Source: an uncultured Chloroflexales bacterium
GTDB lineage: Bacteria > Chloroflexota > Chloroflexia > Chloroflexales > Chloroflexaceae
Reading direction: 5' to 3'
Length of the DNA: 64,000 bases
NCBI GenBank assembly: GCA_937918935.1
Contig: CAKZSI010000011.1
Location: forward strand, 62,001-126,000
Numbering within the stretch: position 1 is the stretch's first letter; each line of letters begins with the position of its first letter. A program made the translations under genes and the position numbers. Shown here in pieces: positions 1 to 64,000 of this stretch. Under the pieces are notes generated by a model that did not search any database, was not told the origin of the DNA, and saw only the letters and a list, made by a program, of their open reading frames with translations.

Positions 1-2
1 GC

Positions 3-725
3 GATGATGTGCGCTACGTAGACTGGAACGCCTATGCGCGCCAGGAGCAGGTGCTGGTGAAGCTGGGAGAGGCCGAGCAGGATGTGCATGTGCACCTCTT
101 GATTGATGCCTCGCGGAGCATGACCGTGGGTAGTCCACCGCGCCTGCGCCTGGCCCAGCAACTGGTTGGCGCCCTGGGCTACCTCGCCCTGGCCCACAGC
201 GACCGCCTGCGCGTGGCGCCCTTCGGTCCGCAGGTGGCGCGACCCTTCGGCCCTGCCCAGGGCAAGAGTCGCGTACCTGAGATGTTTGGCTTTATCGAGC
301 GCATCACCCCCCAGCCCGATACGCGAGTGGGCGCAGTCCTTGCCGCTTATGCCCGCCAGCATCCCCAGGGCGGGTTGCTGGTGGTTTGCTCCGATTTGCT
401 GGCGTCCGATGGGCTGGAAGAAGGCTTGCGCGTCCTGGCGCCGCCGCGCTGGCAGGTGCTGGTGCTGCACCTGCTCGACCAGCGCGATCTGCACCCGGAC
501 ATGCAGGGGCCGCTGGAGCTCGAAGATAGTGAAACTGGCCAGCGCCTGGCAGTGACGCTCGATGATGCGACCCTGCGCGCCTATGCTCGCGCCGCGCGCC
601 AATGGCGGGAGGGGATCGCCCGGCTGTGCGCCCGCCGTGGCGTCCGCTACGCGCCGATATTGAGCCACTGGCCTCTCGAACGGCAGGTGATCCCCTACCT
701 GTACGCGCGTCGCCTGCTGTCGTAA
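3..725 (+). CDS. DUF58 domain protein, 5'-truncated by window edge
   Basis: The reading frame is open to the left edge, so the true start lies outside the window. The first visible residues (DDVRYVDWNAYAR) match the conserved G-D-x-x-R-x-I-D-W-N segment of DUF58 proteins. A vWA-like fold with a metal-ion-dependent adhesion site (DASRS, the DxSxS pattern) follows. About 240 residues are visible and no membrane segment is seen in this part. DUF58 proteins are usually encoded with a MoxR AAA+ ATPase and vWA/BatA membrane proteins and are thought to assist assembly or activation of envelope or metal-containing proteins. Here two vWA genes follow at once in the same direction, so an upstream moxR outside the window is likely. 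The exact substrate is unknown. Confidence 0.85.
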   Translation, partial: DDVRYVDWNAYARQEQVLVKLGEAEQDVHVHLLIDASRSMTVGSPPRLRLAQQLVGALGYLALAHSDRLRVAPFGPQVARPFGPAQGKSRVPEMFGFIERITPQPDTRVGAVLAAYARQHPQGGLLVVCSDLLASDGLEEGLRVLAPPRWQVLVLHLLDQRDLHPDMQGPLELEDSETGQRLAVTLDDATLRAYARAARQWREGIARLCARRGVRYAPILSHWPLERQVIPYLYARRLLS

Positions 726-734
726 GGCACGGAG

Positions 735-2597
735 ATGAGTTTACTCGCCCCCCTCGGCTTGCTGGCACTGCTGACCCTGCCGGTCATCGTTATTCTGCAC
801 ATGCTGCGCGAGCGGCGCCGGCGGGTGATCGTGCCCTCGCTGTTGCTCTGGCAGTTGCTGTCCCAGAGCCACGCCGCCCGCCAGCGCCGCCGACTGTCGA
901 TCACGCTCCTGTTGCTCCTGCACCTTCTCGTCGCCGCCCTGCTGGCCCTGGCCCTGGCGCACCCGCAGTGGGATCTGATCGGTTTCGGGCGTCAGCGTCA
1001 CCTGGCCCTGGTCATCGACACCTCGATCAGCATGGCCGCCCCGGCGCCCGGCACTGGCGGCAGCCGCCTCGACGCCGCGCGGGTCCGTGCGCAGTCGCTT
1101 CTGGGCGCAGCCGGTGGGGGCAGCGCCACGCTGATCGCCGCCGGCCCGCAGGCGCAGGTGCTTGACAGCGACACCAGCAATAGCGTCCGCCTTGTTTCCG
1201 CTCTTGCCAGGCTGCAACCCACCGGGGTGGGGAGCGATGTGGCGGGCGCGCTGACCCTGGCCGAGGCCTCCTTGCAGGGGCGTCCCAACCCACAGATCAT
1301 CGTGCTGACCGACGCGGCTCTCCCGGCGCTTGCCAGCGAACTCGCCACGCGCGGCACAACCGTTCCCCTCCGCTGGGAGACGATCGGTGGCGATCTGGAC
1401 AATCGCGCTATCGTCACCTTCGCGGCGCGACCAGCCTCCGGCGCTGGCCTGGTGCAGGTCTATGCCCGGGTGGTGAACTACGGCGGCGGGGCACTACGCA
1501 CGGTGGTGCGTCTGTACGGCGACGGGACCCTGCTCGATGCCCGCCCGGCGACCTTGCAGCCTGATGGTGAGGTCGAGTTGACATGGACCGTACCGCGCGG
1601 TATCGGGTTCCTGCATGCAGAGCTGGATGGCAATGACCCCCTGCCCGCCGATGATCGTGCCGAGCTCAGTCTGGCCATGTATCGTCTCGCGCGTGTGCTG
1701 CTGGTTTCCGAGCAGCCGGCGGCCCTGGAACGGGCCCTGCGCGCCGTGCCTGGCCTGGAGCTGACGGTGGTGGCTCCGGCTGAGTATCGGGGCAATGCTG
1801 CGGATTTGACGGTCTTCGACGGGTTCCTTCCGGCGGCCTGGCCCTCCGGCGGCGTGCTGGCCATTCATCCGCCGCGCGACGCGACCTTGCTGGCCGCGGG
1901 ACCTCCTGCGCCGGTTTCCGGTGAAGCGGCCATCACCCCGGCGGGGGCGGCTCTCTTTGAGGGGATTAGCCTGGGGGCGGTGGAGTTTGGTCCGGCAACG
2001 CCAGTAACCCCTCCTGCCGAGGCCGTCACCCTGCTGAGCCGCGCGGGCCAGCCGCTGATCTTCCGCTGGCGGGTCCCCGGCAGCGCGATCGCTGTCTGGG
2101 CCTTCGATCTCTCTCAGGGTAATTTGACGTCGCGGCTGGCCTTCCCCCTGCTGGTAGCCCGCACGGCGCGCGATCTGATCCCACCCGCCGCGCCGGGCTC
2201 GGCGCTGGCCGGGGCGACACTGAGCCTGCCGGTGGATCCGCGGGCGACAATCGTAGAGGTGACAGCGCCCGATGGGACGACAACCCCGCTGACCATCGGC
2301 CCGGAAGGTTACGCGCCGGTCACTTTTGACCAGCCTGGTCGCTACACTCTGGTGGAACTGGCAGGCGCGCAGCGGTTGTACACCGCCTATGTCGGGGTGA
2401 ATGCCGGGGCGGCCTTTGAGTCCGATCTGCGACCCCGACCCGTACCCGAGCCGGTGGCGGCGCCGCTGGCGCGGCGCGAGCGTGACAAGGCCGTGCAACC
2501 GCTCTGGCCCTGGCTGGTGGCGCTCGCCCTGATCGTCATCCTCGGCGAGTGGGTCTACGTGCATGCCCGTCGGTCACGGGGCTTTGCCGAAAGCTGA
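735..2597 (+). CDS. BatA-like membrane protein with vWA domain
   Basis: The N-terminus has the aerotolerance-regulator (BatA-type) signature: a hydrophobic helix at residues 3-20, a basic RERRRR segment, then PSLLLW and a second membrane helix near residues 56-78. A vWA domain follows, with a DTSIS metal site near residue 95. The C-terminal half is beta-rich, probably extracytoplasmic, and ends in a transmembrane helix (about 580-605) with a short basic tail. The start lies 9 nt after the preceding stop, with AAGG overlapping that stop as ribosome-binding site. BatA-family proteins act at the membrane with MoxR and DUF58 partners. The exact function is inferred only from this neighbourhood. 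Confidence 0.85.
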   Translation: MSLLAPLGLLALLTLPVIVILHMLRERRRRVIVPSLLLWQLLSQSHAARQRRRLSITLLLLLHLLVAALLALALAHPQWDLIGFGRQRHLALVIDTSISMAAPAPGTGGSRLDAARVRAQSLLGAAGGGSATLIAAGPQAQVLDSDTSNSVRLVSALARLQPTGVGSDVAGALTLAEASLQGRPNPQIIVLTDAALPALASELATRGTTVPLRWETIGGDLDNRAIVTFAARPASGAGLVQVYARVVNYGGGALRTVVRLYGDGTLLDARPATLQPDGEVELTWTVPRGIGFLHAELDGNDPLPADDRAELSLAMYRLARVLLVSEQPAALERALRAVPGLELTVVAPAEYRGNAADLTVFDGFLPAAWPSGGVLAIHPPRDATLLAAGPPAPVSGEAAITPAGAALFEGISLGAVEFGPATPVTPPAEAVTLLSRAGQPLIFRWRVPGSAIAVWAFDLSQGNLTSRLAFPLLVARTARDLIPPAAPGSALAGATLSLPVDPRATIVEVTAPDGTTTPLTIGPEGYAPVTFDQPGRYTLVELAGAQRLYTAYVGVNAGAAFESDLRPRPVPEPVAAPLARRERDKAVQPLWPWLVALALIVILGEWVYVHARRSRGFAES

Positions 2598-2603
2598 ACG
2601 CGG

Positions 2604-5150
2604 ATGATCCTCCGTAATTCCCAGTTGCTCTGGCTCCTCCTGACACTGCCCGCGTTTGTGCTGTTCTGGCGCTGGCATGGCGTGCGGGTCCCGGCGGCGG
2701 CGCTTGCGTTGCGCCTGTTGACTGTGACCCTGCTGATTCTGGCTCTGGCCGATCCCTTCATCGGCACGGCCCCATCCCCTGAGGGTGCGCTGGTGGTGCT
2801 GGTGGATCAGTCGGATAGTCTCTCGGAGGGCGCGCGCGCGATGCTGCGAACGCAGATCGCGGAACTGGCGCGGAGCGTCGATTCCGGGGCGAAGGTGCTG
2901 TACTTTGGCGCGAACGTGGTCAGTGGCGGAGAGCAGGAGGGCGCGGCGTTGCCCGCGGCCCTCGATCCGGGCGGCAGCGACCTGGCGGCGGCTCTGCGCG
3001 CGGCGCGGGCGCTGTTGCCCGGCGGCGGACAGATCATCCTCGTCTCCGATGGCCTGGCCACGTCGCCGGACGCGCTGGTTGAGGGCCGCCTGGCCGCGCA
3101 GGCCGGGGTGCGGGTGGACGTGGCCCCGGTAGCTCCCGCCGAGGCGCCAGAGGTGGCGATCACCGGTTTGAACGTGCCACGAACCTTGCGCCTGGGGGAA
3201 GCGTATCCGATCGAGATCAATGTGCGCTCCACCGGTGCGCCGGTGAGCGGGCGCCTGCGGCTATGGGAAGGTGAGGTGCTGCTGGGTGACGAGGAGGTGC
3301 TGCTGACCCCTGGCGAGGAGGTCTTTTCCTTCTCGCATACCGCCAGCGTCGTGGGCGTCGTCCGGCTGCGGGCGGAGCTTGAAACGCCAGTTGGCGACAC
3401 CTTCAGCGCCAACAACCGCGCTGCGGCCGTCGCCGAGGTCAACCCGCCGCCGCAGGTGCTGCTGGTGGCGGCGAGCGACGACGAAGCGGCGCTGCTGGGC
3501 GATGCCCTGCGGCGGCAGGGGGTCGAGACGCGCCGGGTCCGGCCTGCCGAGATGCCCTCGCGCCTGGTTGACCTCGCCTCCTACGACGGCGTAGTGCTGG
3601 TAGACGTGCCGGCCGCGGCCCTGAGTCTTGACCAGATGGCCAGCGTGCGCGAACTGGTGCGCAGCGAGGGCCGCGGACTGGTGGTGATTGGCGGGCGCAA
3701 TTCCTTCACCCCGGGGGCCTACAAAGACACGCCGCTGGAGGAGGCGCTGCCGGTGACGATGGACCCGCCGCCGCGCCCTCAGCGCACCGAGATTGCCCTG
3801 CTGCTGATCGTGGACCGCTCGGCGAGCATGACCGCCGCGGTGGGGGTCAGCAAGTTTGACATGGCCAAGGAGGCCGCCATTCTGGCAACCGAGAGTCTCA
3901 AGCCAGAGGATCGCATCGGCGTACTGGCCTTCGACACCGGGCAACTCTGGGTGGTGCCCTTCCAGCAGGTGGGCGAGGGTGCCAACCTGGCGGCCATCCA
4001 GCAGGCCATCCTGGATCTCCCTGGCGGCGGCGGCACCGACATTGAACTGGCCTTGACCGAGGGCCTGCCGGCTCTGGCCAGACAACCCACCAGCGTGCGT
4101 CACGCCGTGCTGCTGACCGATGGGCGTAGCTTCACCAACAACATGGCCAACTATGAGCGCCTGGTGCAGACGGCCCGTGATCAGCAGATCACTCTCTCGA
4201 CGATCGCTATCGGCGAAGACGCCGATACCGCCCTGCTCGACCAGTTGGCCCGCTGGGGTGCCGGCCGCTACTACTTTGCCGAACGTCCTGAGGATATTCC
4301 CCGGCTCACCCTGCTGGAGAGCCAGATTGCCCGCTCCGCACCGGTGGTCGAGGGCGTGGTGCAGCCTGCCCTCGACCACCCGCACCCCATTGTGCGCGAC
4401 TTCGCCCCGGCGGAACTGCCCGACCTTGCCGGCTACGTGGCTGCTACCGCCCGTCCCGCGGCAGATGTCGTGCTGCGCTCTCCCGAAGATGACCCGCTGC
4501 TGGCCGCCTGGCAGTACGGGTTGGGGCGCGCCGTGGCCTGGATGCCCACGGCCGGCGAGCCATGGGCCGGGGCCTGGACACGCTGGGAGGGCTTCGAACG
4601 CTTCTGGGCCCAGACGGTGCGCTACACCCTGCCCGAACCTGACAGCGGCCCGCTCCAGGTGCGGATCGAGGCCCGTCCTGGCGGATCGCGCCTGGTGGTG
4701 GACGCCTTGCAGCCGGGGGGTGTCCCGCTCGACCTGGCTACGGTGAACGCGCGGGTCACCTTGCCCGATGGCGAGCAGCGCGCCTTCGATGTGCCGCAGA
4801 CCGCTCCCGGTCGCTACACGCAGGATCTGGTGCTGCCCGCGCCGGGGGCCTACCTGGTCTCAGTGGCGCTGGTCCACGAAGGCCGCTTGCAACAGCGTGA
4901 CCTGGGCTTCGTGCAGCCTGTCGCGCCGGAGTATCGCCAGCGGGGTGACCCCGCCGAAGGCCGGGCGCTGCTGGAGGCCATCGCCGCAGCTACCGGCGGC
5001 ACGGTGCTGGCCGATCTGAATCAGGCGGGGCTGCCGGCCGCGGGGGCGCTGGAGACGCCCGAGGGGCTGTGGCCCTGGCTGCTCGGTCTGGCACTCGGGC
5101 TGTGGGTGCTGGAGATCGCCGTGCGGCGCGGAGTCTTCGTGCGCTCGTGA
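2604..5150 (+). CDS. Large vWA membrane protein with GATase1-like segment
   Basis: This 848-residue protein begins 6 nt after the previous stop. Two hydrophobic helices fill residues 1-55. A first degenerate vWA-like site (DQSDS) lies near residue 67. A Rossmann-like segment (about 285-385: LLVAASDDE, then VVIGGRNSF) resembles the glutamine amidotransferase-like domain found in these proteins. A canonical vWA domain follows, with DRSAS near residue 402 and a later LLTDGRS strand. The C-terminus is a beta domain ending in one membrane helix (about 820-840). The architecture matches the large membrane vWA proteins of MoxR/DUF58 operons in Bacteroidetes, Planctomycetes and Chloroflexi. Ligand and role are unknown. 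Its stop overlaps the next start by one base. Confidence 0.85.
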   Translation: MILRNSQLLWLLLTLPAFVLFWRWHGVRVPAAALALRLLTVTLLILALADPFIGTAPSPEGALVVLVDQSDSLSEGARAMLRTQIAELARSVDSGAKVLYFGANVVSGGEQEGAALPAALDPGGSDLAAALRAARALLPGGGQIILVSDGLATSPDALVEGRLAAQAGVRVDVAPVAPAEAPEVAITGLNVPRTLRLGEAYPIEINVRSTGAPVSGRLRLWEGEVLLGDEEVLLTPGEEVFSFSHTASVVGVVRLRAELETPVGDTFSANNRAAAVAEVNPPPQVLLVAASDDEAALLGDALRRQGVETRRVRPAEMPSRLVDLASYDGVVLVDVPAAALSLDQMASVRELVRSEGRGLVVIGGRNSFTPGAYKDTPLEEALPVTMDPPPRPQRTEIALLLIVDRSASMTAAVGVSKFDMAKEAAILATESLKPEDRIGVLAFDTGQLWVVPFQQVGEGANLAAIQQAILDLPGGGGTDIELALTEGLPALARQPTSVRHAVLLTDGRSFTNNMANYERLVQTARDQQITLSTIAIGEDADTALLDQLARWGAGRYYFAERPEDIPRLTLLESQIARSAPVVEGVVQPALDHPHPIVRDFAPAELPDLAGYVAATARPAADVVLRSPEDDPLLAAWQYGLGRAVAWMPTAGEPWAGAWTRWEGFERFWAQTVRYTLPEPDSGPLQVRIEARPGGSRLVVDALQPGGVPLDLATVNARVTLPDGEQRAFDVPQTAPGRYTQDLVLPAPGAYLVSVALVHEGRLQQRDLGFVQPVAPEYRQRGDPAEGRALLEAIAAATGGTVLADLNQAGLPAAGALETPEGLWPWLLGLALGLWVLEIAVRRGVFVRS

Positions 5151-6205
5151 TGCAGGCCATCATTGATCGTCTGATCCACCGGGCCATTGCCGGGCAGATG
5201 TTTCCGGGCGCCGTGGTGCTGGTGGCCCGCCAGGGGGCGCGGCTGCACCACGCCGCCTATGGCGCTACGATGTACGCCGCGCCAGGTTCGCGCCCTCTGA
5301 CCCCAACCGACATCTTCGATATCGCCTCGCTCACCAAAGTCTTCACCGCCACTGCGGCCCTGGCGTTGTACGATGCCGGGTTGCTCGACCTGGAGGCCCC
5401 GGTGCGCCGCTACCTGCCGCGCCTGCGGGCGGAGCAGGTGCTGGTGCGCCATCTTCTGACGCACACCTCCGGCCTGGACGCGCGGCTCTCGGTGCTGCGC
5501 GCCCTTGGCCCGGAGGGCATTCGCGCCACCGTGTATGAGGTCACGCCGGCACACCCGCCGGGAAGTATAGTGGCCTACACCAACATCAACAGCTTCTTGC
5601 TGGGTGAAGTGGTGAGCGCGCTGACCGGCACGCCGCTCGATGCGGCCATCGGTGCGTTGATCCTTGAGCCGCTGGGGATGCGCGAAACTGGCTTTTGCCC
5701 GCCCCCGGAGCTACGAGTGCGCATTCCGCCGACGGAGATCGAGCCGGACTGGCGCGGCCTGGTCCATGGAGTGGTGCACGACGAGAGCGCGTATGCTTTG
5801 GGGGGCGTAGCAGGCCATGCGGGGTTGTTCAGCACAGCGAGCGATCTGGAGCGGCTGTTGCGCATGTGGTTGCAGGGAGGGACCTGGGAGGGGCGTCAGG
5901 TGCTGCGGGAGTCCACGGTGGCCGCGGCGCTGCGCGACTATACCGGGGCCCTGCCGGCGTTGAGCGGCGTGCCTGTGCGGACGGGACTGGGGTGGATGCT
6001 CGACCGGGCGAACTTCATGGGTGCAGCGCCGGTGGGGAGCTTTGGGCACACGGGCTTCACTGGCCCGGCAATAGTGGGGGTGCCCGCTCAAGGTCTGGCC
6101 CTGGTGCTACTCAGCAACCGCACCTATCCCAGACGAACACCGCCGCCGTACCGGCATCACACGGTCACGGCGGCGGTGCTGGAGGCGGCCCTGGGGTGGC
6201 AATAG
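5150..6205 (+). CDS. Serine hydrolase, beta-lactamase/PBP4 family
   Basis: This is a 351-residue class C beta-lactamase-like hydrolase (PF00144 type). The three catalytic motifs are visible: SLTK with nucleophile Ser60 and Lys63, Tyr143-Thr-Asn145, and His300-Thr-Gly302. I chose the ATG at 5150 because it overlaps the previous stop (TGATG) and gives a normal N-terminus; an earlier GTG at 5069 would add residues that are out-of-frame vWA sequence. No signal peptide is evident, so it may act in the cytoplasm or be exported in an unknown way. Family members include esterases, D-amino-acid peptidases and penicillin-binding proteins, so the substrate cannot be named. Translational coupling makes it part of the vWA operon. 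Confidence 0.88.
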   Translation: MQAIIDRLIHRAIAGQMFPGAVVLVARQGARLHHAAYGATMYAAPGSRPLTPTDIFDIASLTKVFTATAALALYDAGLLDLEAPVRRYLPRLRAEQVLVRHLLTHTSGLDARLSVLRALGPEGIRATVYEVTPAHPPGSIVAYTNINSFLLGEVVSALTGTPLDAAIGALILEPLGMRETGFCPPPELRVRIPPTEIEPDWRGLVHGVVHDESAYALGGVAGHAGLFSTASDLERLLRMWLQGGTWEGRQVLRESTVAAALRDYTGALPALSGVPVRTGLGWMLDRANFMGAAPVGSFGHTGFTGPAIVGVPAQGLALVLLSNRTYPRRTPPPYRHHTVTAAVLEAALGWQ

Positions 6206-6206
6206 A

Positions 6207-7007
6207 CTATCCGAACCGCCCGGAGACATACTCTTCGGTGCGCTTGTCGGCAGGGTTCTGGAAGACCTTCGAGGTCACATCGTACTCAACCAGCTCACCG
6301 GCGCGGTCTTCCTTATCCATGAGGAAAAACGCCGTGTAATCGGACACGCGGGCAGCCTGCTGCATATTGTGGGTCACGATCACGATGGTGTAGCGTTGCC
6401 GTAATTCCAGCATCAACTCCTCAATTTTGAGGGTCGAGATCGGATCGAGGGCCGAGCAGGGCTCGTCCATGAGGATCACCTCGGGCTGCACGGCGATCGC
6501 CCGGGCGATGCAGAGGCGCTGCTGCTGGCCACCGGAGAGTGAGAGACCGCTCTGGTTGAGCTTGTCCTTGACCTCATCCCACAGGGCTGCTCCGACAAGG
6601 GCGCGTTCGACCAGTTCGTCCATCTCGGCCCTGGTGCCCTTCCAGCCGTTGATGCGAGGGCCGTAAGCGATGTTGTCATAGATGCTCTTGGGGAAGGGAT
6701 TGGGCTTCTGGAACACCATGCCGATCTGGCGTCGAACCTGTACCGCATCTACATCGGGATCGTACAGATTCTGGCCGTGATAGAGCACCTCGCCTTCGGT
6801 GCGAGCACCGGGGATAAGATCGTTCATACGGTTGAAGGAGCGCAGCACCGTAGACTTGCCGCAACCCGACGGGCCGATCAGCGCAGTGATTTTGTTGCGT
6901 TCGATGCTGAAGGTTACATCCTTCACCGCCCGAAACGCGCCATAGTAGATATTCATGGCCCGCGTTTCGATGGCGTATTTCGAGTCATTCATGGTTGTAG
7001 TGCTCAT
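6207..7007 (-). CDS. pstB: Phosphate ABC transporter ATP-binding protein PstB
   Basis: PstB is the cytoplasmic ATPase of the high-affinity phosphate importer. Walker A is GPSGCGKST at residues 45-53, the Q-loop VFQKPNPFP is near 98-106, the signature LSGGQ is at 157-161, and Walker B is [12 protein letters not shown]. The length of 266 residues is normal. The start ATG overlaps the pstA stop by 4 nt (ATGA), with GAGG about 9 nt upstream, so the two are translationally coupled. The stop is separated by a single base from the stop of the convergent serine hydrolase gene, leaving no room for an ordinary terminator. Confidence 0.98.
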
Positions 7008-8338
7008 GTAGACACCCTCTTGGAGCGGAGATAGTTGCGCAAGAGGATTGCCGCAGCGTTCAGCGAAAGCAGAAGAACGAGCAGAACAATGATACCTGCG
7101 GCGGCAATCGCACGAAACTCTGGCTGGGGCCGTGAGGTCCAGTTATAAATCTGGAGCGGCAGAACGGTAAACTTGGAGAAGAGGCTGGTTGGATCGGTGA
7201 CAATGAAGGTCGAGGCGCCGATGACGATCAGTGGTGCAGTCTCACCGATGGCGCGAGAAATTGACAGGATCGTACCGGTAAGGATGCCGGGCATAGCGTT
7301 CGGCAGGACGATCTTCCAGACCGTCTGCCACTTGGTGGCCCCCAGGCCGTAGCTGGCCTGGCGCATCGAACCAGGGACGGCGCGAATAGCCTCCTGGGAG
7401 GAGATAATAACCACCGGCAAGACAAGGAGCGACATCGTGAGCGCTGCTGACAAAATTGTTCGCCCGTTAGCCGTCGTTGGATCGGCATACCCAAAAACGG
7501 CGCCACTGGTAAATTGCTCGAGCGCACGCACGAAGATCGCCAGGCCCAGGATGCCATAGATGATAGATGGAACACCGGAGAGGTTATAGATATTGGTTTC
7601 GATCAACCCGGCAGAGCGTTGGATGGCATTGTTCATCCAGCGGCCGGCGGGTATCCGTTCATCGAAGGGCTTATCGTTCTTGTATTCCTCCAGATAAATC
7701 GCCGCGCCAACCCCCAGTGGGAATGAGATCAGCATGGTCAACCACAGGAGGTACAGAGTTCCCAGGATCGCGGTGCGAATGCCTGCCTCAACGGGATTGC
7801 TCGACATGGGAGTGACGATAAAGTCCCAGGAGAGCCAGCTCTTGAACTCTATCTCGGCGCGTGGATGGCTCTTGCGCAACTCGGCCTCGATAGTGGGGCG
7901 GTCGAAGAGGAACTCGCTGAGCGAATAGACAGCAACCACTTCGGGCTTGATGATCTCGTCGTTGATGATGTCAATGAGCTCCTCGCGGCTGCGTTCGGCC
8001 AGTGGTCGTTCCCGTTCCAGGTTCTTCAGCACGCGGGAGCGCAGGTTCGTTTCCAGGATAGCAATCAGTTCCGCCTGCGACAATTCTTCGAGTGGCCGGC
8101 CATCAGTAAGATCCTCTTCCTCAACCGCGTACTGCACCCCGATGCCGCCGAAGGCGTCATTAACAATATTGTAGGCCAGCATCAGCAGGATAATAATGCC
8201 GAAAATGGTGCAGGCCAGCAGAATACCCTGCCAGATCTTACCGCGGCGCTGGCGGCTACTGACGTTCTGGCGGGCGGCTTCTCCTTCGGGCAGGCTGCCG
8301 ATTGATTGACGTTCTGGTCGTAGCGATTCAGTGCTCAT
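7004..8338 (-). CDS. pstA: Phosphate ABC transporter permease PstA with large insertion
   Basis: This permease subunit carries the binding-protein-dependent transport fold in its C-terminal 250 residues, including the coupling-loop region around [24 protein letters not shown]. At 444 residues it is roughly 150 longer than typical PstA (about 280-300). The extra length is a charged segment between membrane helix 1 (about 35-57) and helix 2 (about 185-205). It is rich in Glu, Arg and Leu (for example [15 protein letters not shown]) and probably lies outside the membrane. The start overlaps the pstC stop (TGATG). Part of the pstSCAB transporter. Confidence 0.95.
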
Positions 8339-9303
8339 CAGTCATACACCTCCCGGAAGCGCCGCACGATCCGGCGACTGGCGATATTCAGCGCCAGAGT
8401 TATGAAGAAGAGCACCAGACCGATGGCGAAGATCGAGCGATAGTCAATACTGCCGTAGCTCAGGTCACCGCCGGAGATGCGCGCGATATGGCCAGTCATT
8501 GTCTCGGCGGGTTCAAAGGGGTTCCACGTCAGGTTAGGGCTGGCGCCGGCGGCCAGGGCCACAACCATCGTTTCGCCGACTGCGCGCGACATTGCGACGA
8601 TGCCGCCGGCAAAAATACCGGAAAGGGCCGCGGGTACCACCACTTTGATGGCGGTCTCCCATCTGGTGGAGCCAAGGCCAAAACTGGCCTGCCGAAGGCT
8701 GCCAGGGACGGCGCTCAGAGCGTCTTCGCTCAGCGTGGCAATAATGGGGGTGATCAGTACGCCCACCACCATCCCTGCCGACAGCATATTGTAGACCGAA
8801 ACGACATCGTTGCCGAAGATTCCGCGCAGAATGGGGGTGACGAACGTGAGGGCAAAGTAGCCATAGACCACGGTGGGAATGCCGGCCAGCAATTCGATGA
8901 CCGGTTTGAGAATGGCACGGGCACGTTCCGAAGCGTATTCGCTCAAATAGATCGCCATGCCCAGCCCCAGAGGGACGGCTACGAGCATAGCAATGGAACT
9001 GATCACCAGCGTGGCATTGAGAAGGGGCAGGATGCCAAACTCGCCGATGCGCGGCTGCCAGACGGTGCCGGTAAAGAACTCAAACAGGGTCACTGCGGGA
9101 TCGGCGAAAAACGAGAGTGACTCCTGAAATAACACATAGACGATGCCAATAGTGGTGAAAATTGAGATAAAACCACAAATGAAGAGCACGGTCTGGATGA
9201 TCGACTCGCCTATCCGGGGGCGTTTCCGCAAGTCTATGGTCTGGGGAATGCTCACCGCGAGCGCGGCGCCCTGCTCGGCCTTAGCCTGCGCCTGATCTGC
9301 CAT
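8338..9303 (-). CDS. pstC: Phosphate ABC transporter permease PstC
   Basis: PstC pairs with PstA to form the phosphate channel. Six hydrophobic segments are visible, with the permease signature region around [22 protein letters not shown]. The encoded length, about 321 residues, is normal. There are two in-frame ATG codons, at 9309 and 9303. I chose 9303 (MADQAQAK) because AAGGA lies 8 nt upstream of it but only 2 nt upstream of the first ATG. The gene is separated from pstS by about 315 bp containing two dyad repeats, which could uncouple expression of the abundant binding protein from the membrane subunits. Confidence 0.96.
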
Positions 9304-9452
9304 ACGCATGATCCTTGGGTTTTGTTGATGCCTGCTAAACCATCAAGAAAAGACCTGTCACTTCGCCTTGTGCGCGTTGCGGGGCTTCGGAATCCCGCAG
9401 GATCTTGCTGTGCCGCACCAGGCGGAGAGACTTTCGAAGGGGCCAGGTCCCT

Positions 9453-9473
9453 CTGAGTCTTCAGAAGACTCAG
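9453..9473. repeat. Perfect 10-bp inverted repeat in the pstS-pstC gap
   Basis: CTGAGTCTTC and GAAGACTCAG flank a single A. No T-tract follows on the transcribed (minus) strand, so it is not a standard intrinsic terminator. It may be an RNA-processing hairpin or a protein-binding dyad. Confidence 0.7.
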
Positions 9474-9530
9474 CGTAGTCATCGTGTACCCTGTGCGCAA
9501 CACGGAGGGTTGTGCCATAGTTGGCAGGGG

Positions 9531-9556
9531 CGTGGGGAACATCTGGTTTCCCCACG
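9531..9556. repeat. Intergenic palindrome, GGGGAAACC family
   Basis: CGTGGGGAA and TTCCCCACG are separated by a short centre containing CATCTGG. The same core recurs in at least a dozen other gaps in this window, always outside confident coding regions. Confidence 0.75.
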
Positions 9557-9620
9557 CTCCTCCTAATATTTTAGACGAACTTTCAGACGTCACCGTCACG
9601 GTGCCCGTTACCCTTGCGTG

Positions 9621-10730
9621 CTACTTCTGCGCGTCGAGCCAGTTCTGGCGCGCCTCGTTCAGGGCCTCGTCGCTGGCCGGGAAGTAGCCCACGTCCAGAA
9701 CCTCTTCGTCAACATAGGTCAGGTAGAAGTTGATGAAGGCGTTGACCTGAGGCTTCTCCTTCAGGATCTTGGCATCGGAGTAGATGAAGAGCGGGCGGGC
9801 GAGCGGATACTCAGCACTCTCAGCCGTCTCTTCAGTCGGCTCGACGCCCTCGATCTTGATGGCGCGCAGCTTGCCGCGATCTGACTCGTAGTAGGCGTAC
9901 CCGAAGTAGCCAATTGCATAGGGGGAGCCTTCAACGCCCTTGGCCAGAACATTGTCGTCCTCCGAGAGTTGCGGGTTGGCAGCCAGGATCGGCTGGGGAT
10001 CTTTCTTGAAGATCTCTTCAACGAAGTAGTCGAAGGTGCCGGAGTCGGTACCGGGGCTGAAGAGCTGGATGGGCTGGTCAGGGAAGCTGGGGTCCACCTC
10101 ACTCCACTTCTTCACCTTGGCCGAGAAGATGTCGGCGAGTTGCTCTTTGGTCAGGTTCTCGAGGAAGGTATTCTCCGCGCTGACCACTACCGCGAGGGCG
10201 TCGGTGCCGACGCGGAACTCGATCGGCGTGCGTCCAATCGCTGCGCAATTCTCTGCCTCTTCCTGCTTGATTGGACGCGAGGCGTTGGAGATATCGCTTT
10301 CACCAGCTTTGCAGAAGCGCTCGAAGCCGGCGCCAGTGCCGATGCTGTCAATGGTGATCTGGCCGCTGAACCCGTCCTTCTTAAACAGTTCGGCCATGCG
10401 CTCGGTGAGCGGGTACACAGTCGAGGAGCCAGCAATGATGATATTGCCGCTGACCGAAGCCGGGTCAATTTCGGGCAAGGGGATCAGTCCTCCGCCAGTG
10501 GGCGCGCTGGTGGGCGCGGGCGCGCTGGTGGGAGCGGGTGCCGCAGTGGGCGCCTCAGTGGCGGCAGGTGCCGCAGTGGGCGCCGGTGGCGCTGTAGGCG
10601 CCGGAGCTTCTGTAGCAGGGGCAGCAGGAGCGGTGGTCGGAGCGGTGGCGGTTCCGCCGCCACAGGCTGCGAGGATGGGCAGCAGCAGCACGAACGCCAG
10701 CAGCGCCGTCAGAGTGCGAACACGAGACAT
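9621..10730 (-). CDS. pstS: Phosphate-binding lipoprotein PstS
   Basis: This is the substrate-binding protein of the phosphate importer. The start at 10730 is supported by GGAGG about 9 nt upstream; upstream in-frame codons lack a ribosome-binding site and would bury the signal sequence. The signal peptide ends in a lipobox (LAAC, lipidated Cys23). A low-complexity Ala/Pro/Thr linker (about 27-80) follows, then the PBP-like domain. That domain carries the phosphate-binding GSSTVYPLTE loop, GTGAGFERFC, SDISNASRPI, and SPGTDSGTFDYF, all typical of PstS. The mature protein is about 347 residues. It is the first gene of the pst operon. Confidence 0.97.
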   Translation of the reverse strand: MSRVRTLTALLAFVLLLPILAACGGGTATAPTTAPAAPATEAPAPTAPPAPTAAPAATEAPTAAPAPTSAPAPTSAPTGGGLIPLPEIDPASVSGNIIIAGSSTVYPLTERMAELFKKDGFSGQITIDSIGTGAGFERFCKAGESDISNASRPIKQEEAENCAAIGRTPIEFRVGTDALAVVVSAENTFLENLTKEQLADIFSAKVKKWSEVDPSFPDQPIQLFSPGTDSGTFDYFVEEIFKKDPQPILAANPQLSEDDNVLAKGVEGSPYAIGYFGYAYYESDRGKLRAIKIEGVEPTEETAESAEYPLARPLFIYSDAKILKEKPQVNAFINFYLTYVDEEVLDVGYFPASDEALNEARQNWLDAQK

Positions 10731-11051
10731 GCCAATAACCTCCACTAAGCTTGCCATTTCGGAACACCCCGGTGGTGTACCGCACTCGTAGCGTGAGAAT
10801 GCCTGACCAGAAAGCAGCTTGCCCTGGCCTTCAAGAACCTGTCTCTCAGGGACATGAGCAGCGTGGCTTCCTGATGATCGCACCTACGCTAACAGCGACA
10901 TCTTAGTGGTTTGAGATTAAATGCTGCGCAAGTATATGTTAAGTTTGCATTAAGAGCTTATCCGAATATCCAGAGATCCAACGACGCTCTGTGAGAGTGC
11001 GGGCATTCTGGAGTCTTCCTGTGGGCGGGGAAACCCTCTCAACCGCCACCT
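10731..11051. other. pstS upstream region
   Basis: This gap of about 320 bp separates pstS from the asparaginase-type gene. Its main feature is the direct-repeat array at 10911-10954, annotated separately. The leader between that array and pstS is about 170 nt and contains no clear gene. Confidence 0.6.
10900..10954 (-). promoter_or_regulatory. Candidate Pho box and -10 element for pstSCAB
   Basis: Read on the minus strand, four contiguous 11-bp units follow each other: CTTAATGCAAA, CTTAACATATA, CTTGCGCAGCA and TTTAATCTCAA (10954 down to 10911). Each begins with a CTTAA-like core. Tandem 11-bp units are the hallmark of PhoB/PhoP binding sites upstream of pst operons. A -10-like TAAGAT sits at 10905-10900, just downstream of the last unit. 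The regulator gene is not in the window. The spacing and position are directly visible; binding is inferred. Confidence 0.5.
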
Positions 11052-11957
11052 TCATACCCCATACACCGGATCGCTGGCGCCACTGCGGTAGGCATAGGCC
11101 ATGCGGCGGGTATTCCAGGCCAGGCCCGGCCGGCCATCGGGGGTAAGCACGATGCAACCGCCAGCGCCACCAGTAACGCGGCGGTTGAGGATGCGCACCG
11201 CGGCTTCGGCAGCGGCCTGGGGCGCCAGTCCCCGTTCAAGCAGGTCAACCACGCGGCGGGCGAGAGCGACGCGCACGATCGCTTCACCCCATCCGGTACA
11301 GACGGCGCCGCCGATCTGCGCGTCGGCGTACAGCCCGCAGCCGATCAGCGGTGTGTCGCCGACCCGTCCGGGGAACTTGAATGGCGTGCCGCCGGTAGAG
11401 TTGGCAGCCACCAGGTTGCCGCTCTGATCCAGGGCGAGGGCCCCCACTGTATCGCGGCCGCCCATGACGGACTGCGCGCCGCGATCGGCAGCGGCGGCCT
11501 GACTGGCGCGCCACGCTTCCCACAGCTTGCGCTCACGTTCGACCACTAACTCACGATTGTCGCACAGGGTGATGCCCTGAGCGGCGGCGAAGTGTTCGGC
11601 CCCTTCGCCTACCAGGAACGTGGCGGGGCCTTGCAACAAACGGTGCGCCAGGCTGATCGGATTGCGTACGCGGCGCAGATTGGCCACGGCGCCATAGAGC
11701 AGGCTTTGCCCATCCATCATTGCGGCGTCGAGTTCAACCGTTCCCGCTGCGGTGAGGTGTGAGCCGGTGCCGGCGTCGAAGGTGGGATCATCTTCCAGCA
11801 GGCGCACGGCGGCTTCGCAGGCGTCGCGCGCCGACCCGCCGCGCTCGAGGATGGCCCAGCCGGCGGCAAGGGCGGCACGACAGCCAGCCAGATGGGCCTC
11901 AACCTGCTCATCAGGAATGGCCCAGGCGCCGCCGTGGACGATCATGGCGATACGCAT
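11052..11957 (-). CDS. Isoaspartyl peptidase / L-asparaginase family Ntn hydrolase
   Basis: This 301-residue protein belongs to the type 2 asparaginase (Ntn-hydrolase) family, which is made as a precursor and cleaves itself before a catalytic threonine. The N-terminal IVHGGAWAIPD block, GTGSHLTAAG, and the GGRDTVGALALD segment are all present; the Thr of DTVGA is the predicted nucleophile. GGTPFKFPGRVGDTPLIG then gives the substrate-binding region. It probably hydrolyses isoaspartyl dipeptides or asparagine in the cytoplasm. It appears monocistronic; AAGGT lies upstream of the chosen ATG. Confidence 0.93.
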   Translation of the reverse strand: MRIAMIVHGGAWAIPDEQVEAHLAGCRAALAAGWAILERGGSARDACEAAVRLLEDDPTFDAGTGSHLTAAGTVELDAAMMDGQSLLYGAVANLRRVRNPISLAHRLLQGPATFLVGEGAEHFAAAQGITLCDNRELVVERERKLWEAWRASQAAAADRGAQSVMGGRDTVGALALDQSGNLVAANSTGGTPFKFPGRVGDTPLIGCGLYADAQIGGAVCTGWGEAIVRVALARRVVDLLERGLAPQAAAEAAVRILNRRVTGGAGGCIVLTPDGRPGLAWNTRRMAYAYRSGASDPVYGV

Positions 11958-12374
11958 ACACGCTTCTACCTTGAATCTGCGATGATACCGGCACTTAATC
12001 TATCACAATGGGGCGTAGGGCGCAAAGGTTGATTGCAGGTAACTGTTTAGACTTCGGGGAAGGGGATCTTCGGAACCAGCCGCGTGGCTGCGGAGGCGGC
12101 GCATGCGTCGCAGAGGGTGAGGCCGCACGCTCCCGGTCGCGCAGCCTGCGATGTTCTCCGCCACAACGCATGCGGGCGAGATGCCTGCGATCCCGGGGTC
12201 CAGTGCGCCCTCGTTCCCGGGACATGGGTAAACACATACGGTTACGGATTATAGATTTTGGGTCGTGCCCCGGGCGTATTGCCGCCGGATGCAGTCGCCG
12301 TTGCGCTGATGCTCGAAGCGATCGTCTGGAACCGTGGCCAGGGTCGGGTCGTGTCACTGAGAACGGGCCATGCA
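11958..12374. other. Gap without recognisable gene
   Basis: I see no protein with family-like features in about 415 bp between the asparaginase-type gene and the tRNA terminator hairpin. Open frames here overlap in all directions, have no ribosome-binding site and look random. Confidence 0.5.
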
Positions 12375-12406
12375 AAGAGCCGCCGCATGTCAGTGCGACG
12401 GCTCTT
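12375..12406 (-). terminator. Hairpin downstream of the tRNA-Ala pair
   Basis: On the minus strand AAGAGCCGTCGC pairs with GCGGCGGCTCTT around a 7-8 nt loop, with one mismatch. It begins only a few bases after the GGC tRNA, followed by TTTGCATGG. The weak T-tract lowers confidence, but the position suits a terminator of the tRNA transcript. Confidence 0.55.
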
Positions 12407-12413
12407 GTTAGTC

Positions 12414-12489
12414 TGGTGGAGCCAAGCGGGCTCGAACCGCTGACCTCAACACTGCCAGTGTTGCGCTCTCCCAGCTGAGCTATGGCCCC
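12414..12489 (-). tRNA. tRNA-Ala (anticodon GGC)
   Basis: A full cloverleaf can be drawn: acceptor GGGGCCA/TGGCTCC, D-arm GCTC/GAGC, anticodon stem CAACA/TGTTG with loop CTGGCAG, and T-arm AGCGG/CCGCT. The anticodon GGC reads GCC (and GCU) alanine codons. The acceptor carries the G3-U70 wobble pair that marks alanine identity. The 3' CCA is encoded (12414-12416). It is the second tRNA of the transcript, 7 bp downstream of the CGC tRNA. Confidence 0.95.
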
Positions 12490-12496
12490 TACCCTG

Positions 12497-12569
12497 TGGA
12501 CGCACGGGGATTCGAACCCCGGACCTCGACAGTGCGATTGTCGCGCTCTCCCAACTGAGCTATGCGCCC
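12497..12569 (-). tRNA. tRNA-Ala (anticodon CGC)
   Basis: Acceptor GGGCGCA/TGCGTCC, D-arm GCTC/GAGC, anticodon stem CGACA/TGTCG with loop ATCGCAC, and T-arm CGGGG/CCCCG form a standard cloverleaf. The anticodon CGC reads GCG. The G3-U70 alanine identity pair is present. Unlike its neighbour, no CCA follows the discriminator A (the next bases are CAG), so CCA must be added by the nucleotidyltransferase. Confidence 0.95.
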
Positions 12570-12580
12570 GCAACGTAGAA

Positions 12581-12609
12581 AGTATACCATTATGGGTGGG
12601 GGATGTCAA
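12581..12609 (-). promoter_or_regulatory. Promoter of the tRNA-Ala pair
   Basis: On the minus strand a perfect -35 TTGACA (12609-12604) and a -10 TATACT (12586-12581) are separated by exactly 17 bp, with an extended TGG before the -10. The predicted start lies about 5 nt before the mature 5' end of the CGC tRNA. This is one of the closest matches to the sigma-70 consensus in the window. Confidence 0.85.
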
Positions 12610-13038
12610 ACATTGGGAAGGGTGCGGCGTAATGGCTGGCACGCAGCCCGTGCAACCACGCCCCTCTGGCAACGGTCGTGTGTTCCCGGTCCCTCGTGAC
12701 GAGGCTCCCGCCATCGGGCGGATTGTTCGCCCCGACTGTAGGGGCGGCCCTGGTGGGCGCCCGTGCGGGTGGGGGTGGCGTCGCCGGGCCTTTGGGCGGC
12801 AGGGCGCGTAGGGGCGGCCCTGGGCGTGTATGGAAATGATTGGACACGCCGCTTGCAAACGTGTTACACTGTTTCTTAATATATTACGTTGCAAGAGGAA
12901 AGGCTCTCTGGCCGGAAGGGGCGTAGGGAGCCGTCGCTGCCCACTGCGCAACCGGAAGGGTTGCCTCCAGGGGTTTCTTCTTGGCAGAGGCGGGAGGAAA
13001 CGCCAGTAACCCGCTTGCAGATTAGAAAGGACTTGTTT
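12610..13038. other. Gap with a 16-bp direct repeat
   Basis: There is no convincing gene in about 430 bp. GTAGGGGCGGCCCTGG occurs twice, at 12738-12753 and 12808-12823. The last 150 bp form an open extension of the metalloprotease frame, but its composition (repeated GGAAGGG stretches) and the ribosome-binding site at 13025-13031 argue that it is a leader. Confidence 0.5.
12738..12823. repeat. Two copies of a 16-bp direct repeat
   Basis: GTAGGGGCGGCCCTGG is present at 12738-12753 and again at 12808-12823, 70 bp apart. The GTAGGGGCG core recurs in the palindrome at 14388-14415. Confidence 0.7.
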
Positions 13039-14220
13039 GTGTCTACACCTGGCAGTGAGCTTCGCCGGCTTGGCGCCATGCTGCTTCTGGGGGTTGTAGC
13101 GGGCGCCGCCGCGCGTCACTATATCGAGAGCCGCACCCGTAGCGGGGATTACCGCCCGCCACGGCTGATTGATTGGGCACAGGCCCGCGACATGGCCCTG
13201 CGTGTGGCCCAGTGGGAGCAGGCCCCGGTGGTGAACCGCGCCTACCGCCACGATCAGTATTTTCGCCTGGTGAAGCGCAGTGAGCCGTTGATCGCCGAGT
13301 ACCTTGGAGTGCAATTGCCCCAGCCGATCACCCGGGTCTATGTCCACGACCGGCGCGAGTGGCTGGAGGCGAACCTTGCGTCGTTCGAGGAGTTGTTCCG
13401 CCCAATCGAGGAGATCTACGAGCAGAATGGCGGAGGCCGCGGGGTGGGTGGTGTGCTCTTTGGCGAGTTGAATGGCAAGTTCCTCGGCACGCAACTGGGC
13501 CTGCTACTGGGCTACCTGGCCCGCCGAGTGCTTGGTCAGTACGATCTGAGTCTCCTCTCACCCGATCCCGCCGCGCGAGGCGCGCTCTACTTCGTCGAGC
13601 CGAACATCGCCCGCGTCCAGCAGCAACTCGGCCTCAACGACGAGGATTTCCGCCTCTGGATCGCCCTGCACGAGGCGACGCATGTGTTTGAGTTTGAGGC
13701 CTATCCCTGGGTGCGCCAGCATTTCCGCGATCTGCTGCAGCAGTATTTCGATCAGCTCAACCTGCAACTCGAGCGTTTCGGCAGTGGGTTGCCGCAGTTG
13801 CTCGCACGCATCGTCCAGGGCCTCGCCAGTGGCCAGCACTGGATCGAGACCATGCTTACCCCCGAGCAGCGGCGGATCTTCGAGCAACTTCAGGCGCTAA
13901 TGTCGCTCGTCGAGGGCTATGGCAACCACGTGATGAACGCCGTGGGCCGGCAGTTGCTCCCTAGCTTCGAGCAGATCGAACAGCGTGTGGCCCAGCGCCA
14001 GGCCAATAAGTCCATCCTGGAGGTGCTGATAAACCGGATTACAGGTATGGACTTGAAGCTGATCCAGTACCAGCAGGGCGAGGCCTTCGTCAATGCGGTG
14101 ACGCAGACTCGTGGCGTGGCCTTCGCCGCCCGCGTCTGGGAGCGGCCCGAGAACCTGCCTTCTCTGGAGGAGATCCGCAATCCGGAGGCCTGGATCAGGC
14201 GTATGGACCGTCAGGGGTAG
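13039..14220 (+). CDS. Zinc-dependent metalloprotease, DUF2342 family
   Basis: This 393-residue protein has an N-terminal hydrophobic stretch (about 8-24: LGAMLLLGVVAGAA) and then a domain typical of the DUF2342 putative zinc hydrolases. The active-site helix is H211-E-A-T-H215 followed by VFEFEAYPWVR, matching HExxH with a downstream Glu ligand. The GTG at 13039 was chosen because AGAAAGGA lies about 7 nt upstream. A longer open frame starting at 12889 adds 50 residues of low-complexity, repeat-like sequence. Substrates of this family are unknown. It is common in Actinobacteria and Chloroflexi. It appears monocistronic and converges on ligA. Confidence 0.88.
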   Translation: MSTPGSELRRLGAMLLLGVVAGAAARHYIESRTRSGDYRPPRLIDWAQARDMALRVAQWEQAPVVNRAYRHDQYFRLVKRSEPLIAEYLGVQLPQPITRVYVHDRREWLEANLASFEELFRPIEEIYEQNGGGRGVGGVLFGELNGKFLGTQLGLLLGYLARRVLGQYDLSLLSPDPAARGALYFVEPNIARVQQQLGLNDEDFRLWIALHEATHVFEFEAYPWVRQHFRDLLQQYFDQLNLQLERFGSGLPQLLARIVQGLASGQHWIETMLTPEQRRIFEQLQALMSLVEGYGNHVMNAVGRQLLPSFEQIEQRVAQRQANKSILEVLINRITGMDLKLIQYQQGEAFVNAVTQTRGVAFAARVWERPENLPSLEEIRNPEAWIRRMDRQG

Positions 14221-14387
14221 AGGGGTTGGGGAGGGTTCAGACCTGGAGATTGCTACCTGACAGATGCTCCGCTCTATCTGTGGAGGTGTGAAGCAACGGC
14301 AAGGGGTGTTTCCTCTGGCTCGGCAGAATGCTCCGTACCTCCACACCTTGACCGTTCTACTTAACCAACACACCTCAGGGCGGACAG

Positions 14388-16535
<2,148 letters not shown>

Positions 16536-16564
16536 CTACGACTGGTTCCCTCAACAGCCAGGGT

Positions 16565-16587
16565 GGAGGGAAACCTGGTTTCCCTCC
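16565..16587. repeat. Intergenic palindrome, GGGGAAACC family
   Basis: GGAGGGAAACC, a single T, then GGTTTCCCTCC: perfect 11-bp arms, in the divergent gap between ligA and the fatty-acid cyclopropanase gene. Confidence 0.85.
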
Positions 16588-16635
16588 TTACTTTATCAGA
16601 GTGACATATTTCACGCATTATGACGCATCATTCGA

Positions 16636-16641
16636 TATAAT
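16636..16641 (+). promoter_or_regulatory. Possible -10 element for the cyclopropane synthase gene
   Basis: A consensus TATAAT lies 54 bp before the start codon, in an AT-rich pocket. No good -35 is found at 16-18 bp, so this is a weak call. Confidence 0.35.
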
Positions 16642-16695
16642 TGTTTAATCCACATCTCTTGCTGGTTGTATTGTACCTGCGGAGGAGGGCCAACG

Positions 16696-18078
16696 ATGGA
16701 CTTTCTGCAAACGCCCGGGCAAACAACGACGCGGCAAGCAACAACAGACACGGTTGATCTGAGCCGCAAGATCTTGTTGGATCTGTTCGGCCCCCCGGAA
16801 CGGCGCGCCTTTGCCGTCGCCTTCTGGGATGGCACGCGTGAGGCGCCGGGCGCACAGACGCCCGAGTTCACCCTGGTGTTGCGCCATCCTGACGCGCTAC
16901 GGCGCATGCTTCTCCCCCCGTCGGAGTTAACGCTGGCCGAAGCCTATGTGCGGGGTGACATCGAGATCGAGGGTGATCTCGGCGCCGCCAGCGGGGTAGC
17001 CGATGACCTCGGCGCGTTGCTCGCGGCGCCGGGGCGGCTGGCGCGTGTACTGCTGCGCCTGCAGGCCCTCCCCGTCGCCGATGAGCCGCCGGTTGCCCGG
17101 ACAGAGGGGCGGTTTCGGCACCAGGGTCAGCGCCATTCGCTGGAACGCGATCGCGCCGCCGTTCGCCACCATTATGATCTCGGCAACGACTTCTATGCCC
17201 TGTGGCTGGACCGGCGCATGGTCTACTCGTGCGCCTACTTCCCGACAGGCGGCGAGACCCTCGATGATGCGCAGGAGGCTAAACTGGAGTTAATCTGCCG
17301 GAAGCTGCGCCTGCGCCCCGTCGAGCGCTTGCTCGACATTGGCTGCGGCTGGGGCGGGTTGATCAGCTTCGCCGCCGAACGCTATGGAGTCGAGGCCCTG
17401 GGCATCACCCTCAGCCAGGCGCAGGCGCAACTGGCCCGCGAGCGTATCGCGGCGGCGGGGCTGAGCGGGCGCTGCCGGGTGGAGATCTGCGACTATCGTG
17501 AACTGCCGCCTTCGGAGGTGTTCGACAAGGTCGTCAGCGTGGGCATGGTCGAACACGTTGGCCGGGCGCAGATGCGGGCCTACTTCGAGACTGCTTTCCG
17601 TCACCTGCGCCCTGGCGGCCTGTTCCTCAACCACGGTATCGTCCTGGCGGCTCCCCAACCCGGCGGGACGCTGAGACGTCTGGGCGCGAGGTTGTGGGGA
17701 CAGGGAGCTTTCATTCAACACTACATCTTCCCCGACGGCGAGTTGTTGCCCGCCGGGGAGATGCTGAGCCACGCCGAAGCGTGCGGCTTCGAGCCGCGCG
17801 ATCTGGAGAGCCTGCGCGAGCATTATGCCCTGACCCTCGACCACTGGCGGCGGCGCCTGGAGGCCCGGCAGACTGAGGCGGTGGCGCTGGTGGGCGAGCC
17901 GTTGTACCGCGCCTGGCGGCTCTACCTGGCCGGTTCGGCGTGGCGCTTTCGGGTGGGGCAGATCGGCGTTGTGCAAATGTTGTTCGCCCGGCAGACCGCC
18001 CGTGGCCGGGTCGAATTACCCTTAACTCGGGCCGATCTGTACGCCGAGCGACCGCTGGAGCGTAGTGCAGGGGCATAA
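16696..18078 (+). CDS. cfa: Cyclopropane-fatty-acyl-phospholipid synthase
   Basis: This enzyme uses S-adenosylmethionine to add a methylene bridge across double bonds of membrane phospholipid acyl chains. At 460 residues it has an N-terminal lipid-binding domain and a C-terminal methyltransferase domain. Diagnostic motifs are RDRAAVRHHYDLGNDFY, DIGCGWGGL (SAM binding, about residues 215-223), and VSVGMVEHVG. I chose ATG 16696 because GGAGGAGGG lies just upstream. Conditions of use are unknown. Related mycolic- or tuberculostearic-acid methyltransferases share the fold, but the order of motifs favours Cfa. Confidence 0.93.
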   Translation: MDFLQTPGQTTTRQATTDTVDLSRKILLDLFGPPERRAFAVAFWDGTREAPGAQTPEFTLVLRHPDALRRMLLPPSELTLAEAYVRGDIEIEGDLGAASGVADDLGALLAAPGRLARVLLRLQALPVADEPPVARTEGRFRHQGQRHSLERDRAAVRHHYDLGNDFYALWLDRRMVYSCAYFPTGGETLDDAQEAKLELICRKLRLRPVERLLDIGCGWGGLISFAAERYGVEALGITLSQAQAQLARERIAAAGLSGRCRVEICDYRELPPSEVFDKVVSVGMVEHVGRAQMRAYFETAFRHLRPGGLFLNHGIVLAAPQPGGTLRRLGARLWGQGAFIQHYIFPDGELLPAGEMLSHAEACGFEPRDLESLREHYALTLDHWRRRLEARQTEAVALVGEPLYRAWRLYLAGSAWRFRVGQIGVVQMLFARQTARGRVELPLTRADLYAERPLERSAGA

Positions 18079-18191
18079 CCCCGAGGGTCGGGCCACTTGT
18101 CCACCCTCGGGTGGGAGGGGAGGCACTCAGGTGCAGGGTGGGAGAAGGGGTTTTCGGCATTCCAATGCGCTTGTGATCATCACCTCCCCTG

Positions 18192-18218
18192 CCCCCTCTC
18201 CCGCTGAGGGAGAGGGGG
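18192..18218. repeat. CCCCCTCTCCC hairpin
   Basis: CCCCCTCTCCC, loop GCTGA, GGGAGAGGGGG: perfect 11-bp stem. It lies 114 bp after cfa. Confidence 0.75.
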
Positions 18219-18294
18219 AGCCGGGCGTCCGAATGTCCCGGATGGTGAATGCGACACGAGGATGTGCCGGAACCCCCTGCACCTGAGAAGGGAG

Positions 18295-18327
18295 GGAAGG
18301 TGGGGAAACCGGGTTTCCTCGCCTTCC
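18295..18327. repeat. Long hairpin, GGGGAAACC family
   Basis: A 16-bp stem with two G-U pairs (GGAAGGTGGGGAAACC against GGTTTCCTCGCCTTCC) and a one-base loop. Confidence 0.75.
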
Positions 18328-18388
18328 AACCGGTGTTGGGCCGCCTGCTACCTCAACACCGCCCGGAAGCCAGTGAAGCAATCTCAAC

Positions 18389-18417
18389 TTGAGCGCGGCG
18401 ACGCGATCTGGTATAGT
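18389..18417 (+). promoter_or_regulatory. Sigma-70-type promoter before the copper-assembly genes
   Basis: TTGAGC (18389-18394) and TATAGT (18412-18417) are 17 bp apart, with an extended TGG before the -10. The predicted transcription start is about 18424, only a few bases before the ATG at 18428, which implies a nearly leaderless message. Confidence 0.65.
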
Positions 18418-18427
18418 CCCATTTGTG

Positions 18428-18865
18428 ATGGATGCCACGCAGAAAAGGGAAGCGCCTGCCCACCGTCGCGCTGGAACGCCCCGTAGGTCCGACCATGTTT
18501 CCTGGAGCAGCGGCGCAGCGCGGCGCTGGCTGCCGCGCGCCCTCGGCCTGCTGATCGCCCTCCAACTGGGCCTCCTCGTGCCCCTCGCCTGCGTGTTCCA
18601 CTGCTTCCTGGAGGCGCGCGCGGAACGACCGCCAGGCGCCTGGTTCCTCTGCGGTGCGCACCATGCTCAGGCGGTGACGATCGCAGGGGCCGATGGGCTG
18701 GCAACGACCTCGCCTCGGGCCTTCTTCGAACTGCTTGCCCCGGCGCCGTCGCTGTTAGCGCTGGCCGTAGCGTTGGTGCTGACCCTCGCCCTGCGCTCCG
18801 TGCAGCATCACGCCTCGCCACTATTCCCACCGCCGATACCCCCACCGCGCTGCTGTATCCCCTGA
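18428..18865 (+). CDS. Small membrane protein, DUF2946-like
   Basis: This 145-residue protein is not firmly recognised. It has a basic N-terminus, a first membrane helix (about 38-58, LGLLIALQLGLLVPLACVF), then a Cys/His-containing loop (HCFLEAR, LCGAHHAQ), a second hydrophobic helix (about 108-122) and a proline-rich tail ending PPPRCC. The plan (two helices, Cys/His loop, Pro-rich tail) resembles DUF2946 proteins, which often neighbour copper-handling genes. The following PCu(A)C and SCO genes fit this. The ATG at 18428 follows the promoter closely and lacks a Shine-Dalgarno sequence. Confidence 0.6.
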   Translation: MDATQKREAPAHRRAGTPRRSDHVSWSSGAARRWLPRALGLLIALQLGLLVPLACVFHCFLEARAERPPGAWFLCGAHHAQAVTIAGADGLATTSPRAFFELLAPAPSLLALAVALVLTLALRSVQHHASPLFPPPIPPPRCCIP

Positions 18866-18910
18866 CAGGAAAGGGATGACCTGGAGGGTTGTGCTACAGG
18901 CTTCCCGATG

Positions 18911-19160
18911 AGCCGGGGCAAGGGTAATCCCGTTTTCCCACCTTAATCTAACCCGATTCGGGCTGGCCGAAGCTCTCTCCCGAGCAGGGACGTGGGGCAA
19001 CCTGGTTGCCCCGCCCTCCTCACAACAGCGACGTTGCGGCGCCTGAAGCTCTCCCGCAGTCCAGGGCATGGGGAAACCCGCTTGCCCCCCGCGCCACGCG
19101 GAGGGCTGTTCCGTAGCGTTTCCCCGCAGTCACAGGTATGGGGAAACCCGGTTTTCCCCA
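18911..19160. repeat. Four-unit degenerate tandem array of the GGGGAAACC palindrome
   Basis: Palindromic cores lie at 18913-18941, 18994-19012 (GGGGCAACC-T-GGTTGCCCC, perfect), 19069-19090 and 19139-19160, at intervals of about 81, 75 and 70 bp. Flanks are conserved too: GAAGCTCTC(TC)CCG-AG recurs before units 2 and 3, and CACAACAGCGAC follows units 2 and 4. The array fills the gap before the PCu(A)C gene. No other gene is visible between 18866 and 19226. Confidence 0.75.
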
Positions 19161-19226
19161 ATGTTCACAACAGCGACCGGATTACCGCATTACCGCATTA
19201 CCTATACTAAACTAAGGAGCCGAATC

Positions 19227-19730
19227 ATGCGAGTGACAAACGTGCTCGTGCTCATCCTGGCGAGCCTGGCCTTGCTGGCCGGCTGTGGTGCGGCGACGCC
19301 GCAGATTTCCGTCAACGAACCCTGGGTGCGCGCCGCCGCTATGACCGGTATGGGCGCGCAGGGCGCGATGGGCGGCCATGGCGGCCACGGCGGCGCCGAT
19401 ATGACGCCGGCGGGTGGCACCAGCGCCGCCTACATGGTGCTGATCAACCGTGGCGGCGCCGGCGACCGGCTGGTCTCCGCCAGCACCGACGTGGCCGAGG
19501 TGGTCGAGTTGCACGAGACTAAAATGGTGGATAATGTCATGCAGATGGCGCCGGTCGCGGGCGGCATCCCCGTCCCGGCCAACGGGCAGGTCGAATTGAA
19601 GCCCGGCGGTCTCCACGTGATGCTGATCGGATTGAAGCGCGACCTGGCCGCGGGGGAGACCGTGCGGCTCACGCTGAAGTTCGAACGCGCCGGGGAGATG
19701 ACGGTGGACGCTCCGGTGCGGATGCCGTGA
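19227..19730 (+). CDS. PCu(A)C-type periplasmic copper chaperone
   Basis: This is a 167-residue lipoprotein: signal peptide with lipobox LLAGC (Cys near residue 18). The PCu(A)C domain carries the copper motif H-x(n)-M ... H-x-M, seen as ELHETKMVDNVMQM and, later, LHVML. An unusual Met/Gly/His-rich insertion (GMGAQGAMGGHGGHGGADM, about residues 39-57) adds further potential copper ligands. Proteins of this family deliver Cu(I) to the CuA centre of cytochrome oxidase together with SCO, encoded next. Start ATG 19227 has AAGGAG just upstream. It acts outside the cytoplasmic membrane. Confidence 0.93.
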   Translation: MRVTNVLVLILASLALLAGCGAATPQISVNEPWVRAAAMTGMGAQGAMGGHGGHGGADMTPAGGTSAAYMVLINRGGAGDRLVSASTDVAEVVELHETKMVDNVMQMAPVAGGIPVPANGQVELKPGGLHVMLIGLKRDLAAGETVRLTLKFERAGEMTVDAPVRMP

Positions 19731-19838
19731 GACAAGCATTGAGAGCTGGGCGCGTGTAGCCCGCCCAGCTCTCAGGCAGGAACCTGGTTTCGCGGATTAC
19801 AACCCGGAGGGTTGTACCACAACTGACTGGAAAAACCT

Positions 19839-20450
19839 ATGCATCGTCTGGCAGCGTTCTTCATTATTTTTGTCATGGTCCTCCTGGGCGGCTGCGCCCG
19901 ACCGGTGCCCGGACCGGCGCCCGAGTCTTCAATGGAGCAGGGCACGCGCATCGAACCCCCGGCGCAACTAAGCGATTTCACCCTGCCCAGCAGCCTGGGC
20001 CGTAATCTGAGCCTCAGCGAGCTGCGCGGCAAGCCCGTGGTGCTCTTCTTCGGCTACACCTTCTGCCCCGACGTCTGTCCCATGACGCTCTCGGAGTTGA
20101 AGCGGGTGAAGGCGGAGCTTGGCGCCGATGGCGCACGCTTACAGGTGGTGTTTGTTAGCGTAGACGGGGAGCGGGACACGCCGGAGGTGCTGGCGCGGCA
20201 TCTGGCGGCCTTCGATCCTGATTTCATCGGCCTCCAGGGCGATGACGCCACCCTGCGGCGCATCGGCCCGGAGTACGGGCTGTACTACAAGCGCAACACG
20301 CCGCAAGGCACCAGTGCGGCCTACCTGGTGGATCACAGCTCGGCGACCTATCTGATTGACGCCGAAGGGCGCCTGCGTGTCGTGTATAGTTTTGGCACGC
20401 CCCCCGAAGTGATCGCCGCGGGTGTCCGGGAGTTGTTGAAAGAAGGTTGA
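19839..20450 (+). CDS. SCO1/SenC family cytochrome oxidase assembly protein
   Basis: This 203-residue lipoprotein has a lipobox LLGGC (Cys near residue 19). The thioredoxin-like SCO domain has the copper-binding C-x3-C in FCPDVCPMT, VDGERDTP, and the conserved His in VDHSSATYLID. SCO proteins bind copper and reduce or metallate the CuA site of cytochrome c oxidase. It follows the PCu(A)C gene by 108 bp and its stop lies 2 bp before the next start, forming a copper-delivery unit. Confidence 0.95.
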   Translation: MHRLAAFFIIFVMVLLGGCARPVPGPAPESSMEQGTRIEPPAQLSDFTLPSSLGRNLSLSELRGKPVVLFFGYTFCPDVCPMTLSELKRVKAELGADGARLQVVFVSVDGERDTPEVLARHLAAFDPDFIGLQGDDATLRRIGPEYGLYYKRNTPQGTSAAYLVDHSSATYLIDAEGRLRVVYSFGTPPEVIAAGVRELLKEG

Positions 20451-20452
20451 CC

Positions 20453-20992
20453 GTGTGCGCAGGCAGGCCCCCGGCGCCTGTGCCGGGACGTGATGATCAT
20501 CGCCGTGGGGCGGGTTGGCCGCTCAGGGTGGGCCGGGCGTGGCCGGGGCAGGGCGCCTGGCGCGCGCTGGCCCTTCTCGCGGCCCTGGCGGCGGCGCTTC
20601 TGGCCGGCGCCTGTGGCGGGGGCAGCCTGCCACCACTGGCGCCCGACCAGGTGCGTGCCCGGCAGACGGTCAATGGCATGACCATTACCCTGGATACGCA
20701 GCGCGATCCGCAGATCAACCAGCCCCAACGCTTCCGGATAACCCTCACCGACCGGCTGGGGCGGCCCCTCGATGGAGCCAGCGTCTACCTCGATCTGGAC
20801 ATGAACATGATCTGCCTCAGTGGCGCGCAGCCGCTGGCGACACCGGTGGGGCCGGGGCAGTACGAAGCCCGCTCGGTCTACCAGATGGCCGGGGAGTGGG
20901 AGATTACCGTGTACGCTCAGGTGAACGGCGAATTGCGCCAGGCCCTGTTCCGTATTCACGTTGCTGACCCTGCCAGGTCGCCGCTGGGGTAG
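20453..20992 (+). CDS. Lipoprotein with YtkA/FixH-like beta domain
   Basis: This is a 179-residue protein starting at GTG 20453, with AGAAGG 6 nt upstream overlapping the SCO gene end. A long N-terminus leads to a hydrophobic signal and a lipobox-like LLAGAC (near residue 50), then an immunoglobulin-like domain (TITLDTQRDPQINQPQRF, LTDRLGRPLDGASVYLDLDM, MAGEWEITV), matching YtkA/FixH-type proteins seen in copper and cytochrome oxidase assembly clusters. The Met-rich DLDMNMICL is a possible metal site. The N-terminal 30 residues before the signal are odd and the true start may be further in. Confidence 0.7.
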   Translation: MCAGRPPAPVPGRDDHRRGAGWPLRVGRAWPGQGAWRALALLAALAAALLAGACGGGSLPPLAPDQVRARQTVNGMTITLDTQRDPQINQPQRFRITLTDRLGRPLDGASVYLDLDMNMICLSGAQPLATPVGPGQYEARSVYQMAGEWEITVYAQVNGELRQALFRIHVADPARSPLG

Positions 20993-21047
20993 GTGGGTGC
21001 GCGAGGCGACCCGGTTGCCCCGTGGTTGTCAGGTCAAGAGGTGCGCC

Positions 21048-21728
21048 ATGCAAAACCAGCGCTCAAAACGCGAGATGGCCGAACGGCTGGAGGGACGTTT
21101 CGGCTTGAGCATCGAGCAGTGGTTGAAGGTGATTGAAACCCTTTCGGCCATCTTGCTCTCACTGGCGGCGCTGGGAACCTCATGGAGCGGCTATCAGGCC
21201 GGTCTCTGGAACGGGCAGATGGCGACTCGCTTCAACCAGGCAGGCGCCCTGCGTGTCGAGTCGGTTAGAAACAGCGGGATTGCCAGCCGGAATATCCAGA
21301 TCGACGTGCAGTTGTTCACCAACTGGCTGGGGGCCACCGCCGCGAACAATCAGGCGCTGGCCGATTTTTACCGGACGCGCTTCCGGCCCGAGTTTGTGCC
21401 CGCCTTTGAGGCGTGGCTGACGAGCCGCCCCCTCGAGAACCCGCAGGCCGCCTCCAACCCGTTCGAATTGCCGGAGTACCGGCTCGCCGCTCAGGAGGAG
21501 GCCGCTCGGCTGGAACGTGAAGCCGGTGAAATGTTCGACCAGGGCATCGCCGCCAATGAGATCGGTGACCGATATGTGCTCAACACGGTGATCCTTGCCC
21601 TGGTGCTCTTCTTCAGCGGCCTGGTCTCGAACTTCAAGCTCCTCTTCGTGCGCACGACCCTCATCGCCATCGCGCTTGCGCTTCTCGCCTATGGGCTGAG
21701 CAGGCTGCTGGTGTATCCGGTGCTTTGA
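21048..21728 (+). CDS. Membrane protein of unknown function, three helices
   Basis: I do not recognise this 226-residue protein with confidence. A charged N-terminus and amphipathic segment (LSIEQWLKVIET) lead into a membrane helix at about 29-47. A long soluble region of about 120 residues, rich in Gln, Asn and Ala, follows, then two adjacent helices near the C-terminus (about 176-194 and 203-221). The plan resembles DUF4337-type proteins. AAGAGG precedes the ATG. Its place at the end of the copper group is suggestive only. Confidence 0.75.
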   Translation: MQNQRSKREMAERLEGRFGLSIEQWLKVIETLSAILLSLAALGTSWSGYQAGLWNGQMATRFNQAGALRVESVRNSGIASRNIQIDVQLFTNWLGATAANNQALADFYRTRFRPEFVPAFEAWLTSRPLENPQAASNPFELPEYRLAAQEEAARLEREAGEMFDQGIAANEIGDRYVLNTVILALVLFFSGLVSNFKLLFVRTTLIAIALALLAYGLSRLLVYPVL

Positions 21729-21746
21729 GAGCCGCCGGGAGACGGG

Positions 21747-22409
21747 TCAATCTTCCGCGAATGTCGCCAGCCAGGCTCTGGTGTGTGGCGCAACCGTCGG
21801 CGGAGCAGCGGCCAGCTCGGCACGCAGCCGTGCCAGGTCGGCGGGAGTGTCCACGTCGTACCAGCCGGGCAGCAGCGCCGCGCGTAGATCGAGCTCGGCA
21901 GCGATTGCCAGCGTGTCGCGCAGCACCGTGGGCGTGCTCATGGTTACTTCGCGCAGCAGGCGAGGGTGGAGGCGGCGCATGCCGATCAGGTAGTAGCCGC
22001 CGTCGTCGCTGGGGCCGAGCACCAGGTCATGCTTGCCGAGGAGCGCAAAGGCGTGATTGACATAAGACGCAGGCAGGGTGGGAATGTCGGAGCCGATCAG
22101 CACGGCAGCGCCCGGGCCGGCGCCCAGCACGGTAGTGAAGCAGCGGTCCATACGCTCGCCAAGATCGGCGCCCTGCTGGGGCAGCAGGGCGAAATCGGGG
22201 GCCAGGGCCGCGAAGTAGCTGGCGGCCTCCTCGGGCTGGTAGACGATCACCCGTGACGAGGCCGGGACCTGCCGGGCCAGCGCCAGGGTGTCGTGCAGGA
22301 AGCAGGCGTACAACTCCGCCGCCGCGGCGTGGCTCAGGGGAGGGCACAGACGGGTCTTGGTCCGACCGGCGACGGGTTGTTTGGCGAAGATAAGCAGGGT
22401 CTGGCGCAT
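21747..22409 (-). CDS. DUF2064 / TIGR04282-type glycosyltransferase
   Basis: This 220-residue protein has a GT-A-like nucleotide-sugar fold. Characteristic motifs: the N-terminal FAKQPVAGRTKTRL, then VLIGSDIPTLPA and LGPSDDGGYYLIGM, which define the TIGR04282/DUF2064 family. Some members act in arsenosugar synthesis, but most are uncharacterised. The second in-frame ATG (22409) was chosen over GTG 22421 since it gives the conserved N-terminus directly; neither has a clear ribosome-binding site. It diverges from the tRNA-Cys gene. Confidence 0.88.
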   Translation of the reverse strand: MRQTLLIFAKQPVAGRTKTRLCPPLSHAAAAELYACFLHDTLALARQVPASSRVIVYQPEEAASYFAALAPDFALLPQQGADLGERMDRCFTTVLGAGPGAAVLIGSDIPTLPASYVNHAFALLGKHDLVLGPSDDGGYYLIGMRRLHPRLLREVTMSTPTVLRDTLAIAAELDLRAALLPGWYDVDTPADLARLRAELAAAPPTVAPHTRAWLATFAED

Positions 22410-22423
22410 TATTACGGTCACAG

Positions 22424-22452
22424 TTGCGGCGCGGGCGGCGCTGTGCTAGAAT
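22424..22452 (+). promoter_or_regulatory. Promoter of tRNA-Cys
   Basis: TTGCGG (22424-22429) and TAGAAT (22447-22452) lie 17 bp apart, with TG one base before the -10. The predicted start is about 7 nt before the mature tRNA. Confidence 0.7.
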
Positions 22453-22465
22453 AAGGCCGGTGCCT

Positions 22466-22540
22466 GGCGACGTAGCAAAGTGGTAATGCAGCGGTCTGCA
22501 AAACCGCCATTCGCGGGTTCGATTCCCGCCGTCGCCTCCA
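22466..22540 (+). tRNA. tRNA-Cys (anticodon GCA)
   Basis: Acceptor GGCGACG/CGTCGCC, anticodon stem GCGGT/ACCGC with loop CTGCAAA, T-arm GCGGG/CCCGC, discriminator U73 (a cysteine identity base) and an encoded CCA. A hairpin terminator follows within 10 bp. Confidence 0.96.
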
Positions 22541-22548
22541 ATCCGGTT

Positions 22549-22574
22549 CGCCCCGCTGCTGAGCGGGGCGTTTT
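22549..22574 (+). terminator. Intrinsic terminator of tRNA-Cys
   Basis: CGCCCCGCT and AGCGGGGCG form a perfect 9-bp stem with a 4-nt loop, followed by TTTT. Confidence 0.85.
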
Positions 22575-22657
22575 GTGTTCTGGCGCGCCTTGTCAGGTGC
22601 TGCGCGCGTCGGTATAATGCTGAAGTCTGAAAAGTGTATCACATGAATAATGGATAG

Positions 22658-22684
22658 GTCTGGGGAAACCCGGTTTTCCCAGAC
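22658..22684. repeat. Intergenic palindrome, GGGGAAACC family
   Basis: GTCTGGGGAAACC and GGTTTTCCCAGAC flank a single C. A second hairpin of the GGGAGGGC type follows at about 22700-22722. Confidence 0.8.
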
Positions 22685-22770
22685 CCCCGCAGGAACGAGT
22701 CTGGGAGGGCTTCGCTCTCCCAGGATAAACCTGTATTCATACTGTGTGCCTGACGAGTAAAGAGCGAGCT

Positions 22771-23802
22771 ATGCGGATCTTAATCACCGGCGGCGCCGGG
22801 TTCATAGGATGCAACCTGGCCCACCGCCTGCTGATGCGGGGGCACCGCGTGACGGTATTCGACAACCTCTCGCGGCCCTGTACGCCCCACAACCTCGACT
22901 GGCTCGAACGCTTCGCCGATGATGCGCCCGGTGCGCTGGATTTTATCCGCGGCGATGTGCGCGACGCCCGCGCCGTGATGCTCGCCGCCGCCGACGCCGA
23001 GGCGATTGTTCACCTGGCCAGCCAGGTCGCCGTTACCACCTCGGTGCTCGATCCGCGCACCGATTTTGAGATCAATGCCCTGGGCACCTTCAACGTGCTC
23101 GAAGCCGCCCGGCGCGCCCCCGCCCGCCCGGCGGTGCTCTACGCCTCGACCAATAAGGTGTATGGCGGCATGAGCGACCTGCCGATCGTCGAAGAAGAAA
23201 CCCGCTACCGCTACCGCGATCTGCCCGACGGGGTGCCCGAAACCTACCCGCTGGACTTCTATTCGCCCTATGGCTGTTCTAAGGGCGCCGGCGATCAGTA
23301 CGTGCGCGATTACCACCGCATCTACGGCCTGTCCACGGTGGTGTTTCGGCAGTCGGCGATCTATGGCCCACGCCAGTTCGGTGTGGAGGATCAGGGTTGG
23401 GCGGCGCATTTCGTGATTGCCGCTCAGACCGGCCGCCCGATTGTCATCTATGGCGATGGCAAGCAGGTGCGGGATATGCTCTACATTGACGACCTGGTCG
23501 ATCTCTACGAACTGGCGCTCGCCCGTATTGACACCGTTGCCGGGCAGATCTACAACGTCGGCGGCGGCCCGGAGCATACGCTCTCGATCTGGGCCGAGTT
23601 TCAGCCGCTGCTGAGCCGCCTGGCCGGTCGCCCGGTCGAGGCTGCCCGCTTTGGCGAATGGCGGCCTGGCGACCAGCGCGTCTGCGTGCTCGACATTCGC
23701 AAGGTCGAGCGCGATCTGGGCTGGCGTCCCCGTGTCGGTCTCGAAGAGGGGATGCAGCGCCTCTGGAAATGGGTCGCCGAGCATCGCGAGTTGTTCCGGT
23801 AA
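22771..23802 (+). CDS. NAD-dependent sugar epimerase, CDP-paratose 2-epimerase-like
   Basis: This 343-residue short-chain dehydrogenase/epimerase has the NAD-binding TGGAGFIG at residues 7-14, the catalytic YSPYGCSK (YxxxK form; here Tyr-Gly-Cys-Ser-Lys), and STNKVYGG. The block VVFRQSAIYGPRQFGVEDQ is characteristic of CDP-paratose/tyvelose 2-epimerase-like enzymes. It interconverts nucleotide sugars in the cytoplasm. No CDP-sugar dehydratase is seen nearby, so the substrate is uncertain. ATG 22771 was chosen because the Rossmann motif begins directly after it. The stop overlaps the next gene by one base. Confidence 0.85.
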   Translation: MRILITGGAGFIGCNLAHRLLMRGHRVTVFDNLSRPCTPHNLDWLERFADDAPGALDFIRGDVRDARAVMLAAADAEAIVHLASQVAVTTSVLDPRTDFEINALGTFNVLEAARRAPARPAVLYASTNKVYGGMSDLPIVEEETRYRYRDLPDGVPETYPLDFYSPYGCSKGAGDQYVRDYHRIYGLSTVVFRQSAIYGPRQFGVEDQGWAAHFVIAAQTGRPIVIYGDGKQVRDMLYIDDLVDLYELALARIDTVAGQIYNVGGGPEHTLSIWAEFQPLLSRLAGRPVEAARFGEWRPGDQRVCVLDIRKVERDLGWRPRVGLEEGMQRLWKWVAEHRELFR

Positions 23803-24971
23803 TGCGAATCCTCTGCGCCCTCACCTACTACCGCCCCTACATCAGCGGCCTGACCATCTACGTCCAGCGTCTGGCAACCGCGCTGGCCCGTCGTGGGCAC
23901 GCGGTGACCGTGCTCACCTCGCAGTACGACCCCAGCCTGCCCCTCACCGAGTGGATGGACGGGGTACGGGTCGTGCGCGCCCCGGTAGTGGCGCGGGTGA
24001 GCAAGGGCGTGATCATGCCCACCTTCGGCTGGCTGGCCACTTCGCTGGCGCAGCAACACGACGCGATGAGCCTGCACCTGCCGCAGTTCGACGCGCCCGG
24101 CCTGGCCCTGCGCGGGCGCCTCCTGCGGCAGCCGGTGGTGCTGACCTACCACAGCGACCTGCAACTGCCCTTCAGTATGCTCAACACCGTCGCCAACCGG
24201 GTGGTGGACGCCGCCAACCTCGCCGCTGGCGTCCTGGCGACGCGCATCGTCGCCTACACCCAGGATTTTGCCGACCACTCGCCCTACCTGCGGCGCTTCC
24301 GCGAGAAGATCGTCGTCATCCCTCCCCCGGTCGAGGTGGCCGAGGCCACGCCCGAGGAGATCGCCGCCTTTCGCGAACGCTGGAACCTGCACGGCCCGGT
24401 CATCGGCATGGCCGCCCGGCTCGCCGCCGAGAAGGGCGTCGAAGTGCTGCTCAAGGCCCTGCCTCGCGTCCTGCAGGTCTACCCTGAAGCGCGGGTGCTC
24501 TTTGCCGGCCCCCACGAGAACGTTCTTGGCGAAGAGGCTTATGCCCAGCGCCTCGCGCCCGAGTTCGCCCGCTTCAGCCGCCACTGGACCTTTCTAGGCA
24601 CGCTGGGGCCGCGCGAAATGGCCGCCTTTTTCCCCAACCTCGACGTCATCGTGGTGCCCTCGTTGAACTCCACCGAGACCTTCGGCCTGGTGCAGGTCGA
24701 GGCCATGCTCTGCGGCACCCCGTCCATCGCCAGCGCCCTGCCAGGCGTGCGGCAGCCAGTGCACCAGACGGGGATGGGCGAGGTGGTGCCTGTTGGCGAC
24801 AGCGAGGCCCTGGCCGCGGCCATCCTGCGGGTGATCGAGTTGCGCAAGCGCTACGTGCGCCCGCGGGCCGAGATCGCCGCGAAGTTCTCTACCGAACGGA
24901 CCGCCGCGGCCTATGAACAGCTCTTCGAGACACTGCGGGGACGCGGCTCGACCCGCACGCCCCCTCGATAA
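23802..24971 (+). CDS. GT4-family glycosyltransferase
   Basis: This 389-residue GT-B fold enzyme starts with MRILCALTYYRPYISGLT, the usual donor-side N-terminus. It has a C-terminal nucleotide-sugar domain with IGMAARLAAEKGVEVLL and PSLNSTETFGLVQVEAM, where the Glu pair is the GT4 EX7E motif. ATG 23802 overlaps the epimerase stop (TAATG). It probably transfers a sugar made by the epimerase onto a lipid or polysaccharide. Acceptor unknown. Confidence 0.92.
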   Translation: MRILCALTYYRPYISGLTIYVQRLATALARRGHAVTVLTSQYDPSLPLTEWMDGVRVVRAPVVARVSKGVIMPTFGWLATSLAQQHDAMSLHLPQFDAPGLALRGRLLRQPVVLTYHSDLQLPFSMLNTVANRVVDAANLAAGVLATRIVAYTQDFADHSPYLRRFREKIVVIPPPVEVAEATPEEIAAFRERWNLHGPVIGMAARLAAEKGVEVLLKALPRVLQVYPEARVLFAGPHENVLGEEAYAQRLAPEFARFSRHWTFLGTLGPREMAAFFPNLDVIVVPSLNSTETFGLVQVEAMLCGTPSIASALPGVRQPVHQTGMGEVVPVGDSEALAAAILRVIELRKRYVRPRAEIAAKFSTERTAAAYEQLFETLRGRGSTRTPPR

Positions 24972-24983
24972 TGGTGTCTGCCC

Positions 24984-25784
24984 ATGTCCACTGCCCCACC
25001 CCCGCGGGACTACCTGCGGCCCCACCTGCTCACCCTGCCCATTCACCGGGCCATGATCCGCTCGGTCGAGGCGCGCCTGTTCGCCGAACTGGCCCCCGAT
25101 CTGCCCGAACCGATCCTCGACATTGGCAGCGGTGACGGCACATTCGTGCAGATCGCCCTGCCCGGCAAAACCATCTTCGGCATCGATCCTCTGCGGGCCG
25201 ACACGCGCGAGGCCCACGCCCGGGGCGTCTACGCCGGGTTGAGCGTCGCCAGCGGCGCGGCCCTGCCCTTCCCCGACGGCTGCTTCGCCAGCGCCATCTC
25301 CAACTGTGTGCTGGAGCACGTTGTGCCCCTCGACGCCACCGTCGCCGAGACGGCGCGGGTGTTGCGGCCCGGGGGGCGCTTTGTGGCCTCGGTGGTGGGC
25401 AACCGCTTCGCCGAGGACCTGCTGGGCACGTGGCTGCTCAACCGCCTGGGCCTGGACGGATCGCGCTACGGGCGCTGGTTCAACCGCATCTCCTATCATT
25501 TTAATACGTTGAGCGCGGACGAGTGGCGCGCGCGCTTTGAGCGGGCCGGCTTCGAGGTGCTGACCTGGCGCCCCTACCTCAGCAGCGCCGCGCTAAAGCT
25601 CTTCGACCTCAGCCACTACTACGGTGCTCCCTCCCTGCTCACCCGCCGGCTCACCGGGCGCTGGCTGCTGGCCCCGCCCTTCACCCCCAATCTGCTCTGG
25701 GAGCCGCTGCTGCGGCGCATCTACGACGCTTCGCCCGGCGACGATGGGCCGTATTACTTTTTTGTGCTGCGGAAACGGGGGTAG
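24984..25784 (+). CDS. Class I SAM-dependent methyltransferase
   Basis: This 266-residue protein carries the SAM-binding motif ILDIGSGDG (about residues 44-52), an acidic strand end (FGIDPL), and VLEHVVPLDATVAETARVLRPGGRF, typical of the Methyltransf_11 family. A C-terminal helical region may form the acceptor pocket. It follows the glycosyltransferase by 12 bp, so it likely methylates a sugar or lipid in the same pathway. No exact substrate can be assigned. Confidence 0.88.
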   Translation: MSTAPPPRDYLRPHLLTLPIHRAMIRSVEARLFAELAPDLPEPILDIGSGDGTFVQIALPGKTIFGIDPLRADTREAHARGVYAGLSVASGAALPFPDGCFASAISNCVLEHVVPLDATVAETARVLRPGGRFVASVVGNRFAEDLLGTWLLNRLGLDGSRYGRWFNRISYHFNTLSADEWRARFERAGFEVLTWRPYLSSAALKLFDLSHYYGAPSLLTRRLTGRWLLAPPFTPNLLWEPLLRRIYDASPGDDGPYYFFVLRKRG

Positions 25785-26216
25785 GGGGAGGGAGCACGAT
25801 CGCGATGCGGCCACGGGTGTCAGGTTTTCTCAAAGACGATCAAGTCTGAAATGCCTGCGCAGGCGAGGTCATGAGCCTCCTGTGATCACGTTTTGGAGTA
25901 CGAGGTCCTTCCACTCTCCGGCGCAGCGCCGGTTACACTCTGGTTCGACTAACACCTATACTGAACCGGGCTGCATTTCTGGTGAGGTATTTCACAAGTT
26001 TTTGCATGCGTAACCGCAACCGCGGTCCCCGGCGACCTGTTCGGGCAGCGCATACGCGCCATCGCGCCATGGCCCCCGATCTCCCTCCTGCCGGGGAAAG
26101 TCGCCTGGCGCTCTTCCTCCAGCAATGGTTGATGACGAGCGAATGGGCAGAGCCGCAACATATTGGCCCTCATGTGTAGTATCCGAAAACATCAGTGAAT
26201 GCCAGCAACGATTCAC
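25785..26216. other. Gap of about 430 bp without a recognised gene
   Basis: The methyltransferase gene is followed by a GC hairpin at 25918-25932 (CCGGCGC-A-GCGCCGG). Beyond it I see no conserved gene. A 57-codon frame at 26006-26179 has no ribosome-binding site and no family features. Confidence 0.5.
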
Positions 26217-26244
26217 GATCCAGAATCCGCAATCCAAAATCCAG
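26217..26244 (+). repeat. Four heptanucleotide repeats before the LuxR-type gene
   Basis: GATCCAG, AATCCGC, AATCCAA and AATCCAG run head to tail. The last unit merges with the Shine-Dalgarno sequence CAGGAGG of the next gene. A similar five-unit run lies at 37867-37901. Confidence 0.8.
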
Positions 26245-26255
26245 GAGGTTCTGCT

Positions 26256-26936
26256 ATGCCCGGCGCCACCCCGCTCGCGCCAGCGTGTTCCCCGCCCCTG
26301 CGCGTGCTTATCGTAGACGATCACGACCTTGCCCGGGCAGGGTTGCGCGCGCTGCTGGCGACGGAACCGGGGATCTCCGTAGTCGGCGAGGCCGGCGATG
26401 GCGCGCAGGCCCTCGAAGCGTGCCACAGCCAACGACCCGATGTCGTGCTCCTCGATGTGCGCATGCCCGGGATGGATGGCCTGACCACCGCCCGGGCGCT
26501 GAAACTGGCCCATCCCCGCATCCAGGTGCTGATAGTCACCTTGCACGCCAATCCTGAGTACATGCTCGAGGCCTTTCGCGTCGGCGCGGCGGGCTATGTG
26601 CTCAAGCACGCCTCCCGCGGCGAGCTGGTGGAGGCCATCCACCGTGCTGGCCGCGGTGAAAGGCTGCTGACCCAGGCCCTGCTCATCCAGACCCTGCAGC
26701 AGTTGGGGACCATCCCTGCGCCGGCCCCCGCCGACCTGGCCGACCGGCTGACGCCGCGCGAGCTGGAGGTGCTGCGCTTGCTGGCCCAGGGACGCACCAA
26801 CCGGCAGATCGGCCAGTGCCTGGGGATCAGCCCGGGCACGGCCAAGAACCACGTCGAGCGTATTCTCACCAAGCTCGGGGTGAGCGACCGCACCCAGGCC
26901 GCCGCCCGCGCGGTCGAGTGGGGGTTGCTCAGATGA
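26256..26936 (+). CDS. Response regulator, NarL/LuxR type
   Basis: This 226-residue two-domain regulator has a receiver domain with the acidic pair D21-D22, phosphoacceptor D67 (VVLLDVRMPG) and a late Lys (YVLKHAS), and a LuxR-type helix-turn-helix (LTPRELEVLRLLAQGRTNRQ) near the C-terminus. No sensor kinase is adjacent, so it is an orphan regulator here. The ATG at 26256 follows CAGGAGG. The regulated genes are unknown. Confidence 0.94.
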   Translation: MPGATPLAPACSPPLRVLIVDDHDLARAGLRALLATEPGISVVGEAGDGAQALEACHSQRPDVVLLDVRMPGMDGLTTARALKLAHPRIQVLIVTLHANPEYMLEAFRVGAAGYVLKHASRGELVEAIHRAGRGERLLTQALLIQTLQQLGTIPAPAPADLADRLTPRELEVLRLLAQGRTNRQIGQCLGISPGTAKNHVERILTKLGVSDRTQAAARAVEWGLLR

Positions 26937-27073
26937 GAATGGGGAAACGCGGGTTTTCCAACCACGGGAGGGTCCAGCAGGGCATTGCCCTCCCGTCGCG
27001 CGAAGTATTGTTCTCCTCACCCTCCCCCCCGTGCCAGCGTCAAACTGTTATAATGATTCTCAGGAGGGCCATT

Positions 27074-27982
27074 ATGACAGACATGACCGAAACTACCGAC
27101 GATGTGACCGCGCTGGTTTCCGAGGGGAATGCGGCGCTGATCGCCGGAGACACCTATACCGCACGCCAGCGTTTTCGCGCCGCACTGGAGCGCAATCCGC
27201 GCCGGGTGGATGCGCTGATCGGCATGGCCGGCAGCGTGCGCCCCTACCGCGAGAAGCGCGAGCACCTGCTGCGCGCCCTGGAGATTGACCCCGACAACGA
27301 GCACGCCCGCGCCGTGCTGGAGCAGGTCGAGACGCGCCTGGCCGCCGGCGAGGTGCTGGCCCCCGGCGGCGTCCGCGAGCGCGAGCCGCAACCCGCCCCG
27401 GCGCCCGAAGCGCCCCCGGCGCCGCCGCCCGAGCCGACCGCCGCTCCGGCCGCCATCCAGGCCTGCTACCTGCACCCCGACCGCGAGACCGGCCTGCGCT
27501 GCACGAGTTGTGACCGGCCCATTTGCGCCGACTGTGTGCGCCCCGCCGCCGTGGGCCAGCTCTGCCCCGAATGCGCCAGAGTCCGGCGGCCGGTCAACTA
27601 CCAGGTCTCCGCCGTCGAGAGCGCCATCGCCGGCGCCACGACCCTGGTGTACAGCACTCTGGTCTCGACTTTCGCCCTGCTGATTCTTGGCAGCATCGGC
27701 TTCTTCGGTCTGCTGGTCGCCTTGCTGCTGGGACCGGTGGCCGGGGATCTGCTGGTGCGCCTGACCGATCGCTTCACTCGCAGCAAGCGCGGCCAACTGA
27801 TGCAGTTAAGCGTGGGCATCGCCTACGTCGCGGGCTTTCTGTTGATGCTGGGCGGGCTGGCCGTGGCGCTGACCGGCGGGCCTTCGCCGGGGGCCGTCGG
27901 GGCGCTGTTCTTCGGGTTGCCGCCTGGCTTGCACCTCTTCAACGTCGTTACGATCGTGTCCGCTGTAGTGCGCCTGCGCTGA
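27074..27982 (+). CDS. TPR and B-box zinc-finger membrane protein
   Basis: This 302-residue protein begins with TPR-like helices (about 12-80), a Pro/Ala-rich linker (about 95-130), then a B-box-type zinc-binding module (CYLHPDRETGLRCTSCDRPI, then CADC and CPEC; about 134-175), and ends in four hydrophobic segments. Similar zinc-finger/membrane proteins occur beside rhomboid and other membrane genes in Chloroflexi. The function is unknown. I chose ATG 27074 because AGGAGG lies 6 nt upstream. It may scaffold partners at the membrane. Confidence 0.82.
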   Translation: MTDMTETTDDVTALVSEGNAALIAGDTYTARQRFRAALERNPRRVDALIGMAGSVRPYREKREHLLRALEIDPDNEHARAVLEQVETRLAAGEVLAPGGVREREPQPAPAPEAPPAPPPEPTAAPAAIQACYLHPDRETGLRCTSCDRPICADCVRPAAVGQLCPECARVRRPVNYQVSAVESAIAGATTLVYSTLVSTFALLILGSIGFFGLLVALLLGPVAGDLLVRLTDRFTRSKRGQLMQLSVGIAYVAGFLLMLGGLAVALTGGPSPGAVGALFFGLPPGLHLFNVVTIVSAVVRLR

Positions 27983-28005
27983 GGGATATTGCCCCGTCCT
28001 GTGGA

Positions 28006-28036
28006 GCCGAAGGATTAGCTGCACCAACCCTTCGGC
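28006..28036 (+). terminator. Stem-loop after the B-box gene
   Basis: GCCGAAGG pairs with CCTTCGGC around a 15-nt loop 23 bp after the stop codon. There is no T-tract, so termination is only possible. Confidence 0.4.
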
Positions 28037-28151
28037 CCTACTCTACCCTCAGGCTACGACGCCGTACAACGGGCATGCTACAATCGTGACAGGCAATGCC
28101 CGAGACAGATCCAGGTCTCCTGGCGCCGCGCCACTTAACCGAAGAGGCGGT

Positions 28152-29369
28152 ATGACAGAGAAACATCGGGGTATGATGCGAGCGGTGCGGGGCCACGCAA
28201 ACCCGCTGGATATGGTAGAGCGCCGCTTGCGTGAAGAGATCTTTGGCCAGGAACGAGCCATCGAGAGCGTGATCCGCGTGCTGAACCGGGCGCGTTTTGG
28301 CTTTTCGGCGGGGAATACGCGACGCCCGCGCGCCACGCTGTTGTTCCTCGGTCCCACCGGCGTGGGCAAGACGGCCACGGCGCGCGCCCTCGCCCAACTG
28401 CTCCGCCCCGACGGTGAGGCGTTCCTCAAGATTGACTGCTCGCTGTTTAGCCAGGGCCACGAGGTGAGCGCCCTGGTCGGCGCGCCCCCCAGTTACGTCG
28501 GGCGCGATCAGAAGCCTCTGCTCAACCCCGAGATTATTGAACAGGAAAATAGCGTTGTTCTCTTTGACGAGATTGAGAAGGGCCAGCCGGAGCTGTGGAA
28601 CCTGCTGCTCCAGGTGATGGAAGATGGCGAGATCCTGCTGCTCAACGGCGGTCGCCGGGTGAGCTTCCATAACAGCATCGTTGTGTTTACTACCAACGTT
28701 GGCGCCAAAGAGATGGTGGACTATCTCGACCGCCGCACGATTGGCTTTCGCACCCCCCACGGCGATGTCGAGGCCACGGGCCAGCAGATCTATCAGATTG
28801 GCTTTGAGGCGCTGCAAAAGGTCTTTCAGCCCGAGTGGATCAACCGCCTCGACGAGATTATCGCTTTCCGCCCGCTCTCCAGCGATGTGCTGCGCCAGGT
28901 GCTCAAGCGGATGCTGCGCGAGTGCAACGAGCAGTACCTGCGCCAGGCGGTTCAGGTGAGCGTCACCGCTGAGGCGCGCGAGTATCTGCTGAGCAAGGGC
29001 TTCGACTCACGCTTCGGCGCGCGCCCCCTGCGCCAGCAACTGCTCAAGTTGATTGACGCTCCGCTGGCCGATCTGATTGCCTCCGGCGGCATTCCCGCGG
29101 GCAGCCATGTCGTGGTTGATTATACGGGCGTGGATAAGCACGGCGAGGCGCTGGAGTTTTTCTACGAGGCTGCCCCGGATCTCCTGCGCCAGGCCGAACA
29201 ACTGCGCATGCAGGAGGTGGGCCGGCTCCACGTTGCCCCGAGTGATGGCCCGCAGCCCCCCAGTATAAGTCTGACCAGCGAAAAGGCCAATACCGCCGAA
29301 GGTGGCGCTGGTTCGTTTGGCGTCCGCGGCCCTCGCGTCCATCCTCGCCGCCACGAGGGTCGTTCGTAA
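28152..29369 (+). CDS. Single-domain Clp/Hsp100-type AAA+ ATPase
   Basis: This 405-residue AAA+ protein matches the second nucleotide-binding domain of ClpA/ClpB. Walker A is GPTGVGKT at residues 67-74, Walker B is VVLFDEIEK, sensor 1 is VFTTNVG, and the small C-terminal domain has SRFGARPLRQQL (sensor 2 Arg). It lacks the N-domain, the first AAA domain and the coiled-coil middle domain. I see no ClpP-binding loop. The pore loop is GAPPSYVGRDQ. It may act as an unfoldase on an unknown partner. The C-terminal 50 residues are low complexity. ATG 28152 fits the conserved start. Confidence 0.9.
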   Translation: MTEKHRGMMRAVRGHANPLDMVERRLREEIFGQERAIESVIRVLNRARFGFSAGNTRRPRATLLFLGPTGVGKTATARALAQLLRPDGEAFLKIDCSLFSQGHEVSALVGAPPSYVGRDQKPLLNPEIIEQENSVVLFDEIEKGQPELWNLLLQVMEDGEILLLNGGRRVSFHNSIVVFTTNVGAKEMVDYLDRRTIGFRTPHGDVEATGQQIYQIGFEALQKVFQPEWINRLDEIIAFRPLSSDVLRQVLKRMLRECNEQYLRQAVQVSVTAEAREYLLSKGFDSRFGARPLRQQLLKLIDAPLADLIASGGIPAGSHVVVDYTGVDKHGEALEFFYEAAPDLLRQAEQLRMQEVGRLHVAPSDGPQPPSISLTSEKANTAEGGAGSFGVRGPRVHPRRHEGRS

Positions 29370-29506
29370 AACGACGGGCCATACTACCACGGGAGGGTTT
29401 GGGAGGGCTACGCTCAATTACGAACACAAATCGCTTCAGAGTAGAACAAAGGCCATACTACCACGGGAGGGTTTGGGAGGGCACAGCCCTCCCAGAATCG
29501 TTTCCC
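29370..29506. repeat. Two copies of the GGGAGGG repeat
   Basis: The phrase CCACGGGAGGGTTTGGGAGGG occurs twice in nearly the same form (about 29389-29409 and 29460-29480). The second copy continues into CCCTCCCAG and can fold as a hairpin. This fills the convergent gap between the AAA+ gene and the DUF4177-like gene. Confidence 0.7.
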
Positions 29507-29842
29507 CTACAACGATACCACCTGTGGCCCGGTTCCACCTTCGGACGGCTGCGCCGGGGGCGGTGACTGGCCCTCGGGCTGCGCCGGTTGTTCGTGGCGC
29601 ACCACCGAGAGGTCCGGTTCGGCGTTTCCTTCCATGGGGCGCTTAAAGATCAGGTAGACCCGCCCCGGCATCGTGTGCTGTACGCCGCTCAGTTCCCAGC
29701 CGTCGGCGCCGAGGGTGTTGAGAAAGCGCCGCCCGAAGGCGCTGCGCCGCTCACCCTTCTCCGGGCGCGTCTCGTGTCCCTCCACCGAAACACGCTCCCA
29801 CTGCTCGACAAAGGCGACTTTGTATTCCCACCTGGCACTCAT
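29507..29842 (-). CDS. DUF4177-like small protein
   Basis: This 111-residue protein begins MSARWEYKVAFVEQW and contains LNTLGADGWELSGVQ, the pattern of DUF4177 proteins (a strand, then 'LN-x-LG-x-x-GWEL'). The C-terminus (about 75-111) is Pro/Gln-rich and probably disordered. The ATG at 29842 follows AGGAGG by 7 nt; the open frame extends upstream without a start signal. Function unknown. It is transcribed away from sufR. Confidence 0.8.
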   Translation of the reverse strand: MSARWEYKVAFVEQWERVSVEGHETRPEKGERRSAFGRRFLNTLGADGWELSGVQHTMPGRVYLIFKRPMEGNAEPDLSVVRHEQPAQPEGQSPPPAQPSEGGTGPQVVSL

Positions 29843-30180
29843 CTGATACCTCCTTGTCCGCCGCCGATCACCCGGCGCGGGGCCGCGGCAACCGGCCCCG
29901 CCGCTCGGGCGCTTCCTGTGGGCGTCACACGGTGAGTGTAGCACGTGGCCTTGCCGGGTTCACGGGTCATTTGACCGGGTTTGGAAACGCAGCCTACCTG
30001 CCCTTTCTTCCGGGTTGAAAAGCCGGGGAAATCGGGTTTTTCCATGCCCCTGCCGTCAGGCAGGGTGTGGGCGGGCACGGCCCTCCCACCAACATCTCCA
30101 ACTCACCCTCGGAGCGGGCAGCGCAGCCGCATCGAACCCGACATGAGTCCACGGAATAAACAAAGTATTTCCCTTTTTTA
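29843..30180. other. Divergent gap before sufR
   Basis: About 340 bp without a gene. It includes a degenerate GGGGAAA-type palindrome near 30020-30046 and a GC-rich segment, ending in the T-rich run directly before the sufR -35 box. Confidence 0.5.
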
Positions 30181-30209
30181 TTGACAAAACCCTCAGAGAC
30201 TGGTAGACT
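30181..30209 (+). promoter_or_regulatory. sufR promoter
   Basis: A perfect -35 TTGACA (30181-30186) and -10 TAGACT (30204-30209) are 17 bp apart. The start codon lies 29 bp after the -10, with GGAGGA between. Confidence 0.8.
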
Positions 30210-30222
30210 ACACCCTGGTAGT
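30207..30222 (+). promoter_or_regulatory. Candidate SufR operator
   Basis: ACTAC-N6-GTAGT is a perfect 5-bp dyad overlapping the -10 box and the predicted transcription start of sufR. Cyanobacterial SufR binds a dyad with the same six-base spacing (CAAC-N6-GTTG). Binding here would block polymerase, giving autorepression. Confidence 0.55.
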
Positions 30223-30238
30223 TCGGAGGATTGCGACT

Positions 30239-30931
30239 ATGCTTGTGATCGGCTACTCCGCCAGCAGCGCGGCCGGGCAAATATTGCAGCATCTTCAACG
30301 CGCCGGCGAGGCCACGGTCAAGGATCTGGCCACGCTCCTCGGTGTGAGCACCACCGCCGCACGCGACCATCTCATCCATCTGCAGGCGGAAGGTCTGGTG
30401 TCGGTGCGGGCCGAACGTCACGGCCCTGGCCGCCCCCGCCTGGTCTATACCCTTAGCGATGAGGCGCGCAGCCGCTTCCCCAAGCAGTACGATCGTCTGA
30501 TCACCGGCCTCCTCCGCGAGTTGATTGCCCTGGAGGGCGCCGATAAGGTCGAAGTGTTGCTCGAACGGGTCAGCCGGCGGCTTGCCGAAGAGTACGCCGA
30601 TCGCATGGCCGGCACCGAGGTGAGCGAGCGGCTGAATGAGTTGCGCCGGTTGCTCGAGCAGCGCGGTGTGCCCGCCGAGGTGGCCGAGGGCGGTGATGGC
30701 ATCCGCCTGTTTGCCTGCCCGTTCTACGACGTGGCCCAGGATCACCCGGAAGTCTGCTCGATGGAGCGGCAGATGATCGAGTATGCCCTGGGCGAGAAAC
30801 TGGCCCTGGAGAGCACCATTCGCGAAGGCGCCCATACCTGCCGCTTCGTGCTGAGGAGCGTGGATATTCCCCTCACCCCCGTGGCCCCCGCGCGCACCGC
30901 CGATCACGTCGGCGCGCGGGACGAAGGTTAA
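30239..30931 (+). CDS. sufR: Iron-sulfur regulator SufR
   Basis: This 230-residue repressor has an N-terminal DeoR/ArsR-like winged helix (ATVKDLATLLGVSTTAARDHL) and a C-terminal domain with the Fe-S ligand cysteines (CPFYDVAQDHPEVC, then HTCRF), the SufR hallmark. Holo-SufR represses the suf operon and loss of its cluster relieves repression. It is the first gene of the suf region, with GGAGGA before the ATG and a dyad operator in its own promoter. A 149-bp gap separates it from sufC. Confidence 0.94.
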   Translation: MLVIGYSASSAAGQILQHLQRAGEATVKDLATLLGVSTTAARDHLIHLQAEGLVSVRAERHGPGRPRLVYTLSDEARSRFPKQYDRLITGLLRELIALEGADKVEVLLERVSRRLAEEYADRMAGTEVSERLNELRRLLEQRGVPAEVAEGGDGIRLFACPFYDVAQDHPEVCSMERQMIEYALGEKLALESTIREGAHTCRFVLRSVDIPLTPVAPARTADHVGARDEG

Positions 30932-31080
30932 TACTATTTCGGATTGGGGATGCTGGATTTACGGATGTGGCTAAGGGAGGCTTTCAGGGAGGACCTGCCC
31001 TCCCTCAGAAACATCCTCCCACTCTATGAAATCTGGAAAGCTCAGGTTCAGGTACTCAACCAAGAAAAACAGAGGAGCAC

Positions 31081-31860
31081 ATGAGCAACGACCTGGTTAT
31101 CAAGGATTTGCAGGCGCGCATCGGCGAGAAGGAGATCCTCAAGGGGGTCAACCTGACTGTTCAGGGTGGCACCATCCATGCCATCATGGGTCCCAATGGC
31201 AGTGGCAAGAGCACCCTGGCCAGCGTGATCGCCGGCCATCCGGGCTACGAGGTCACCGGCGGGGAGATCTGGTACAGGGGCCAGAATATTCTTGAATTGG
31301 AGCCCGATGAGCGCAGCAAGCTCGGCCTGTTCCTGGCCTTCCAGTACCCGGTGTCGGTGCCAGGGGTGACGGTTGCCAACTTCCTGCGCGCGGCGATCAA
31401 CGCCCACCGCGCCGAGGAGGGCAAGGATCCCAGGGAGACCGCCATTCCCGTGGCCGAGTTCCGCAAGCAACTGCGCGAAGGCATGAAGCTCCTCGAAATG
31501 GACGAGAGCTTTGCCCGGCGCTACCTGAACGAGGGCTTCAGCGGCGGTGAGAAGAAGCGCCTGGAGATCCTCCAGATGACCATGCTCAAGCCGAGTATGG
31601 CGGTGATGGACGAAACCGATTCGGGGCTGGATATTGATGCGCTGCGTATCGTCGCCGAGGGCGTTAATCGCCTGGCCGGCCCCGAGATGGGCGTTCTGGT
31701 GATCACCCACTACCAGCGGCTGCTCAACTACATCAAGCCCCAGTTCGTCTCGGTGATGATGGACGGGCGGATCGTGCGCGAAGGCGGCCCCGAACTGGCG
31801 CTGGAGCTGGAGGAGAAGGGCTACGACTGGCTGCGGGAGGAACTGGCGGGAACGGCGTGA
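31081..31860 (+). CDS. sufC: Fe-S assembly ATPase SufC
   Basis: SufC is the soluble ABC-type ATPase of the SufBCD scaffold. Walker [10 protein letters not shown] is at residues 37-45, the signature [10 protein letters not shown] near 155, and Walker [13 protein letters not shown] follows. The length, 259 residues, is normal. AGAGGAG lies a few bases before the ATG. sufD follows after about 25 bp; the order C-D-S-U-B with sufB last is unusual next to the common B-C-D or B-D-C orders. Confidence 0.98.
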
Positions 31861-31885
31861 TGAGTTGAAGGGCCTGAAATTACCT

Positions 31886-33097
31886 ATGACATCGCTTACC
31901 CTCAAAGAACTGAGCGCCGACGCCATCGCCGCCCTCTCGCGGCAACGTGGCGAGCCGGCCTGGCTCACCGAGCGCCGTAGTGAGGCGTGGAGCTTCTTTG
32001 CCCAGTCCGGCCCGCCGGAGTGGCGCCGCACTGACCTGAGCGGGCTGCGGCCCGAGGAACTGGCGCCGACCACTGGCACCGCCCTCACCCTCGAGTGGGA
32101 CGAGGCCCTCGCCGGGCAGGGCGTGACGCTCAAGCCGCTGGGCGCGGCGCTGTCCAGCCATGCGGAATTGATCAAGGCGCGGATGGACACCGCGGTGGCG
32201 GCGCTGGAGCATAAGTTCAGCGCCTTGCGCGCCGCCCTGTGGCAGGACGGGGTCTTGCTGCACGTGCCAAAGAACGTGGCCGCCGAGACGCCCATCCGCG
32301 TGCGCTACGGTCTGCCCGCCGGCAGCCGCGTCACCTTCCCCCGCACGCTGGTGATCGTCGAGGATCATGCCCAGGTGACGCTGATCGAGGAGTTTTTCTC
32401 TGGCGATCAGCCCGCCACGGCCCTGGCCGCTCCGGTCACCGAGATCTTCGCCGGTCCCGGCAGTCGCGTGCGCTTTGTCAGCGTCCAGCGGTGGGGTGAC
32501 GGCGTGTACCACATCGGCGGGCAGAAGGTCGTCCTTGAACGCGACGCCGACCTGGAGTGGACCAGCGTGGCCATTGGCGCGAAGGTGCAGCACATCGAGG
32601 CCGAGACGGCACTGAAGGGCGACGGCTCGCGGGTCAACTGGCTGGGAGCCACCTTCGCTGGCGACGCGCAAAAGCTGCTCACCGCGCCCTGGCTGCGCCA
32701 CATTGGCCACCATGCTGAGAGCTACATGGAGTTCCGCACGGTGGTTAACGATACGGGGTATTCGGTCTTCGATGGCATGATCAAGATCGAGCGCGAGTCG
32801 ACCGGCACCAGCACGCGGTTGGAGGAGCACGCCCTGCACCTCAACCCCGGCGCCCGCAACGACTCGATCCCTGGCCTCAAGATCGATACGAACAGCGTGC
32901 TCAAGGGCGGTCACGCCTCGACCAGCGGCGATGTGGACGAGGAGCAACTCTTCTATATGCAGTCCCGCGGCATCAGCAAGACCGAGGCCAGGCGCATGAT
33001 CGTCATGGGCTTCTTCGGCCCGGCCCTCGATACCATTCCCGTCGAGGCGCTGCGCGCGGAGCTGGAGGCGGCGATCGAGGCCAAGATTTTGAGCTGA
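31886..33097 (+). CDS. sufD: Fe-S assembly scaffold protein SufD
   Basis: SufD forms the SufBC2D complex with SufB and SufC. This 403-residue protein has the family's beta-helix core and C-terminal signature DSIPGLKIDTNSVLKGGHAS followed by DEEQLFYMQSRGISKTEAR, including the conserved His that helps cluster assembly. ATG 31886 was chosen over an upstream TTG at 31865. It is slightly shorter than E. coli SufD (423). A strong hairpin follows the stop. Confidence 0.96.
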   Translation: MTSLTLKELSADAIAALSRQRGEPAWLTERRSEAWSFFAQSGPPEWRRTDLSGLRPEELAPTTGTALTLEWDEALAGQGVTLKPLGAALSSHAELIKARMDTAVAALEHKFSALRAALWQDGVLLHVPKNVAAETPIRVRYGLPAGSRVTFPRTLVIVEDHAQVTLIEEFFSGDQPATALAAPVTEIFAGPGSRVRFVSVQRWGDGVYHIGGQKVVLERDADLEWTSVAIGAKVQHIEAETALKGDGSRVNWLGATFAGDAQKLLTAPWLRHIGHHAESYMEFRTVVNDTGYSVFDGMIKIERESTGTSTRLEEHALHLNPGARNDSIPGLKIDTNSVLKGGHASTSGDVDEEQLFYMQSRGISKTEARRMIVMGFFGPALDTIPVEALRAELEAAIEAKILS

Positions 33098-33102
33098 GCT
33101 TC

Positions 33103-33141
33103 GAGGTGTTCCTGGAGGGCTTTGTCCTCCAGGAACACCTC
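33103..33141 (+). repeat. Perfect 16-bp hairpin between sufD and sufS
   Basis: GAGGTGTTCCTGGAGG and its exact complement flank a 7-nt loop (GCTTTGT), followed by TCTTT. It could be an attenuator or a 3'-end stabiliser inside the operon, or partially separate sufCD from sufSUB. It resembles other GGAGG-loop-CCTCC hairpins in this window. Confidence 0.75.
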
Positions 33142-33213
33142 TCTTTGCAGAGTTACGGCGCGCGAATCGCAGATTGGTGCGCCACCCCGCCCATACCGGC
33201 TAGCAGGTTCGCT

Positions 33214-34452
33214 ATGTCCATCCTCTCCCAGTTTGATGTGCTTGCCATCCGGCGCGAGTTTCCCATCCTCCAGCAGGAGGTCAACGGCAAGCTCGTCGCC
33301 TTCCTCGACAGCGCCGCTTCGTCGCAGAAGCCGCGCCAGGTGATTGACTGCCTCGAAGACTACTACCGGCGCTACAACGCCAATGTGCATCGGGGCGTCT
33401 ACAAGTTCAGCGAAGAGGCCACCTTCGCCTACGAGCGTGCCCGGGGCAAGGTGGCGCGCTTCATTGGCGCCACCTCGCCTCGCGAACTGGTCTTTACGCG
33501 CAACGCGACCGAAGCGGTGAACCTGGTGGCCCGCGCCTGGGGCGATGCCAATCTGCGCCCCGGCGATCGCATCCTGCTCACCCTGATGGAGCACCACTCC
33601 AACATCGTCCCCTGGCAGATGCTCGCCGCGCGGGTCGGCGCGAGCCTTGATTACCTGTCCCTCGACGGCGAGGGGCGGCTGGCGCTGGAGGAACTGGACA
33701 CAAAGCTCACTGAGCGCACCCGCCTGGTGGCGGTGGCCCACCAGTCGAACGTGCTGGGCACGATCAACCCGGTGGCCTACCTGGCCGAGCGGGTCCACGC
33801 CGTTGACGCGAAGCTGCTGGTGGACGGAGCGCAGAGCGTGCCGCATATGCCGGTGAACGTGCAGGAACTGGGGTGTGACTTCCTGGTCTTCAGCGGCCAT
33901 AAGATGTGTGGGCCGACCGGGATCGGCGGGCTGTGGGCGCGGCGCGAGATCCTCGAGGCCATGCCGCCCTTCCTCGGCGGCGGCTCGATGATCAAGGTGG
34001 TGGAACTCGACCACAGCACCTACGCCGATGTGCCGGCCCGCTTCGAGGCCGGCACGCCGGCAATCGCCGAGGCGATCGCCCTGGGCGAAGCGGTGGACTT
34101 CCTCAACCGCGTGGGGATGGCTTCCATCCGCCGACACGAGGTTGAGTTGCTCGGTTACGCCCTGGAGCGTCTGGCCGAGGTGACCGGGTTGACCCTCTAC
34201 GGGCCGCACACTACTGAGCAGCGCGGCGCCGTGTTTAGTTTCACCCTGGAGGGTGTGCATCCCCACGATGTGGCCGCGGTGCTCGACAGCGAGGGCGTGG
34301 CGGTGCGGGCGGGGCACCACTGCACTCAGCCGCTCCACCGGCTTCTCGACGTGCCGGCTACCACCAGGGCCAGTCTTTATATCTACAACACGGCCGAAGA
34401 GATCGACCGACTGGTCGCGAGCCTCGAGAAGGCGAAGCGCCTGTTCGCCTGA
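33214..34452 (+). CDS. sufS: Cysteine desulfurase SufS
   Basis: This class V PLP enzyme releases sulfur from cysteine as a persulfide for Fe-S assembly. At 412 residues it carries the PLP Lys230 in FSGHKMCGPTGIG and the catalytic Cys370 in RAGHHCTQPL, the group II (SufS/CsdA) loop. THE N-terminal FPILQQEVNGKLVAFLDSAAS block is also typical. ATG 33214 is preceded by AGG at 7 nt; the upstream frame passes through the sufD-sufS hairpin and is unlikely to be translated. sufU follows 8 bp later, as expected for SufS partnered by SufU. Confidence 0.97.
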   Translation: MSILSQFDVLAIRREFPILQQEVNGKLVAFLDSAASSQKPRQVIDCLEDYYRRYNANVHRGVYKFSEEATFAYERARGKVARFIGATSPRELVFTRNATEAVNLVARAWGDANLRPGDRILLTLMEHHSNIVPWQMLAARVGASLDYLSLDGEGRLALEELDTKLTERTRLVAVAHQSNVLGTINPVAYLAERVHAVDAKLLVDGAQSVPHMPVNVQELGCDFLVFSGHKMCGPTGIGGLWARREILEAMPPFLGGGSMIKVVELDHSTYADVPARFEAGTPAIAEAIALGEAVDFLNRVGMASIRRHEVELLGYALERLAEVTGLTLYGPHTTEQRGAVFSFTLEGVHPHDVAAVLDSEGVAVRAGHHCTQPLHRLLDVPATTRASLYIYNTAEEIDRLVASLEKAKRLFA

Positions 34453-34460
34453 GGTGTGGA

Positions 34461-34856
34461 ATGGATGACATCTATCGCGAGCAGATCCTCGAGCATGCCC
34501 GCTACCCCCACAACTTCGGTACGCTCGAACAACCGACCGTCAGCCACGAGGAGTACAACCCCCTCTGCGGCGACCGGGTGCGCATTGATCTGCTGATTGA
34601 AGATGGGGTGATCGCCGATGTGCGCTTCAGCGGCAAGGGCTGTGCCATCAGCCAGGCCTCGGCCTCTATGCTTACCGATGAGATCAAGGGCATGGATGTC
34701 GAAACCGCAAAGGCGTTCAGCAAGGACGATTTGCTCACGCTGATCGGCATCCCGCTCAGCAAGAACCCCACGCGCCTGAAATGCGCCCTCCTGTCCCTCA
34801 AGGCGCTCAAGGCCGGGCTGTACGGGGTGGCATCGGTGGATGTTGACGACGAGTAG
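34461..34856 (+). CDS. sufU: SufU-type zinc-dependent sulfur transfer protein
   Basis: This 131-residue U-type protein accepts sulfur from SufS. Its ligands are Cys36 and Asp38 (LCGDRV), Cys61 (GKGCAISQASAS) and Cys108 (RLKCALLSL). SufU proteins such as that of B. subtilis have an extra 18-21 residues between the second and third cysteines; here that spacing is only 47, closer to IscU, but the IscU His before the last Cys is a Lys. It therefore mixes features. It lies between sufS and sufB. A related gene follows at 37904. Confidence 0.92.
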   Translation: MDDIYREQILEHARYPHNFGTLEQPTVSHEEYNPLCGDRVRIDLLIEDGVIADVRFSGKGCAISQASASMLTDEIKGMDVETAKAFSKDDLLTLIGIPLSKNPTRLKCALLSLKALKAGLYGVASVDVDDE

Positions 34857-34960
34857 GGCCGATACTTCGGCTCCATCAGGGCCTGACACACGACAATCAC
34901 CCGGCGCGTGCGCCGAACAATGGATAATAATGACGTAGAACCATTACGAGGAGGACATGC

Positions 34961-36376
34961 ATGGTCGCCGAGGCAGTCAATCTCCAGTTTGACTATAGCA
35001 AGTACGGGTTCCGCAATGAAGAGAACTACCTCTACAAAGCGCCGAAGGGTCTGAACGAGAAGATCGTGCGCGAGCTTTCGGGCATGAAGGGCGAGCCAGA
35101 GTGGATGCTCAAGCGCCGGCTGAAGGCTCTGGAGATCTTCAATCAGAAGCCGACCCCGCTCAGTGGCATGTGGGCCAACCCGGAACTGGCCGAGCTGAAC
35201 TACGACGAGATCCATTACTACGTGCGCGCCGGGGAGCGCCCGCAGACTGACTGGGACGCCGTGCCCCAGGAGATCAAGAACACCTTCGAGCGCCTTGGTA
35301 TTCCCGAGGCCGAGCGCAAGTTCCTGGCCGGCGTGGGCGCGCAGTATGAGTCGGAGGTGGTCTACCACTCGTTGCGCGAGGAGTGGTCGAAACTGGGGGT
35401 CGTCTTCCTCGATACCGATACGGCGCTTAAGGAGTATCCCGATCTGGTCAAGCAGTACTTCGGCACGATCGTGCCGGCCGCCGATAACAAGTACGCCGCG
35501 CTTAACACCGCGGTCTGGTCGGGCGGCTCGTTCGTCTACGTGCCCGCCGGCGTCAAGGTAGATATTCCGCTCCAGGCTTACTTCCGCATTAATGCGGAGA
35601 ACATGGGCCAGTTTGAGCGCACGCTGATCATCATCGAAGAGGGCGCCGAGGCCCACTACATCGAGGGCTGCACCGCGCCGATCTACTCCACCAACTCGCT
35701 GCACTCGGCGGTGGTGGAGGTGATCGTGAAGAAGGGCGGCAAGTTCCGCTACACCACCATCCAGAACTGGGCCAACAACATCTTCAACCTGGTCACCAAG
35801 CGCGCCGTGGCCTACGAAGAGGCCAGCATGGAGTGGGTGGACGGCAACATCGGCTCCAAGCTGACCATGAAGTACCCCTCGGTCTACCTGATGGGGCGCA
35901 AGGCCCGCGGCGAGGTGCTGAGCGTGGCCTATGCCGGCAAGGGCCAGCACCAGGACGCCGGGGCCAAGATGGTCCACGTCGCGCCCGAGACCACCAGCCG
36001 TATCACCAATAAGTCGGTGAGCAAGGATGGCGGCAAGACCACCTACCGCGGTCTGGCCAGGGTGGCCCCCGGGGCCTACGGGGCGAAGATCAATGTCAAC
36101 TGCGACGCCCTCATCCTCGATGAGCGTTCGGCCTCCGACACCATCCCCTTCATCGAGATCGAAGAGGACCGCTGCACCCTGGCCCACGAGGCCACGGTGG
36201 GCCGCATCGGCGAGGAGCAACTCTTTTACCTGATGAGCCGTGGCCTGCCCGAGGCCGATGCCCTCTCGATGATTGTGCTTGGCTTCATGGAGCCGTTCAC
36301 CCGCGAACTGCCCATGGAGTACGCCGTGGAACTGAACCGCCTCATCCAGATGGAGATGGAGGGGTCGGTCGGGTAA
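34961..36376 (+). CDS. sufB: Fe-S assembly scaffold protein SufB
   Basis: SufB is the main site of nascent cluster assembly in SufBC2D. This 471-residue protein has the N-terminal [15 protein letters not shown], the core [17 protein letters not shown] with the proposed sulfur-accepting Cys (ligand region), and a C-terminal [17 protein letters not shown] block shared with SufD. ATG 34961 follows GAGGAGG. A 104-bp gap after sufU contains a small dyad (CGGCGC-GT-GCGCCG) and an AT-rich GGATAATAATGAC that could be an internal promoter. It is the last of the core suf genes. Confidence 0.98.
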
Positions 36377-36478
36377 GCGGGTGTCCGCAGGAGATGGGGA
36401 GGGGTAACTCTCCTCATCTCCCAGGTTGCCGAAGGGGGATGGGGTTGCACCACCCCATCCCCCTTGTTACGGCAGGGG

Positions 36479-36503
36479 GATGGGGAAACCCGGGTTCCCC
36501 ATC
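36479..36503. repeat. Intergenic palindrome, GGGGAAACC family
   Basis: GATGGGGAA and TTCCCCATC flank ACCCGGG. It lies between sufB and the Rieske gene. Confidence 0.8.
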
Positions 36504-36525
36504 ATAGCACCACCAACAGCCACCT

Positions 36526-36843
36526 ATGCCACGCATCAACATTGCGACCCTGGCCGATCTTCCCGATGGGACTGGACGGGCCTTTGAAGTTAACGGACGG
36601 CGCATCGCCGTGTTTCGCGTCGCCGATGAGGTGTACGCGATTGACGATACCTGCTCCCACGCCGAGGCGTCCCTCAGCGCCGGGGAGTTCGATCCCGATG
36701 AACTGTGCGTCGAGTGCCCCCTGCACGGCTCGCTCTTCGATGTGCGTACCGGCGCGCCCCGCACCTTCCCCGCCTTTGAGCCGGTCACTGTCTACCGCGC
36801 CTTCATCGAGGGTGACACGGTATTTGTTGAGTATCCAGCGTAA
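36526..36843 (+). CDS. Rieske-type [2Fe-2S] ferredoxin
   Basis: This 105-residue small soluble Rieske protein has both cluster motifs: Cys43-Ser-His45 and Cys64-Pro-Leu-His67. It resembles the ferredoxin subunit of nitrite reductase or dioxygenase systems (NirD-like). Such proteins often sit beside suf genes, where they may donate electrons for cluster assembly. The gap to the next gene is 75 bp. The partner reductase is unknown. Confidence 0.93.
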   Translation: MPRINIATLADLPDGTGRAFEVNGRRIAVFRVADEVYAIDDTCSHAEASLSAGEFDPDELCVECPLHGSLFDVRTGAPRTFPAFEPVTVYRAFIEGDTVFVEYPA

Positions 36844-36918
36844 CAACTTGACTAAATCCGGCGCCAGGGCTACAATGGGAACGTGCCGATAGCAGCTTCG
36901 AGCGCAAAGGAGCCTGTG

Positions 36919-37770
36919 ATGAGCGGCTATGCCCATCCCGAGGTGCTGGTTGATACGGCCTGGGTGGCCGACCATCTGAATGACCCGAAGGTGCGGATCG
37001 TCGAGAGCGATGAGGATGTCCTGCTCTACGAGACCGGCCATATTCCCGGCGCGGTCAAAATTGACTGGGTGACCGATCTGAACGACCCGGTGGTGCGCGA
37101 TTACCTGGATGCCGAGCGCTTCGCCGAGGTCGTGGCGAGTAAGGGTATCTCCAACGATACGACGGTGGTCTTCTACGGCGACAAGCATAACTGGTGGGCT
37201 ACCTACGCCTTCTGGGTGTTCAAGCTCTTTGGCCACCAGGATGCGCGCATTCTGAACGGCGGGCGGGCCAGATGGATCGCCGAGGGTCGCGAACTGACCC
37301 GCGAGGTTCCTACCTACCCCCGCGGGGTCTACGTCGCGCCGCCGCGCGATGATGCCACTATTCGCGCCTTCCGCGACCAGGTTCTTGAGCACATCAAGCG
37401 TTCTTCCGGCGCGGCGCTGGTGGATGTGCGCAGCCCGCAGGAGTTCAGCGGCGAGCGCACCCATATGCCAGAGTACCCCCAGGAGGGCGCCCTGCGCGGC
37501 GGCCATATCCCTACCGCCGTCAATATTCCCTGGGCCCAGGCCGTGCGCGAGGACAGCACCTTCAAAAGCCCCGAAGAGTTGCGCGCGCTCTACGAGGGCA
37601 AGGGGATTACGCCCGATAAGGACGTCATTGCCTACTGCCGCATCGGTGAGCGTTCCAGCCACACCTGGTTCGTGCTCACTTACCTGCTGGGCTATCCCAG
37701 GGTGCGCAACTACGATGGGAGCTGGACCGAGTGGGGCAACGGCGTGGGCCTGCCGATTGAGAAGGGCTAG
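36919..37770 (+). CDS. Thiosulfate sulfurtransferase (two-domain rhodanese)
   Basis: This 283-residue protein has two rhodanese domains. The N-terminal one is inactive (no Cys at the loop: [11 protein letters not shown]). The C-terminal one carries Cys240 in the [11 protein letters not shown] active-site loop, typical of the CysA2/SseA-type thiosulfate sulfurtransferases of Actinobacteria. It moves sulfane sulfur from thiosulfate to an acceptor. Start ATG 36919 follows AAAGGAG. Its place between the suf genes and the cysteine-synthesis genes suggests it feeds sulfur to one or both. Confidence 0.93.
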
Positions 37771-37866
37771 CGCCCCCGCGCCTGGCGCCCCCCCTCTGGA
37801 GGGTGTCGGCATATAAGGGTGCCCATTGCGACTTCGGGCGCAGGTCGCATGACCGCGTCCGTGTCC

Positions 37867-37901
37867 GATCCGCAATCCGCAATCCAAAATCCGCAATCGC
37901 A
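37867..37901 (+). repeat. Five heptanucleotide repeats before the second U-type gene
   Basis: GATCCGC, AATCCGC, AATCCAA, AATCCGC and AATCGCA run in tandem and end 2 bp before the ATG at 37904, occupying the position where a Shine-Dalgarno sequence would be. The related run is at 26217-26244. Confidence 0.8.
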
Positions 37902-37903
37902 CC

Positions 37904-38317
37904 ATGGACCGCCAGGCAATCATCGAGCGGCTGCTCGACCACTACGAATATCCCCGCTACCACGGCCCCCTGGCCGATGCCGACGTGATCATGCCTGGCG
38001 GCATGCCTGATTGTGGCGATCAGGTGACGATCTATCTCAAGGTTGACCCGGAGCGCGAGCGGGTGGCGGGGTTGCGCTTCGAGGGCCAGGGGTGCAGCGT
38101 GAGCCAGGCCTCCGCCTCGATCCTGGCCGAGGCGCTGCAAGGCGCCTCCCTGGTGGCCATCGAAGCCCTCGATGACGCCGCCGCGCTGGAACTGGTCGGC
38201 TACGAAGTTGCCCGGGCGCGCCCCCGCTGCGCCACCCTGGCCCTGCACACCCTTCAGGCGGCCGTGCTGGCCTACCGGCGCCAGCGGCGCGAGGCGCCGC
38301 CCCAGGAGACACGATGA
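37904..38317 (+). CDS. Second NifU/SufU-type scaffold protein
   Basis: This 137-residue protein is a paralogue of SufU, with Cys37 and Asp39 (PDCGDQ), Cys64 (GQGCSVSQASAS) and Cys109 (RPRCATLALHTL). The spacing from the second to the third Cys is 45, again without the typical SufU insertion. It lies outside the core suf genes and overlaps the start of the cysM-like gene by 4 nt, so it may serve that pathway. It has no visible Shine-Dalgarno sequence, since heptamer repeats abut the ATG. Confidence 0.9.
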   Translation: MDRQAIIERLLDHYEYPRYHGPLADADVIMPGGMPDCGDQVTIYLKVDPERERVAGLRFEGQGCSVSQASASILAEALQGASLVAIEALDDAAALELVGYEVARARPRCATLALHTLQAAVLAYRRQRREAPPQETR

Positions 38318-39243
38318 CCACGGCCCTCGATCTGATCGGCGAGACACCCCTGCTCCGGCTCACCTGCCTGAACGCCGACCTGCCGCCCGGGGTGGAACTC
38401 TACGCCAAGGCGGAGTGGTACAACCTCGGCGGCTCGGTGAAGGATCGCCCGGCGCTGTGGATGATCCGCGACGGCGAGCGCCGGGGCCTGCTGCGCCCCG
38501 GCATGCGCATTGCCGACGCCACCAGTGGCAACACCGGCATCGCCTATGCCGCCATCGGCGCGGCCCTGGGCTACGGCGTGACCCTGGCGCTGCCCGCCAA
38601 TGCCAGCCCCGAGCGTCGGCGCACCCTGCACGCCCTCGGCGCCGCGCTGATCCTCACCGACCCCGCCGAGGGCATGGATCTGGCCATTGCCACCATTCGC
38701 CAGCTTGTGGCTCGCGAGCCTGAACGTTACTTCTACCCCGACCAGTACAGCAACCCCGCCAATCCCCTGGCCCACTACGAGACCACCGGCCCGGAGATCT
38801 GGCGCCAGACCGGGGGGCGGGTGACGCACTTTGTCGCCGCTCTGGGCACCAGCGGCACCTTTATGGGTGTGACGCGGTGCCTGCGCGAGTTGAACCCCGC
38901 CGTGCGGGCCATCGCCGTGCAGCCCGATGGTCCCTACCATGCCCTGGAGGGCGTCAAGCATATGGCCTCAACGCGCCTTGTTCCGGCGATCTACGATCCG
39001 GCGGCCCCCGACGCCATTCTGGAGGTGAGCAGCGAGGCCGCCTTTGCCATGGCCCGGCGCCTGGCCCGCGAGGAGGGGCTGCTGGTGGGCATCTCGGCGG
39101 CGGCCAATGTCGCCGTCGCGCTGCAGGTGGCTCGCGATCTGCACTCCGGCGTGGTCGTGACCATCCTCTGCGACAGCGCCAATCGCTACCTCAGCGAACG
39201 CTTCTGGGAGGAGCCGGGCTTCGAGCAGGGCAGCGGGATTTAA
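38314..39243 (+). CDS. cysM: Cysteine synthase, CysM-like PLP enzyme
   Basis: This 309-residue fold-type II PLP enzyme has Lys43 in GGSVKDRPA as the cofactor lysine and TSGNTGIAYA as the substrate loop. Segments such as KDRPALWMI and QYSNPANPLAHYETTGPEIW resemble mycobacterial CysM, which makes cysteine from O-phosphoserine using thiocarboxylated CysO. O-acetylserine cannot be ruled out from sequence. Neighbours mec, cysO and moeZ strongly favour the carrier-dependent route. The start overlaps the upstream gene by 4 nt, with CAGGAG just before. Confidence 0.88.
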   Translation: MTTALDLIGETPLLRLTCLNADLPPGVELYAKAEWYNLGGSVKDRPALWMIRDGERRGLLRPGMRIADATSGNTGIAYAAIGAALGYGVTLALPANASPERRRTLHALGAALILTDPAEGMDLAIATIRQLVAREPERYFYPDQYSNPANPLAHYETTGPEIWRQTGGRVTHFVAALGTSGTFMGVTRCLRELNPAVRAIAVQPDGPYHALEGVKHMASTRLVPAIYDPAAPDAILEVSSEAAFAMARRLAREEGLLVGISAAANVAVALQVARDLHSGVVVTILCDSANRYLSERFWEEPGFEQGSGI

Positions 39244-39326
39244 TGCCATTTTGGATTTTCGATGGCTGAATAGGGCTTCCCGGTGAGACCAGGCGATGAT
39301 GTGCATGCACAGTTTTCAACAGAAAC

Positions 39327-39335
39327 TGGTATAAA
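39327..39335 (+). promoter_or_regulatory. Extended -10 element before mec
   Basis: TGGTATAAA matches an extended -10; no consensus -35 is found. The predicted start near 39342 would give a leader of only about a dozen bases before the ATG at 39354. A GTGCATGCAC palindrome lies at 39301-39310. Confidence 0.45.
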
Positions 39336-39353
39336 AAGGACTTGCTCACCCAG

Positions 39354-39863
39354 ATGCTCCGTATGCTGGAACCAGGAATGAAACCCCCAACTCTTACCCT
39401 TTCACCCGCGACGGCAACCGCCATTGCCGCTCACGCCGAGGCAACTTACCCCGACGAGTGCGTTGGCCTGCTACTGGGGCGCCTGGAGGGCGCCGACAAG
39501 CTGGCCCTGGAAGCCTTTCCGGTAGAGAACCGCTGGAGCGGCCAGGTGCAACTCGGCGCGAACGACGATCCCACCTCGCGGCGCGATCGCTTCTACCTCG
39601 ATCCGCGCGACTATCTGCGCGCCGACCGCGCGGCGACGGCGCGGGGCCTGGAGATCGTCGGCTGCTACCATTCCCACCCCGACGCGCCCGCCACCCCCTC
39701 CGAGCGCGATCGCGTCGGCGCGCAGGCCATCGGTGGCTTCACCTTCGCCTTCGTCATTCAGGCCGTGCGCCAGGGCCGCGCCGCCGAAGTCACGAGCTGG
39801 CTGCTCGTTGATGCCGGGGCGCGTTTTGAAGCGGAAGAGGTCATCATTGCAGGCATACAGTAA
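39354..39863 (+). CDS. mec: JAMM/Mov34 metallopeptidase, Mec-like
   Basis: This protein of about 169 residues has the JAMM zinc-peptidase motif: catalytic Glu in PDECVGLLLG and H-S-H-x10-D in HSHPDAPATPSERD. In mycobacteria Mec releases cysteine from the CysO-Cys adduct; related JAMM enzymes also trim tails from pro-carriers. Here it lies between the CysM-like and CysO-like genes. AAGGA stands 13 nt before the ATG at 39354. Later ATG codons at 39363 and 39378 are also possible. It acts in the cytoplasm. Confidence 0.9.
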   Translation: MLRMLEPGMKPPTLTLSPATATAIAAHAEATYPDECVGLLLGRLEGADKLALEAFPVENRWSGQVQLGANDDPTSRRDRFYLDPRDYLRADRAATARGLEIVGCYHSHPDAPATPSERDRVGAQAIGGFTFAFVIQAVRQGRAAEVTSWLLVDAGARFEAEEVIIAGIQ

Positions 39864-39939
39864 CCTTCTGCAAAAGATTACTGGCCGATTGAGGACAGTG
39901 GGGCAACCTGGTTTCTCCACACCCCGTCAGAGGAGAGAG

Positions 39940-39964
39940 TTTGGGAGGGCAAAGTCCTCCCAAA
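39940..39964. repeat. GGGAGG-loop-CCTCCC hairpin
   Basis: TTTGGGAGG and CCTCCCAAA flank GCAAAGT. It is preceded at about 39900-39920 by a degenerate GGGGCAACCTGGTTTCTCC palindrome. Both lie in the 180-bp gap between mec and cysO. Confidence 0.75.
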
Positions 39965-40043
39965 GAAAACTTGTTCATTGTCCTCTTCTGTGAGGTTCCA
40001 CTGAGTTTTGAGATAGCTCTATGGTAATACAAGGAGTAAGGGT

Positions 40044-40325
40044 ATGGCCGTAACCATAACCATCCCTACCGCGCTGCGCGAGTATGCCGGCGGCAACGCC
40101 CAGGTACATCTGGAGGCCGACACGGTCGGCGCGCTGCTGCGCGGCCTGGTCGAACTGCACCCTGCTCTCGGTCGGCACCTCTTTGCCGAGGATGGCCGCC
40201 TGCGCAGCTTCGTGAACATCTACGTCGGCGACGAGGATATTCGCTTCCTGCAGGGCGAAGAAACTCCCCTCAGCGCCGACGAGACCGTGTCGATCATTCC
40301 TGCCATCGCGGGAGGACGCCGATGA
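40044..40325 (+). CDS. cysO: Sulfur-carrier protein, CysO-like (ThiS/MoaD fold)
   Basis: This 93-residue beta-grasp sulfur carrier closely resembles CysO: TIPTALREYAGG at the start, FVNIYVGDEDIRF in the middle and SIIPAIAGG near the end. In CysO the terminal Gly-Gly is adenylated by MoeZ and thiocarboxylated, then the sulfur goes to the CysM substrate. Here Gly90-Gly91 is followed by Arg92-Arg93, so the functional end must be exposed by cleavage, or the chain is used otherwise. The codons for Gly90-Gly91 (GGA GGA) are also the Shine-Dalgarno of moeZ; the two genes overlap by 4 nt. Confidence 0.92.
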   Translation: MAVTITIPTALREYAGGNAQVHLEADTVGALLRGLVELHPALGRHLFAEDGRLRSFVNIYVGDEDIRFLQGEETPLSADETVSIIPAIAGGRR

Positions 40326-41476
40326 GCAACGTTTCGCTGTCCAATGAGGAGATCGCCCGCTACAGCCGCCACCTGATCATGCCCGAGGTGGGCATGGAGG
40401 GCCAGCGGCGCCTGAAGCAGGGCAGTGTGCTGCTGATCGGCGCCGGCGGGCTGGGTTCACCGCTGGCGCTCTATCTCGCCGCGGCGGGCGTCGGTCACAT
40501 CGGCCTGGTTGACTTCGACGTGGTCGACTCCAGCAACCTGCAGCGACAGATCGTTCACGGCACCAGCACGGTGGGCCTGTCCAAAACCGAGTCGGCCCGC
40601 CGGCGCCTGCTCGATCTCAATCCGCATATTGAGGTTAGCGTCTATGAGACGCAGATCACCTCGGTGAACGCTTTTGATCTGATGCGCCCCTACGATGTGA
40701 TCGTGGACGGCACCGACAACTTTCCCACCCGCTACCTGACCAACGACGCCTCGGTGCTGCTGGGCAAGCCCAACGTCTACGGCAGCATCTTTCGCTTCGA
40801 GGGCCAGGCCACGGTGTTCGCCCCGCAGGCGGGTGGGCCGTGCTACCGCTGCCTCTACCCCGAACCGCCGCCGCCGGGTCTGGTGCCTTCGTGTGCCGAG
40901 GGGGGCGTGCTGGGGGTGCTGCCGGGGGTTATCGGCGCCATTCAGGCCACGGAGACGATCAAGTTGCTCACCGGCATCGGCGAGCCGTTGATTGGCCGGT
41001 TGATGCTCTACGATGCTCTGAGCATGCGCTTCCGTGAACTGAAGCTGCGGCGCAATCCGAATTGCCCGGTCTGCGGCGAGAACCCCACTGTGACCACGCT
41101 GATTGACTACGAGCAGTTTTGCGGCATCACCCGCGAAGCGCCTTCAATCGGCGGCCAGTACGTGATTACGCCGCTCGAGCTGGCCAACTGGCTCCAGGCC
41201 GACAATCGGCCCTTCCTCCTCGATGTGCGCAATCCCTACGAAGTGGCTATTGCCAGCATTCCCGGCACCGACAGGCTCATCCCCATTGACCAGTTGCCGG
41301 AGCGCATCCACGAACTCGACAGCGCCCGGGAGATGGTGGTCTACTGCCGCAGCGGCGTGCGCAGCGCGCGGGCCGTCGAACTGCTCAAGCAGGCTGGCTT
41401 CCGCAAGATCAAGAATCTGGAGGGCGGCATACTCCGCTGGAGCGATGAGGTGGACCCGACGGTGGCGAAATACTAG
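40322..41476 (+). CDS. moeZ: MoeZ-like sulfur-carrier adenylyltransferase/sulfurtransferase
   Basis: This 384-residue E1-like enzyme has an N-terminal MoeB domain: LIGAGGLGSPLALYLAAAG (ATP site), VDGTDNFPTRYLTND, PSCAEGGVLGVLPG, and a zinc site with CYRC and CPVC. The C-terminal rhodanese domain (about 275-384) has the active Cys in VVYCRSGVRSAR. MoeZ adenylates the C-terminus of CysO and supplies the sulfur from the rhodanese. The start lies inside the cysO stop region and is preceded by GGAGGA, which belongs to cysO. It likely closes the sulfur operon. Confidence 0.95.
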   Translation: MSNVSLSNEEIARYSRHLIMPEVGMEGQRRLKQGSVLLIGAGGLGSPLALYLAAAGVGHIGLVDFDVVDSSNLQRQIVHGTSTVGLSKTESARRRLLDLNPHIEVSVYETQITSVNAFDLMRPYDVIVDGTDNFPTRYLTNDASVLLGKPNVYGSIFRFEGQATVFAPQAGGPCYRCLYPEPPPPGLVPSCAEGGVLGVLPGVIGAIQATETIKLLTGIGEPLIGRLMLYDALSMRFRELKLRRNPNCPVCGENPTVTTLIDYEQFCGITREAPSIGGQYVITPLELANWLQADNRPFLLDVRNPYEVAIASIPGTDRLIPIDQLPERIHELDSAREMVVYCRSGVRSARAVELLKQAGFRKIKNLEGGILRWSDEVDPTVAKY

Positions 41477-41526
41477 AGCGCAACCTGGAGGGTTGCGCCT
41501 ACAGGGGAAAGCCACCCCTGTTCCTC

Positions 41527-43167
41527 TCACCGTAACAACGCCACCAGCGCCTGCGCCAGAATGATCTTCGCGATGGTCGCTAGCGGGTAGACCGTGGCGT
41601 AGCCGATATTGGGCATATCGTTGCGGGTCTGCTCGCTGGCGAAGGCCAGTACGGCCGGCTGGGTCTGCATCCCCGCCAGGAGACCGACGCATAGCCCCAT
41701 GGGGATCTTGAGCAGCCGGTATCCCACAAAGAGCAGCGTCACGGCGGACACGGCAGTGATCAGGGCGCCGGCGACGAAGATCGCCAGCCCACCTCCTTCG
41801 GCCATGGTGCTCACGAAGCTGTAGCCCGAGCGCAGCCCTACCCCTGCCAGAAAGAGCGTCAACCCGACCTGGCGCAGGGTCAGGTTGGCGCTGTAGGGCA
41901 GGCTCCAGACAATCGGCCCCGTGCGTTCCAGCCAGCCCAGGATCAACGCGACGATCAGCGGCCCGCCGGCGAAACCCAGGGTAAACGTGCCGCCCCCGGG
42001 GAGCGGGAAGGGGATCATCCCCACCAGTAGCCCGATGGCCATCCCCAGGCCCAGGGAGACCACGTCGATCTCGGAGAGACGCCGGTACGAGTCACCGAAG
42101 TACTTGCTGACATTATCCAGGTTCTCGCGCCGGGTCACCACGCGCACCCGGTCGCCCAGTTCGAGCACCGTGTCGCCGTGGGGCAAAATATCCGCATCGC
42201 CGCGCCGCAGCCGGGTGATGATCGCCCCCTGGGTGCGCGGCAGGTCGAGATCGCGCAGGCGCTTGCCCGCCACCTCGGGGTTCGACACAAAGACGCGCCG
42301 GAAGTCGAGCGTGTGCCGGTCCAGTTCCAGCGGTTCAGGTGCCGGCTCGCCCAGGGCCGCCACCACACGCTCTACCTCCTCCGGTGTGCCGATGACGCTC
42401 ACCAGGTCGTTGAGCCGGAGATAGGCGTCGCTGGTGGCGATGCTCATATGCCCGTCGTGCTGCAGGCGACTGAAAACCACGTCCCAGCCATTGGTCCGCA
42501 CCAGTTCGCCGAGGTTACGGCCGTCCATTTCGGGGTGGGTCACCCGCACGGTGCGGTTGACCAGGTTCTCGACCCCCAGGCTCAGGTCAGGCGAGGAGCG
42601 TGCCTCGGCGGCGTAGTCCACCCGCCAGAGACGCTGAAAGAAGGAGATTGCCATAATCACGCCCAGCACGCCCATGGGGTACGTGACCGAGTACCCGACC
42701 ACGGGCCCGGTGAGGACGGCGTCGCTCAGTTCATCGCCGGCGTTGCGCTTGAGTTGTTCGATCACGCTTGCCAGGGCCGGCGTGTTGGTCAGACTGCCGG
42801 CGAACACACCGGCGGTGATCGGCGCGCTCGCGCCAATCGCCAGGTGCACCGCAACGGTCAGCGCGGTGGCGAGGAGCAACACCCCCAGCACGAGCAGGTT
42901 GTCGCGCAGCCCCTTGCGCTGCAGTGAGGCGAAAAAGCCGGGGCCGCCGCTCAACCCGATGGTGTAGACAAACAGGACCAGGCCGAGCTGGTAGACAGTT
43001 TCGGGGAGCTTCAGGTTCGGGTCGAGAGCGCCGAAGGCCAGGCCCACGAAGAGCACCGCGGCAACGCCGAGACTTACGCCGCCGATCTGCACACGGCCCA
43101 GCACATAGCCGATGGCCGAGACCAGGAAGAGCAGCAGGAGCGGGTTGTTGATCAGCAGGGTTATCAT
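41527..43167 (-). CDS. AspT/YidE/YbjL-type membrane transporter with two TrkA-C domains
   Basis: This 546-residue protein has two membrane halves with the family's duplicated domain (LPETVYQLGLVLFVYTIGLSGG in the first half, LTLRQVGLTLFLAGVGLRSG in the second). Between them are two TrkA_C/RCK_C regulatory domains (about 205-275 and 290-360). Members include the aspartate:alanine exchanger AspT and E. coli YidE/YbjL. The substrate is unknown. The chosen ATG (43167) starts the first helix; another in-frame ATG lies 18 nt upstream and neither has a strong ribosome-binding site. It is divergent from the DUF59 gene. Confidence 0.9.
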   Translation of the reverse strand: MITLLINNPLLLLFLVSAIGYVLGRVQIGGVSLGVAAVLFVGLAFGALDPNLKLPETVYQLGLVLFVYTIGLSGGPGFFASLQRKGLRDNLLVLGVLLLATALTVAVHLAIGASAPITAGVFAGSLTNTPALASVIEQLKRNAGDELSDAVLTGPVVGYSVTYPMGVLGVIMAISFFQRLWRVDYAAEARSSPDLSLGVENLVNRTVRVTHPEMDGRNLGELVRTNGWDVVFSRLQHDGHMSIATSDAYLRLNDLVSVIGTPEEVERVVAALGEPAPEPLELDRHTLDFRRVFVSNPEVAGKRLRDLDLPRTQGAIITRLRRGDADILPHGDTVLELGDRVRVVTRRENLDNVSKYFGDSYRRLSEIDVVSLGLGMAIGLLVGMIPFPLPGGGTFTLGFAGGPLIVALILGWLERTGPIVWSLPYSANLTLRQVGLTLFLAGVGLRSGYSFVSTMAEGGGLAIFVAGALITAVSAVTLLFVGYRLLKIPMGLCVGLLAGMQTQPAVLAFASEQTRNDMPNIGYATVYPLATIAKIILAQALVALLR

Positions 43168-43306
43168 GGTGCAATCCAGGAGCATATCGCTGTTCGCGGG
43201 AGGGCAGAGACCTCCTGGACCCGCTCACGGGCATGGGCAGATCTGGTTTCCCCACATCCCTCTCGCGGCCCCGCGCAGCCGGCCAGGGCGCCGCTCCGTG
43301 GAGCTA

Positions 43307-43315
43307 TGGTATCAT
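43307..43315 (+). promoter_or_regulatory. Extended -10, possibly bidirectional
   Basis: TGGTATCAT precedes the DUF59 gene. Because GGTAT-C-ATACC is self-complementary, it could also serve the divergent transporter gene. No clear -35 was found. Confidence 0.4.
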
Positions 43316-43440
43316 ACCCCTATCGGTTGATAACGCAACGAGTGTGACCGGAAATGGACGAAAGAGGGTCGGTGGGCCATGTCCGGCGCGACCTGTTCTG
43401 TTCCAGAGACGGTCACGCGCAATAGGAATCGAGGAACCCG

Positions 43441-43758
43441 ATGGTCACCGAGGAGATGGTGCGCGCTGCGCTCAAGAACGTCGTTGATCCCGAGATCGGG
43501 CTGGATATTGTCAACCTGGGGCTGGTCTACCGTATTGACGTGCTGGAAGAAGGGCGCGTGGTAGACATTGACATGACCCTGACCACGCCGGCTTGTCCTG
43601 CCGGGCCGCAGATCCTCGACCATGCCCGGCGCGAGGTGCTGGCCCTGCAGGAGGTCTTCAAGAATCTCGAAGACGTGCGGATCAACCTGGTGTGGACGCC
43701 CTTCTGGAACCCCAGCCTGATGAGCGAAGAGGCGCGCGAGGAACTGGGTTTTTTCTAG
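43441..43758 (+). CDS. DUF59/MIP18 (SufT-like) protein
   Basis: This 105-residue protein belongs to the DUF59/MIP18 family: MVRAALKNVVDPEIGLDIVNLGLVY at the N-terminus, and TLTTPACPAGPQI with the conserved Cys, similar to PaaD and SufT. Such proteins help mature or deliver Fe-S clusters. In many genomes this gene closes the suf operon. Here it is separated from suf by the divergent transporter, so it may be under different control. GAGG lies a few bases before the ATG. Confidence 0.92.
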   Translation: MVTEEMVRAALKNVVDPEIGLDIVNLGLVYRIDVLEEGRVVDIDMTLTTPACPAGPQILDHARREVLALQEVFKNLEDVRINLVWTPFWNPSLMSEEAREELGFF

Positions 43759-43851
43759 GGCGCTGAGCGTTGAGGCTCGCGGCGCTTGCGCCGCCATGGT
43801 TGTGGGTCAGGCGTTTCGAGAAAAGCTCTAACCGGAATGTGGCTGGAGGGA

Positions 43852-43875
43852 GGTGGGGAAACCCGGTTTCCCACC
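43852..43875. repeat. Intergenic palindrome, GGGGAAACC family
   Basis: GGTGGGGAAACC and GGTTTCCCACC surround a single C. It lies in the short gap between the convergent DUF59 and yvcK genes. Confidence 0.85.
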
Positions 43876-43893
43876 TCCACACCTCCACGCCCG

Positions 43894-44928
43894 TCATATC
43901 CCCTCCCGATCGAGGGCGATCTTCCACAGGGCCAGGCCGATCAGGGTGGGGTCGTGGCGGATGGTATCCTGCTTGTTCCAGAGGGTGCGTTTCCCCTCAA
44001 CGGCCTCGGCTAGATTACGCACCAGCGGGCGCACGCCGAGCCTGCTGATCTGCTCCAGATCAGCCTCGCCGGGTTCGAGCATGTGCAACCCCTCGGCGGC
44101 GTATTCGGCGATGACCCGCGGGTCAATCTGCTCGCTGCGGTTGATCAGGGCGATATTAAGCACCCCCGGCCCGAGCAAGTTGACCAGGTGGCGCACGTGG
44201 TCGGCGACTGAAAAACCGTCGGTCTGGCCGGGCTGGGTGGTAGTATTGCAGATGAAGACCACCGTGGCGCGGGTCCCGCGGAGGGCCTCCGCAACGTCAT
44301 CGAAGAGCAGGCTCGCCAGCACCGAGGTAAAGAAGCTGCCGGGACCGATCGTCACCACATCGGCCTGCAGGATGGCCTGGATAACGGCAGGATTGGCCGG
44401 GGCGCCGGGCGTGCTGAGGTAGAGCCGGCTGATCGGGGCCTTGTTGAGGGCCCGCACGGCCAGTTCATTCTCGGCCACGCTCCCATCCTCGAGTTCGGCG
44501 CACAGGTGCGTATTGACGGTGGAGATCGGCAGGATGCGGGCAGTACAGTCGAGCATCAAACTGGCCGCCTCGACCGCCTCGGCGAAATCGCCGGTCATCT
44601 GCGTCAGGGCGGCGATCATGAGGTTGCCGAAGGCCATCCCATCGAGCACGGGCACGGTGGGCGAGCGCAGGCGATACTGCATCAGGCGGGCCAGTAGCGA
44701 GTCGGGATCGCGCGCGAGGGCCGCCAGCGTGTTGCGAAGGTCGCCGGGAGCGGGCATATCGGCAATCGCGCGGGCGGTACCGGTGCTGCGCCCGGTATCA
44801 GTTACGGCAATTGCTGCGGTGAGGGTGCTGAAGTAGGGCCTGGCCCCCAGAAGTACCTGGCTAACGCCACCTCCACCCCCGATGGCGACGAGTCTGAGCC
44901 TGGAAGCGGGCGGGTCGCTGAGGTTCAT
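43894..44928 (-). CDS. yvcK: YvcK/CofD-family gluconeogenesis factor
   Basis: This 344-residue protein has a CofD/YvcK Rossmann fold: IGGGGGVSQVL at residues about 15-25, VTDTGRSTG, PGDLRNTLAAL, FGNLMIAAL, and IGPGSFFTSVLASLL. YvcK binds UDP-sugars and controls envelope synthesis and carbon metabolism in Gram-positive bacteria. ATG 44928 follows GCGGAGAACGT; GGAG is 5 nt upstream. The gene stands alone here, without the usual rapZ and whiA neighbours. Confidence 0.92.
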   Translation of the reverse strand: MNLSDPPASRLRLVAIGGGGGVSQVLLGARPYFSTLTAAIAVTDTGRSTGTARAIADMPAPGDLRNTLAALARDPDSLLARLMQYRLRSPTVPVLDGMAFGNLMIAALTQMTGDFAEAVEAASLMLDCTARILPISTVNTHLCAELEDGSVAENELAVRALNKAPISRLYLSTPGAPANPAVIQAILQADVVTIGPGSFFTSVLASLLFDDVAEALRGTRATVVFICNTTTQPGQTDGFSVADHVRHLVNLLGPGVLNIALINRSEQIDPRVIAEYAAEGLHMLEPGEADLEQISRLGVRPLVRNLAEAVEGKRTLWNKQDTIRHDPTLIGLALWKIALDREGI

Positions 44929-45270
44929 ACGTTCTCCGCTGGAGCGACGTGACCGGCGCAATGTGGACCATGTTGCAGAGTATGGTATGCGATGGGGCAA
45001 CCAGGTGTCAATACTTCAATGGAGAAACCTCCAGGGCTCATACAACGTCTTTGGGCTGAGACCCACCCCCCGCCGGAGGCGGACTTTGTATCAGCCCTGG
45101 GGAAAATCTGATTTCCCCACAACCGGCGATGGCGACCGCCCGCGGCGGCCCGTCCCCGGTATCAGCCCCGGGGAACACCTGATTTCCCCACAACTCTACT
45201 GGAAGGTAGGGCGCGGTTCTCCAAAAACCTCCGTGGTCATCCTGCCGTTTGTGATCAGCCCCCGGGGAGT
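44929..45270. other. yvcK upstream gap with paired palindromes
   Basis: This 342-bp stretch has no gene. It holds two GGGGAA-type palindromes (annotated next) and a third, weaker one near 44993. Confidence 0.55.
45098..45190. repeat. Two GGGGAAATC-type palindromes in tandem
   Basis: TGGGGAAAATCTGATTTCCC (45098-45119 in full) and GGGGAACACCTGATTTCCCC (within 45169-45190) lie 71 bp apart. Both are preceded by TATCAGCCC and followed by CACAAC, showing that a longer unit has been duplicated. Confidence 0.75.
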
Positions 45271-46590
45271 CTATCGTTCAACCCCGCGGTCGCTCGCGCT
45301 CCGGGCGCGAGCAACTCTGGATGCCAGTAGTTCCTGGTACAACTCGAGTGTCTGGCGGGCGACCACCGGCCAGGCAAAGGTCGAGTGAACGACGCGGGCG
45401 CTCTCCTCGCCCCAGGCGGGCCAGAGAGGGCGGGCCAGGAGGGCCAGGCGCAACTTCGCCGCCAGGTCTTCCACATCCCCGGGGCGCACCAGGTAGCCAT
45501 TGCGCCCATCAAAGACCTTGTCGGGAATGCCGCCACTGGCCGAGGCTATCAGCGGCTTGCGGTGTATCATCCCCTCCAACGTCACCAGGCTTGAGCCTTC
45601 GTACAGCGTCGGGTGGATTACCAGATCCGCCTCTTCGTAGAGACTGTGCAGTGCCGTATCATCGAGGCGCCCAACGAAGACAATGTGCCCGGCGATCCCG
45701 GCCTGCCGCGCCTGGCGCTCCAGCGCCGCGCGCTCCTTGCCAGTGCCAACCAGCAGCCAGCGCCAGCGTGGGGGTAGTTCGGCCCGCAGGCGAGCCAGGG
45801 CCGCGATCAGCACGTGAAACCCCTTGTTTCGTTCCAGACGTCCCACACTGAGCAGGATTAGATCGGCTGCATCCAGGTTCCAGCGCTCGCGCAGGTGTGC
45901 CCGCACATCAGAATTGACATAACCGAGGCACTCATCCACGTCAATCGCCGAGGGGATCACCGTGACGCGGTGCGGATCGACACCGAGGTAACGCGGCAGA
46001 TCGTCGCGGGTGCAGGCATCGGTGGCAATGGCCCGATCGGCTTGGCGGTGGCCATAGGCGTAGAGGGTGCGGAAGGGCGCGTAGGCCAGCCACTTGCGCC
46101 GGTCAGGGGTACGAAACTCCTCCATACCGTGGGGGTTGGCGACAAAGGGCAGGGTGCGCAAAAGCGGATCACGGGCGCGGATAAAGCCATAGCCGGTCGC
46201 ACAGAGGCCCTGACTGTGGACGACGTCGTAGGCTCCCCGGCGGGCCGCGCGGGCGGCGGCGCGGCCCAGTTGCCAGGAATACCAGGGATAGTTGATCTGG
46301 CGACCGACGATCCCGTTGGGCGGCAGCCAGGGTGAGGTATGGTCGTAGCGCACCTGGATCAGGCCGTGCAACCCCTGCGTCACAGCGCGGGTAGCCTCGT
46401 CATCGGCGGTCTGCCGGCCCGGGTCAGCCGGCTGTACGTACAGCGTCACTACGGCGCCAAGGCGTGTAAGGTGGGTGACCAGATGGAAGACATGGCGCTC
46501 GATGCCACCGTAGCCATGCAGTGGAAAGACCACGCGAGCCAGCATCGCTACGCGGATTGGCTGGCCGTTCAACGAGGAGGCAACATTCAT
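45271..46590 (-). CDS. GT4-family glycosyltransferase
   Basis: This 439-residue GT-B enzyme starts near RVAMLARVVFPLHGYGGIERH, the donor-side GG motif, and has a C-terminal domain with ILLSVGRLERNKGFHVLI and HPTLYEGSSLVTLEGMI (the GT4 EX7E pair). It likely adds a hexose to a lipid-linked or envelope glycan. The start at 46590 is favoured over 46599 because the -10 element at 46598-46603 overlaps the earlier ATG; with this start the message would be almost leaderless. Confidence 0.9.
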   Translation of the reverse strand: MNVASSLNGQPIRVAMLARVVFPLHGYGGIERHVFHLVTHLTRLGAVVTLYVQPADPGRQTADDEATRAVTQGLHGLIQVRYDHTSPWLPPNGIVGRQINYPWYSWQLGRAAARAARRGAYDVVHSQGLCATGYGFIRARDPLLRTLPFVANPHGMEEFRTPDRRKWLAYAPFRTLYAYGHRQADRAIATDACTRDDLPRYLGVDPHRVTVIPSAIDVDECLGYVNSDVRAHLRERWNLDAADLILLSVGRLERNKGFHVLIAALARLRAELPPRWRWLLVGTGKERAALERQARQAGIAGHIVFVGRLDDTALHSLYEEADLVIHPTLYEGSSLVTLEGMIHRKPLIASASGGIPDKVFDGRNGYLVRPGDVEDLAAKLRLALLARPLWPAWGEESARVVHSTFAWPVVARQTLELYQELLASRVARARSASDRGVER

Positions 46591-46597
46591 AGCGTGC

Positions 46598-46606
46598 ATG
46601 ATACCA
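46598..46606 (-). promoter_or_regulatory. Extended -10 directly before the glycosyltransferase
   Basis: Read on the minus strand, TGGTATCAT ends 7 nt before the ATG at 46590. That places the transcription start on or next to the start codon. Confidence 0.5.
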
Positions 46607-46744
46607 CAAGGCTGATGTGAACATACGCTTCACACGGGAGGGTCTGGGGAGGCGCAGCCCTCTCAGAAATCCTCTTCCTCGACCATTCGTGCAAGCGACG
46701 TTGCTGGAGGCGCCAACCACCCCTGCGGCAGAAGATGGCAGATA

Positions 46745-46753
46745 TGTTACAAT
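46745..46753 (+). promoter_or_regulatory. Extended -10 for bioY
   Basis: TGTTACAAT (46745-46753) is an extended -10; a -35 match is poor. The leader to the ATG is about 32 nt, including AAGGAG. Confidence 0.5.
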
Positions 46754-46790
46754 CAGCCCTATCAGGCGTAGCAGAAAAGGAGCGGTACCT

Positions 46791-47444
46791 ATGAGCAACA
46801 CCGGCGTTTCGAGCCCGGGCACCCTTGCGCAGCGACTCGTGCCTGCGCGAGGCGCGCTGCAACAGCCCTTCGTCCGCGATGGTCTGCTGGTTCTGGCAGG
46901 TTCCCTGCTTATGGCGCTTACGGCGCAGATCAGCATCCCCCTGCCGTTCACCCCGGTTCCAATTACCGGGCAAACGTTCGGTGTGCTCCTTATCGGAGCA
47001 CTGTTAGGCCCCCGTCTCGGTGCGCTCACTATGCTGGTCTATCTGGCCGAGGGCCTGTTGGGGTTGCCCGTGTTTGCCGGCGGGCGCAGCGCCTGGACGC
47101 CGAGCAGCATTCCCGGTATTCCGGTCATTATTGGTCCGACGGCGGGGTACCTGTTCTCCTATCCGATTGCGGCGGCGGTGGTAGGCGCCCTGGCGCACCG
47201 CGGCTGGGATCGCAAGGTGCAGACGGCCATCCCCGCCATGCTCCTGGGGAACGTGATTATCCTCGTCCTGGGCTTTCTCTGGTTAGCCGGAGTCACGGCT
47301 ATGCTCCGTGGCGCCGTTAACGTTGTGACGCTCTTGAATATGGCCGTGATCCCGTTCCTGCCAGGCGATGCGATCAAGATCCTGCTGGCGGCCCTGGCGC
47401 TGCCGGGAGGGTGGCGCTTGCTGGAGAGGCTGGATCGACAGTAA
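46791..47444 (+). CDS. bioY: Biotin transporter BioY (ECF substrate-binding component)
   Basis: This 217-residue membrane protein is the S-component of an ECF importer. Family motifs are ALTAQISIPLPFTPVPITGQTFGVLL, VYLAEGLLGLPVFAGGRS, GPTAGYLFSYPIAA, and PGDAIKILLAALAL. Six hydrophobic segments are visible. It takes up biotin together with EcfA/EcfT or alone; those genes are not adjacent here. ATG 46791 follows AAGGAG. No BirA box was found upstream. Confidence 0.96.
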   Translation: MSNTGVSSPGTLAQRLVPARGALQQPFVRDGLLVLAGSLLMALTAQISIPLPFTPVPITGQTFGVLLIGALLGPRLGALTMLVYLAEGLLGLPVFAGGRSAWTPSSIPGIPVIIGPTAGYLFSYPIAAAVVGALAHRGWDRKVQTAIPAMLLGNVIILVLGFLWLAGVTAMLRGAVNVVTLLNMAVIPFLPGDAIKILLAALALPGGWRLLERLDRQ

Positions 47445-47477
47445 CCTCACAATTAGCAGCAGTGGAGTTGGGTCGTG

Positions 47478-47504
47478 GCGCGGCTGTTGGATAGACAGCC
47501 GCGC
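47478..47504 (+). terminator. bioY terminator
   Basis: GCGCGGCTGT and ACAGCCGCGC form a perfect 10-bp stem with a 7-nt loop, followed by TTGTTGTCT. It lies 33 bp after the bioY stop. Confidence 0.7.
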
Positions 47505-47675
47505 TTGTTGTCTCTGGCATAACCATCGTGGAGGGTTGCGAGGAGGCTATGCCTCCCTGCAACCTTCGGTTCCGTCTATAGCGGGCGCGCCCTGGTGTAG
47601 CTCGAACCAGTCGCCCGCCGTGGGGCGGCAGAGAATCCTGGCAGGCGCGCCATCCCTGCTATCACCGTCGGCCCG

Positions 47676-47957
47676 TTGAACCTCGACCCGATACGCCGGT
47701 GCGTGGTCATCAATGGCCGTAACGAACAAATACTGACCGAGCGCGAGTTCCAGTTGCTCTATTACCTGGTGCAAAACGCCAGTTGTGTTCTTAGCACCCG
47801 GCAGTTGTTGCAGAAGGTCTGGGGGCTGGAAGATACGACCGATAGCAATCTGGTGCCCGTCTACATCGGGCGGCTGCGCCGCAAGATCGAAGCAGATCCG
47901 CTCAAACCGGCCCATATTGTTCGCGTGCGCGACCTGGGCTATACCTTCCGACCGTAA
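47676..47957 (+). CDS. Orphan OmpR/PhoB-type winged-helix domain
   Basis: The frame encodes only the DNA-binding half of an OmpR-type regulator: ILTEREFQLLYYLVQNASCVLSTRQLL, then VPVYIGRLRRKIE and VRDLGYTFRP. The receiver domain is missing. The only standard start in frame is a TTG at 47676, with no ribosome-binding site. However, the open frame runs from 47601 and its last codons before the TTG (ITVGP) match the first strand of the domain. It may be a stand-alone regulator with a non-standard start or the remnant of a longer one. Confidence 0.6.
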   Translation: MNLDPIRRCVVINGRNEQILTEREFQLLYYLVQNASCVLSTRQLLQKVWGLEDTTDSNLVPVYIGRLRRKIEADPLKPAHIVRVRDLGYTFRP

Positions 47958-47986
47958 AGGGCGTTTTCCCTTGTCGTTCCTGAGAG

Positions 47987-48021
47987 GAGGGTGTGGGAGG
48001 GATTATCCCTCCCACACCCTC
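47987..48021. terminator. Bidirectional hairpin between convergent genes
   Basis: GAGGGTGTGGGAGGG, loop ATTAT, and its exact complement: a perfect 15-bp stem, followed on the plus strand by TTGTTC. It is placed to end transcripts from both sides. Confidence 0.7.
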
Positions 48022-48100
48022 TTGTTCATCTCCTTGTCGAGCGGTGCAACTGCATCAGTCCGTAACGACCTGTTCACATGTGTCATTTCAGACCAGTTGC

Positions 48101-49132
48101 TCAGGCAGCAGCCCCGATCGCCAGTTCAACCAGGTTGGTTTCGCCCTGGGAGACAACCCCCGATCGGATGATCTGGTGCGCCATGGCCAGTGCTGTGATG
48201 CCATCCTCGCCACTGACAACCGGTGAGCGACCATCGCGCACCGCCTCTACAAAGGCGCGCAGTTCCTCGAAGAGCGGCTCGCGCCGCTGCACCTTGTGGC
48301 GAATCATGCGACCTTCGCTTACTCCCATCGTCGCCAGTGCCGGCCAGTGCTTGCCTACGCATTCGTCGTTCTCGTAGAAGGTCAAATCCTGGGTGAGATA
48401 GTTGGCGACGAACATCCCCCGCTCGCCGACAATGCTGAGTTCGCGGATCTTCGTAGGTGTGAGCCAGTTGATGTCGAGGATCCCGACGACGCCGTTTTCG
48501 AAGCGCAGCACCGCCGACAGCATGTCTTCGTGCGAGCGGTGCAGGTGACGGTGCAGTTCGACGTGCATCCGGCTGATCTTCGAGCCGAGGAGATAGTTCA
48601 GGATGTCCATTTCGTGCGTGGCCAGGTCGATGGCCACACCGACGTCCATGATCCGCGCCGGCAAGGGACCGACCCGGCGCGCGGTGATCTGAAAGATGTG
48701 GCCGAGTTCGTGCGCGTCGAGTTGCTGCTTGAGCGCGATGATCGCCGGATTGAAGCGCTCGATATGACCAACGGTAAGCAGTACGCCCTTGCGCTGGGCG
48801 GCTTCTACCAGCGCGTATCCGTCAATTACCGTCGCAGCGATCGGTTTCTCGATCAGCAGGGCCACGCCGTGATCGATCACGGCCCGCGCAACCTCGAAGT
48901 GGTGTTTCGTCGGTACAACAATGGATACCAGATCGAGACGCTCTTCTTCCAACATCTCCCGATAGTTTGTGTAGGCCCGGCAGCGGTACATGTCACCGAC
49001 CCGCCCTGCTGTGTTCGGATCGGTATCGCTCACGGCGGCGAGTTCGACCCCGTCCATGCTGGCATAGACGCGGGCATGGTTACGTCCCATGCTGCCGACG
49101 CCGATGACGCCGGCGCGAAGTGGTGCGCGCAT
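48101..49132 (-). CDS. Gfo/Idh/MocA-family sugar oxidoreductase
   Basis: This 343-residue NAD(P)-dependent dehydrogenase has VGVIGVGSMGRNHARVY-type dinucleotide binding at the start, the EKPIA motif, and the catalytic-region segment GVAIDLATHEMD. It resembles the nucleotide-sugar dehydrogenases (WbpB-like) that oxidise UDP-GlcNAc-derived sugars before transamination. A DegT aminotransferase lies 3 kb upstream in the same cluster, which would fit. ATG 49132 follows GGAGG at 5 nt. The downstream boundary is the bidirectional hairpin. Confidence 0.9.
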   Translation of the reverse strand: MRAPLRAGVIGVGSMGRNHARVYASMDGVELAAVSDTDPNTAGRVGDMYRCRAYTNYREMLEEERLDLVSIVVPTKHHFEVARAVIDHGVALLIEKPIAATVIDGYALVEAAQRKGVLLTVGHIERFNPAIIALKQQLDAHELGHIFQITARRVGPLPARIMDVGVAIDLATHEMDILNYLLGSKISRMHVELHRHLHRSHEDMLSAVLRFENGVVGILDINWLTPTKIRELSIVGERGMFVANYLTQDLTFYENDECVGKHWPALATMGVSEGRMIRHKVQRREPLFEELRAFVEAVRDGRSPVVSGEDGITALAMAHQIIRSGVVSQGETNLVELAIGAAA

Positions 49133-49203
49133 AACAACCTCCAGACACGATGCGATGGTTCCACGACCCGTCGGTACGGGCATCGTGCAAATGCCTTGCG
49201 GCC

Positions 49204-50676
49204 TCAGTAGGCTCCCTGACCCGATATGACCACGGCGATGGTGCGATAGATGATGTAGAGATCAAGCCAGATCGAGTAGTTACGGATGTAGTGCATATCC
49301 AGGCGCACGCGCTCTTCATAGCCGAGGTTGCTGCGCCCACTGATCTGCCACAGCCCGGTGAGACCGGGGCGCACGGTGACGAGGTTGTGGCGCCAGCGCC
49401 CAAAGTGCCGCAGTTCGTCGGTGGTGATCATCCGCGGGCCGACCAGGCTCATCTGGCCCAGGAGCACATTCACCAGTTGGGGCAGTTCATCGATGCTGGT
49501 GCGCCGCAGGAAGCGCCCGAGCCGGGTAATCCGGGGATCGTTTTGCAATTTGCCGGTCTCGTTCAGTTCTTTACGCAGTTCGGGCGTCAATAACTGCTCG
49601 CCATCCACCCGCATGGTGCGGAACTTGAAGGCGTCGAAGGTCTGGTTGCCCACACCCACGACCCGGCGGCGGTAAATGATCGGCCCCGCGCTGTCGAGAC
49701 GCACGAGCACGGCGACCAGTGCCAGCAGGGGGCTAAGGAGAATCAAGGCCGCCAGCGCCCCTCCCCGATCGATGATTGCCTTCCCGACCGCGTGCAGACC
49801 GGTAATGCGCGTCTTGTTGAGTCCCAGCAGGGGCACGGAACCCCGCTCGCGCACCTGCACCCCCACGGTCAGCAGTTCAAAGATCCCCGGCGCAAGCGAA
49901 ACGTCAAGGCGGCGCAGGGCGTCCATGGCGCCGTACACCGCAGGCAACCGCTCGCGCACCATCTCGGTGTCGGCGATGATCGCGCTATCCACACCTGTGT
50001 GCGTGACAATGGCATCAAAGGCTGTGACCGGGCCAAGCACCGGCACCCCCGGCAACACTTCCGTGCCTGGCGCCAGGTGATCGTCAACAAAGCCAATCAC
50101 GTGTATGCCGGCTTTGCTTGAGGCATTCAGTTGTTGGGCAACTGCCCGCCCTTCGGCATTGGCGCCCAGCACTACCGAACGCTGGATCAGGTAGCCACGT
50201 TCTCGAAGCGAATAGACCGCGCGCCGGACGGTGAAGCGCCATCCGATCGCCATTGCCGAGACCGAGGCCCAGGCCAGCAGCAGCCATCCGCGCGCGATCA
50301 CAAAGTCGGGCTGAAGGAACGTGAGCACAATAATCACCAGCAGGCCCACCGTACAGGCGTTGAAAATGCGGGCGTATTCGGTTGTGCCTCCAAAGATGAT
50401 CTGCGGGTTGTACAGACCATACAGGGCGAAGAGCGCCACCCAGGACGGGACGAGCAAGGCGATCAACGTTGCATAGAAGCCGATACGCGCATCCCCGGGG
50501 TAGAAGATCGGCCAGTCGGTGAAAAACCGAAGCATGTAAGCGAGGACGAATCCCCCCGCCACGCAAAGGGCATCGCCCAGCCCCATCCCCAGGAGCAACC
50601 ATCGCCATTCGTTGCGCCGAGCTTCTCTGGCTGGGAAGAGCTGTCCGGTTAGAATGTCGAGCAACTGGTTGTTCAT
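49204..50676 (-). CDS. Polyprenyl-phosphate sugar-1-phosphate transferase (WbaP/CpsE type)
   Basis: This 490-residue initiating enzyme for polysaccharide synthesis has about five N-terminal membrane helices, a CoA-binding-like domain (VVLGANAEGRAVAQQL), a further helix, and the C-terminal bacterial sugar transferase domain with FKFRTM, RRTSIDELPQLVNVL and RPGLTGLWQISGRS. It transfers a sugar-1-phosphate from a nucleotide sugar to undecaprenyl phosphate in the membrane. ATG 50676 follows GGGGAT. It marks this region as an exopolysaccharide or capsule locus. Confidence 0.95.
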   Translation of the reverse strand: MNNQLLDILTGQLFPAREARRNEWRWLLLGMGLGDALCVAGGFVLAYMLRFFTDWPIFYPGDARIGFYATLIALLVPSWVALFALYGLYNPQIIFGGTTEYARIFNACTVGLLVIIVLTFLQPDFVIARGWLLLAWASVSAMAIGWRFTVRRAVYSLRERGYLIQRSVVLGANAEGRAVAQQLNASSKAGIHVIGFVDDHLAPGTEVLPGVPVLGPVTAFDAIVTHTGVDSAIIADTEMVRERLPAVYGAMDALRRLDVSLAPGIFELLTVGVQVRERGSVPLLGLNKTRITGLHAVGKAIIDRGGALAALILLSPLLALVAVLVRLDSAGPIIYRRRVVGVGNQTFDAFKFRTMRVDGEQLLTPELRKELNETGKLQNDPRITRLGRFLRRTSIDELPQLVNVLLGQMSLVGPRMITTDELRHFGRWRHNLVTVRPGLTGLWQISGRSNLGYEERVRLDMHYIRNYSIWLDLYIIYRTIAVVISGQGAY

Positions 50677-50708
50677 AGCTATCCCCACCATTCATTTCAT
50701 CAAGGGTC

Positions 50709-52061
50709 TCACGCGCCGACAAGGGTTGTCGTGGCAGGTGTGTTGCGCCCGGCAACGTCAGCGATGACTTCTCCTGCAGTGCGGCGGGCAAAGGTGCACA
50801 CCGACTCGCCATTCGTCAATTGTGGATAGATCTGGCTGGTGTTGGCCAGGTAAAGCCCGGCGATCTCGCTGCGTATCGGCGGGATGAGGTCGGTCATTCC
50901 CACGGGATGCAACGGCTCGACATAACGCTCACGACCGATGCGCACTGCCACGATTTCCTCGTCGCGCAGGTCGGGAAACATCTGGCGCAGGTAGCCAGGG
51001 AAGGTTGCGCGGAGTTCGTCATCGGGCATAGTGGCGTAGCGGCTACCCGGCGCCACGTACTTGGGCAGGTAGACCAGGTGGTAGCCGCCCACGCAGGCCG
51101 GATCGATCAGGTTCGTTGTCTCGATCACGCCGGTGAAGGGAATACGCTCGTCGGTGATGTTCAGGGTGTAGTACGGTGTCAGGCTGCGGCGCAGCACCAG
51201 CAATACGCAGACGATGCCCAGGAAGCCCTCCAGGCGGCTCCAGCGCTCACTAACGGCCGCTGCCTCGGGCGGTAGCAGCCGGCGAGCGATAGGCGTCTGC
51301 GTGGTAATGATCACCTGGTCGCTCACATACTCGGCGCCGTTGATGCTCAGGCCCGCCACTCGTCCATCAGCGACACGCACCTGGTCAACCGTAGCGCCGG
51401 TGGTGATCATTCCCCCACGGGCGCGCACCGCTGTCGCCAGTGCGTCGATCAACTCCTGATACCCATTGGGCAGGTAACACATCAATTCCTGGCTTCCGCC
51501 TTTTGTCCGCGTATCAGTGGTGCGTACCAGCCGTGACCAGATGTAGGTCGCGGGCACCTGCGAGAAGTCGCCGTCGAACTTGGCCCGCAACAGCGGCTCC
51601 CAGATGTGGCGGGTCGTTTTCTCACCGCTCAGTTGCCGCAGCCACTCCGCGACCGGGATCTGCTCCAGGGCGCGCCAGTCTTTGATCTGTCGGCAGGCCA
51701 GGATGGTGTACGCCAGCCGCATCCGGTCGATCATGTTCAGAGGCGGGAAGCGCAGGAACTCGAGGGGCGTTGTCATGGGATAGCAGCGCCCGTCGTGGTA
51801 GAAGCCCATTCTGGTTGAGACCATGCGCAGGCGGCTTCGCAGGCCCAGTTCGTCCATGAGGCTCATCAGGGTCTGATCGCTGCTCAGGATGGCGTGGTAG
51901 TAGCGATCACAACTCATGCCCCCCAGTTCGTCGAAGGTGGTGCGTCCCATCAGACCGCCCAGGCTGGAAGCGCGTTCCCAGACCCTGACCGATTTGCCCC
52001 ATTTCAAGAACTCGTGAGCCAGTGTAAGTCCTAGAATGCCACCGCCAATGATGTCAATCAT
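50709..52061 (-). CDS. FAD-dependent oxidoreductase, amine-oxidase fold
   Basis: This 450-residue flavoprotein has the dinucleotide-binding IIGGGILGLTLAHEFLKWG at the start and a C-terminal FAD site (GLYLANTSQIYPQ). It belongs to the protoporphyrinogen-oxidase/UDP-galactopyranose-mutase-like group found in glycan clusters. The substrate is unknown. AGGA is 8 nt before the ATG at 52061. It follows the aminotransferase in the operon after about 200 bp. Confidence 0.88.
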   Translation of the reverse strand: MIDIIGGGILGLTLAHEFLKWGKSVRVWERASSLGGLMGRTTFDELGGMSCDRYYHAILSSDQTLMSLMDELGLRSRLRMVSTRMGFYHDGRCYPMTTPLEFLRFPPLNMIDRMRLAYTILACRQIKDWRALEQIPVAEWLRQLSGEKTTRHIWEPLLRAKFDGDFSQVPATYIWSRLVRTTDTRTKGGSQELMCYLPNGYQELIDALATAVRARGGMITTGATVDQVRVADGRVAGLSINGAEYVSDQVIITTQTPIARRLLPPEAAAVSERWSRLEGFLGIVCVLLVLRRSLTPYYTLNITDERIPFTGVIETTNLIDPACVGGYHLVYLPKYVAPGSRYATMPDDELRATFPGYLRQMFPDLRDEEIVAVRIGRERYVEPLHPVGMTDLIPPIRSEIAGLYLANTSQIYPQLTNGESVCTFARRTAGEVIADVAGRNTPATTTLVGA

Positions 52062-52172
52062 TAGTTGTTTCCTGTACCTATTTCTGATCCTGACCAGACA
52101 CCCTGCGACTTCGCTGCCCATCTGAAAAGGGTTCTTGCTCAGTACTGCGACGCGACTTCGGCTCAGTGGGGG

Positions 52173-52197
52173 TTGCGGGGGCCGCAGGCCCCCGCAA
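52173..52197. repeat. Perfect GC hairpin after the aminotransferase gene
   Basis: TTGCGGGGGCC, loop GCA, GGCCCCCGCAA. It is 64 bp downstream of the aminotransferase stop on the minus strand and could end or process the transcript. No T-tract. Confidence 0.7.
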
Positions 52198-52260
52198 GCG
52201 TTCCCTTTCGGAGGGGCGCCCCTCCAGGCTTCCCCTACAGAGGTAAGTCTCGTTGTAGAA

Positions 52261-53361
52261 CTACCGGCTCAGCACCTCGCTGGTCTCCAGCGACAGCGCA
52301 TTCACCGCTTCACTGATGTGGGCCAGTTCCTCGTTGTTCAGGCCAGGGTGGACCGGCAGTGCCAGCACCTGGCTGCTGAGCCGTTCGGTAACCGGCAGCG
52401 ACTGGTCGTAGCCCAGCGCGCGGTACATCGGCTGGTGCGGAATGGGCAACGGGTAGAACACCGCCGTATCCACGCCTGCGGCGCGTAGCTGGCGCATCGC
52501 TTCGTCACGATCGCCCAGGATGCGCACGGTGTACTGGTGGTAGACGTGGCGCACGCCGGGCCGGGCGAACGGTTTGCGCACCTGGGGGTGCCTGATCGTC
52601 TGGTCGAAGAAGGCGGCATTGGCGATCCGGCGCTCGGTAAAGCGCTCGAGCTTGGCAAGCTGGGCATTGCCGATCGCCGCCTGGAGGTCGGTCATCCGAA
52701 AGTTGTAACCCAGGAAATCGTGGTAGTACCGCACCCGGCTGCCGTGGCTCCGCAAGAGCCGCAGCCGGTCGGCAATCTGCGGATCGTTGGTCGTGATCAT
52801 CCCGCCTTCGCCCGACATGATGTTCTTCGTGGCGTAGAGCGAAAAACAGCCGGTGCCGAAGCTGCCCACCGGGCGCCCCTGATCCTGGGCCCCGATCGCC
52901 TGCGCGGCATCCTCGATAATCACCAGCCCGTGTCGCTCGGCGATGGCGCACAGGGCGTCCATCGCCGCCGGCTGGCCGTAGAGGTGGACGGGCATAATTG
53001 CCCGCGTCGCCGGCGTGATTGCCGCCTCCACCTGTTCGGGGTCCAGATTGAACGTTTGTTCATCGATGTCCACGAAGACCGGACGGGCGCCGGCCATCAG
53101 GATACTGTTGCCGGTGGCGATGAAGCTGAACGGTGTGGTGATCACTTCATCGCCAGGTCCAATATCGTGGGCCCGCAGGGCCAGAAAGAGGGCTGACGTG
53201 CCATTGCTTACAGCAATGGCGTGCGCCACACCACAGACTGCTGCGAAGGCCGCTTCGAGCCGTGCGACTTCAGGACCCTGCGCCAGCATGCCCGAACGCA
53301 GCACAGCAAGGACGGCTTCCTCCTCCTCGGGGCCGATCTGAGGACGGGCGACGGAGATCAT
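52261..53361 (-). CDS. DegT/DnrJ/EryC1-family sugar aminotransferase
   Basis: This 366-residue PLP enzyme has SNGTSALFLAL, EDAAQAIGA, and SLYATKNIMSGEGGM with the cofactor lysine in TKN. It transaminates a keto-nucleotide sugar in the cytoplasm. Substrates for the family include UDP-4-keto and 3-keto sugars; the Gfo/Idh enzyme in this locus could supply the latter. Its start overlaps the SIS gene's stop (TAATG). The ribosome-binding site GGAGGAGG lies inside the end of that gene. Confidence 0.93.
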   Translation of the reverse strand: MISVARPQIGPEEEEAVLAVLRSGMLAQGPEVARLEAAFAAVCGVAHAIAVSNGTSALFLALRAHDIGPGDEVITTPFSFIATGNSILMAGARPVFVDIDEQTFNLDPEQVEAAITPATRAIMPVHLYGQPAAMDALCAIAERHGLVIIEDAAQAIGAQDQGRPVGSFGTGCFSLYATKNIMSGEGGMITTNDPQIADRLRLLRSHGSRVRYYHDFLGYNFRMTDLQAAIGNAQLAKLERFTERRIANAAFFDQTIRHPQVRKPFARPGVRHVYHQYTVRILGDRDEAMRQLRAAGVDTAVFYPLPIPHQPMYRALGYDQSLPVTERLSSQVLALPVHPGLNNEELAHISEAVNALSLETSEVLSR

Positions 53362-53999
53362 TACCGGCCTCCTCCTACTGTTCGCGTAGCCAGGGCGTAG
53401 TACGGTTCAGGTTTTACCTCGCTCACCTCCAGGAGGCTCTCTTCAATGCGCAGCCCCATCGTGACCGCCAGGGAGTGACAGATGGCGCTGTGCACATCTT
53501 CCACTGCCGGCATGTGGTAGGTTGCGCTGTGTAAGCTGATCTGAGCGAGACGGGCCAGCTTGCCGCCGTCGAAGCCCGTGAGACCGACGGTGACTGCGCC
53601 CTGGGCATTGGCCCACCTGACGGCCTCCAGGACGTTTGGCGAGTTGCCGCTCCCCGAGATGGCGAACAGCAGGTCACCGGGGCGGTAATGGGTCATCAAC
53701 TGCTCAACGAAGATGTCGGCATAGCCCTGATCGTTGGAAAAGGCGGTCATCACCGGGACGTTGTCGGTGAGAGCCAGCGCCCGCACGCGACGCGCACCGG
53801 GCTTGATCGTCCATTTGGTTAAATCGCAGGCAAAGTGGGAGGCCGTGGCGGCACTGCCCCCGTTGCCGCACACAATAATCGTGCCGTCGCGTTCGTAGGT
53901 GTGCCAGAGTGCATCGGCAATCGCCTGGAGAGGCTCATGCGGCAGTTGTTGCAGGCTCTGCGATACCAGGTCGAGATAACGGTTGAGCGGGGTAATCAT
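53361..53999 (-). CDS. SIS-domain phosphosugar isomerase, GmhA-like
   Basis: This 212-residue protein has CGNGGSAATASHFACDLTKW and FAISGSGNSPNVLEAVRWA, which match GmhA (sedoheptulose-7-phosphate isomerase) and related SIS proteins. The AxHxxxE-type C-terminal helix is VEDVHSAICHSL. It may make a heptose precursor, but the rest of the heptose pathway is not seen. It is coupled to the aminotransferase gene. Confidence 0.9.
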   Translation of the reverse strand: MITPLNRYLDLVSQSLQQLPHEPLQAIADALWHTYERDGTIIVCGNGGSAATASHFACDLTKWTIKPGARRVRALALTDNVPVMTAFSNDQGYADIFVEQLMTHYRPGDLLFAISGSGNSPNVLEAVRWANAQGAVTVGLTGFDGGKLARLAQISLHSATYHMPAVEDVHSAICHSLAVTMGLRIEESLLEVSEVKPEPYYALATRTVGGGR

Positions 54000-54137
54000 A
54001 GGTGTCAGTACTCTCTACCGGGGGCTAAGCCACAGGGCCTTACCTCCAGGGCGCTATAGCTGGCCGTACATTGGGAACTGAGTAGTCAAACGGTCGAAGC
54101 ATGTGTTCGGGTTGTGCAGGCATTCGGCGCTGGAATG

Positions 54138-54503
54138 CTACGATCTGGCCACCAGGATCATGCCGACGCAGATGACGGCGACCCCGGCCGCTCGCAGGGG
54201 ATTGACACTCTCGCGCAGAATGAGCCAGCCGATCAGGAAGAGGAGCACGTGGTTCAGGCTTACAAATGGATAGGCAACGCTCAGGTCAATCCGTGAAAGG
54301 GTGATTAACCAGAAGAAGGTGCCGAAACCGTAGATGAGCAATCCTCCAATAACGTATGGCGAGCGCACGATCTGCCAGATGATCCCCGGTACTGTTTCAG
54401 CGCTCAGGCCCAGCGGACCCATCTGATTCATCCCGTGTTTCAACATCGTTTGACCGACAATTCCCATGACGGTCGCGATCAAGATCAGCATCCATGTGCT
54501 CAT
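54138..54503 (-). CDS. SMR/EamA-type small membrane transporter
   Basis: This 121-residue protein has four membrane helices. The pattern resembles the small multidrug resistance/EamA superfamily: VMGIVGQTMLKHGMNQMG at the start and LIGWLILRESVNPLRAAGVAVICVGMIL at the end. ArnE/ArnF-type members flip lipid-linked sugars. The ATG at 54503 was chosen because GGAGGG lies 7 nt upstream. The longer open frame would overlap the upstream GT2 gene. It follows a GT2 enzyme and lies in the cluster with two ArnT-like proteins. Confidence 0.85.
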   Translation of the reverse strand: MSTWMLILIATVMGIVGQTMLKHGMNQMGPLGLSAETVPGIIWQIVRSPYVIGGLLIYGFGTFFWLITLSRIDLSVAYPFVSLNHVLLFLIGWLILRESVNPLRAAGVAVICVGMILVARS

Positions 54504-54625
54504 CAACAACCCTCCGATTCGCCGTGCCGTTGCCTTGTCTGGGGCTGAGACGCGCACGGGGGCGGTCACTTCGTCGATATGCTGCATTCCCTGGCTCTCC
54601 TTCAGGCGGCTGCGAGCGCGATTAC

Positions 54626-55381
54626 TCACTCGGGGCGCGGCGCTGTGTTCCAACCCTGTCCACCAGTAGGGTGCCGCCCAATCAGGCCGGCCATGTAGCG
54701 CAGGTGGGTGCGGGTGATGCGCAGCACTTTCGCCTTGGATTGCCCGTAGCGGCGAACGCGCAGGGTTGTCGGGTACTCCGCGATGCGGTAACCGGCCAGC
54801 CGGGCTTCAACCAGGAGTTCGGTGACCATCAGAAAACCATCGGCGTGGGTGGCGATCCGCTCGACCACCTCGCGGCGGCAAGCCCGGAACAGCGCGGTGT
54901 ATGTGTGAATGTTCCAGTCAACGAGCAGGCGGTAGCAGAGCGAAGCGCTCTTGCTGATCGCCACCCGATACGCCGGCACGTTCTCGATACCGCCTCCGGG
55001 ATGGTACGGCGAGGCGGTGACGATATCGACATCGGGCGTCAGCCGGTCGAGCAGCGCCGGAATTTCAGCAAAGGGGTACGTCCCGTCACTGTCACAGGTG
55101 ACAATCACCGTGCCCCGGCTGTGCGCGAAGCCCGTGCGCAGGGCCGCCCCGAGGCCGCGGTTGCGGTCGTGGGTGACAATGCGCGCCTCGGGCACATCAC
55201 GGAAGGCACTGGCGAGCAGTTCCCCGGTGTTGTCGCGGCTGCCATCATCAACCAGAATGAGTTCGACGCTACCGCGCTGGCGCAATTCAGGGAGCACCTG
55301 CCCGATCCGATTGCGCATCGTCGGGATGCCTTCGGCCTCGTTGTAGCAGGGAATAACAATAGATAGGTCGAGTGTTTGCAT
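54626..55381 (-). CDS. GT2-family glycosyltransferase, polyprenyl-phosphate sugar synthase-like
   Basis: This 251-residue GT-A enzyme has SIVIPCYNEAEGI, LVDDGSRDNTGELL, and TCDSDGTYPF. The order and the short length match dolichol/polyprenyl-phosphate mannose synthase-like GT2 enzymes (DPM1, ArnC-like) without a C-terminal membrane part. It likely makes a polyprenyl-phosphate sugar. GGAG lies 11 nt before the ATG at 55381. Confidence 0.9.
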   Translation of the reverse strand: MQTLDLSIVIPCYNEAEGIPTMRNRIGQVLPELRQRGSVELILVDDGSRDNTGELLASAFRDVPEARIVTHDRNRGLGAALRTGFAHSRGTVIVTCDSDGTYPFAEIPALLDRLTPDVDIVTASPYHPGGGIENVPAYRVAISKSASLCYRLLVDWNIHTYTALFRACRREVVERIATHADGFLMVTELLVEARLAGYRIAEYPTTLRVRRYGQSKAKVLRITRTHLRYMAGLIGRHPTGGQGWNTAPRPE

Positions 55382-55732
55382 GGTCTGTTTTCTCCTCGCC
55401 TGGCTCTGGCATCCCCAGACGGCTCTGTGCTCCGCGAGAGGTGCTCTGCCCACTTACGGCCTTCAGTATGCCGGAAGCTTCTAACTTTTAACTAAATCGT
55501 GCCGATCGGGCATCTGACAGTTCGTTTAGACTTCGGTTCGCTGTGCGGCCTGTTGCGTGCCCGTTTGGGGCAGTCAGGAAGGGCGCAGCCCTCCCTGCCA
55601 CGTCCAACGGGAACGTGGGTGAACACGGGGAAACCGGGGGCTTCCCCACACCCTTACCGTGAGAGGGTTCAGGAGGGCGTAAGCTCTCCCAGAAGCCACC
55701 CTGAAGTGGGCGTTATGTGGCGCAAGCTACAG
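55382..55732. other. Gap with degenerate hairpin repeats
   Basis: No gene. Dyads: CAGGAAGGGC-GCA-GCCCTCCCTG at 55574-55596 (one mismatch), a GGGGAAACC-type palindrome near 55629-55652, and a GGAGGGC-loop-GCTCTCC hairpin near 55671-55697. Confidence 0.55.
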
Positions 55733-57022
55733 TTACAGTTCGGGAGCGCGGTACGGGGTCGCCTGTAGTGCGGCGTGGTAGGCGAGTTCAAGGGTTGCGG
55801 CGCTGGCGTTCCAGGTGTGGTGGCGCTCAATGTAGGCGCGGCCAGCCTGGCCCAGCCGTGCCCGCAAGCGCGCGTCCTCAAGCAGCGTGACAATCGCTTC
55901 AGCGAAGGCGGAGACGCTCCCGGCGGCCAGTAACTCAACCCCCGCCCGCGCCTGTAGCGCGACCGTGGCCTGGCGCGCAGCGACCACCGGGGTGGCGCAG
56001 GCCAGAGCTTCCAGCACTTTATTCTGAATGCCCACGCCGTAGGTGAGTGGCGCCACGGCGAGGGTGGCGCGCTGCAGGTAGCTACGCAACTCCGGGACGT
56101 AGCCAGTAATCTCGACCCGCGGATCGCGCCCCCAGGCCCGCAGGCGTGGCCCGGGGTTGGCCCCGGCAATGACTACGCGCGCGTCGGGGCGCCGTCGCCA
56201 GACCAGGGGCATGATCTCGCGCAGCAGGTGCAGGGCGGCAGCCTCGTTGGCGTGGTAACTCATTTTGCCGCTGAAGAGGATGGTGGCCGGTTCACGCGCT
56301 ATTTGCGGCGGCTGGAAGTAATCGCAGTCAACCCCGTTCGGCACGACCCGGATCGGCGCGCCAGGGGGCTGATTGAACTGTCCGCGCAGTGTCTCCAGCG
56401 CCCAGCGGTCCTCCGGCGAGGTGATCACCACCTGGGAGAAGGCTCGCCCATAAGCGGCCTCGTAGCGCCGGGTGCGGGCCAGGTCGAGCAGCGCCATGGC
56501 CCGCGTGCCCGGGGCGGGATTATGACGCAAGGCCCGCTCGAAGAGCAGGCTGATGCTGTCAACCGCGTCCAGCACCAGGGGCGGGGCGCTGGATAGGCCG
56601 GCCGCGGCGACGCGGGCGACCTCGGCGCCGCGCAGGTGTTCGATGTGCACGATGTCGAACCTGTCACTGACCATCGCCTCGCGCACCGCCCCCACCAGCG
56701 CCGGGCTGAGACAATGGGCCGCCTGGAGCGGCAGTGGGCGGGGAACGGCACGGAGGTACGCTTCCAGGATGGCCCGGCGCCCGTGAGGCACGGCCACGGT
56801 CGGGCACAGCCTGCGGAGAGTGTCGAGCGCCTGGACATCGTCGGCCCCGCTGGTGGGGCAAACCAGGGTGACCGCGTGGCCCCGGGCCACGAGTTGGCGC
56901 AGAAACTGGAAGGGACGCACGCGGATCGGTGAGGGTGCGTAGGGCGCGACGAAGAGGATCCGCAAGCGCGAACTTGCTCCATCGGCGCTGACCCGATCAG
57001 GTGAGGCAGATAGTGTGCTCAT
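55733..57022 (-). CDS. GT4-family glycosyltransferase
   Basis: This 429-residue GT-B enzyme starts RILFVAPYAPSPIRVRPFQFLRQL, and contains VVPNGVDCDYFQPP and GVGIQNKVLEALACATPVVA. The pattern resembles the TIGR03087/Stp1-like sugar transferases of exosortase/polysaccharide clusters. Its start overlaps the stop of the upstream glycosyltransferase gene by 4 nt. Confidence 0.92.
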   Translation of the reverse strand: MSTLSASPDRVSADGASSRLRILFVAPYAPSPIRVRPFQFLRQLVARGHAVTLVCPTSGADDVQALDTLRRLCPTVAVPHGRRAILEAYLRAVPRPLPLQAAHCLSPALVGAVREAMVSDRFDIVHIEHLRGAEVARVAAAGLSSAPPLVLDAVDSISLLFERALRHNPAPGTRAMALLDLARTRRYEAAYGRAFSQVVITSPEDRWALETLRGQFNQPPGAPIRVVPNGVDCDYFQPPQIAREPATILFSGKMSYHANEAAALHLLREIMPLVWRRRPDARVVIAGANPGPRLRAWGRDPRVEITGYVPELRSYLQRATLAVAPLTYGVGIQNKVLEALACATPVVAARQATVALQARAGVELLAAGSVSAFAEAIVTLLEDARLRARLGQAGRAYIERHHTWNASAATLELAYHAALQATPYRAPEL

Positions 57023-58266
57023 CGGTGCACCGGAAACGCGGCGGCCCCCCGCACCTCTGCGCGGGCCAGGGCCGCGGCATAGGCCGCTTCCACGCGCGGG
57101 TTGACCACGCGCCAGTCGTAGCGTTCCTCGGCCAGGCGGCGCCCGGTGGCAGCCAGACGCTGCCCCAGGCCCGGGTCGCGCAGGATGCGCACCAGGGCCG
57201 CCGCGAAGTCGGCGGGGGTGTCGCCGACCAGCAGGTGTTTGCCCGGCGTAAGGTCAATCCCCTCATAGCCGATGGTGGTGGAGACGATCGGCAGTCCGCG
57301 GGCCAGGGCTTCGAGGATCTTGACCCGCATGCCGCCCCCGGCCCGCACCGGCACGATCAGGGCGGCGGTCTGCTCCAGGTATGGTCGGGGGTCCTCAACG
57401 TAGCCGGTCACGGCGATGCTCGAGTCGTGCTCGCTCAACTGGCGCACCGTCGCCGGCGGTCGCGCGCCAACAACCGCGAAGTTTACCTCCGGCACTTCGC
57501 GCTTGACCAGCGGATACACCTCGTGGGCGAACCACAGCACCCCGTCAACGTTTGGCGGCCAGAACATTGTGGCCATGCTGAGGATAGTGCGTGGCGCTGC
57601 AACCCGCTGCACCGGCGCTTCGCCGTGCGCGTCCACGGCGATGGGAATGATCGCCGTAGACGGCAGGCTGGCGCCGGCCTCGGCGGCAGCCAGTTCGAGG
57701 AAGCGCAGATCCGGCTCGCTGACCGCCAGCAGGGCATCGAAGCGGGCGCAGATACGGGCCTCGTAGCGTCGCAACCGCCGCGCTTCGAGTTCGAGGAACA
57801 GTCGCTTCGGCAACGGGCCGCCGTGACGGGCCATGCGGGCGACAATCGTCCAGACCGCATTATGCTCGTCCAGCACCCGCGCGCCAGGCAGGTCAGCCGC
57901 GAAGCGGGCCATGTTGAGTTGATCGGCGTGGATGATATCGAACGTCTCGCGGCGGACCAGGTCGCGCAGCAGGGCATCGAGTTGAGGCGAGGCGTCACGA
58001 CGCATGATGAACGACTCGCCGGTCAGCATACTGCTCAACAGATGCCGTGCATCACGCCAGCGCGAGCGCCGGAAGGGCACGGTGTAGACGGCCTTGCACA
58101 GCCCCCGCAGGCTCTCGGCATGAGCCCGTTCTTGCTCGGAACGCACCAGCGAGACGAGGGTCACGTCGTGATGCCGGCCGAGGTACTGGAGCAGGTTGTA
58201 GGTCTTCACCTTGGGACCGCTGTCGGGCGGGTAGGGCGCCACCAGGGTCAACATCAGAATGCGCAT
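57019..58266 (-). CDS. GT4-family glycosyltransferase
   Basis: This 415-residue GT-B enzyme begins MRILMLTLVAPYPPDSGPK and has DEHNAVWTI, ATMFWPPNVDGV and GGGMRVKILEALARGLPIVS. It is a distant paralogue of the next gene downstream. The ATG at 58266 marks the conserved N-terminus; upstream codons are out of family. It may extend the glycan assembled by this locus. Confidence 0.92.
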   Translation of the reverse strand: MRILMLTLVAPYPPDSGPKVKTYNLLQYLGRHHDVTLVSLVRSEQERAHAESLRGLCKAVYTVPFRRSRWRDARHLLSSMLTGESFIMRRDASPQLDALLRDLVRRETFDIIHADQLNMARFAADLPGARVLDEHNAVWTIVARMARHGGPLPKRLFLELEARRLRRYEARICARFDALLAVSEPDLRFLELAAAEAGASLPSTAIIPIAVDAHGEAPVQRVAAPRTILSMATMFWPPNVDGVLWFAHEVYPLVKREVPEVNFAVVGARPPATVRQLSEHDSSIAVTGYVEDPRPYLEQTAALIVPVRAGGGMRVKILEALARGLPIVSTTIGYEGIDLTPGKHLLVGDTPADFAAALVRILRDPGLGQRLAATGRRLAEERYDWRVVNPRVEAAYAAALARAEVRGAAAFPVHR

Positions 58267-58391
58267 GGCAGACTCACGTGTTGCGTCGGTTTTGATAGAT
58301 TTCTTCCTCCGGCTGGGAGGGTGTAGGGGGGCGAGGCCCTCCACGAAGCAGCGTGTACGGAAAGCCGCTCCTCCACATCCGCCGGTTGCCG

Positions 58392-59891
58392 TCAAATACC
58401 ATCCTCGTTTGGCAGGGCGGTGTTGACCCCGACAGTTGCCGAAGGCCGCGATCGCCGCTGGTTCGCCGGGATCACTATCAACGCGGCCAGGGTCAGGGTT
58501 GCCAGCAGCAGCGGGATCAGGCTCATCGCGCCGGTAAGGCCGAGGGCCATGCCAAGATTGCGCGCAATATCTCCCGCGGCCCAGGCGGGGAACACGTAAC
58601 CGGTCCAGGTATTACGGATCGTGTCGCTGGGAAAGAGTTGTTGTGCGACGCTTTCAACCCAGACCAGCGTAACTGAACCGATGACCAGCGCTATCACTGC
58701 CGCGCGTGCCACCGATTGCGCCCAGAGCCGGGCGGCGAGCCAGGCGGCGCTCAGGGCCAGGAAGGGGATGATTGGCACGATGTAGCGCGGGCCAGCGGCG
58801 AAGCCGCCCCACCACATCGCCGATGATCCGTAGAAGAGGATCAGGCTCAGTGGCGCCAGGAACAGCAGCCACCACTCGGCGCGTCGCGCGCCGCTACGCC
58901 ACCAGACGATCGCCGCCGGCAGCGCGAGCAGCAGCCACGGCGCGCGCACAAACAGCCCACGAAAGGTTCCGAAGGTCAGGCCCCAGAGAGCCTCGGCCCG
59001 GGGACCGGTGATGCTCATGAACCCGGTGTGGTGCTGCTCCTGCCAGAGGGCCGAGTGGGCGTAGCCAATGGGCAGGGGCGTGCCGAAGGCGACCAGGTCA
59101 TACACAATCAGGAGCGCGAGCGGAAGGGCGCCGCCGAGCGCCAGCGGGCCGATCCAGCGCCAGCCGCGCCGCGCCAGGGCGTAGAGGCCGATCAGCGCGG
59201 CCGGCAGGACGACCGGATACTCGCTGATGACCGCCCAGCCCAGCAGCAGCCCGCAGAGCAGGCCGCGGGCGTAGGCGGGCCGGCCCACCTCATCGTCGCG
59301 CGGCCAGGCCACGAAGAAGGCCCCGAAGAGCAGTGTGGCCGCAACCTGGTGGCTGTAGAAATTGCCGGCGTAGGGTGCGGCGCTGGTGCCCAGGCCGTAG
59401 GCCAGGGCGCCCGGAGCTGCCAGAGACGGAGCCACGCCCAGGCGCAAGAGCGCCAGGTAGAATGTTACCCCTAGAGCCGCCGTGGCACTGGCAACGACTA
59501 CCAGGGTCAATGCGTACTGCACCAGAGCAAAGCGAACCTTGTCGGCGCGCAGGCCGCTGCCATCCTCGCGCAGCGTGGACTGAAAGGCCGTTCCACTGCC
59601 GATCACTTCCAGACGCTCACGTACCGGTGGGATACTCAGCGCGGGGCCGAGGGCCATGTACACAGGCATCGCCAGGAACGAAAGCCCCGGGGGCTTATCG
59701 GTATAGGCGCGCCCGTTGTAGAGCGCGTAGTCGCCGGTATTGGCGACATAGCGGTCGATGCTGACCGTGCCATCGTCAACCATGGCCAGCACCAGGTTCA
59801 GCCGCGAGTTCTGGTTCCAGTCCGACCAGCGCGGCAGCACATAGGCGTAGCAGGTGAGGAGCAGGATGAAAATGAGAAGTGAGCGCCGCAT
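58392..59891 (-). CDS. Multi-pass membrane protein, GT39/PMT-like
   Basis: This 499-residue protein has at least ten hydrophobic segments. The first loop contains NGRAYTDKPPGLSFLAMPVY, typical of ArnT/PMT-type glycosyltransferases of Chloroflexi and Actinobacteria, with DKPPG as the conserved acidic motif. These enzymes move a sugar from polyprenyl phosphate to an acceptor outside the membrane. The ATG at 59891 follows CAGGAG. It is adjacent to a second similar gene. Confidence 0.85.
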   Translation of the reverse strand: MRRSLLIFILLLTCYAYVLPRWSDWNQNSRLNLVLAMVDDGTVSIDRYVANTGDYALYNGRAYTDKPPGLSFLAMPVYMALGPALSIPPVRERLEVIGSGTAFQSTLREDGSGLRADKVRFALVQYALTLVVVASATAALGVTFYLALLRLGVAPSLAAPGALAYGLGTSAAPYAGNFYSHQVAATLLFGAFFVAWPRDDEVGRPAYARGLLCGLLLGWAVISEYPVVLPAALIGLYALARRGWRWIGPLALGGALPLALLIVYDLVAFGTPLPIGYAHSALWQEQHHTGFMSITGPRAEALWGLTFGTFRGLFVRAPWLLLALPAAIVWWRSGARRAEWWLLFLAPLSLILFYGSSAMWWGGFAAGPRYIVPIIPFLALSAAWLAARLWAQSVARAAVIALVIGSVTLVWVESVAQQLFPSDTIRNTWTGYVFPAWAAGDIARNLGMALGLTGAMSLIPLLLATLTLAALIVIPANQRRSRPSATVGVNTALPNEDGI

Positions 59892-59907
59892 TGCTCCTGC
59901 CTCCGTT

Positions 59908-61440
59908 TCACGGCGCGCTGCGCCGCAGCAGCGCATACGGCTCAGCAGTGAAGATGACCTGGTAGTCTCGCTTCAGCACGTCGTCCGGGTAGATCCTGGT
60001 GTAGACGCTGAACGGGCCGAGCAATACGTAGGGTGGACGGGCTTCCAGCCCATCGTACTGGACGGGCGGGCCGCCGAGCCAGGTGCGGCGCACGGCCGGA
60101 TCGAGCAGTTCTGTCGGTACGTAGTGGTAGTTGTGGTCGGTGAGCACGCCCATCTCCGGCTCCCAGGTCTCGATGAGTGCGCCAACGGGCACATTGCGAT
60201 CCAGATACGCGGCCATCTCGTGGGCGGCGTAGCGGGGGCTCAGCACGACCCGCGTGGTCAGGGCCAGTGGCGCCAGAATGACCAGCGCCAGATAGCCCGC
60301 GCCGAGCCAGGCCAGGGCGGCGCGCTGGCGGTTTCGCAGAGCCTGGAAGAGATCGTGGGCCAGCAGGGCCACGGGGAGAGACCCGAGGATCACGGCGGGG
60401 AATGCGTAGCGCGGCCAGCCCAGCGAAATCATGAACCAGGCGATCCAGAGCACCGCCATCAGGGTTGGGGCCAGGTGCGCCAGGGCCCACGGGCTGCGCG
60501 CGCGGGCGCGCCAGAGGCCATAGACTAGACCGGGGAGGAGCAAACCGCCGTAGACCTGGATCAGGTAGCGCGCGGCCCGCAGACTCGCTTCTAAGTCAAA
60601 CACGAAGATCGCGCCGCCGGCAGCCTGGCGCGTCTTGGCAAGGTTCGCCGCGAAACCGTCAGGACCAAAAAAGGTGAGCATGACCACGGTCCAGATCCCG
60701 AAGCAAGCTACAGCGATGACCGGGGGGGCCAGGCGCACCCACCAGTTGCCCGCCCGGTAGTAGAGCCAGTCGAGCAGGGCCAGCAGCGCCAGCGATGGCA
60801 GAACGATCAGCACAAACTGGTTCTTGGTCACCAGAGCCAGGCCAAAGGCCAGCCCGGCCAGCAGGCTGGAACGCCGCGCCGTTGCTGGCTTCAGCATGGC
60901 CGCGCTGTACCCGAGCAGGCCGAGCAAGAGAAAAGCCATGCCCGGCGCCTCGCCAAGCACCTGACGTCCGTACTCCATCAGCCCGTCAAAACGTAGTGTC
61001 CGGGAAGCCAGCGCCAGCAGCAACGCCAGCACGGCCACCTGCCAGCCATAGAGCCGGCGCGCCAGGAAGTAGAGCGCGACGAGCGCGAGGGCCATATAGG
61101 CCACAATGACCAGGCGCGCCTGGAGCAGGCCTACCCCGCCGAGCTTGAACGCGGCGGCCACGGGCAGCATTACCGTCGGGCCGACGCCGATTGTCGGCCC
61201 GAAGTAGCGAAAGCCCTCGCTGCTGATGTCAGCGTACACCCCGTAGCGCACGAGCGTCCTGGGCACGTGCAGGTGCGAACCCTCATCGAACCAGGTCGGC
61301 GGCGCGTAGGGCAGGTTGATCAGTGCCAGGAGCGCAACCAGAACAGCGAGGGCCAGGGCGATGGTTCGTTCCCAGCTTCGCCGCGCGGCGGCTGATTGAT
61401 GTGCGAGAGGCGCGTGCCCGACTGAGAGTTGTTCTGACAT
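59908..61440 (-). CDS. Multi-pass membrane glycosyltransferase, ArnT/PMT-like
   Basis: This 510-residue protein has about eleven membrane helices. PPTWFDEGSHLHVPRTL in the first extracytoplasmic loop contains the Asp-Glu pair of GT39/ArnT enzymes. A soluble C-terminal tail (about 430-510) is typical. It probably uses a polyprenyl-phosphate sugar donor. It lies 16 bp before the preceding membrane protein gene, in the same operon. The acceptor is unknown. Confidence 0.88.
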   Translation of the reverse strand: MSEQLSVGHAPLAHQSAAARRSWERTIALALAVLVALLALINLPYAPPTWFDEGSHLHVPRTLVRYGVYADISSEGFRYFGPTIGVGPTVMLPVAAAFKLGGVGLLQARLVIVAYMALALVALYFLARRLYGWQVAVLALLLALASRTLRFDGLMEYGRQVLGEAPGMAFLLLGLLGYSAAMLKPATARRSSLLAGLAFGLALVTKNQFVLIVLPSLALLALLDWLYYRAGNWWVRLAPPVIAVACFGIWTVVMLTFFGPDGFAANLAKTRQAAGGAIFVFDLEASLRAARYLIQVYGGLLLPGLVYGLWRARARSPWALAHLAPTLMAVLWIAWFMISLGWPRYAFPAVILGSLPVALLAHDLFQALRNRQRAALAWLGAGYLALVILAPLALTTRVVLSPRYAAHEMAAYLDRNVPVGALIETWEPEMGVLTDHNYHYVPTELLDPAVRRTWLGGPPVQYDGLEARPPYVLLGPFSVYTRIYPDDVLKRDYQVIFTAEPYALLRRSAP

Positions 61441-61462
61441 CGCCAGCTACCCCCGGTTGAAT

Positions 61463-61490
61463 GAGAGGGGAGGTTACGTCCTCCCCTCTC
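61463..61490. repeat. Perfect 11-bp hairpin between radical SAM and membrane GT genes
   Basis: GAGAGGGGAGG, loop TTACGT, CCTCCCCTCTC. It belongs to the GGGAGG hairpin family. Confidence 0.75.
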
Positions 61491-61520
61491 GTTCGACTAC
61501 ACGTAGGAGAATGAGGGTCC

Positions 61521-63296
61521 TCAGTCGCCCGAACCGGCCAGGCGCTGCGTTCCTTTGCCCTGCAGGCTGCCACCCATCCACTTAAGATGGTTGACGCCGA
61601 TGGTCCAGAGCTGTCCAAGGGTGTCGGGATTGGTCGCGCCTTTGAGGAAGGTCTTGATCGGCCCGGGGCGCAACGACCACTCGCGGGCGGCGCGCCTGGC
61701 CCAGTACTCCAGATCTTTCGAACTGAGGTGCGGGTAGTTCAGTACCGTGTGGGAGTACATATCGTAGTCCTCCCACTGGTTCATCTGGATCCAGCCGTTC
61801 TCGACCGCCTCGTAGTAGAAGGGCGTGCCCGGGTAGGGGGTGGCGATATGGAACAGCGCAATGTCCACCGGGATGCGCTTGGAAAGGGCAATGGTCTGCT
61901 GGATAGTTTCGACCGTCTCGCCGGGGAGGCCGATGATAAAGTAGCCCCAGTTCATGATCCCGGCGCGGTGGCTGGCGGCAATCGTCTCTTCAATGCGCTT
62001 GACGGTGGTGCCCTTGCGCGCGCGCTTGAGGACCGTCTCGCTGCCGCTTTCCAGGCCCCAGGCGATCATGAAGCAGCCCGCCCGCCGCATCAGTTGCAGC
62101 TCGGCCTCGTCCACGAAGTCGACCCGGCTATTGCAGCTCCAGCGTAACTGCAAACCTTCTTTGATGATTGTGTTGCAGAGGTCGTAGACGAACTCCTTCT
62201 TGACCGTGAACAGGTCGGCCTCGAAGTGAATATGATGCATGCCCATTTCCTTGAGCATGATCATCTCCTGGAGCACGTGCTCGGGGCTGCGGTGGCGCAC
62301 GCTCGACTGATAGGTGACGTGCTTGATGCAGTAGCGACAGCCAGCCGGGCACCCGCGGCTGGTGAGCACGAAGGTGTAGGGACCGCCGACAATCGGCACC
62401 TTGTACTTGCGCCAGGGCAGGTGATCGTGGAGCGGGATGGGCAGGCTGTCGAGGTTCTCGATAAAGGGCCGGTCAGGGTTAATGCGCACCTCGCCGTGCT
62501 CATCGCGGTAGGCGATGCCGAGGGTCTCGCGCAGCGCCCGGGCAATCGTCTGGGGATAGACCCCCAGGAAGCGCCCGCGGGTGGTCAGGTAGGAAGCATC
62601 GGGGAAGGGCAGCTTGCGCCAGGGCGCGGTCAGGTCGGGATTGCCAACCGGCACCGTCTCGGTCGCCTTCTCCAGTTCCACCTGGCGATCGATCGTCCTG
62701 ATCACATCCACGATGGTCAATTCAGGCTCGCCACGCACGACGACATCGAGCGTCGGGTACGACTCGAGGGTCTCGCGACTCATCGGCGTGACGTGGGTGC
62801 CGATGGCCATGGTGATGGTGCCGACGGCCTTGCCGACGAAGGTGGTGCGCATATCGTTCGTCAATGTGGGCGCCGTGGCATGGATGATCATGTAGCGCGG
62901 CTTTTTCTCCCACATATACTTCTCGAATGACTTCCAGTCCATCATCAGGCCGATCGCATCAACTACCTCGACACTGTAGCCGGCCTCTTTGACCACGGCG
63001 CCGATCTGGGCCAGAGCGGTCTGCGGCCAGATGATCCCGTCGCGGGTACGCCGCCCGACGCGGGCGATGTCGCGCAAAAACAGGTCGCCGTCAGGCGAGG
63101 GCGGGTTCAGCACCAGCACATCAAGGCGTTTCGGGCGTTCGCGTGGCATCTCAACGAAGCGGATCTCGCCGGCCCGCTCATCGACCCTGGCCGGGGCCAC
63201 CAGCTTGATGCCGCTGGTCTTGTCGCCGGGAGCGACGCGCTTCTCAGCGCCATTGTCAGTAGACGTGGGGGTAGCGTCGTGGACGTGCTCACTCAT
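61521..63296 (-). CDS. B12-binding domain radical SAM protein
   Basis: This 591-residue enzyme has an N-terminal cobalamin-binding-like domain (LVLNPPSPDGDLFLRDIARVG, then TLTNDMRTT and VVVRGEPELTIVDVI) and a radical SAM core with the cluster motif C-PAG-C-RY-C near residue 325. ELQLMRRAGCFMIAWGLESGSE and YFIIGLPGETVETI are typical of the BchE/HpnP-like class. It could methylate or cyclise a lipid or sugar using B12. The locus gives no more precise clue. The ATG at 63296 follows GAGGAG by about 10 nt. Confidence 0.9.
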   Translation of the reverse strand: MSEHVHDATPTSTDNGAEKRVAPGDKTSGIKLVAPARVDERAGEIRFVEMPRERPKRLDVLVLNPPSPDGDLFLRDIARVGRRTRDGIIWPQTALAQIGAVVKEAGYSVEVVDAIGLMMDWKSFEKYMWEKKPRYMIIHATAPTLTNDMRTTFVGKAVGTITMAIGTHVTPMSRETLESYPTLDVVVRGEPELTIVDVIRTIDRQVELEKATETVPVGNPDLTAPWRKLPFPDASYLTTRGRFLGVYPQTIARALRETLGIAYRDEHGEVRINPDRPFIENLDSLPIPLHDHLPWRKYKVPIVGGPYTFVLTSRGCPAGCRYCIKHVTYQSSVRHRSPEHVLQEMIMLKEMGMHHIHFEADLFTVKKEFVYDLCNTIIKEGLQLRWSCNSRVDFVDEAELQLMRRAGCFMIAWGLESGSETVLKRARKGTTVKRIEETIAASHRAGIMNWGYFIIGLPGETVETIQQTIALSKRIPVDIALFHIATPYPGTPFYYEAVENGWIQMNQWEDYDMYSHTVLNYPHLSSKDLEYWARRAAREWSLRPGPIKTFLKGATNPDTLGQLWTIGVNHLKWMGGSLQGKGTQRLAGSGD

Positions 63297-63360
63297 CTGC
63301 AAGTTCTCCTCGTTGCGCGTGTCGGGCGCTATCACCGTCTCGATTGTCGTCTGGTATAGC

Positions 63361-63822
63361 TTATGAACCTTCGGGCTGAATTGTCCTGTGGGTGATGCTA
63401 TTACGCTTCCTGGCGCGTCGCGCAGCCAGGGAGAGCCTCAGTGATTGGGCCAGCATTGCCAGGAAGCTGAGTTGCAAGATGGTTATGGCTGCTGGCCCGA
63501 CCAGAACGTGCAACGGCCGGTTCAAATGGGCGATTTCTAAGCCAAAGAGAAAGTCTATCGCTGTGTGCAACTCTCGTGCTATGTGCTTGGCGTATTCATA
63601 GAGCAGGCCGAGCAGCAGGGCCGTAAGCAACCAGCTCACGTTCAGCCGGGTTGGTTGTACATAGGCCCGGTATCCAAACCAGACGCTGAGGCCCGCTGCG
63701 AGCATGATCGGCCAGTTGTGCGTGACCAGAACAATGCAGTATCCCAGGGCGTAGTGCCACTGTCCGAGCGTGGCATAGCTCCATTGCTCAAACACCTGCA
63801 TCCAACCGCGTAGCAGGTCCAT
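63361..63822 (-). CDS. Small membrane protein of unknown function
   Basis: This 153-residue protein has four hydrophobic segments (about 22-45, 60-78, 100-120 and 118-130) with conserved-looking His/Trp residues in the first (GQWHYALGYCIVLVTHNW). I do not recognise a family. Its ATG overlaps the stop of the upstream gene (TGATG), so it is translationally coupled to it. The neighbouring radical SAM gene starts 65 bp downstream. Confidence 0.7.
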   Translation of the reverse strand: MDLLRGWMQVFEQWSYATLGQWHYALGYCIVLVTHNWPIMLAAGLSVWFGYRAYVQPTRLNVSWLLTALLLGLLYEYAKHIARELHTAIDFLFGLEIAHLNRPLHVLVGPAAITILQLSFLAMLAQSLRLSLAARRARKRNSITHRTIQPEGS

Positions 63823-64000
63823 CAGGCTGCCGCCTCGCCCCGCAATGCTGGCGCGGGCGTGTAGCTCCAGTTCAGGTCGGCCTCGGCTTCCACCTCGCGC
63901 CGGCTGAGTTCGGCCAGCACTCGCGCCAGGCTCCAGGCGCTCACCAGTTGTACGCCGGTGAGTACCAGCAGCGCGCTGACCACGGGCGCGAACCAGGAGG
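63822..64000 (-). CDS. C-terminal end of a membrane-anchored protein, cut by window edge
   Basis: Only the last 59 codons are visible. They encode one membrane helix (FAPVVSALLVLTGVQLVSAW) and a short charged tail (SLARVLAELSRREVEAEAD). Such a C-terminal helix and tail is common in membrane-anchored GT2 glycosyltransferases, and the locus would fit, but the catalytic part is outside the window. Confidence 0.6.
   Translation of the reverse strand, partial: SWFAPVVSALLVLTGVQLVSAWSLARVLAELSRREVEAEADLNWSYTPAPALRGEAAA

Follow-up and report, generated by a model that had tools for sequence, protein, structure and literature searches.

A conserved Chloroflexota gene set proposed to make, flip and transfer a lipid-linked sugar

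Three-component systems that decorate polymers other than LPS are already known from the teichoic acids of Gram-positive bacteria, as set out in the available part of PMC7389260. In mycobacteria, the DprE1/DprE2-Rv3789-Emb system places epimerase steps and a small membrane protein between polyprenyl-phosphate sugar synthesis and the GT-C enzymes, according to the excerpt available of PMC11127046. Lipid-type SMR transporters, which lack the central Glu of the drug SMRs and keep the Tyr switch, are described in the accessible portion of PMC9574504 as occurring mainly in Proteobacteria, in less than 10% of the species there. Here we describe a locus of an uncultured Chloroflexales bacterium that we read, with a probability of roughly 0.7, as a three-component-type extracytoplasmic sugar decoration system inside a surface-glycan cluster. 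This reading is based on gene content, gene order, the predicted fold of the transferase, the absence of drug-SMR residues and co-inheritance, from which we infer the individual reaction steps.

The window, that is, the whole stretch of DNA analysed, is 64,000 nucleotides long. The core trio of the locus (GT2, an SMR-like protein and GTC2) lies on the minus strand, among the following features:

48101-49183, minus strand: MocA-type sugar dehydrogenase (MocA), UDP-GlcNAc 3-dehydrogenase-like (NF040723, 333.1 bits, missing the cut-off of 450)
49204-50691, minus strand: PGT, initiating polyprenyl-phosphate sugar-1-phosphate transferase (TIGR03025, 398.8 bits, passing the cut-off of 295.55)
50709-52121, minus strand: AO, PRK07233-family oxidoreductase dependent on FAD (PF01593, 2.1e-23; NF005560, 512.3 bits, cut-off 252)
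52261-53361, minus strand: DegT sugar aminotransferase, PseC/ArnB-like (PF01041, 3.8e-129; PseC, 324 bits, missing the cut-off of 423.5)
53361-53999, minus strand: SIS-domain sugar-phosphate isomerase, GmhA-like (PF13580, 1.1e-20; gmhA, 112.6 bits, missing the cut-off of 209.45)
54138-54503, minus strand: lipid-type SMR-like four-helix protein, 121 aa, candidate flippase (PF00893, 26.6 bits, cut-off 23.7)
54626-55381, minus strand: GT2, 251 aa, likely start ATG 55381, candidate soluble DPM1/ArnC/GtrB-type polyprenyl-phosphate sugar synthase (PF00535, E 1.9e-28)
55733-57022, minus strand: GT4a, GT4-type glycosyltransferase (PF13692, 3.5e-27)
57019-58395, minus strand: GT4b, GT4-type glycosyltransferase (PF13692, 7.7e-25)
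58392-59936, minus strand: GTC1, large membrane protein, putative LA_3751/LA_3752-type glycosyltransferase (NF047440, 44.5 bits, cut-off 200)
59908-61440, minus strand: GTC2, ArnT/PMT-type GT-C membrane glycosyltransferase (PMT_2, 29.7 bits, cut-off 26.1)
61521-63335, minus strand: rSAM, HpnJ-like B12-binding radical SAM protein that belongs to the conserved order (PF04055, 3.3e-24; HpnJ, 236.8 bits, missing the cut-off of 577.6)

A UDP-GlcNAc 2-epimerase gene lies just outside the window. An initial annotation of this DNA had placed an initiating sugar transferase in one locus with the synthase, flippase and transferase candidates; the enzyme is genuine, as judged by TIGR03025, but its gene sits at 49204-50691, outside the interval 54138-61440 to which the annotation referred. 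The same interval holds the two GT4 enzymes, which the annotation did not mention.

The order rSAM, GTC2, GTC1, GT4, GT4, GT2, SMR, SIS, DegT, flavoenzyme, PGT, MocA is kept in 11 of the 14 neighbourhoods fetched from the window's own family (L039-L052) and exceeds chance. The remaining three (L048, L051 and L052) are truncated at contig ends or divergent, and L047 has one additional SMR gene. Genes were called with a simple script that loses some of them to overlapping ORFs, a problem that the six-frame profile search avoids for the SMR count; in L040, one of the 11, the SMR gene was missed by the caller for this reason and was found by search at 97%.

Co-inheritance constitutes the strongest evidence for a sugar system. 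GT2 was found in 34 and GTC2 in 35 of 400 Chloroflexota genomes, with both present in 32, GT2 without GTC2 in two and GTC2 without GT2 in three. AO relatives of at least 41% identity occur in 33 of the 400, every one with GT2, and SMR relatives of at least 45% identity in 28, every one with GT2, GTC2 and AO; an SMR relative at this level is absent from six of the 34 GT2 genomes. AO is the strictest partner of GT2, which it tracks more tightly than the SMR protein. Counted at E 1e-5, SMR is present in 51 of the 400 genomes, a number that includes weaker relatives with other neighbours. The presence cuts (SMR 45% and AO 41% and, among those used for the loci gathered through AO below, GT2 45% and GTC2 30%) were chosen after viewing the tables. 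The three genome searches scored a small number of top candidates from each genome (6, 3 and 4 at most), so that distant copies may be missed. Of the 23 genomes in the window's family, 17 carry both GT2 and GTC2 and six carry neither; counted by family, both genes occur in eight, GT2 alone in one and GTC2 alone in two. In one genome (G166), GT2 and GTC2 are 3.9 Mb apart in contig coordinates, showing that the link between them holds beyond adjacency. Raw Fisher p-values (1e-36 to 1e-47) ignore kinship and overstate independence, since most of the 32 two-gene genomes are close kin, and they are not used as probabilities.

The initial annotation's description of GT2 as DPM1/ArnC-like is borne out by profile comparison with the PDB, in which the best match is to DPM synthase (5mlz, 2.3e-36), followed by ArnC (9hwj, 1.8e-24) and sll0501 (2e-23). 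Asp97 and Asp99 of its D-x-D motif are invariant in 10 of 10 sequences. The score against the NCBIfam ArnC equivalog is 78.7 bits against a cut-off of 529, so GT2 is not ArnC proper. As judged by sequence, GT2 is a DPM1/ArnC/GtrB-type enzyme, nearest to the polyprenyl-phosphate sugar synthases. Archaeal and bacterial enzymes of the DPM/ArnC/GtrB kind usually have membrane helices, whereas GT2 contains no hydrophobic segment.

The second member of the trio agrees with the four-helix SMR-like protein of the initial annotation: ATG 54503 gives 121 aa, which fits the range of about 110-130 of ArnE/ArnF, with four hydrophobic segments, and longer starts are possible up to 54653. The PF00893 match, just above the cut-off, is partial (it spans residues 104-161 when the longer frame of 171 aa is used), and a stricter PF00893 search of the genome (E 1e-6) does not list the protein. 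Its best matches among NCBIfam models are ArnF (3.4e-12) and ArnE (1.4e-9), both under their curated cut-offs (ArnF, 46.9 of 99 bits; ArnE, 38.1 of 92 bits), with EbrB at 1.2e-3; the closest solved SMR is EmrE, through a partial, weak match (4.5e-4). A Gly occupies the position of EmrE Glu14, a Val stands where drug, guanidinium and polyamine SMRs have the binding-site Trp, and the Tyr switch is kept at Tyr60. Across 33 rows of ArnE/ArnF and lipid-type proteins of Chloroflexota the central Glu is never found, whereas all 15 SMRs of the drug, guanidinium and polyamine types have it; of these 15, 11 come from the same phylum, Chloroflexota.

Phylogeny against ArnE/ArnF and the drug exporters, the check that had been suggested for this protein, favours the proposal: grouping with drug exporters, which the initial annotation had named as counting against it, is not observed. 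The SMR-like protein, which lacks the central Glu, falls outside the drug/Gdx/Mdt group with support of 100/99, but the trees do not join it to ArnE/ArnF, and the ArnF branches are long. The tree comprised 25 of 39 Chloroflexota lipid-type sequences, chosen for spread, and 11 of 25 PF00893 loci, for which the ORF was picked by its BLAST match to EmrE or Gdx, the other 14 not being entered. For the window protein and the majority of relatives, the SMR core has a charge balance close to zero (mean -0.56, 39 sequences), which would fit a dual-topology homodimer; the argument is weak because helix ends were assigned by eye and the true start codon is not certain.

A drug-type exporter was rejected as the identity of the SMR protein on the basis of the trees and the loss of the central Glu. 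The broader view, that these genes are chance neighbours in an ordinary exopolysaccharide cluster and the SMR protein a stray drug or metabolite exporter, could draw on the general glycan genes of the cluster and on the score above the general PF00893 cut-off. We consider it very improbable in light of the same trees and residue loss, and of the co-inheritance of GT2, AO and GTC2 even where their loci are far apart.

Loci were also gathered through AO alone: out of 100 confirmed matches the best 80 were kept, giving 79 loci. In this sample, GT2 is present in 55 loci, SMR in 46 and both in 41; GT2 occurs without SMR in 14, and 19 loci, several of them on short contigs, have neither in the DNA that was fetched. 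In 31 of the 41 two-gene loci, no more than 140 bases separate the end of GT2 from the start of the SMR core, and in eight the two are 1.2-1.3 kb apart. A GTC2-type enzyme lies at most two genes after AO in 17 of the 79, and synthase, flippase candidate and GT-C enzyme are all present in the window and in the fetched DNA of 20 of the 79 loci. As to a replacement flippase, no other small ORF with at least three hydrophobic segments was found within 3 kb of GT2 in the 14 GT2-only loci, using a filter under which 37 of 41 known SMR genes are retained. Such ORFs are present in four of 19 SMR-less loci examined, and L159, one of the 14, adds another, but those in the 14 all lie beyond the 3 kb; the small multi-helix ORF of L197 is about 7 kb from GT2 by coordinates.

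Eukaryotic DPM1 is anchored to the membrane by DPM2/DPM3, and the SMR protein could likewise be merely a membrane anchor for GT2 in a lipid-linked sugar system of GT2 and GTC2, with flipping left to another protein. The missing hydrophobic segment of GT2, the closeness of the two genes in those 31 loci and the six GT2 genomes without a close SMR relative would all agree with such a role. The protein itself resembles ArnE/ArnF, however, in having four hydrophobic segments, the Tyr switch and no drug-binding Glu. Moreover, the GT2s of the 14 SMR-less loci are also devoid of hydrophobic segments, so that the anchor would be missing there too. We therefore regard an anchor function as unlikely and retain the SMR protein as candidate flippase.

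GTC2, for which PMT_2 is the sole Pfam match, gave a predicted model with a pLDDT of 90.9. Foldseek places ArnT (5ezm/5f15) first among solved structures, and superposition on 5f15 gives a Z score of 28.1 over 443 aligned residues (rmsd 4.7). Asp52 and Glu53 are invariant in 22 of 22 sequences. By sequence match and modelled fold, GTC2 is a GT-C enzyme of ArnT/PMT type. The Pfam match might also be taken to indicate protein O-glycosylation, with GTC2 acting as a PMT-type protein glycosyltransferase rather than a glycan decorator, and the Z scores of oligosaccharyltransferase (28.1, tied with ArnT) and Pmt1-Pmt2 (24.8, slightly lower) are compatible with this view. On the other hand, a weak match to ArnT (E 0.0054) is all that the PDB yields by sequence up to E 0.1, ArnT ranks first in Foldseek, and the PGT and GT4 enzymes of the cluster indicate a glycan acceptor; protein O-glycosylation thus appears improbable, and decoration of a glycan is preferred.

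Two ArnT/PMT-like enzymes had been annotated. GTC2 is one; the product of 58392-59936, GTC1, has nine hydrophobic segments and a sub-threshold LA_3751/LA_3752 match only, with no Pfam match and no PDB sequence match. Within the order, GTC1 is present in 27 of 60 genomes, and in 23 of the 24 genomes having both it lies within about 4 kb of GTC2 on one contig. One genome of the window's family (G347) has GTC1, with GT2 and GTC2 absent.

The flavoenzyme AO was not part of the initial annotation. Its model (pLDDT 90.3) has the phytoene desaturase/amine oxidase type of fold, with phytoene desaturase as best match (5mog, Z 33.8). Assignment as a plain UDP-galactopyranose mutase was rejected by sequence (TIGR00031, 14.9 bits versus 303.75). 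A UGM is nevertheless among the fold matches (4dsg, Z 28.6, below the 33.8 of phytoene desaturase), so that a mutase-like reaction is conceivable. We tentatively entertain, as a possible but doubtful extension, a pathway of the form make, edit, flip and transfer. Before flipping, the phytoene-desaturase-like AO would alter either the sugar on its lipid or the polyprenyl carrier itself, and the resulting lipid-linked sugar, oxidised or otherwise novel, would serve an envelope polymer other than LPS in several Chloroflexota classes. AO would then parallel ArnD, which carries out deformylation in the Arn pathway, and DprE1 of mycobacteria. DprE1 is a flavoenzyme, but of a superfamily different from the phytoene desaturase/amine oxidase flavoproteins whose fold the Chloroflexota AO has.

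As for the sugar, the MocA, DegT and SIS enzymes all score below equivalog cut-offs. In two relatives that were scanned, the 2-epimerase scores 326.2 and 311.2 bits against the WecB cut-off of 210.15, pointing to a ManNAc-type sugar. Which sugar enzymes are present varies from family to family, however, and we therefore propose no single sugar. The absence of the usual LPS acceptor, on which the initial annotation had relied, fits the genome: LpxC, the only lipid A gene searched, has no match there (the control was positive in 4 of 14 known genomes including E. coli), making lipid A unlikely as acceptor. Correspondingly, the available part of PMC7332563 states that two members of the Chloroflexales were without detected LPS and that key genes for LPS have not been found there. 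The initial annotation's conclusion that the acceptor would be new is an inference, non-LPS polymers of Gram-positive bacteria being already known to receive three-component decoration.

Based on these observations, we propose that: (i) MocA, DegT and the UDP-GlcNAc 2-epimerase prepare an amino or acylated sugar; (ii) the soluble GT2 would load it onto polyprenyl phosphate at the inner face; (iii) AO would act on the activated sugar or the lipid-linked product; (iv) the lipid-type SMR protein, probably as an antiparallel dimer, would bring the sugar on its lipid carrier across to the outer face; and (v) the ArnT-like GTC2 would transfer it to a surface acceptor. The acceptor is most likely a polyprenyl-diphosphate-initiated glycan made by the PGT and GT4 enzymes of the cluster, and less likely a protein. 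The make, flip and transfer scheme of the initial annotation thus stands in outline, with each step supported by sequence, make and transfer also by co-inheritance, and transfer by fold; it is narrowed by the single confirmed ArnT/PMT-like enzyme and by the 6 of 34 GT2 genomes without a close SMR protein.

SMR proteins with lipid-type residues occur here as part of a gene set that is conserved and inherited together, in a phylum in which the Chloroflexales reportedly lack LPS. Little is known of the envelope glycans of filamentous phototrophs, among them Chloroflexus and Roseiflexus, and the gene set provides a defined way to approach them. It also supplies a flippase candidate that can be tested and whose lipid-linked sugar would be one other than Ara4N, while the constant AO is a concrete starting point in the search for new reactions on such sugars. 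As judged by titles and the openings of abstracts, the open-licence literature matches listed contain no description of the gene set.

The system reads as one of the known three-component kind with new variant features, AO being the unexpected constant partner. With the Arn pathway of enterobacteria (ArnC, ArnD, ArnE/ArnF, ArnT) it shares a DPM-type GT2, an SMR-type protein without the central Glu, an ArnT-fold transferase and a DegT aminotransferase in the cluster. It differs from that pathway in that the Chloroflexota GT2 is free of hydrophobic segments, the window has a single SMR gene and not a pair, AO is a constant member of the set, neither ArnA nor ArnD is among the listed NCBIfam matches of the 10 proteins from the locus that were scanned, and a lipid A acceptor is not expected given the missing LpxC match. 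The arrangement of intermediate steps and a small membrane protein before the GT-C enzymes is like that of mycobacterial arabinosylation, and ORF12-ORF15 of Citrobacter youngae O1/O2 similarly combine a GT-C enzyme, a four-helix transporter similar to ArnE/EmrE and a lipid-linked donor; in this pentofuranose system, however, the donor comes from a polyprenyl phosphoribose synthase, not a GT2 (all according to the excerpt of PMC11127046). Like GtrA-GtrB-GtrC and CsbB-GtcA-YfhO, which make, flip and transfer a polyprenyl-phosphate monosaccharide as described in the accessible part of PMC7389260, the locus would use such a carrier-linked sugar, but its flippase candidate is SMR-like, with no GtrA among the Pfam matches listed at E 0.01. 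Unlike YfhO of the CsbB system, the GT-C enzyme of the window is ArnT-like, whereas a related Chloroflexota cassette (L068) has GT2, SMR and YfhO together.

The genes named in the initial annotation, which had proposed a make-flip-transfer system for a lipid-linked sugar, are present on the minus strand of the window (G000:C11:62001-126000 in the 4.6-Mb genome G000). According to Pfam and NCBIfam annotation, the cluster that contains them is larger than had been stated. The principal features are:

59908-61440, minus strand: GTC2, an ArnT/PMT-type protein
58392-59936, minus strand: GTC1, a large membrane protein and putative glycosyltransferase
54626-55381, minus strand: GT2, DPM1/ArnC-like
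54138-54503, minus strand: four-helix SMR-like protein, 121 residues
50709-52121, minus strand: flavoenzyme of the PRK07233 family
49204-50691, minus strand: initiating sugar transferase
48101-49183, minus strand: MocA dehydrogenase

From high to low coordinates, the order is small membrane protein, B12 radical SAM protein, GTC2, GTC1, two GT4 enzymes, GT2 and its neighbor SMR, followed by SIS isomerase, DegT aminotransferase, flavoenzyme, initiating sugar transferase and MocA. The GT2 start is most likely ATG 55381. Past the window end (L053:1-4210, corresponding to G000:C11:126001-130210), the cluster extends along the same strand through a GT2, two hexapeptide proteins and a UDP-GlcNAc 2-epimerase; after these come a protein without a Pfam match and Laminin_G_3 proteins. 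The B12-binding radical SAM protein (61521-63335) is HpnJ-like, scoring below the HpnJ cut-off; it adjoins GTC2 in 11 full-order neighborhoods of the window's own family (with a small ORF between in one), and also lies near GT2 in several Anaerolineae loci.

A profile of 10 GT2 sequences matches dolichol-phosphate mannose synthase best among solved structures (2.3e-36), followed by ArnC (1.8e-24) and the GtrB-like sll0501 (2e-23). Both aspartates of the D-x-D motif are invariant in all 10. No hydrophobic segments were found in GT2, which must therefore reach the membrane some other way.

The proposal of two ArnT/PMT-like enzymes holds for GTC2, which scores slightly above the Pfam cut-off for PMT_2 and has an ArnT-like predicted fold, whereas GTC1, which gave no Pfam match and no PDB sequence match, is at most a putative GT-C. 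With the GTC2 model (pLDDT 90.9), Foldseek ranks ArnT first (5ezm, 5f15); VIA-align gives 5f15 a Z of 28.1 (rmsd 4.7, 443 aligned), tied with oligosaccharyltransferase (OST) structures (8pn9, Z 28.1). ArnT is the sole match of the GTC2 profile to PDB sequences up to E 0.1 (E 0.0054), and all 22 GTC2 sequences share D52, E53, R159, E164 and K206. Across the whole genome, PMT_2 matches with E of 0.001 or lower number 31, several in groups, a large stock of putative GT-C-type enzymes.

The SMR-like protein barely exceeds the general SMR Pfam cut-off (26.6 versus 23.7 bits). Its best NCBIfam matches, ArnF (46.9 bits, cut-off 99) and ArnE (38.1, cut-off 92), both fall short, and EbrB (19.5 bits) is the sole drug SMR among the matches listed. 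The nearest solved structure to its profile is EmrE, a weak match (4.5e-4) over the second half only. We aligned 48 proteins: 15 drug, guanidinium or polyamine SMRs (11 from Chloroflexota), 8 ArnE/ArnF and 25 Chloroflexota lipid-type proteins. All 15 of the former carry the central Glu, which is absent from the other 33, and the Tyr switch is conserved in all 48; an SMR review (PMC9574504) describes lipid SMRs as having lost the Glu and retained the switch. In the phylogeny proposed in the initial annotation as a check, the window protein falls outside the drug/guanidinium/polyamine group, with a 15 versus 33 split supported at 100/99. Dropping six mostly long-branched rows gives a 13 versus 29 split (100/100), although the joining of long ArnF and drug branches is still flagged as a risk in this tree. 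By the trees and the missing Glu, the window protein is SMR-like but not of the drug type, and plausibly functions like ArnE/ArnF; grouping with ArnE/ArnF was seen in neither the 48-row nor the reduced tree, and membership of ArnE/ArnF proper is putative.

A second lipid-type SMR in the genome (L054:9089-9550; G000:C82:12684-13022) is 31% identical and overlaps a methyltransferase gene; similar second copies occur among the matches in many genomes of the family. In one relative, two SMR genes flank GT2 (L047:5873-7669); with charge balances of -1 and -5, their products might form a heterodimer by analogy with ArnE/ArnF.

The system is real, conserved and co-inherited. Its 12-gene order is kept in 11 of 14 fetched neighborhoods of the window's family (L039-L052), counting L040, whose SMR gene was lost in gene calling; L048, L051 and L052 have a partial or differing order. 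The inferred Roseiflexus group has GT2, 2-epimerase, SMR, flavoenzyme, sugar transferase and MocA, with GTC1 and GTC2 adjacent at a separate site (three loci fetched: L191, L192, L194). Thermoflexus-like genomes (L127, L128, L134, L148) have GT2, SMR, flavoenzyme and sugar transferase, and some Anaerolineae (L133, L144) hexapeptide protein, DegT, MocA, GT2, SMR, epimerase, flavoenzyme and GTC2. Directly upstream of the GT2-SMR-flavoenzyme genes in L063 (6003-8746), L128, L134 and L148 lie genes for a TPP enzyme and for a PylC-like protein, a hint that the sugar carries an amino-acid-like or acyl ornament; three of these genomes are Thermoflexus.

We searched the same 400 Chloroflexota genomes for GT2 (E ≤ 1e-40), GTC2 (E ≤ 1e-30), flavoenzyme (at least 41% identity) and SMR (at least 45%), scoring the best few candidates per genome, so that remote copies may go undetected. 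GT2 occurs in 34 genomes, GTC2 in 35 and both in 32. Many of these genomes are closely related; counted as families, 8 have both genes, 1 has GT2 without GTC2 and 2 have GTC2 without GT2. The two genes share a contig in 20 of the 32 (4.1 to 20.3 kb apart), are far apart in 2 (0.49 and 3.9 Mb) and lie on different contigs in 10. Within the window's family, 17 of 23 genomes have both and 6 neither; one of the latter, G347, carries GTC1. All 33 flavoenzyme-positive genomes have GT2, and all 28 with SMR also have GT2, GTC2 and flavoenzyme. Any flavoenzyme match extends to 108 genomes, and looser relatives (29-39% identity) occur in many lacking GT2; the link to GT2 is therefore one of the closer relatives.

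Scanning genome contigs with the flavoenzyme alignment, a start independent of GT2, SMR and GTC2, gave 124 pattern matches, 100 of which encode a relative; the best 80 of these form 79 loci, by record title mostly Chloroflexota (2 Acidobacteria, 1 labeled Gracilibacteria, 1 unnamed bacterium). Among these, 55 contain GT2, 46 SMR and 41 both, with SMR alone in 5 and neither in 19 (several on short contigs). The GT2 end lies at most 140 bases from the SMR core start in 31 of the 41, and 1.2-1.3 kb in 8. Of the 79, 39 encode a GTC2-type protein (at least 30% identity) within the DNA that was fetched, and in 17 it comes within two genes after the flavoenzyme. The flavoenzyme itself exceeds the cut-off of PRK07233, titled "hypothetical protein"; the folds nearest its model (pLDDT 90.3) are plant phytoene desaturase (Z 33.8), protoporphyrinogen oxidases (about 31), then amine oxidases and UDP-galactopyranose mutases (about 28.6). 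Its target may be the nucleotide sugar, the lipid-linked sugar or the isoprenoid chain.

The genome has five matches to the LytR-CpsA-Psr family, whose members link glycopolymers to the Gram-positive cell wall. An LpxC search of the genome gave no match. According to a cryo-tomography paper (PMC7332563), no LPS was detected in C. aurantiacus or O. trichoides, nor were key LPS genes found in Chloroflexales. Because an initiating transferase and GT4 enzymes sit in the cluster, the likeliest acceptor would be a polyprenyl-diphosphate-built glycan.

Taken together, the locus most likely encodes a pathway for three-component extracytoplasmic glycosylation, in which the SMR is of the lipid type and a flavoenzyme is added to the usual set. 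Against a flippase role for SMR, 6 of the 34 GT2 genomes lack a close SMR relative, and 14 of the 55 GT2-bearing flavoenzyme loci lack SMR. Either another flippase serves in these cases, or SMR plays a different part, such as anchoring GT2 to the membrane. No replacement small ORF with at least three hydrophobic segments was found within 3 kb of GT2 in the 14 loci, using a filter that picks up 37 of the 41 known SMR genes; GT2 in these loci likewise lacks a hydrophobic segment, which counts against anchoring. The flippase role is favored by a related cassette in another Chloroflexota genome (L068:7070-11640), comprising GT2, a methyltransferase, a lipid-type SMR and a YfhO-type membrane protein, because YfhO is described in PMC7389260 as carrying out the transfer step in an established three-component system. 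This cassette looks like a second such system, in which SMR replaces GtcA.
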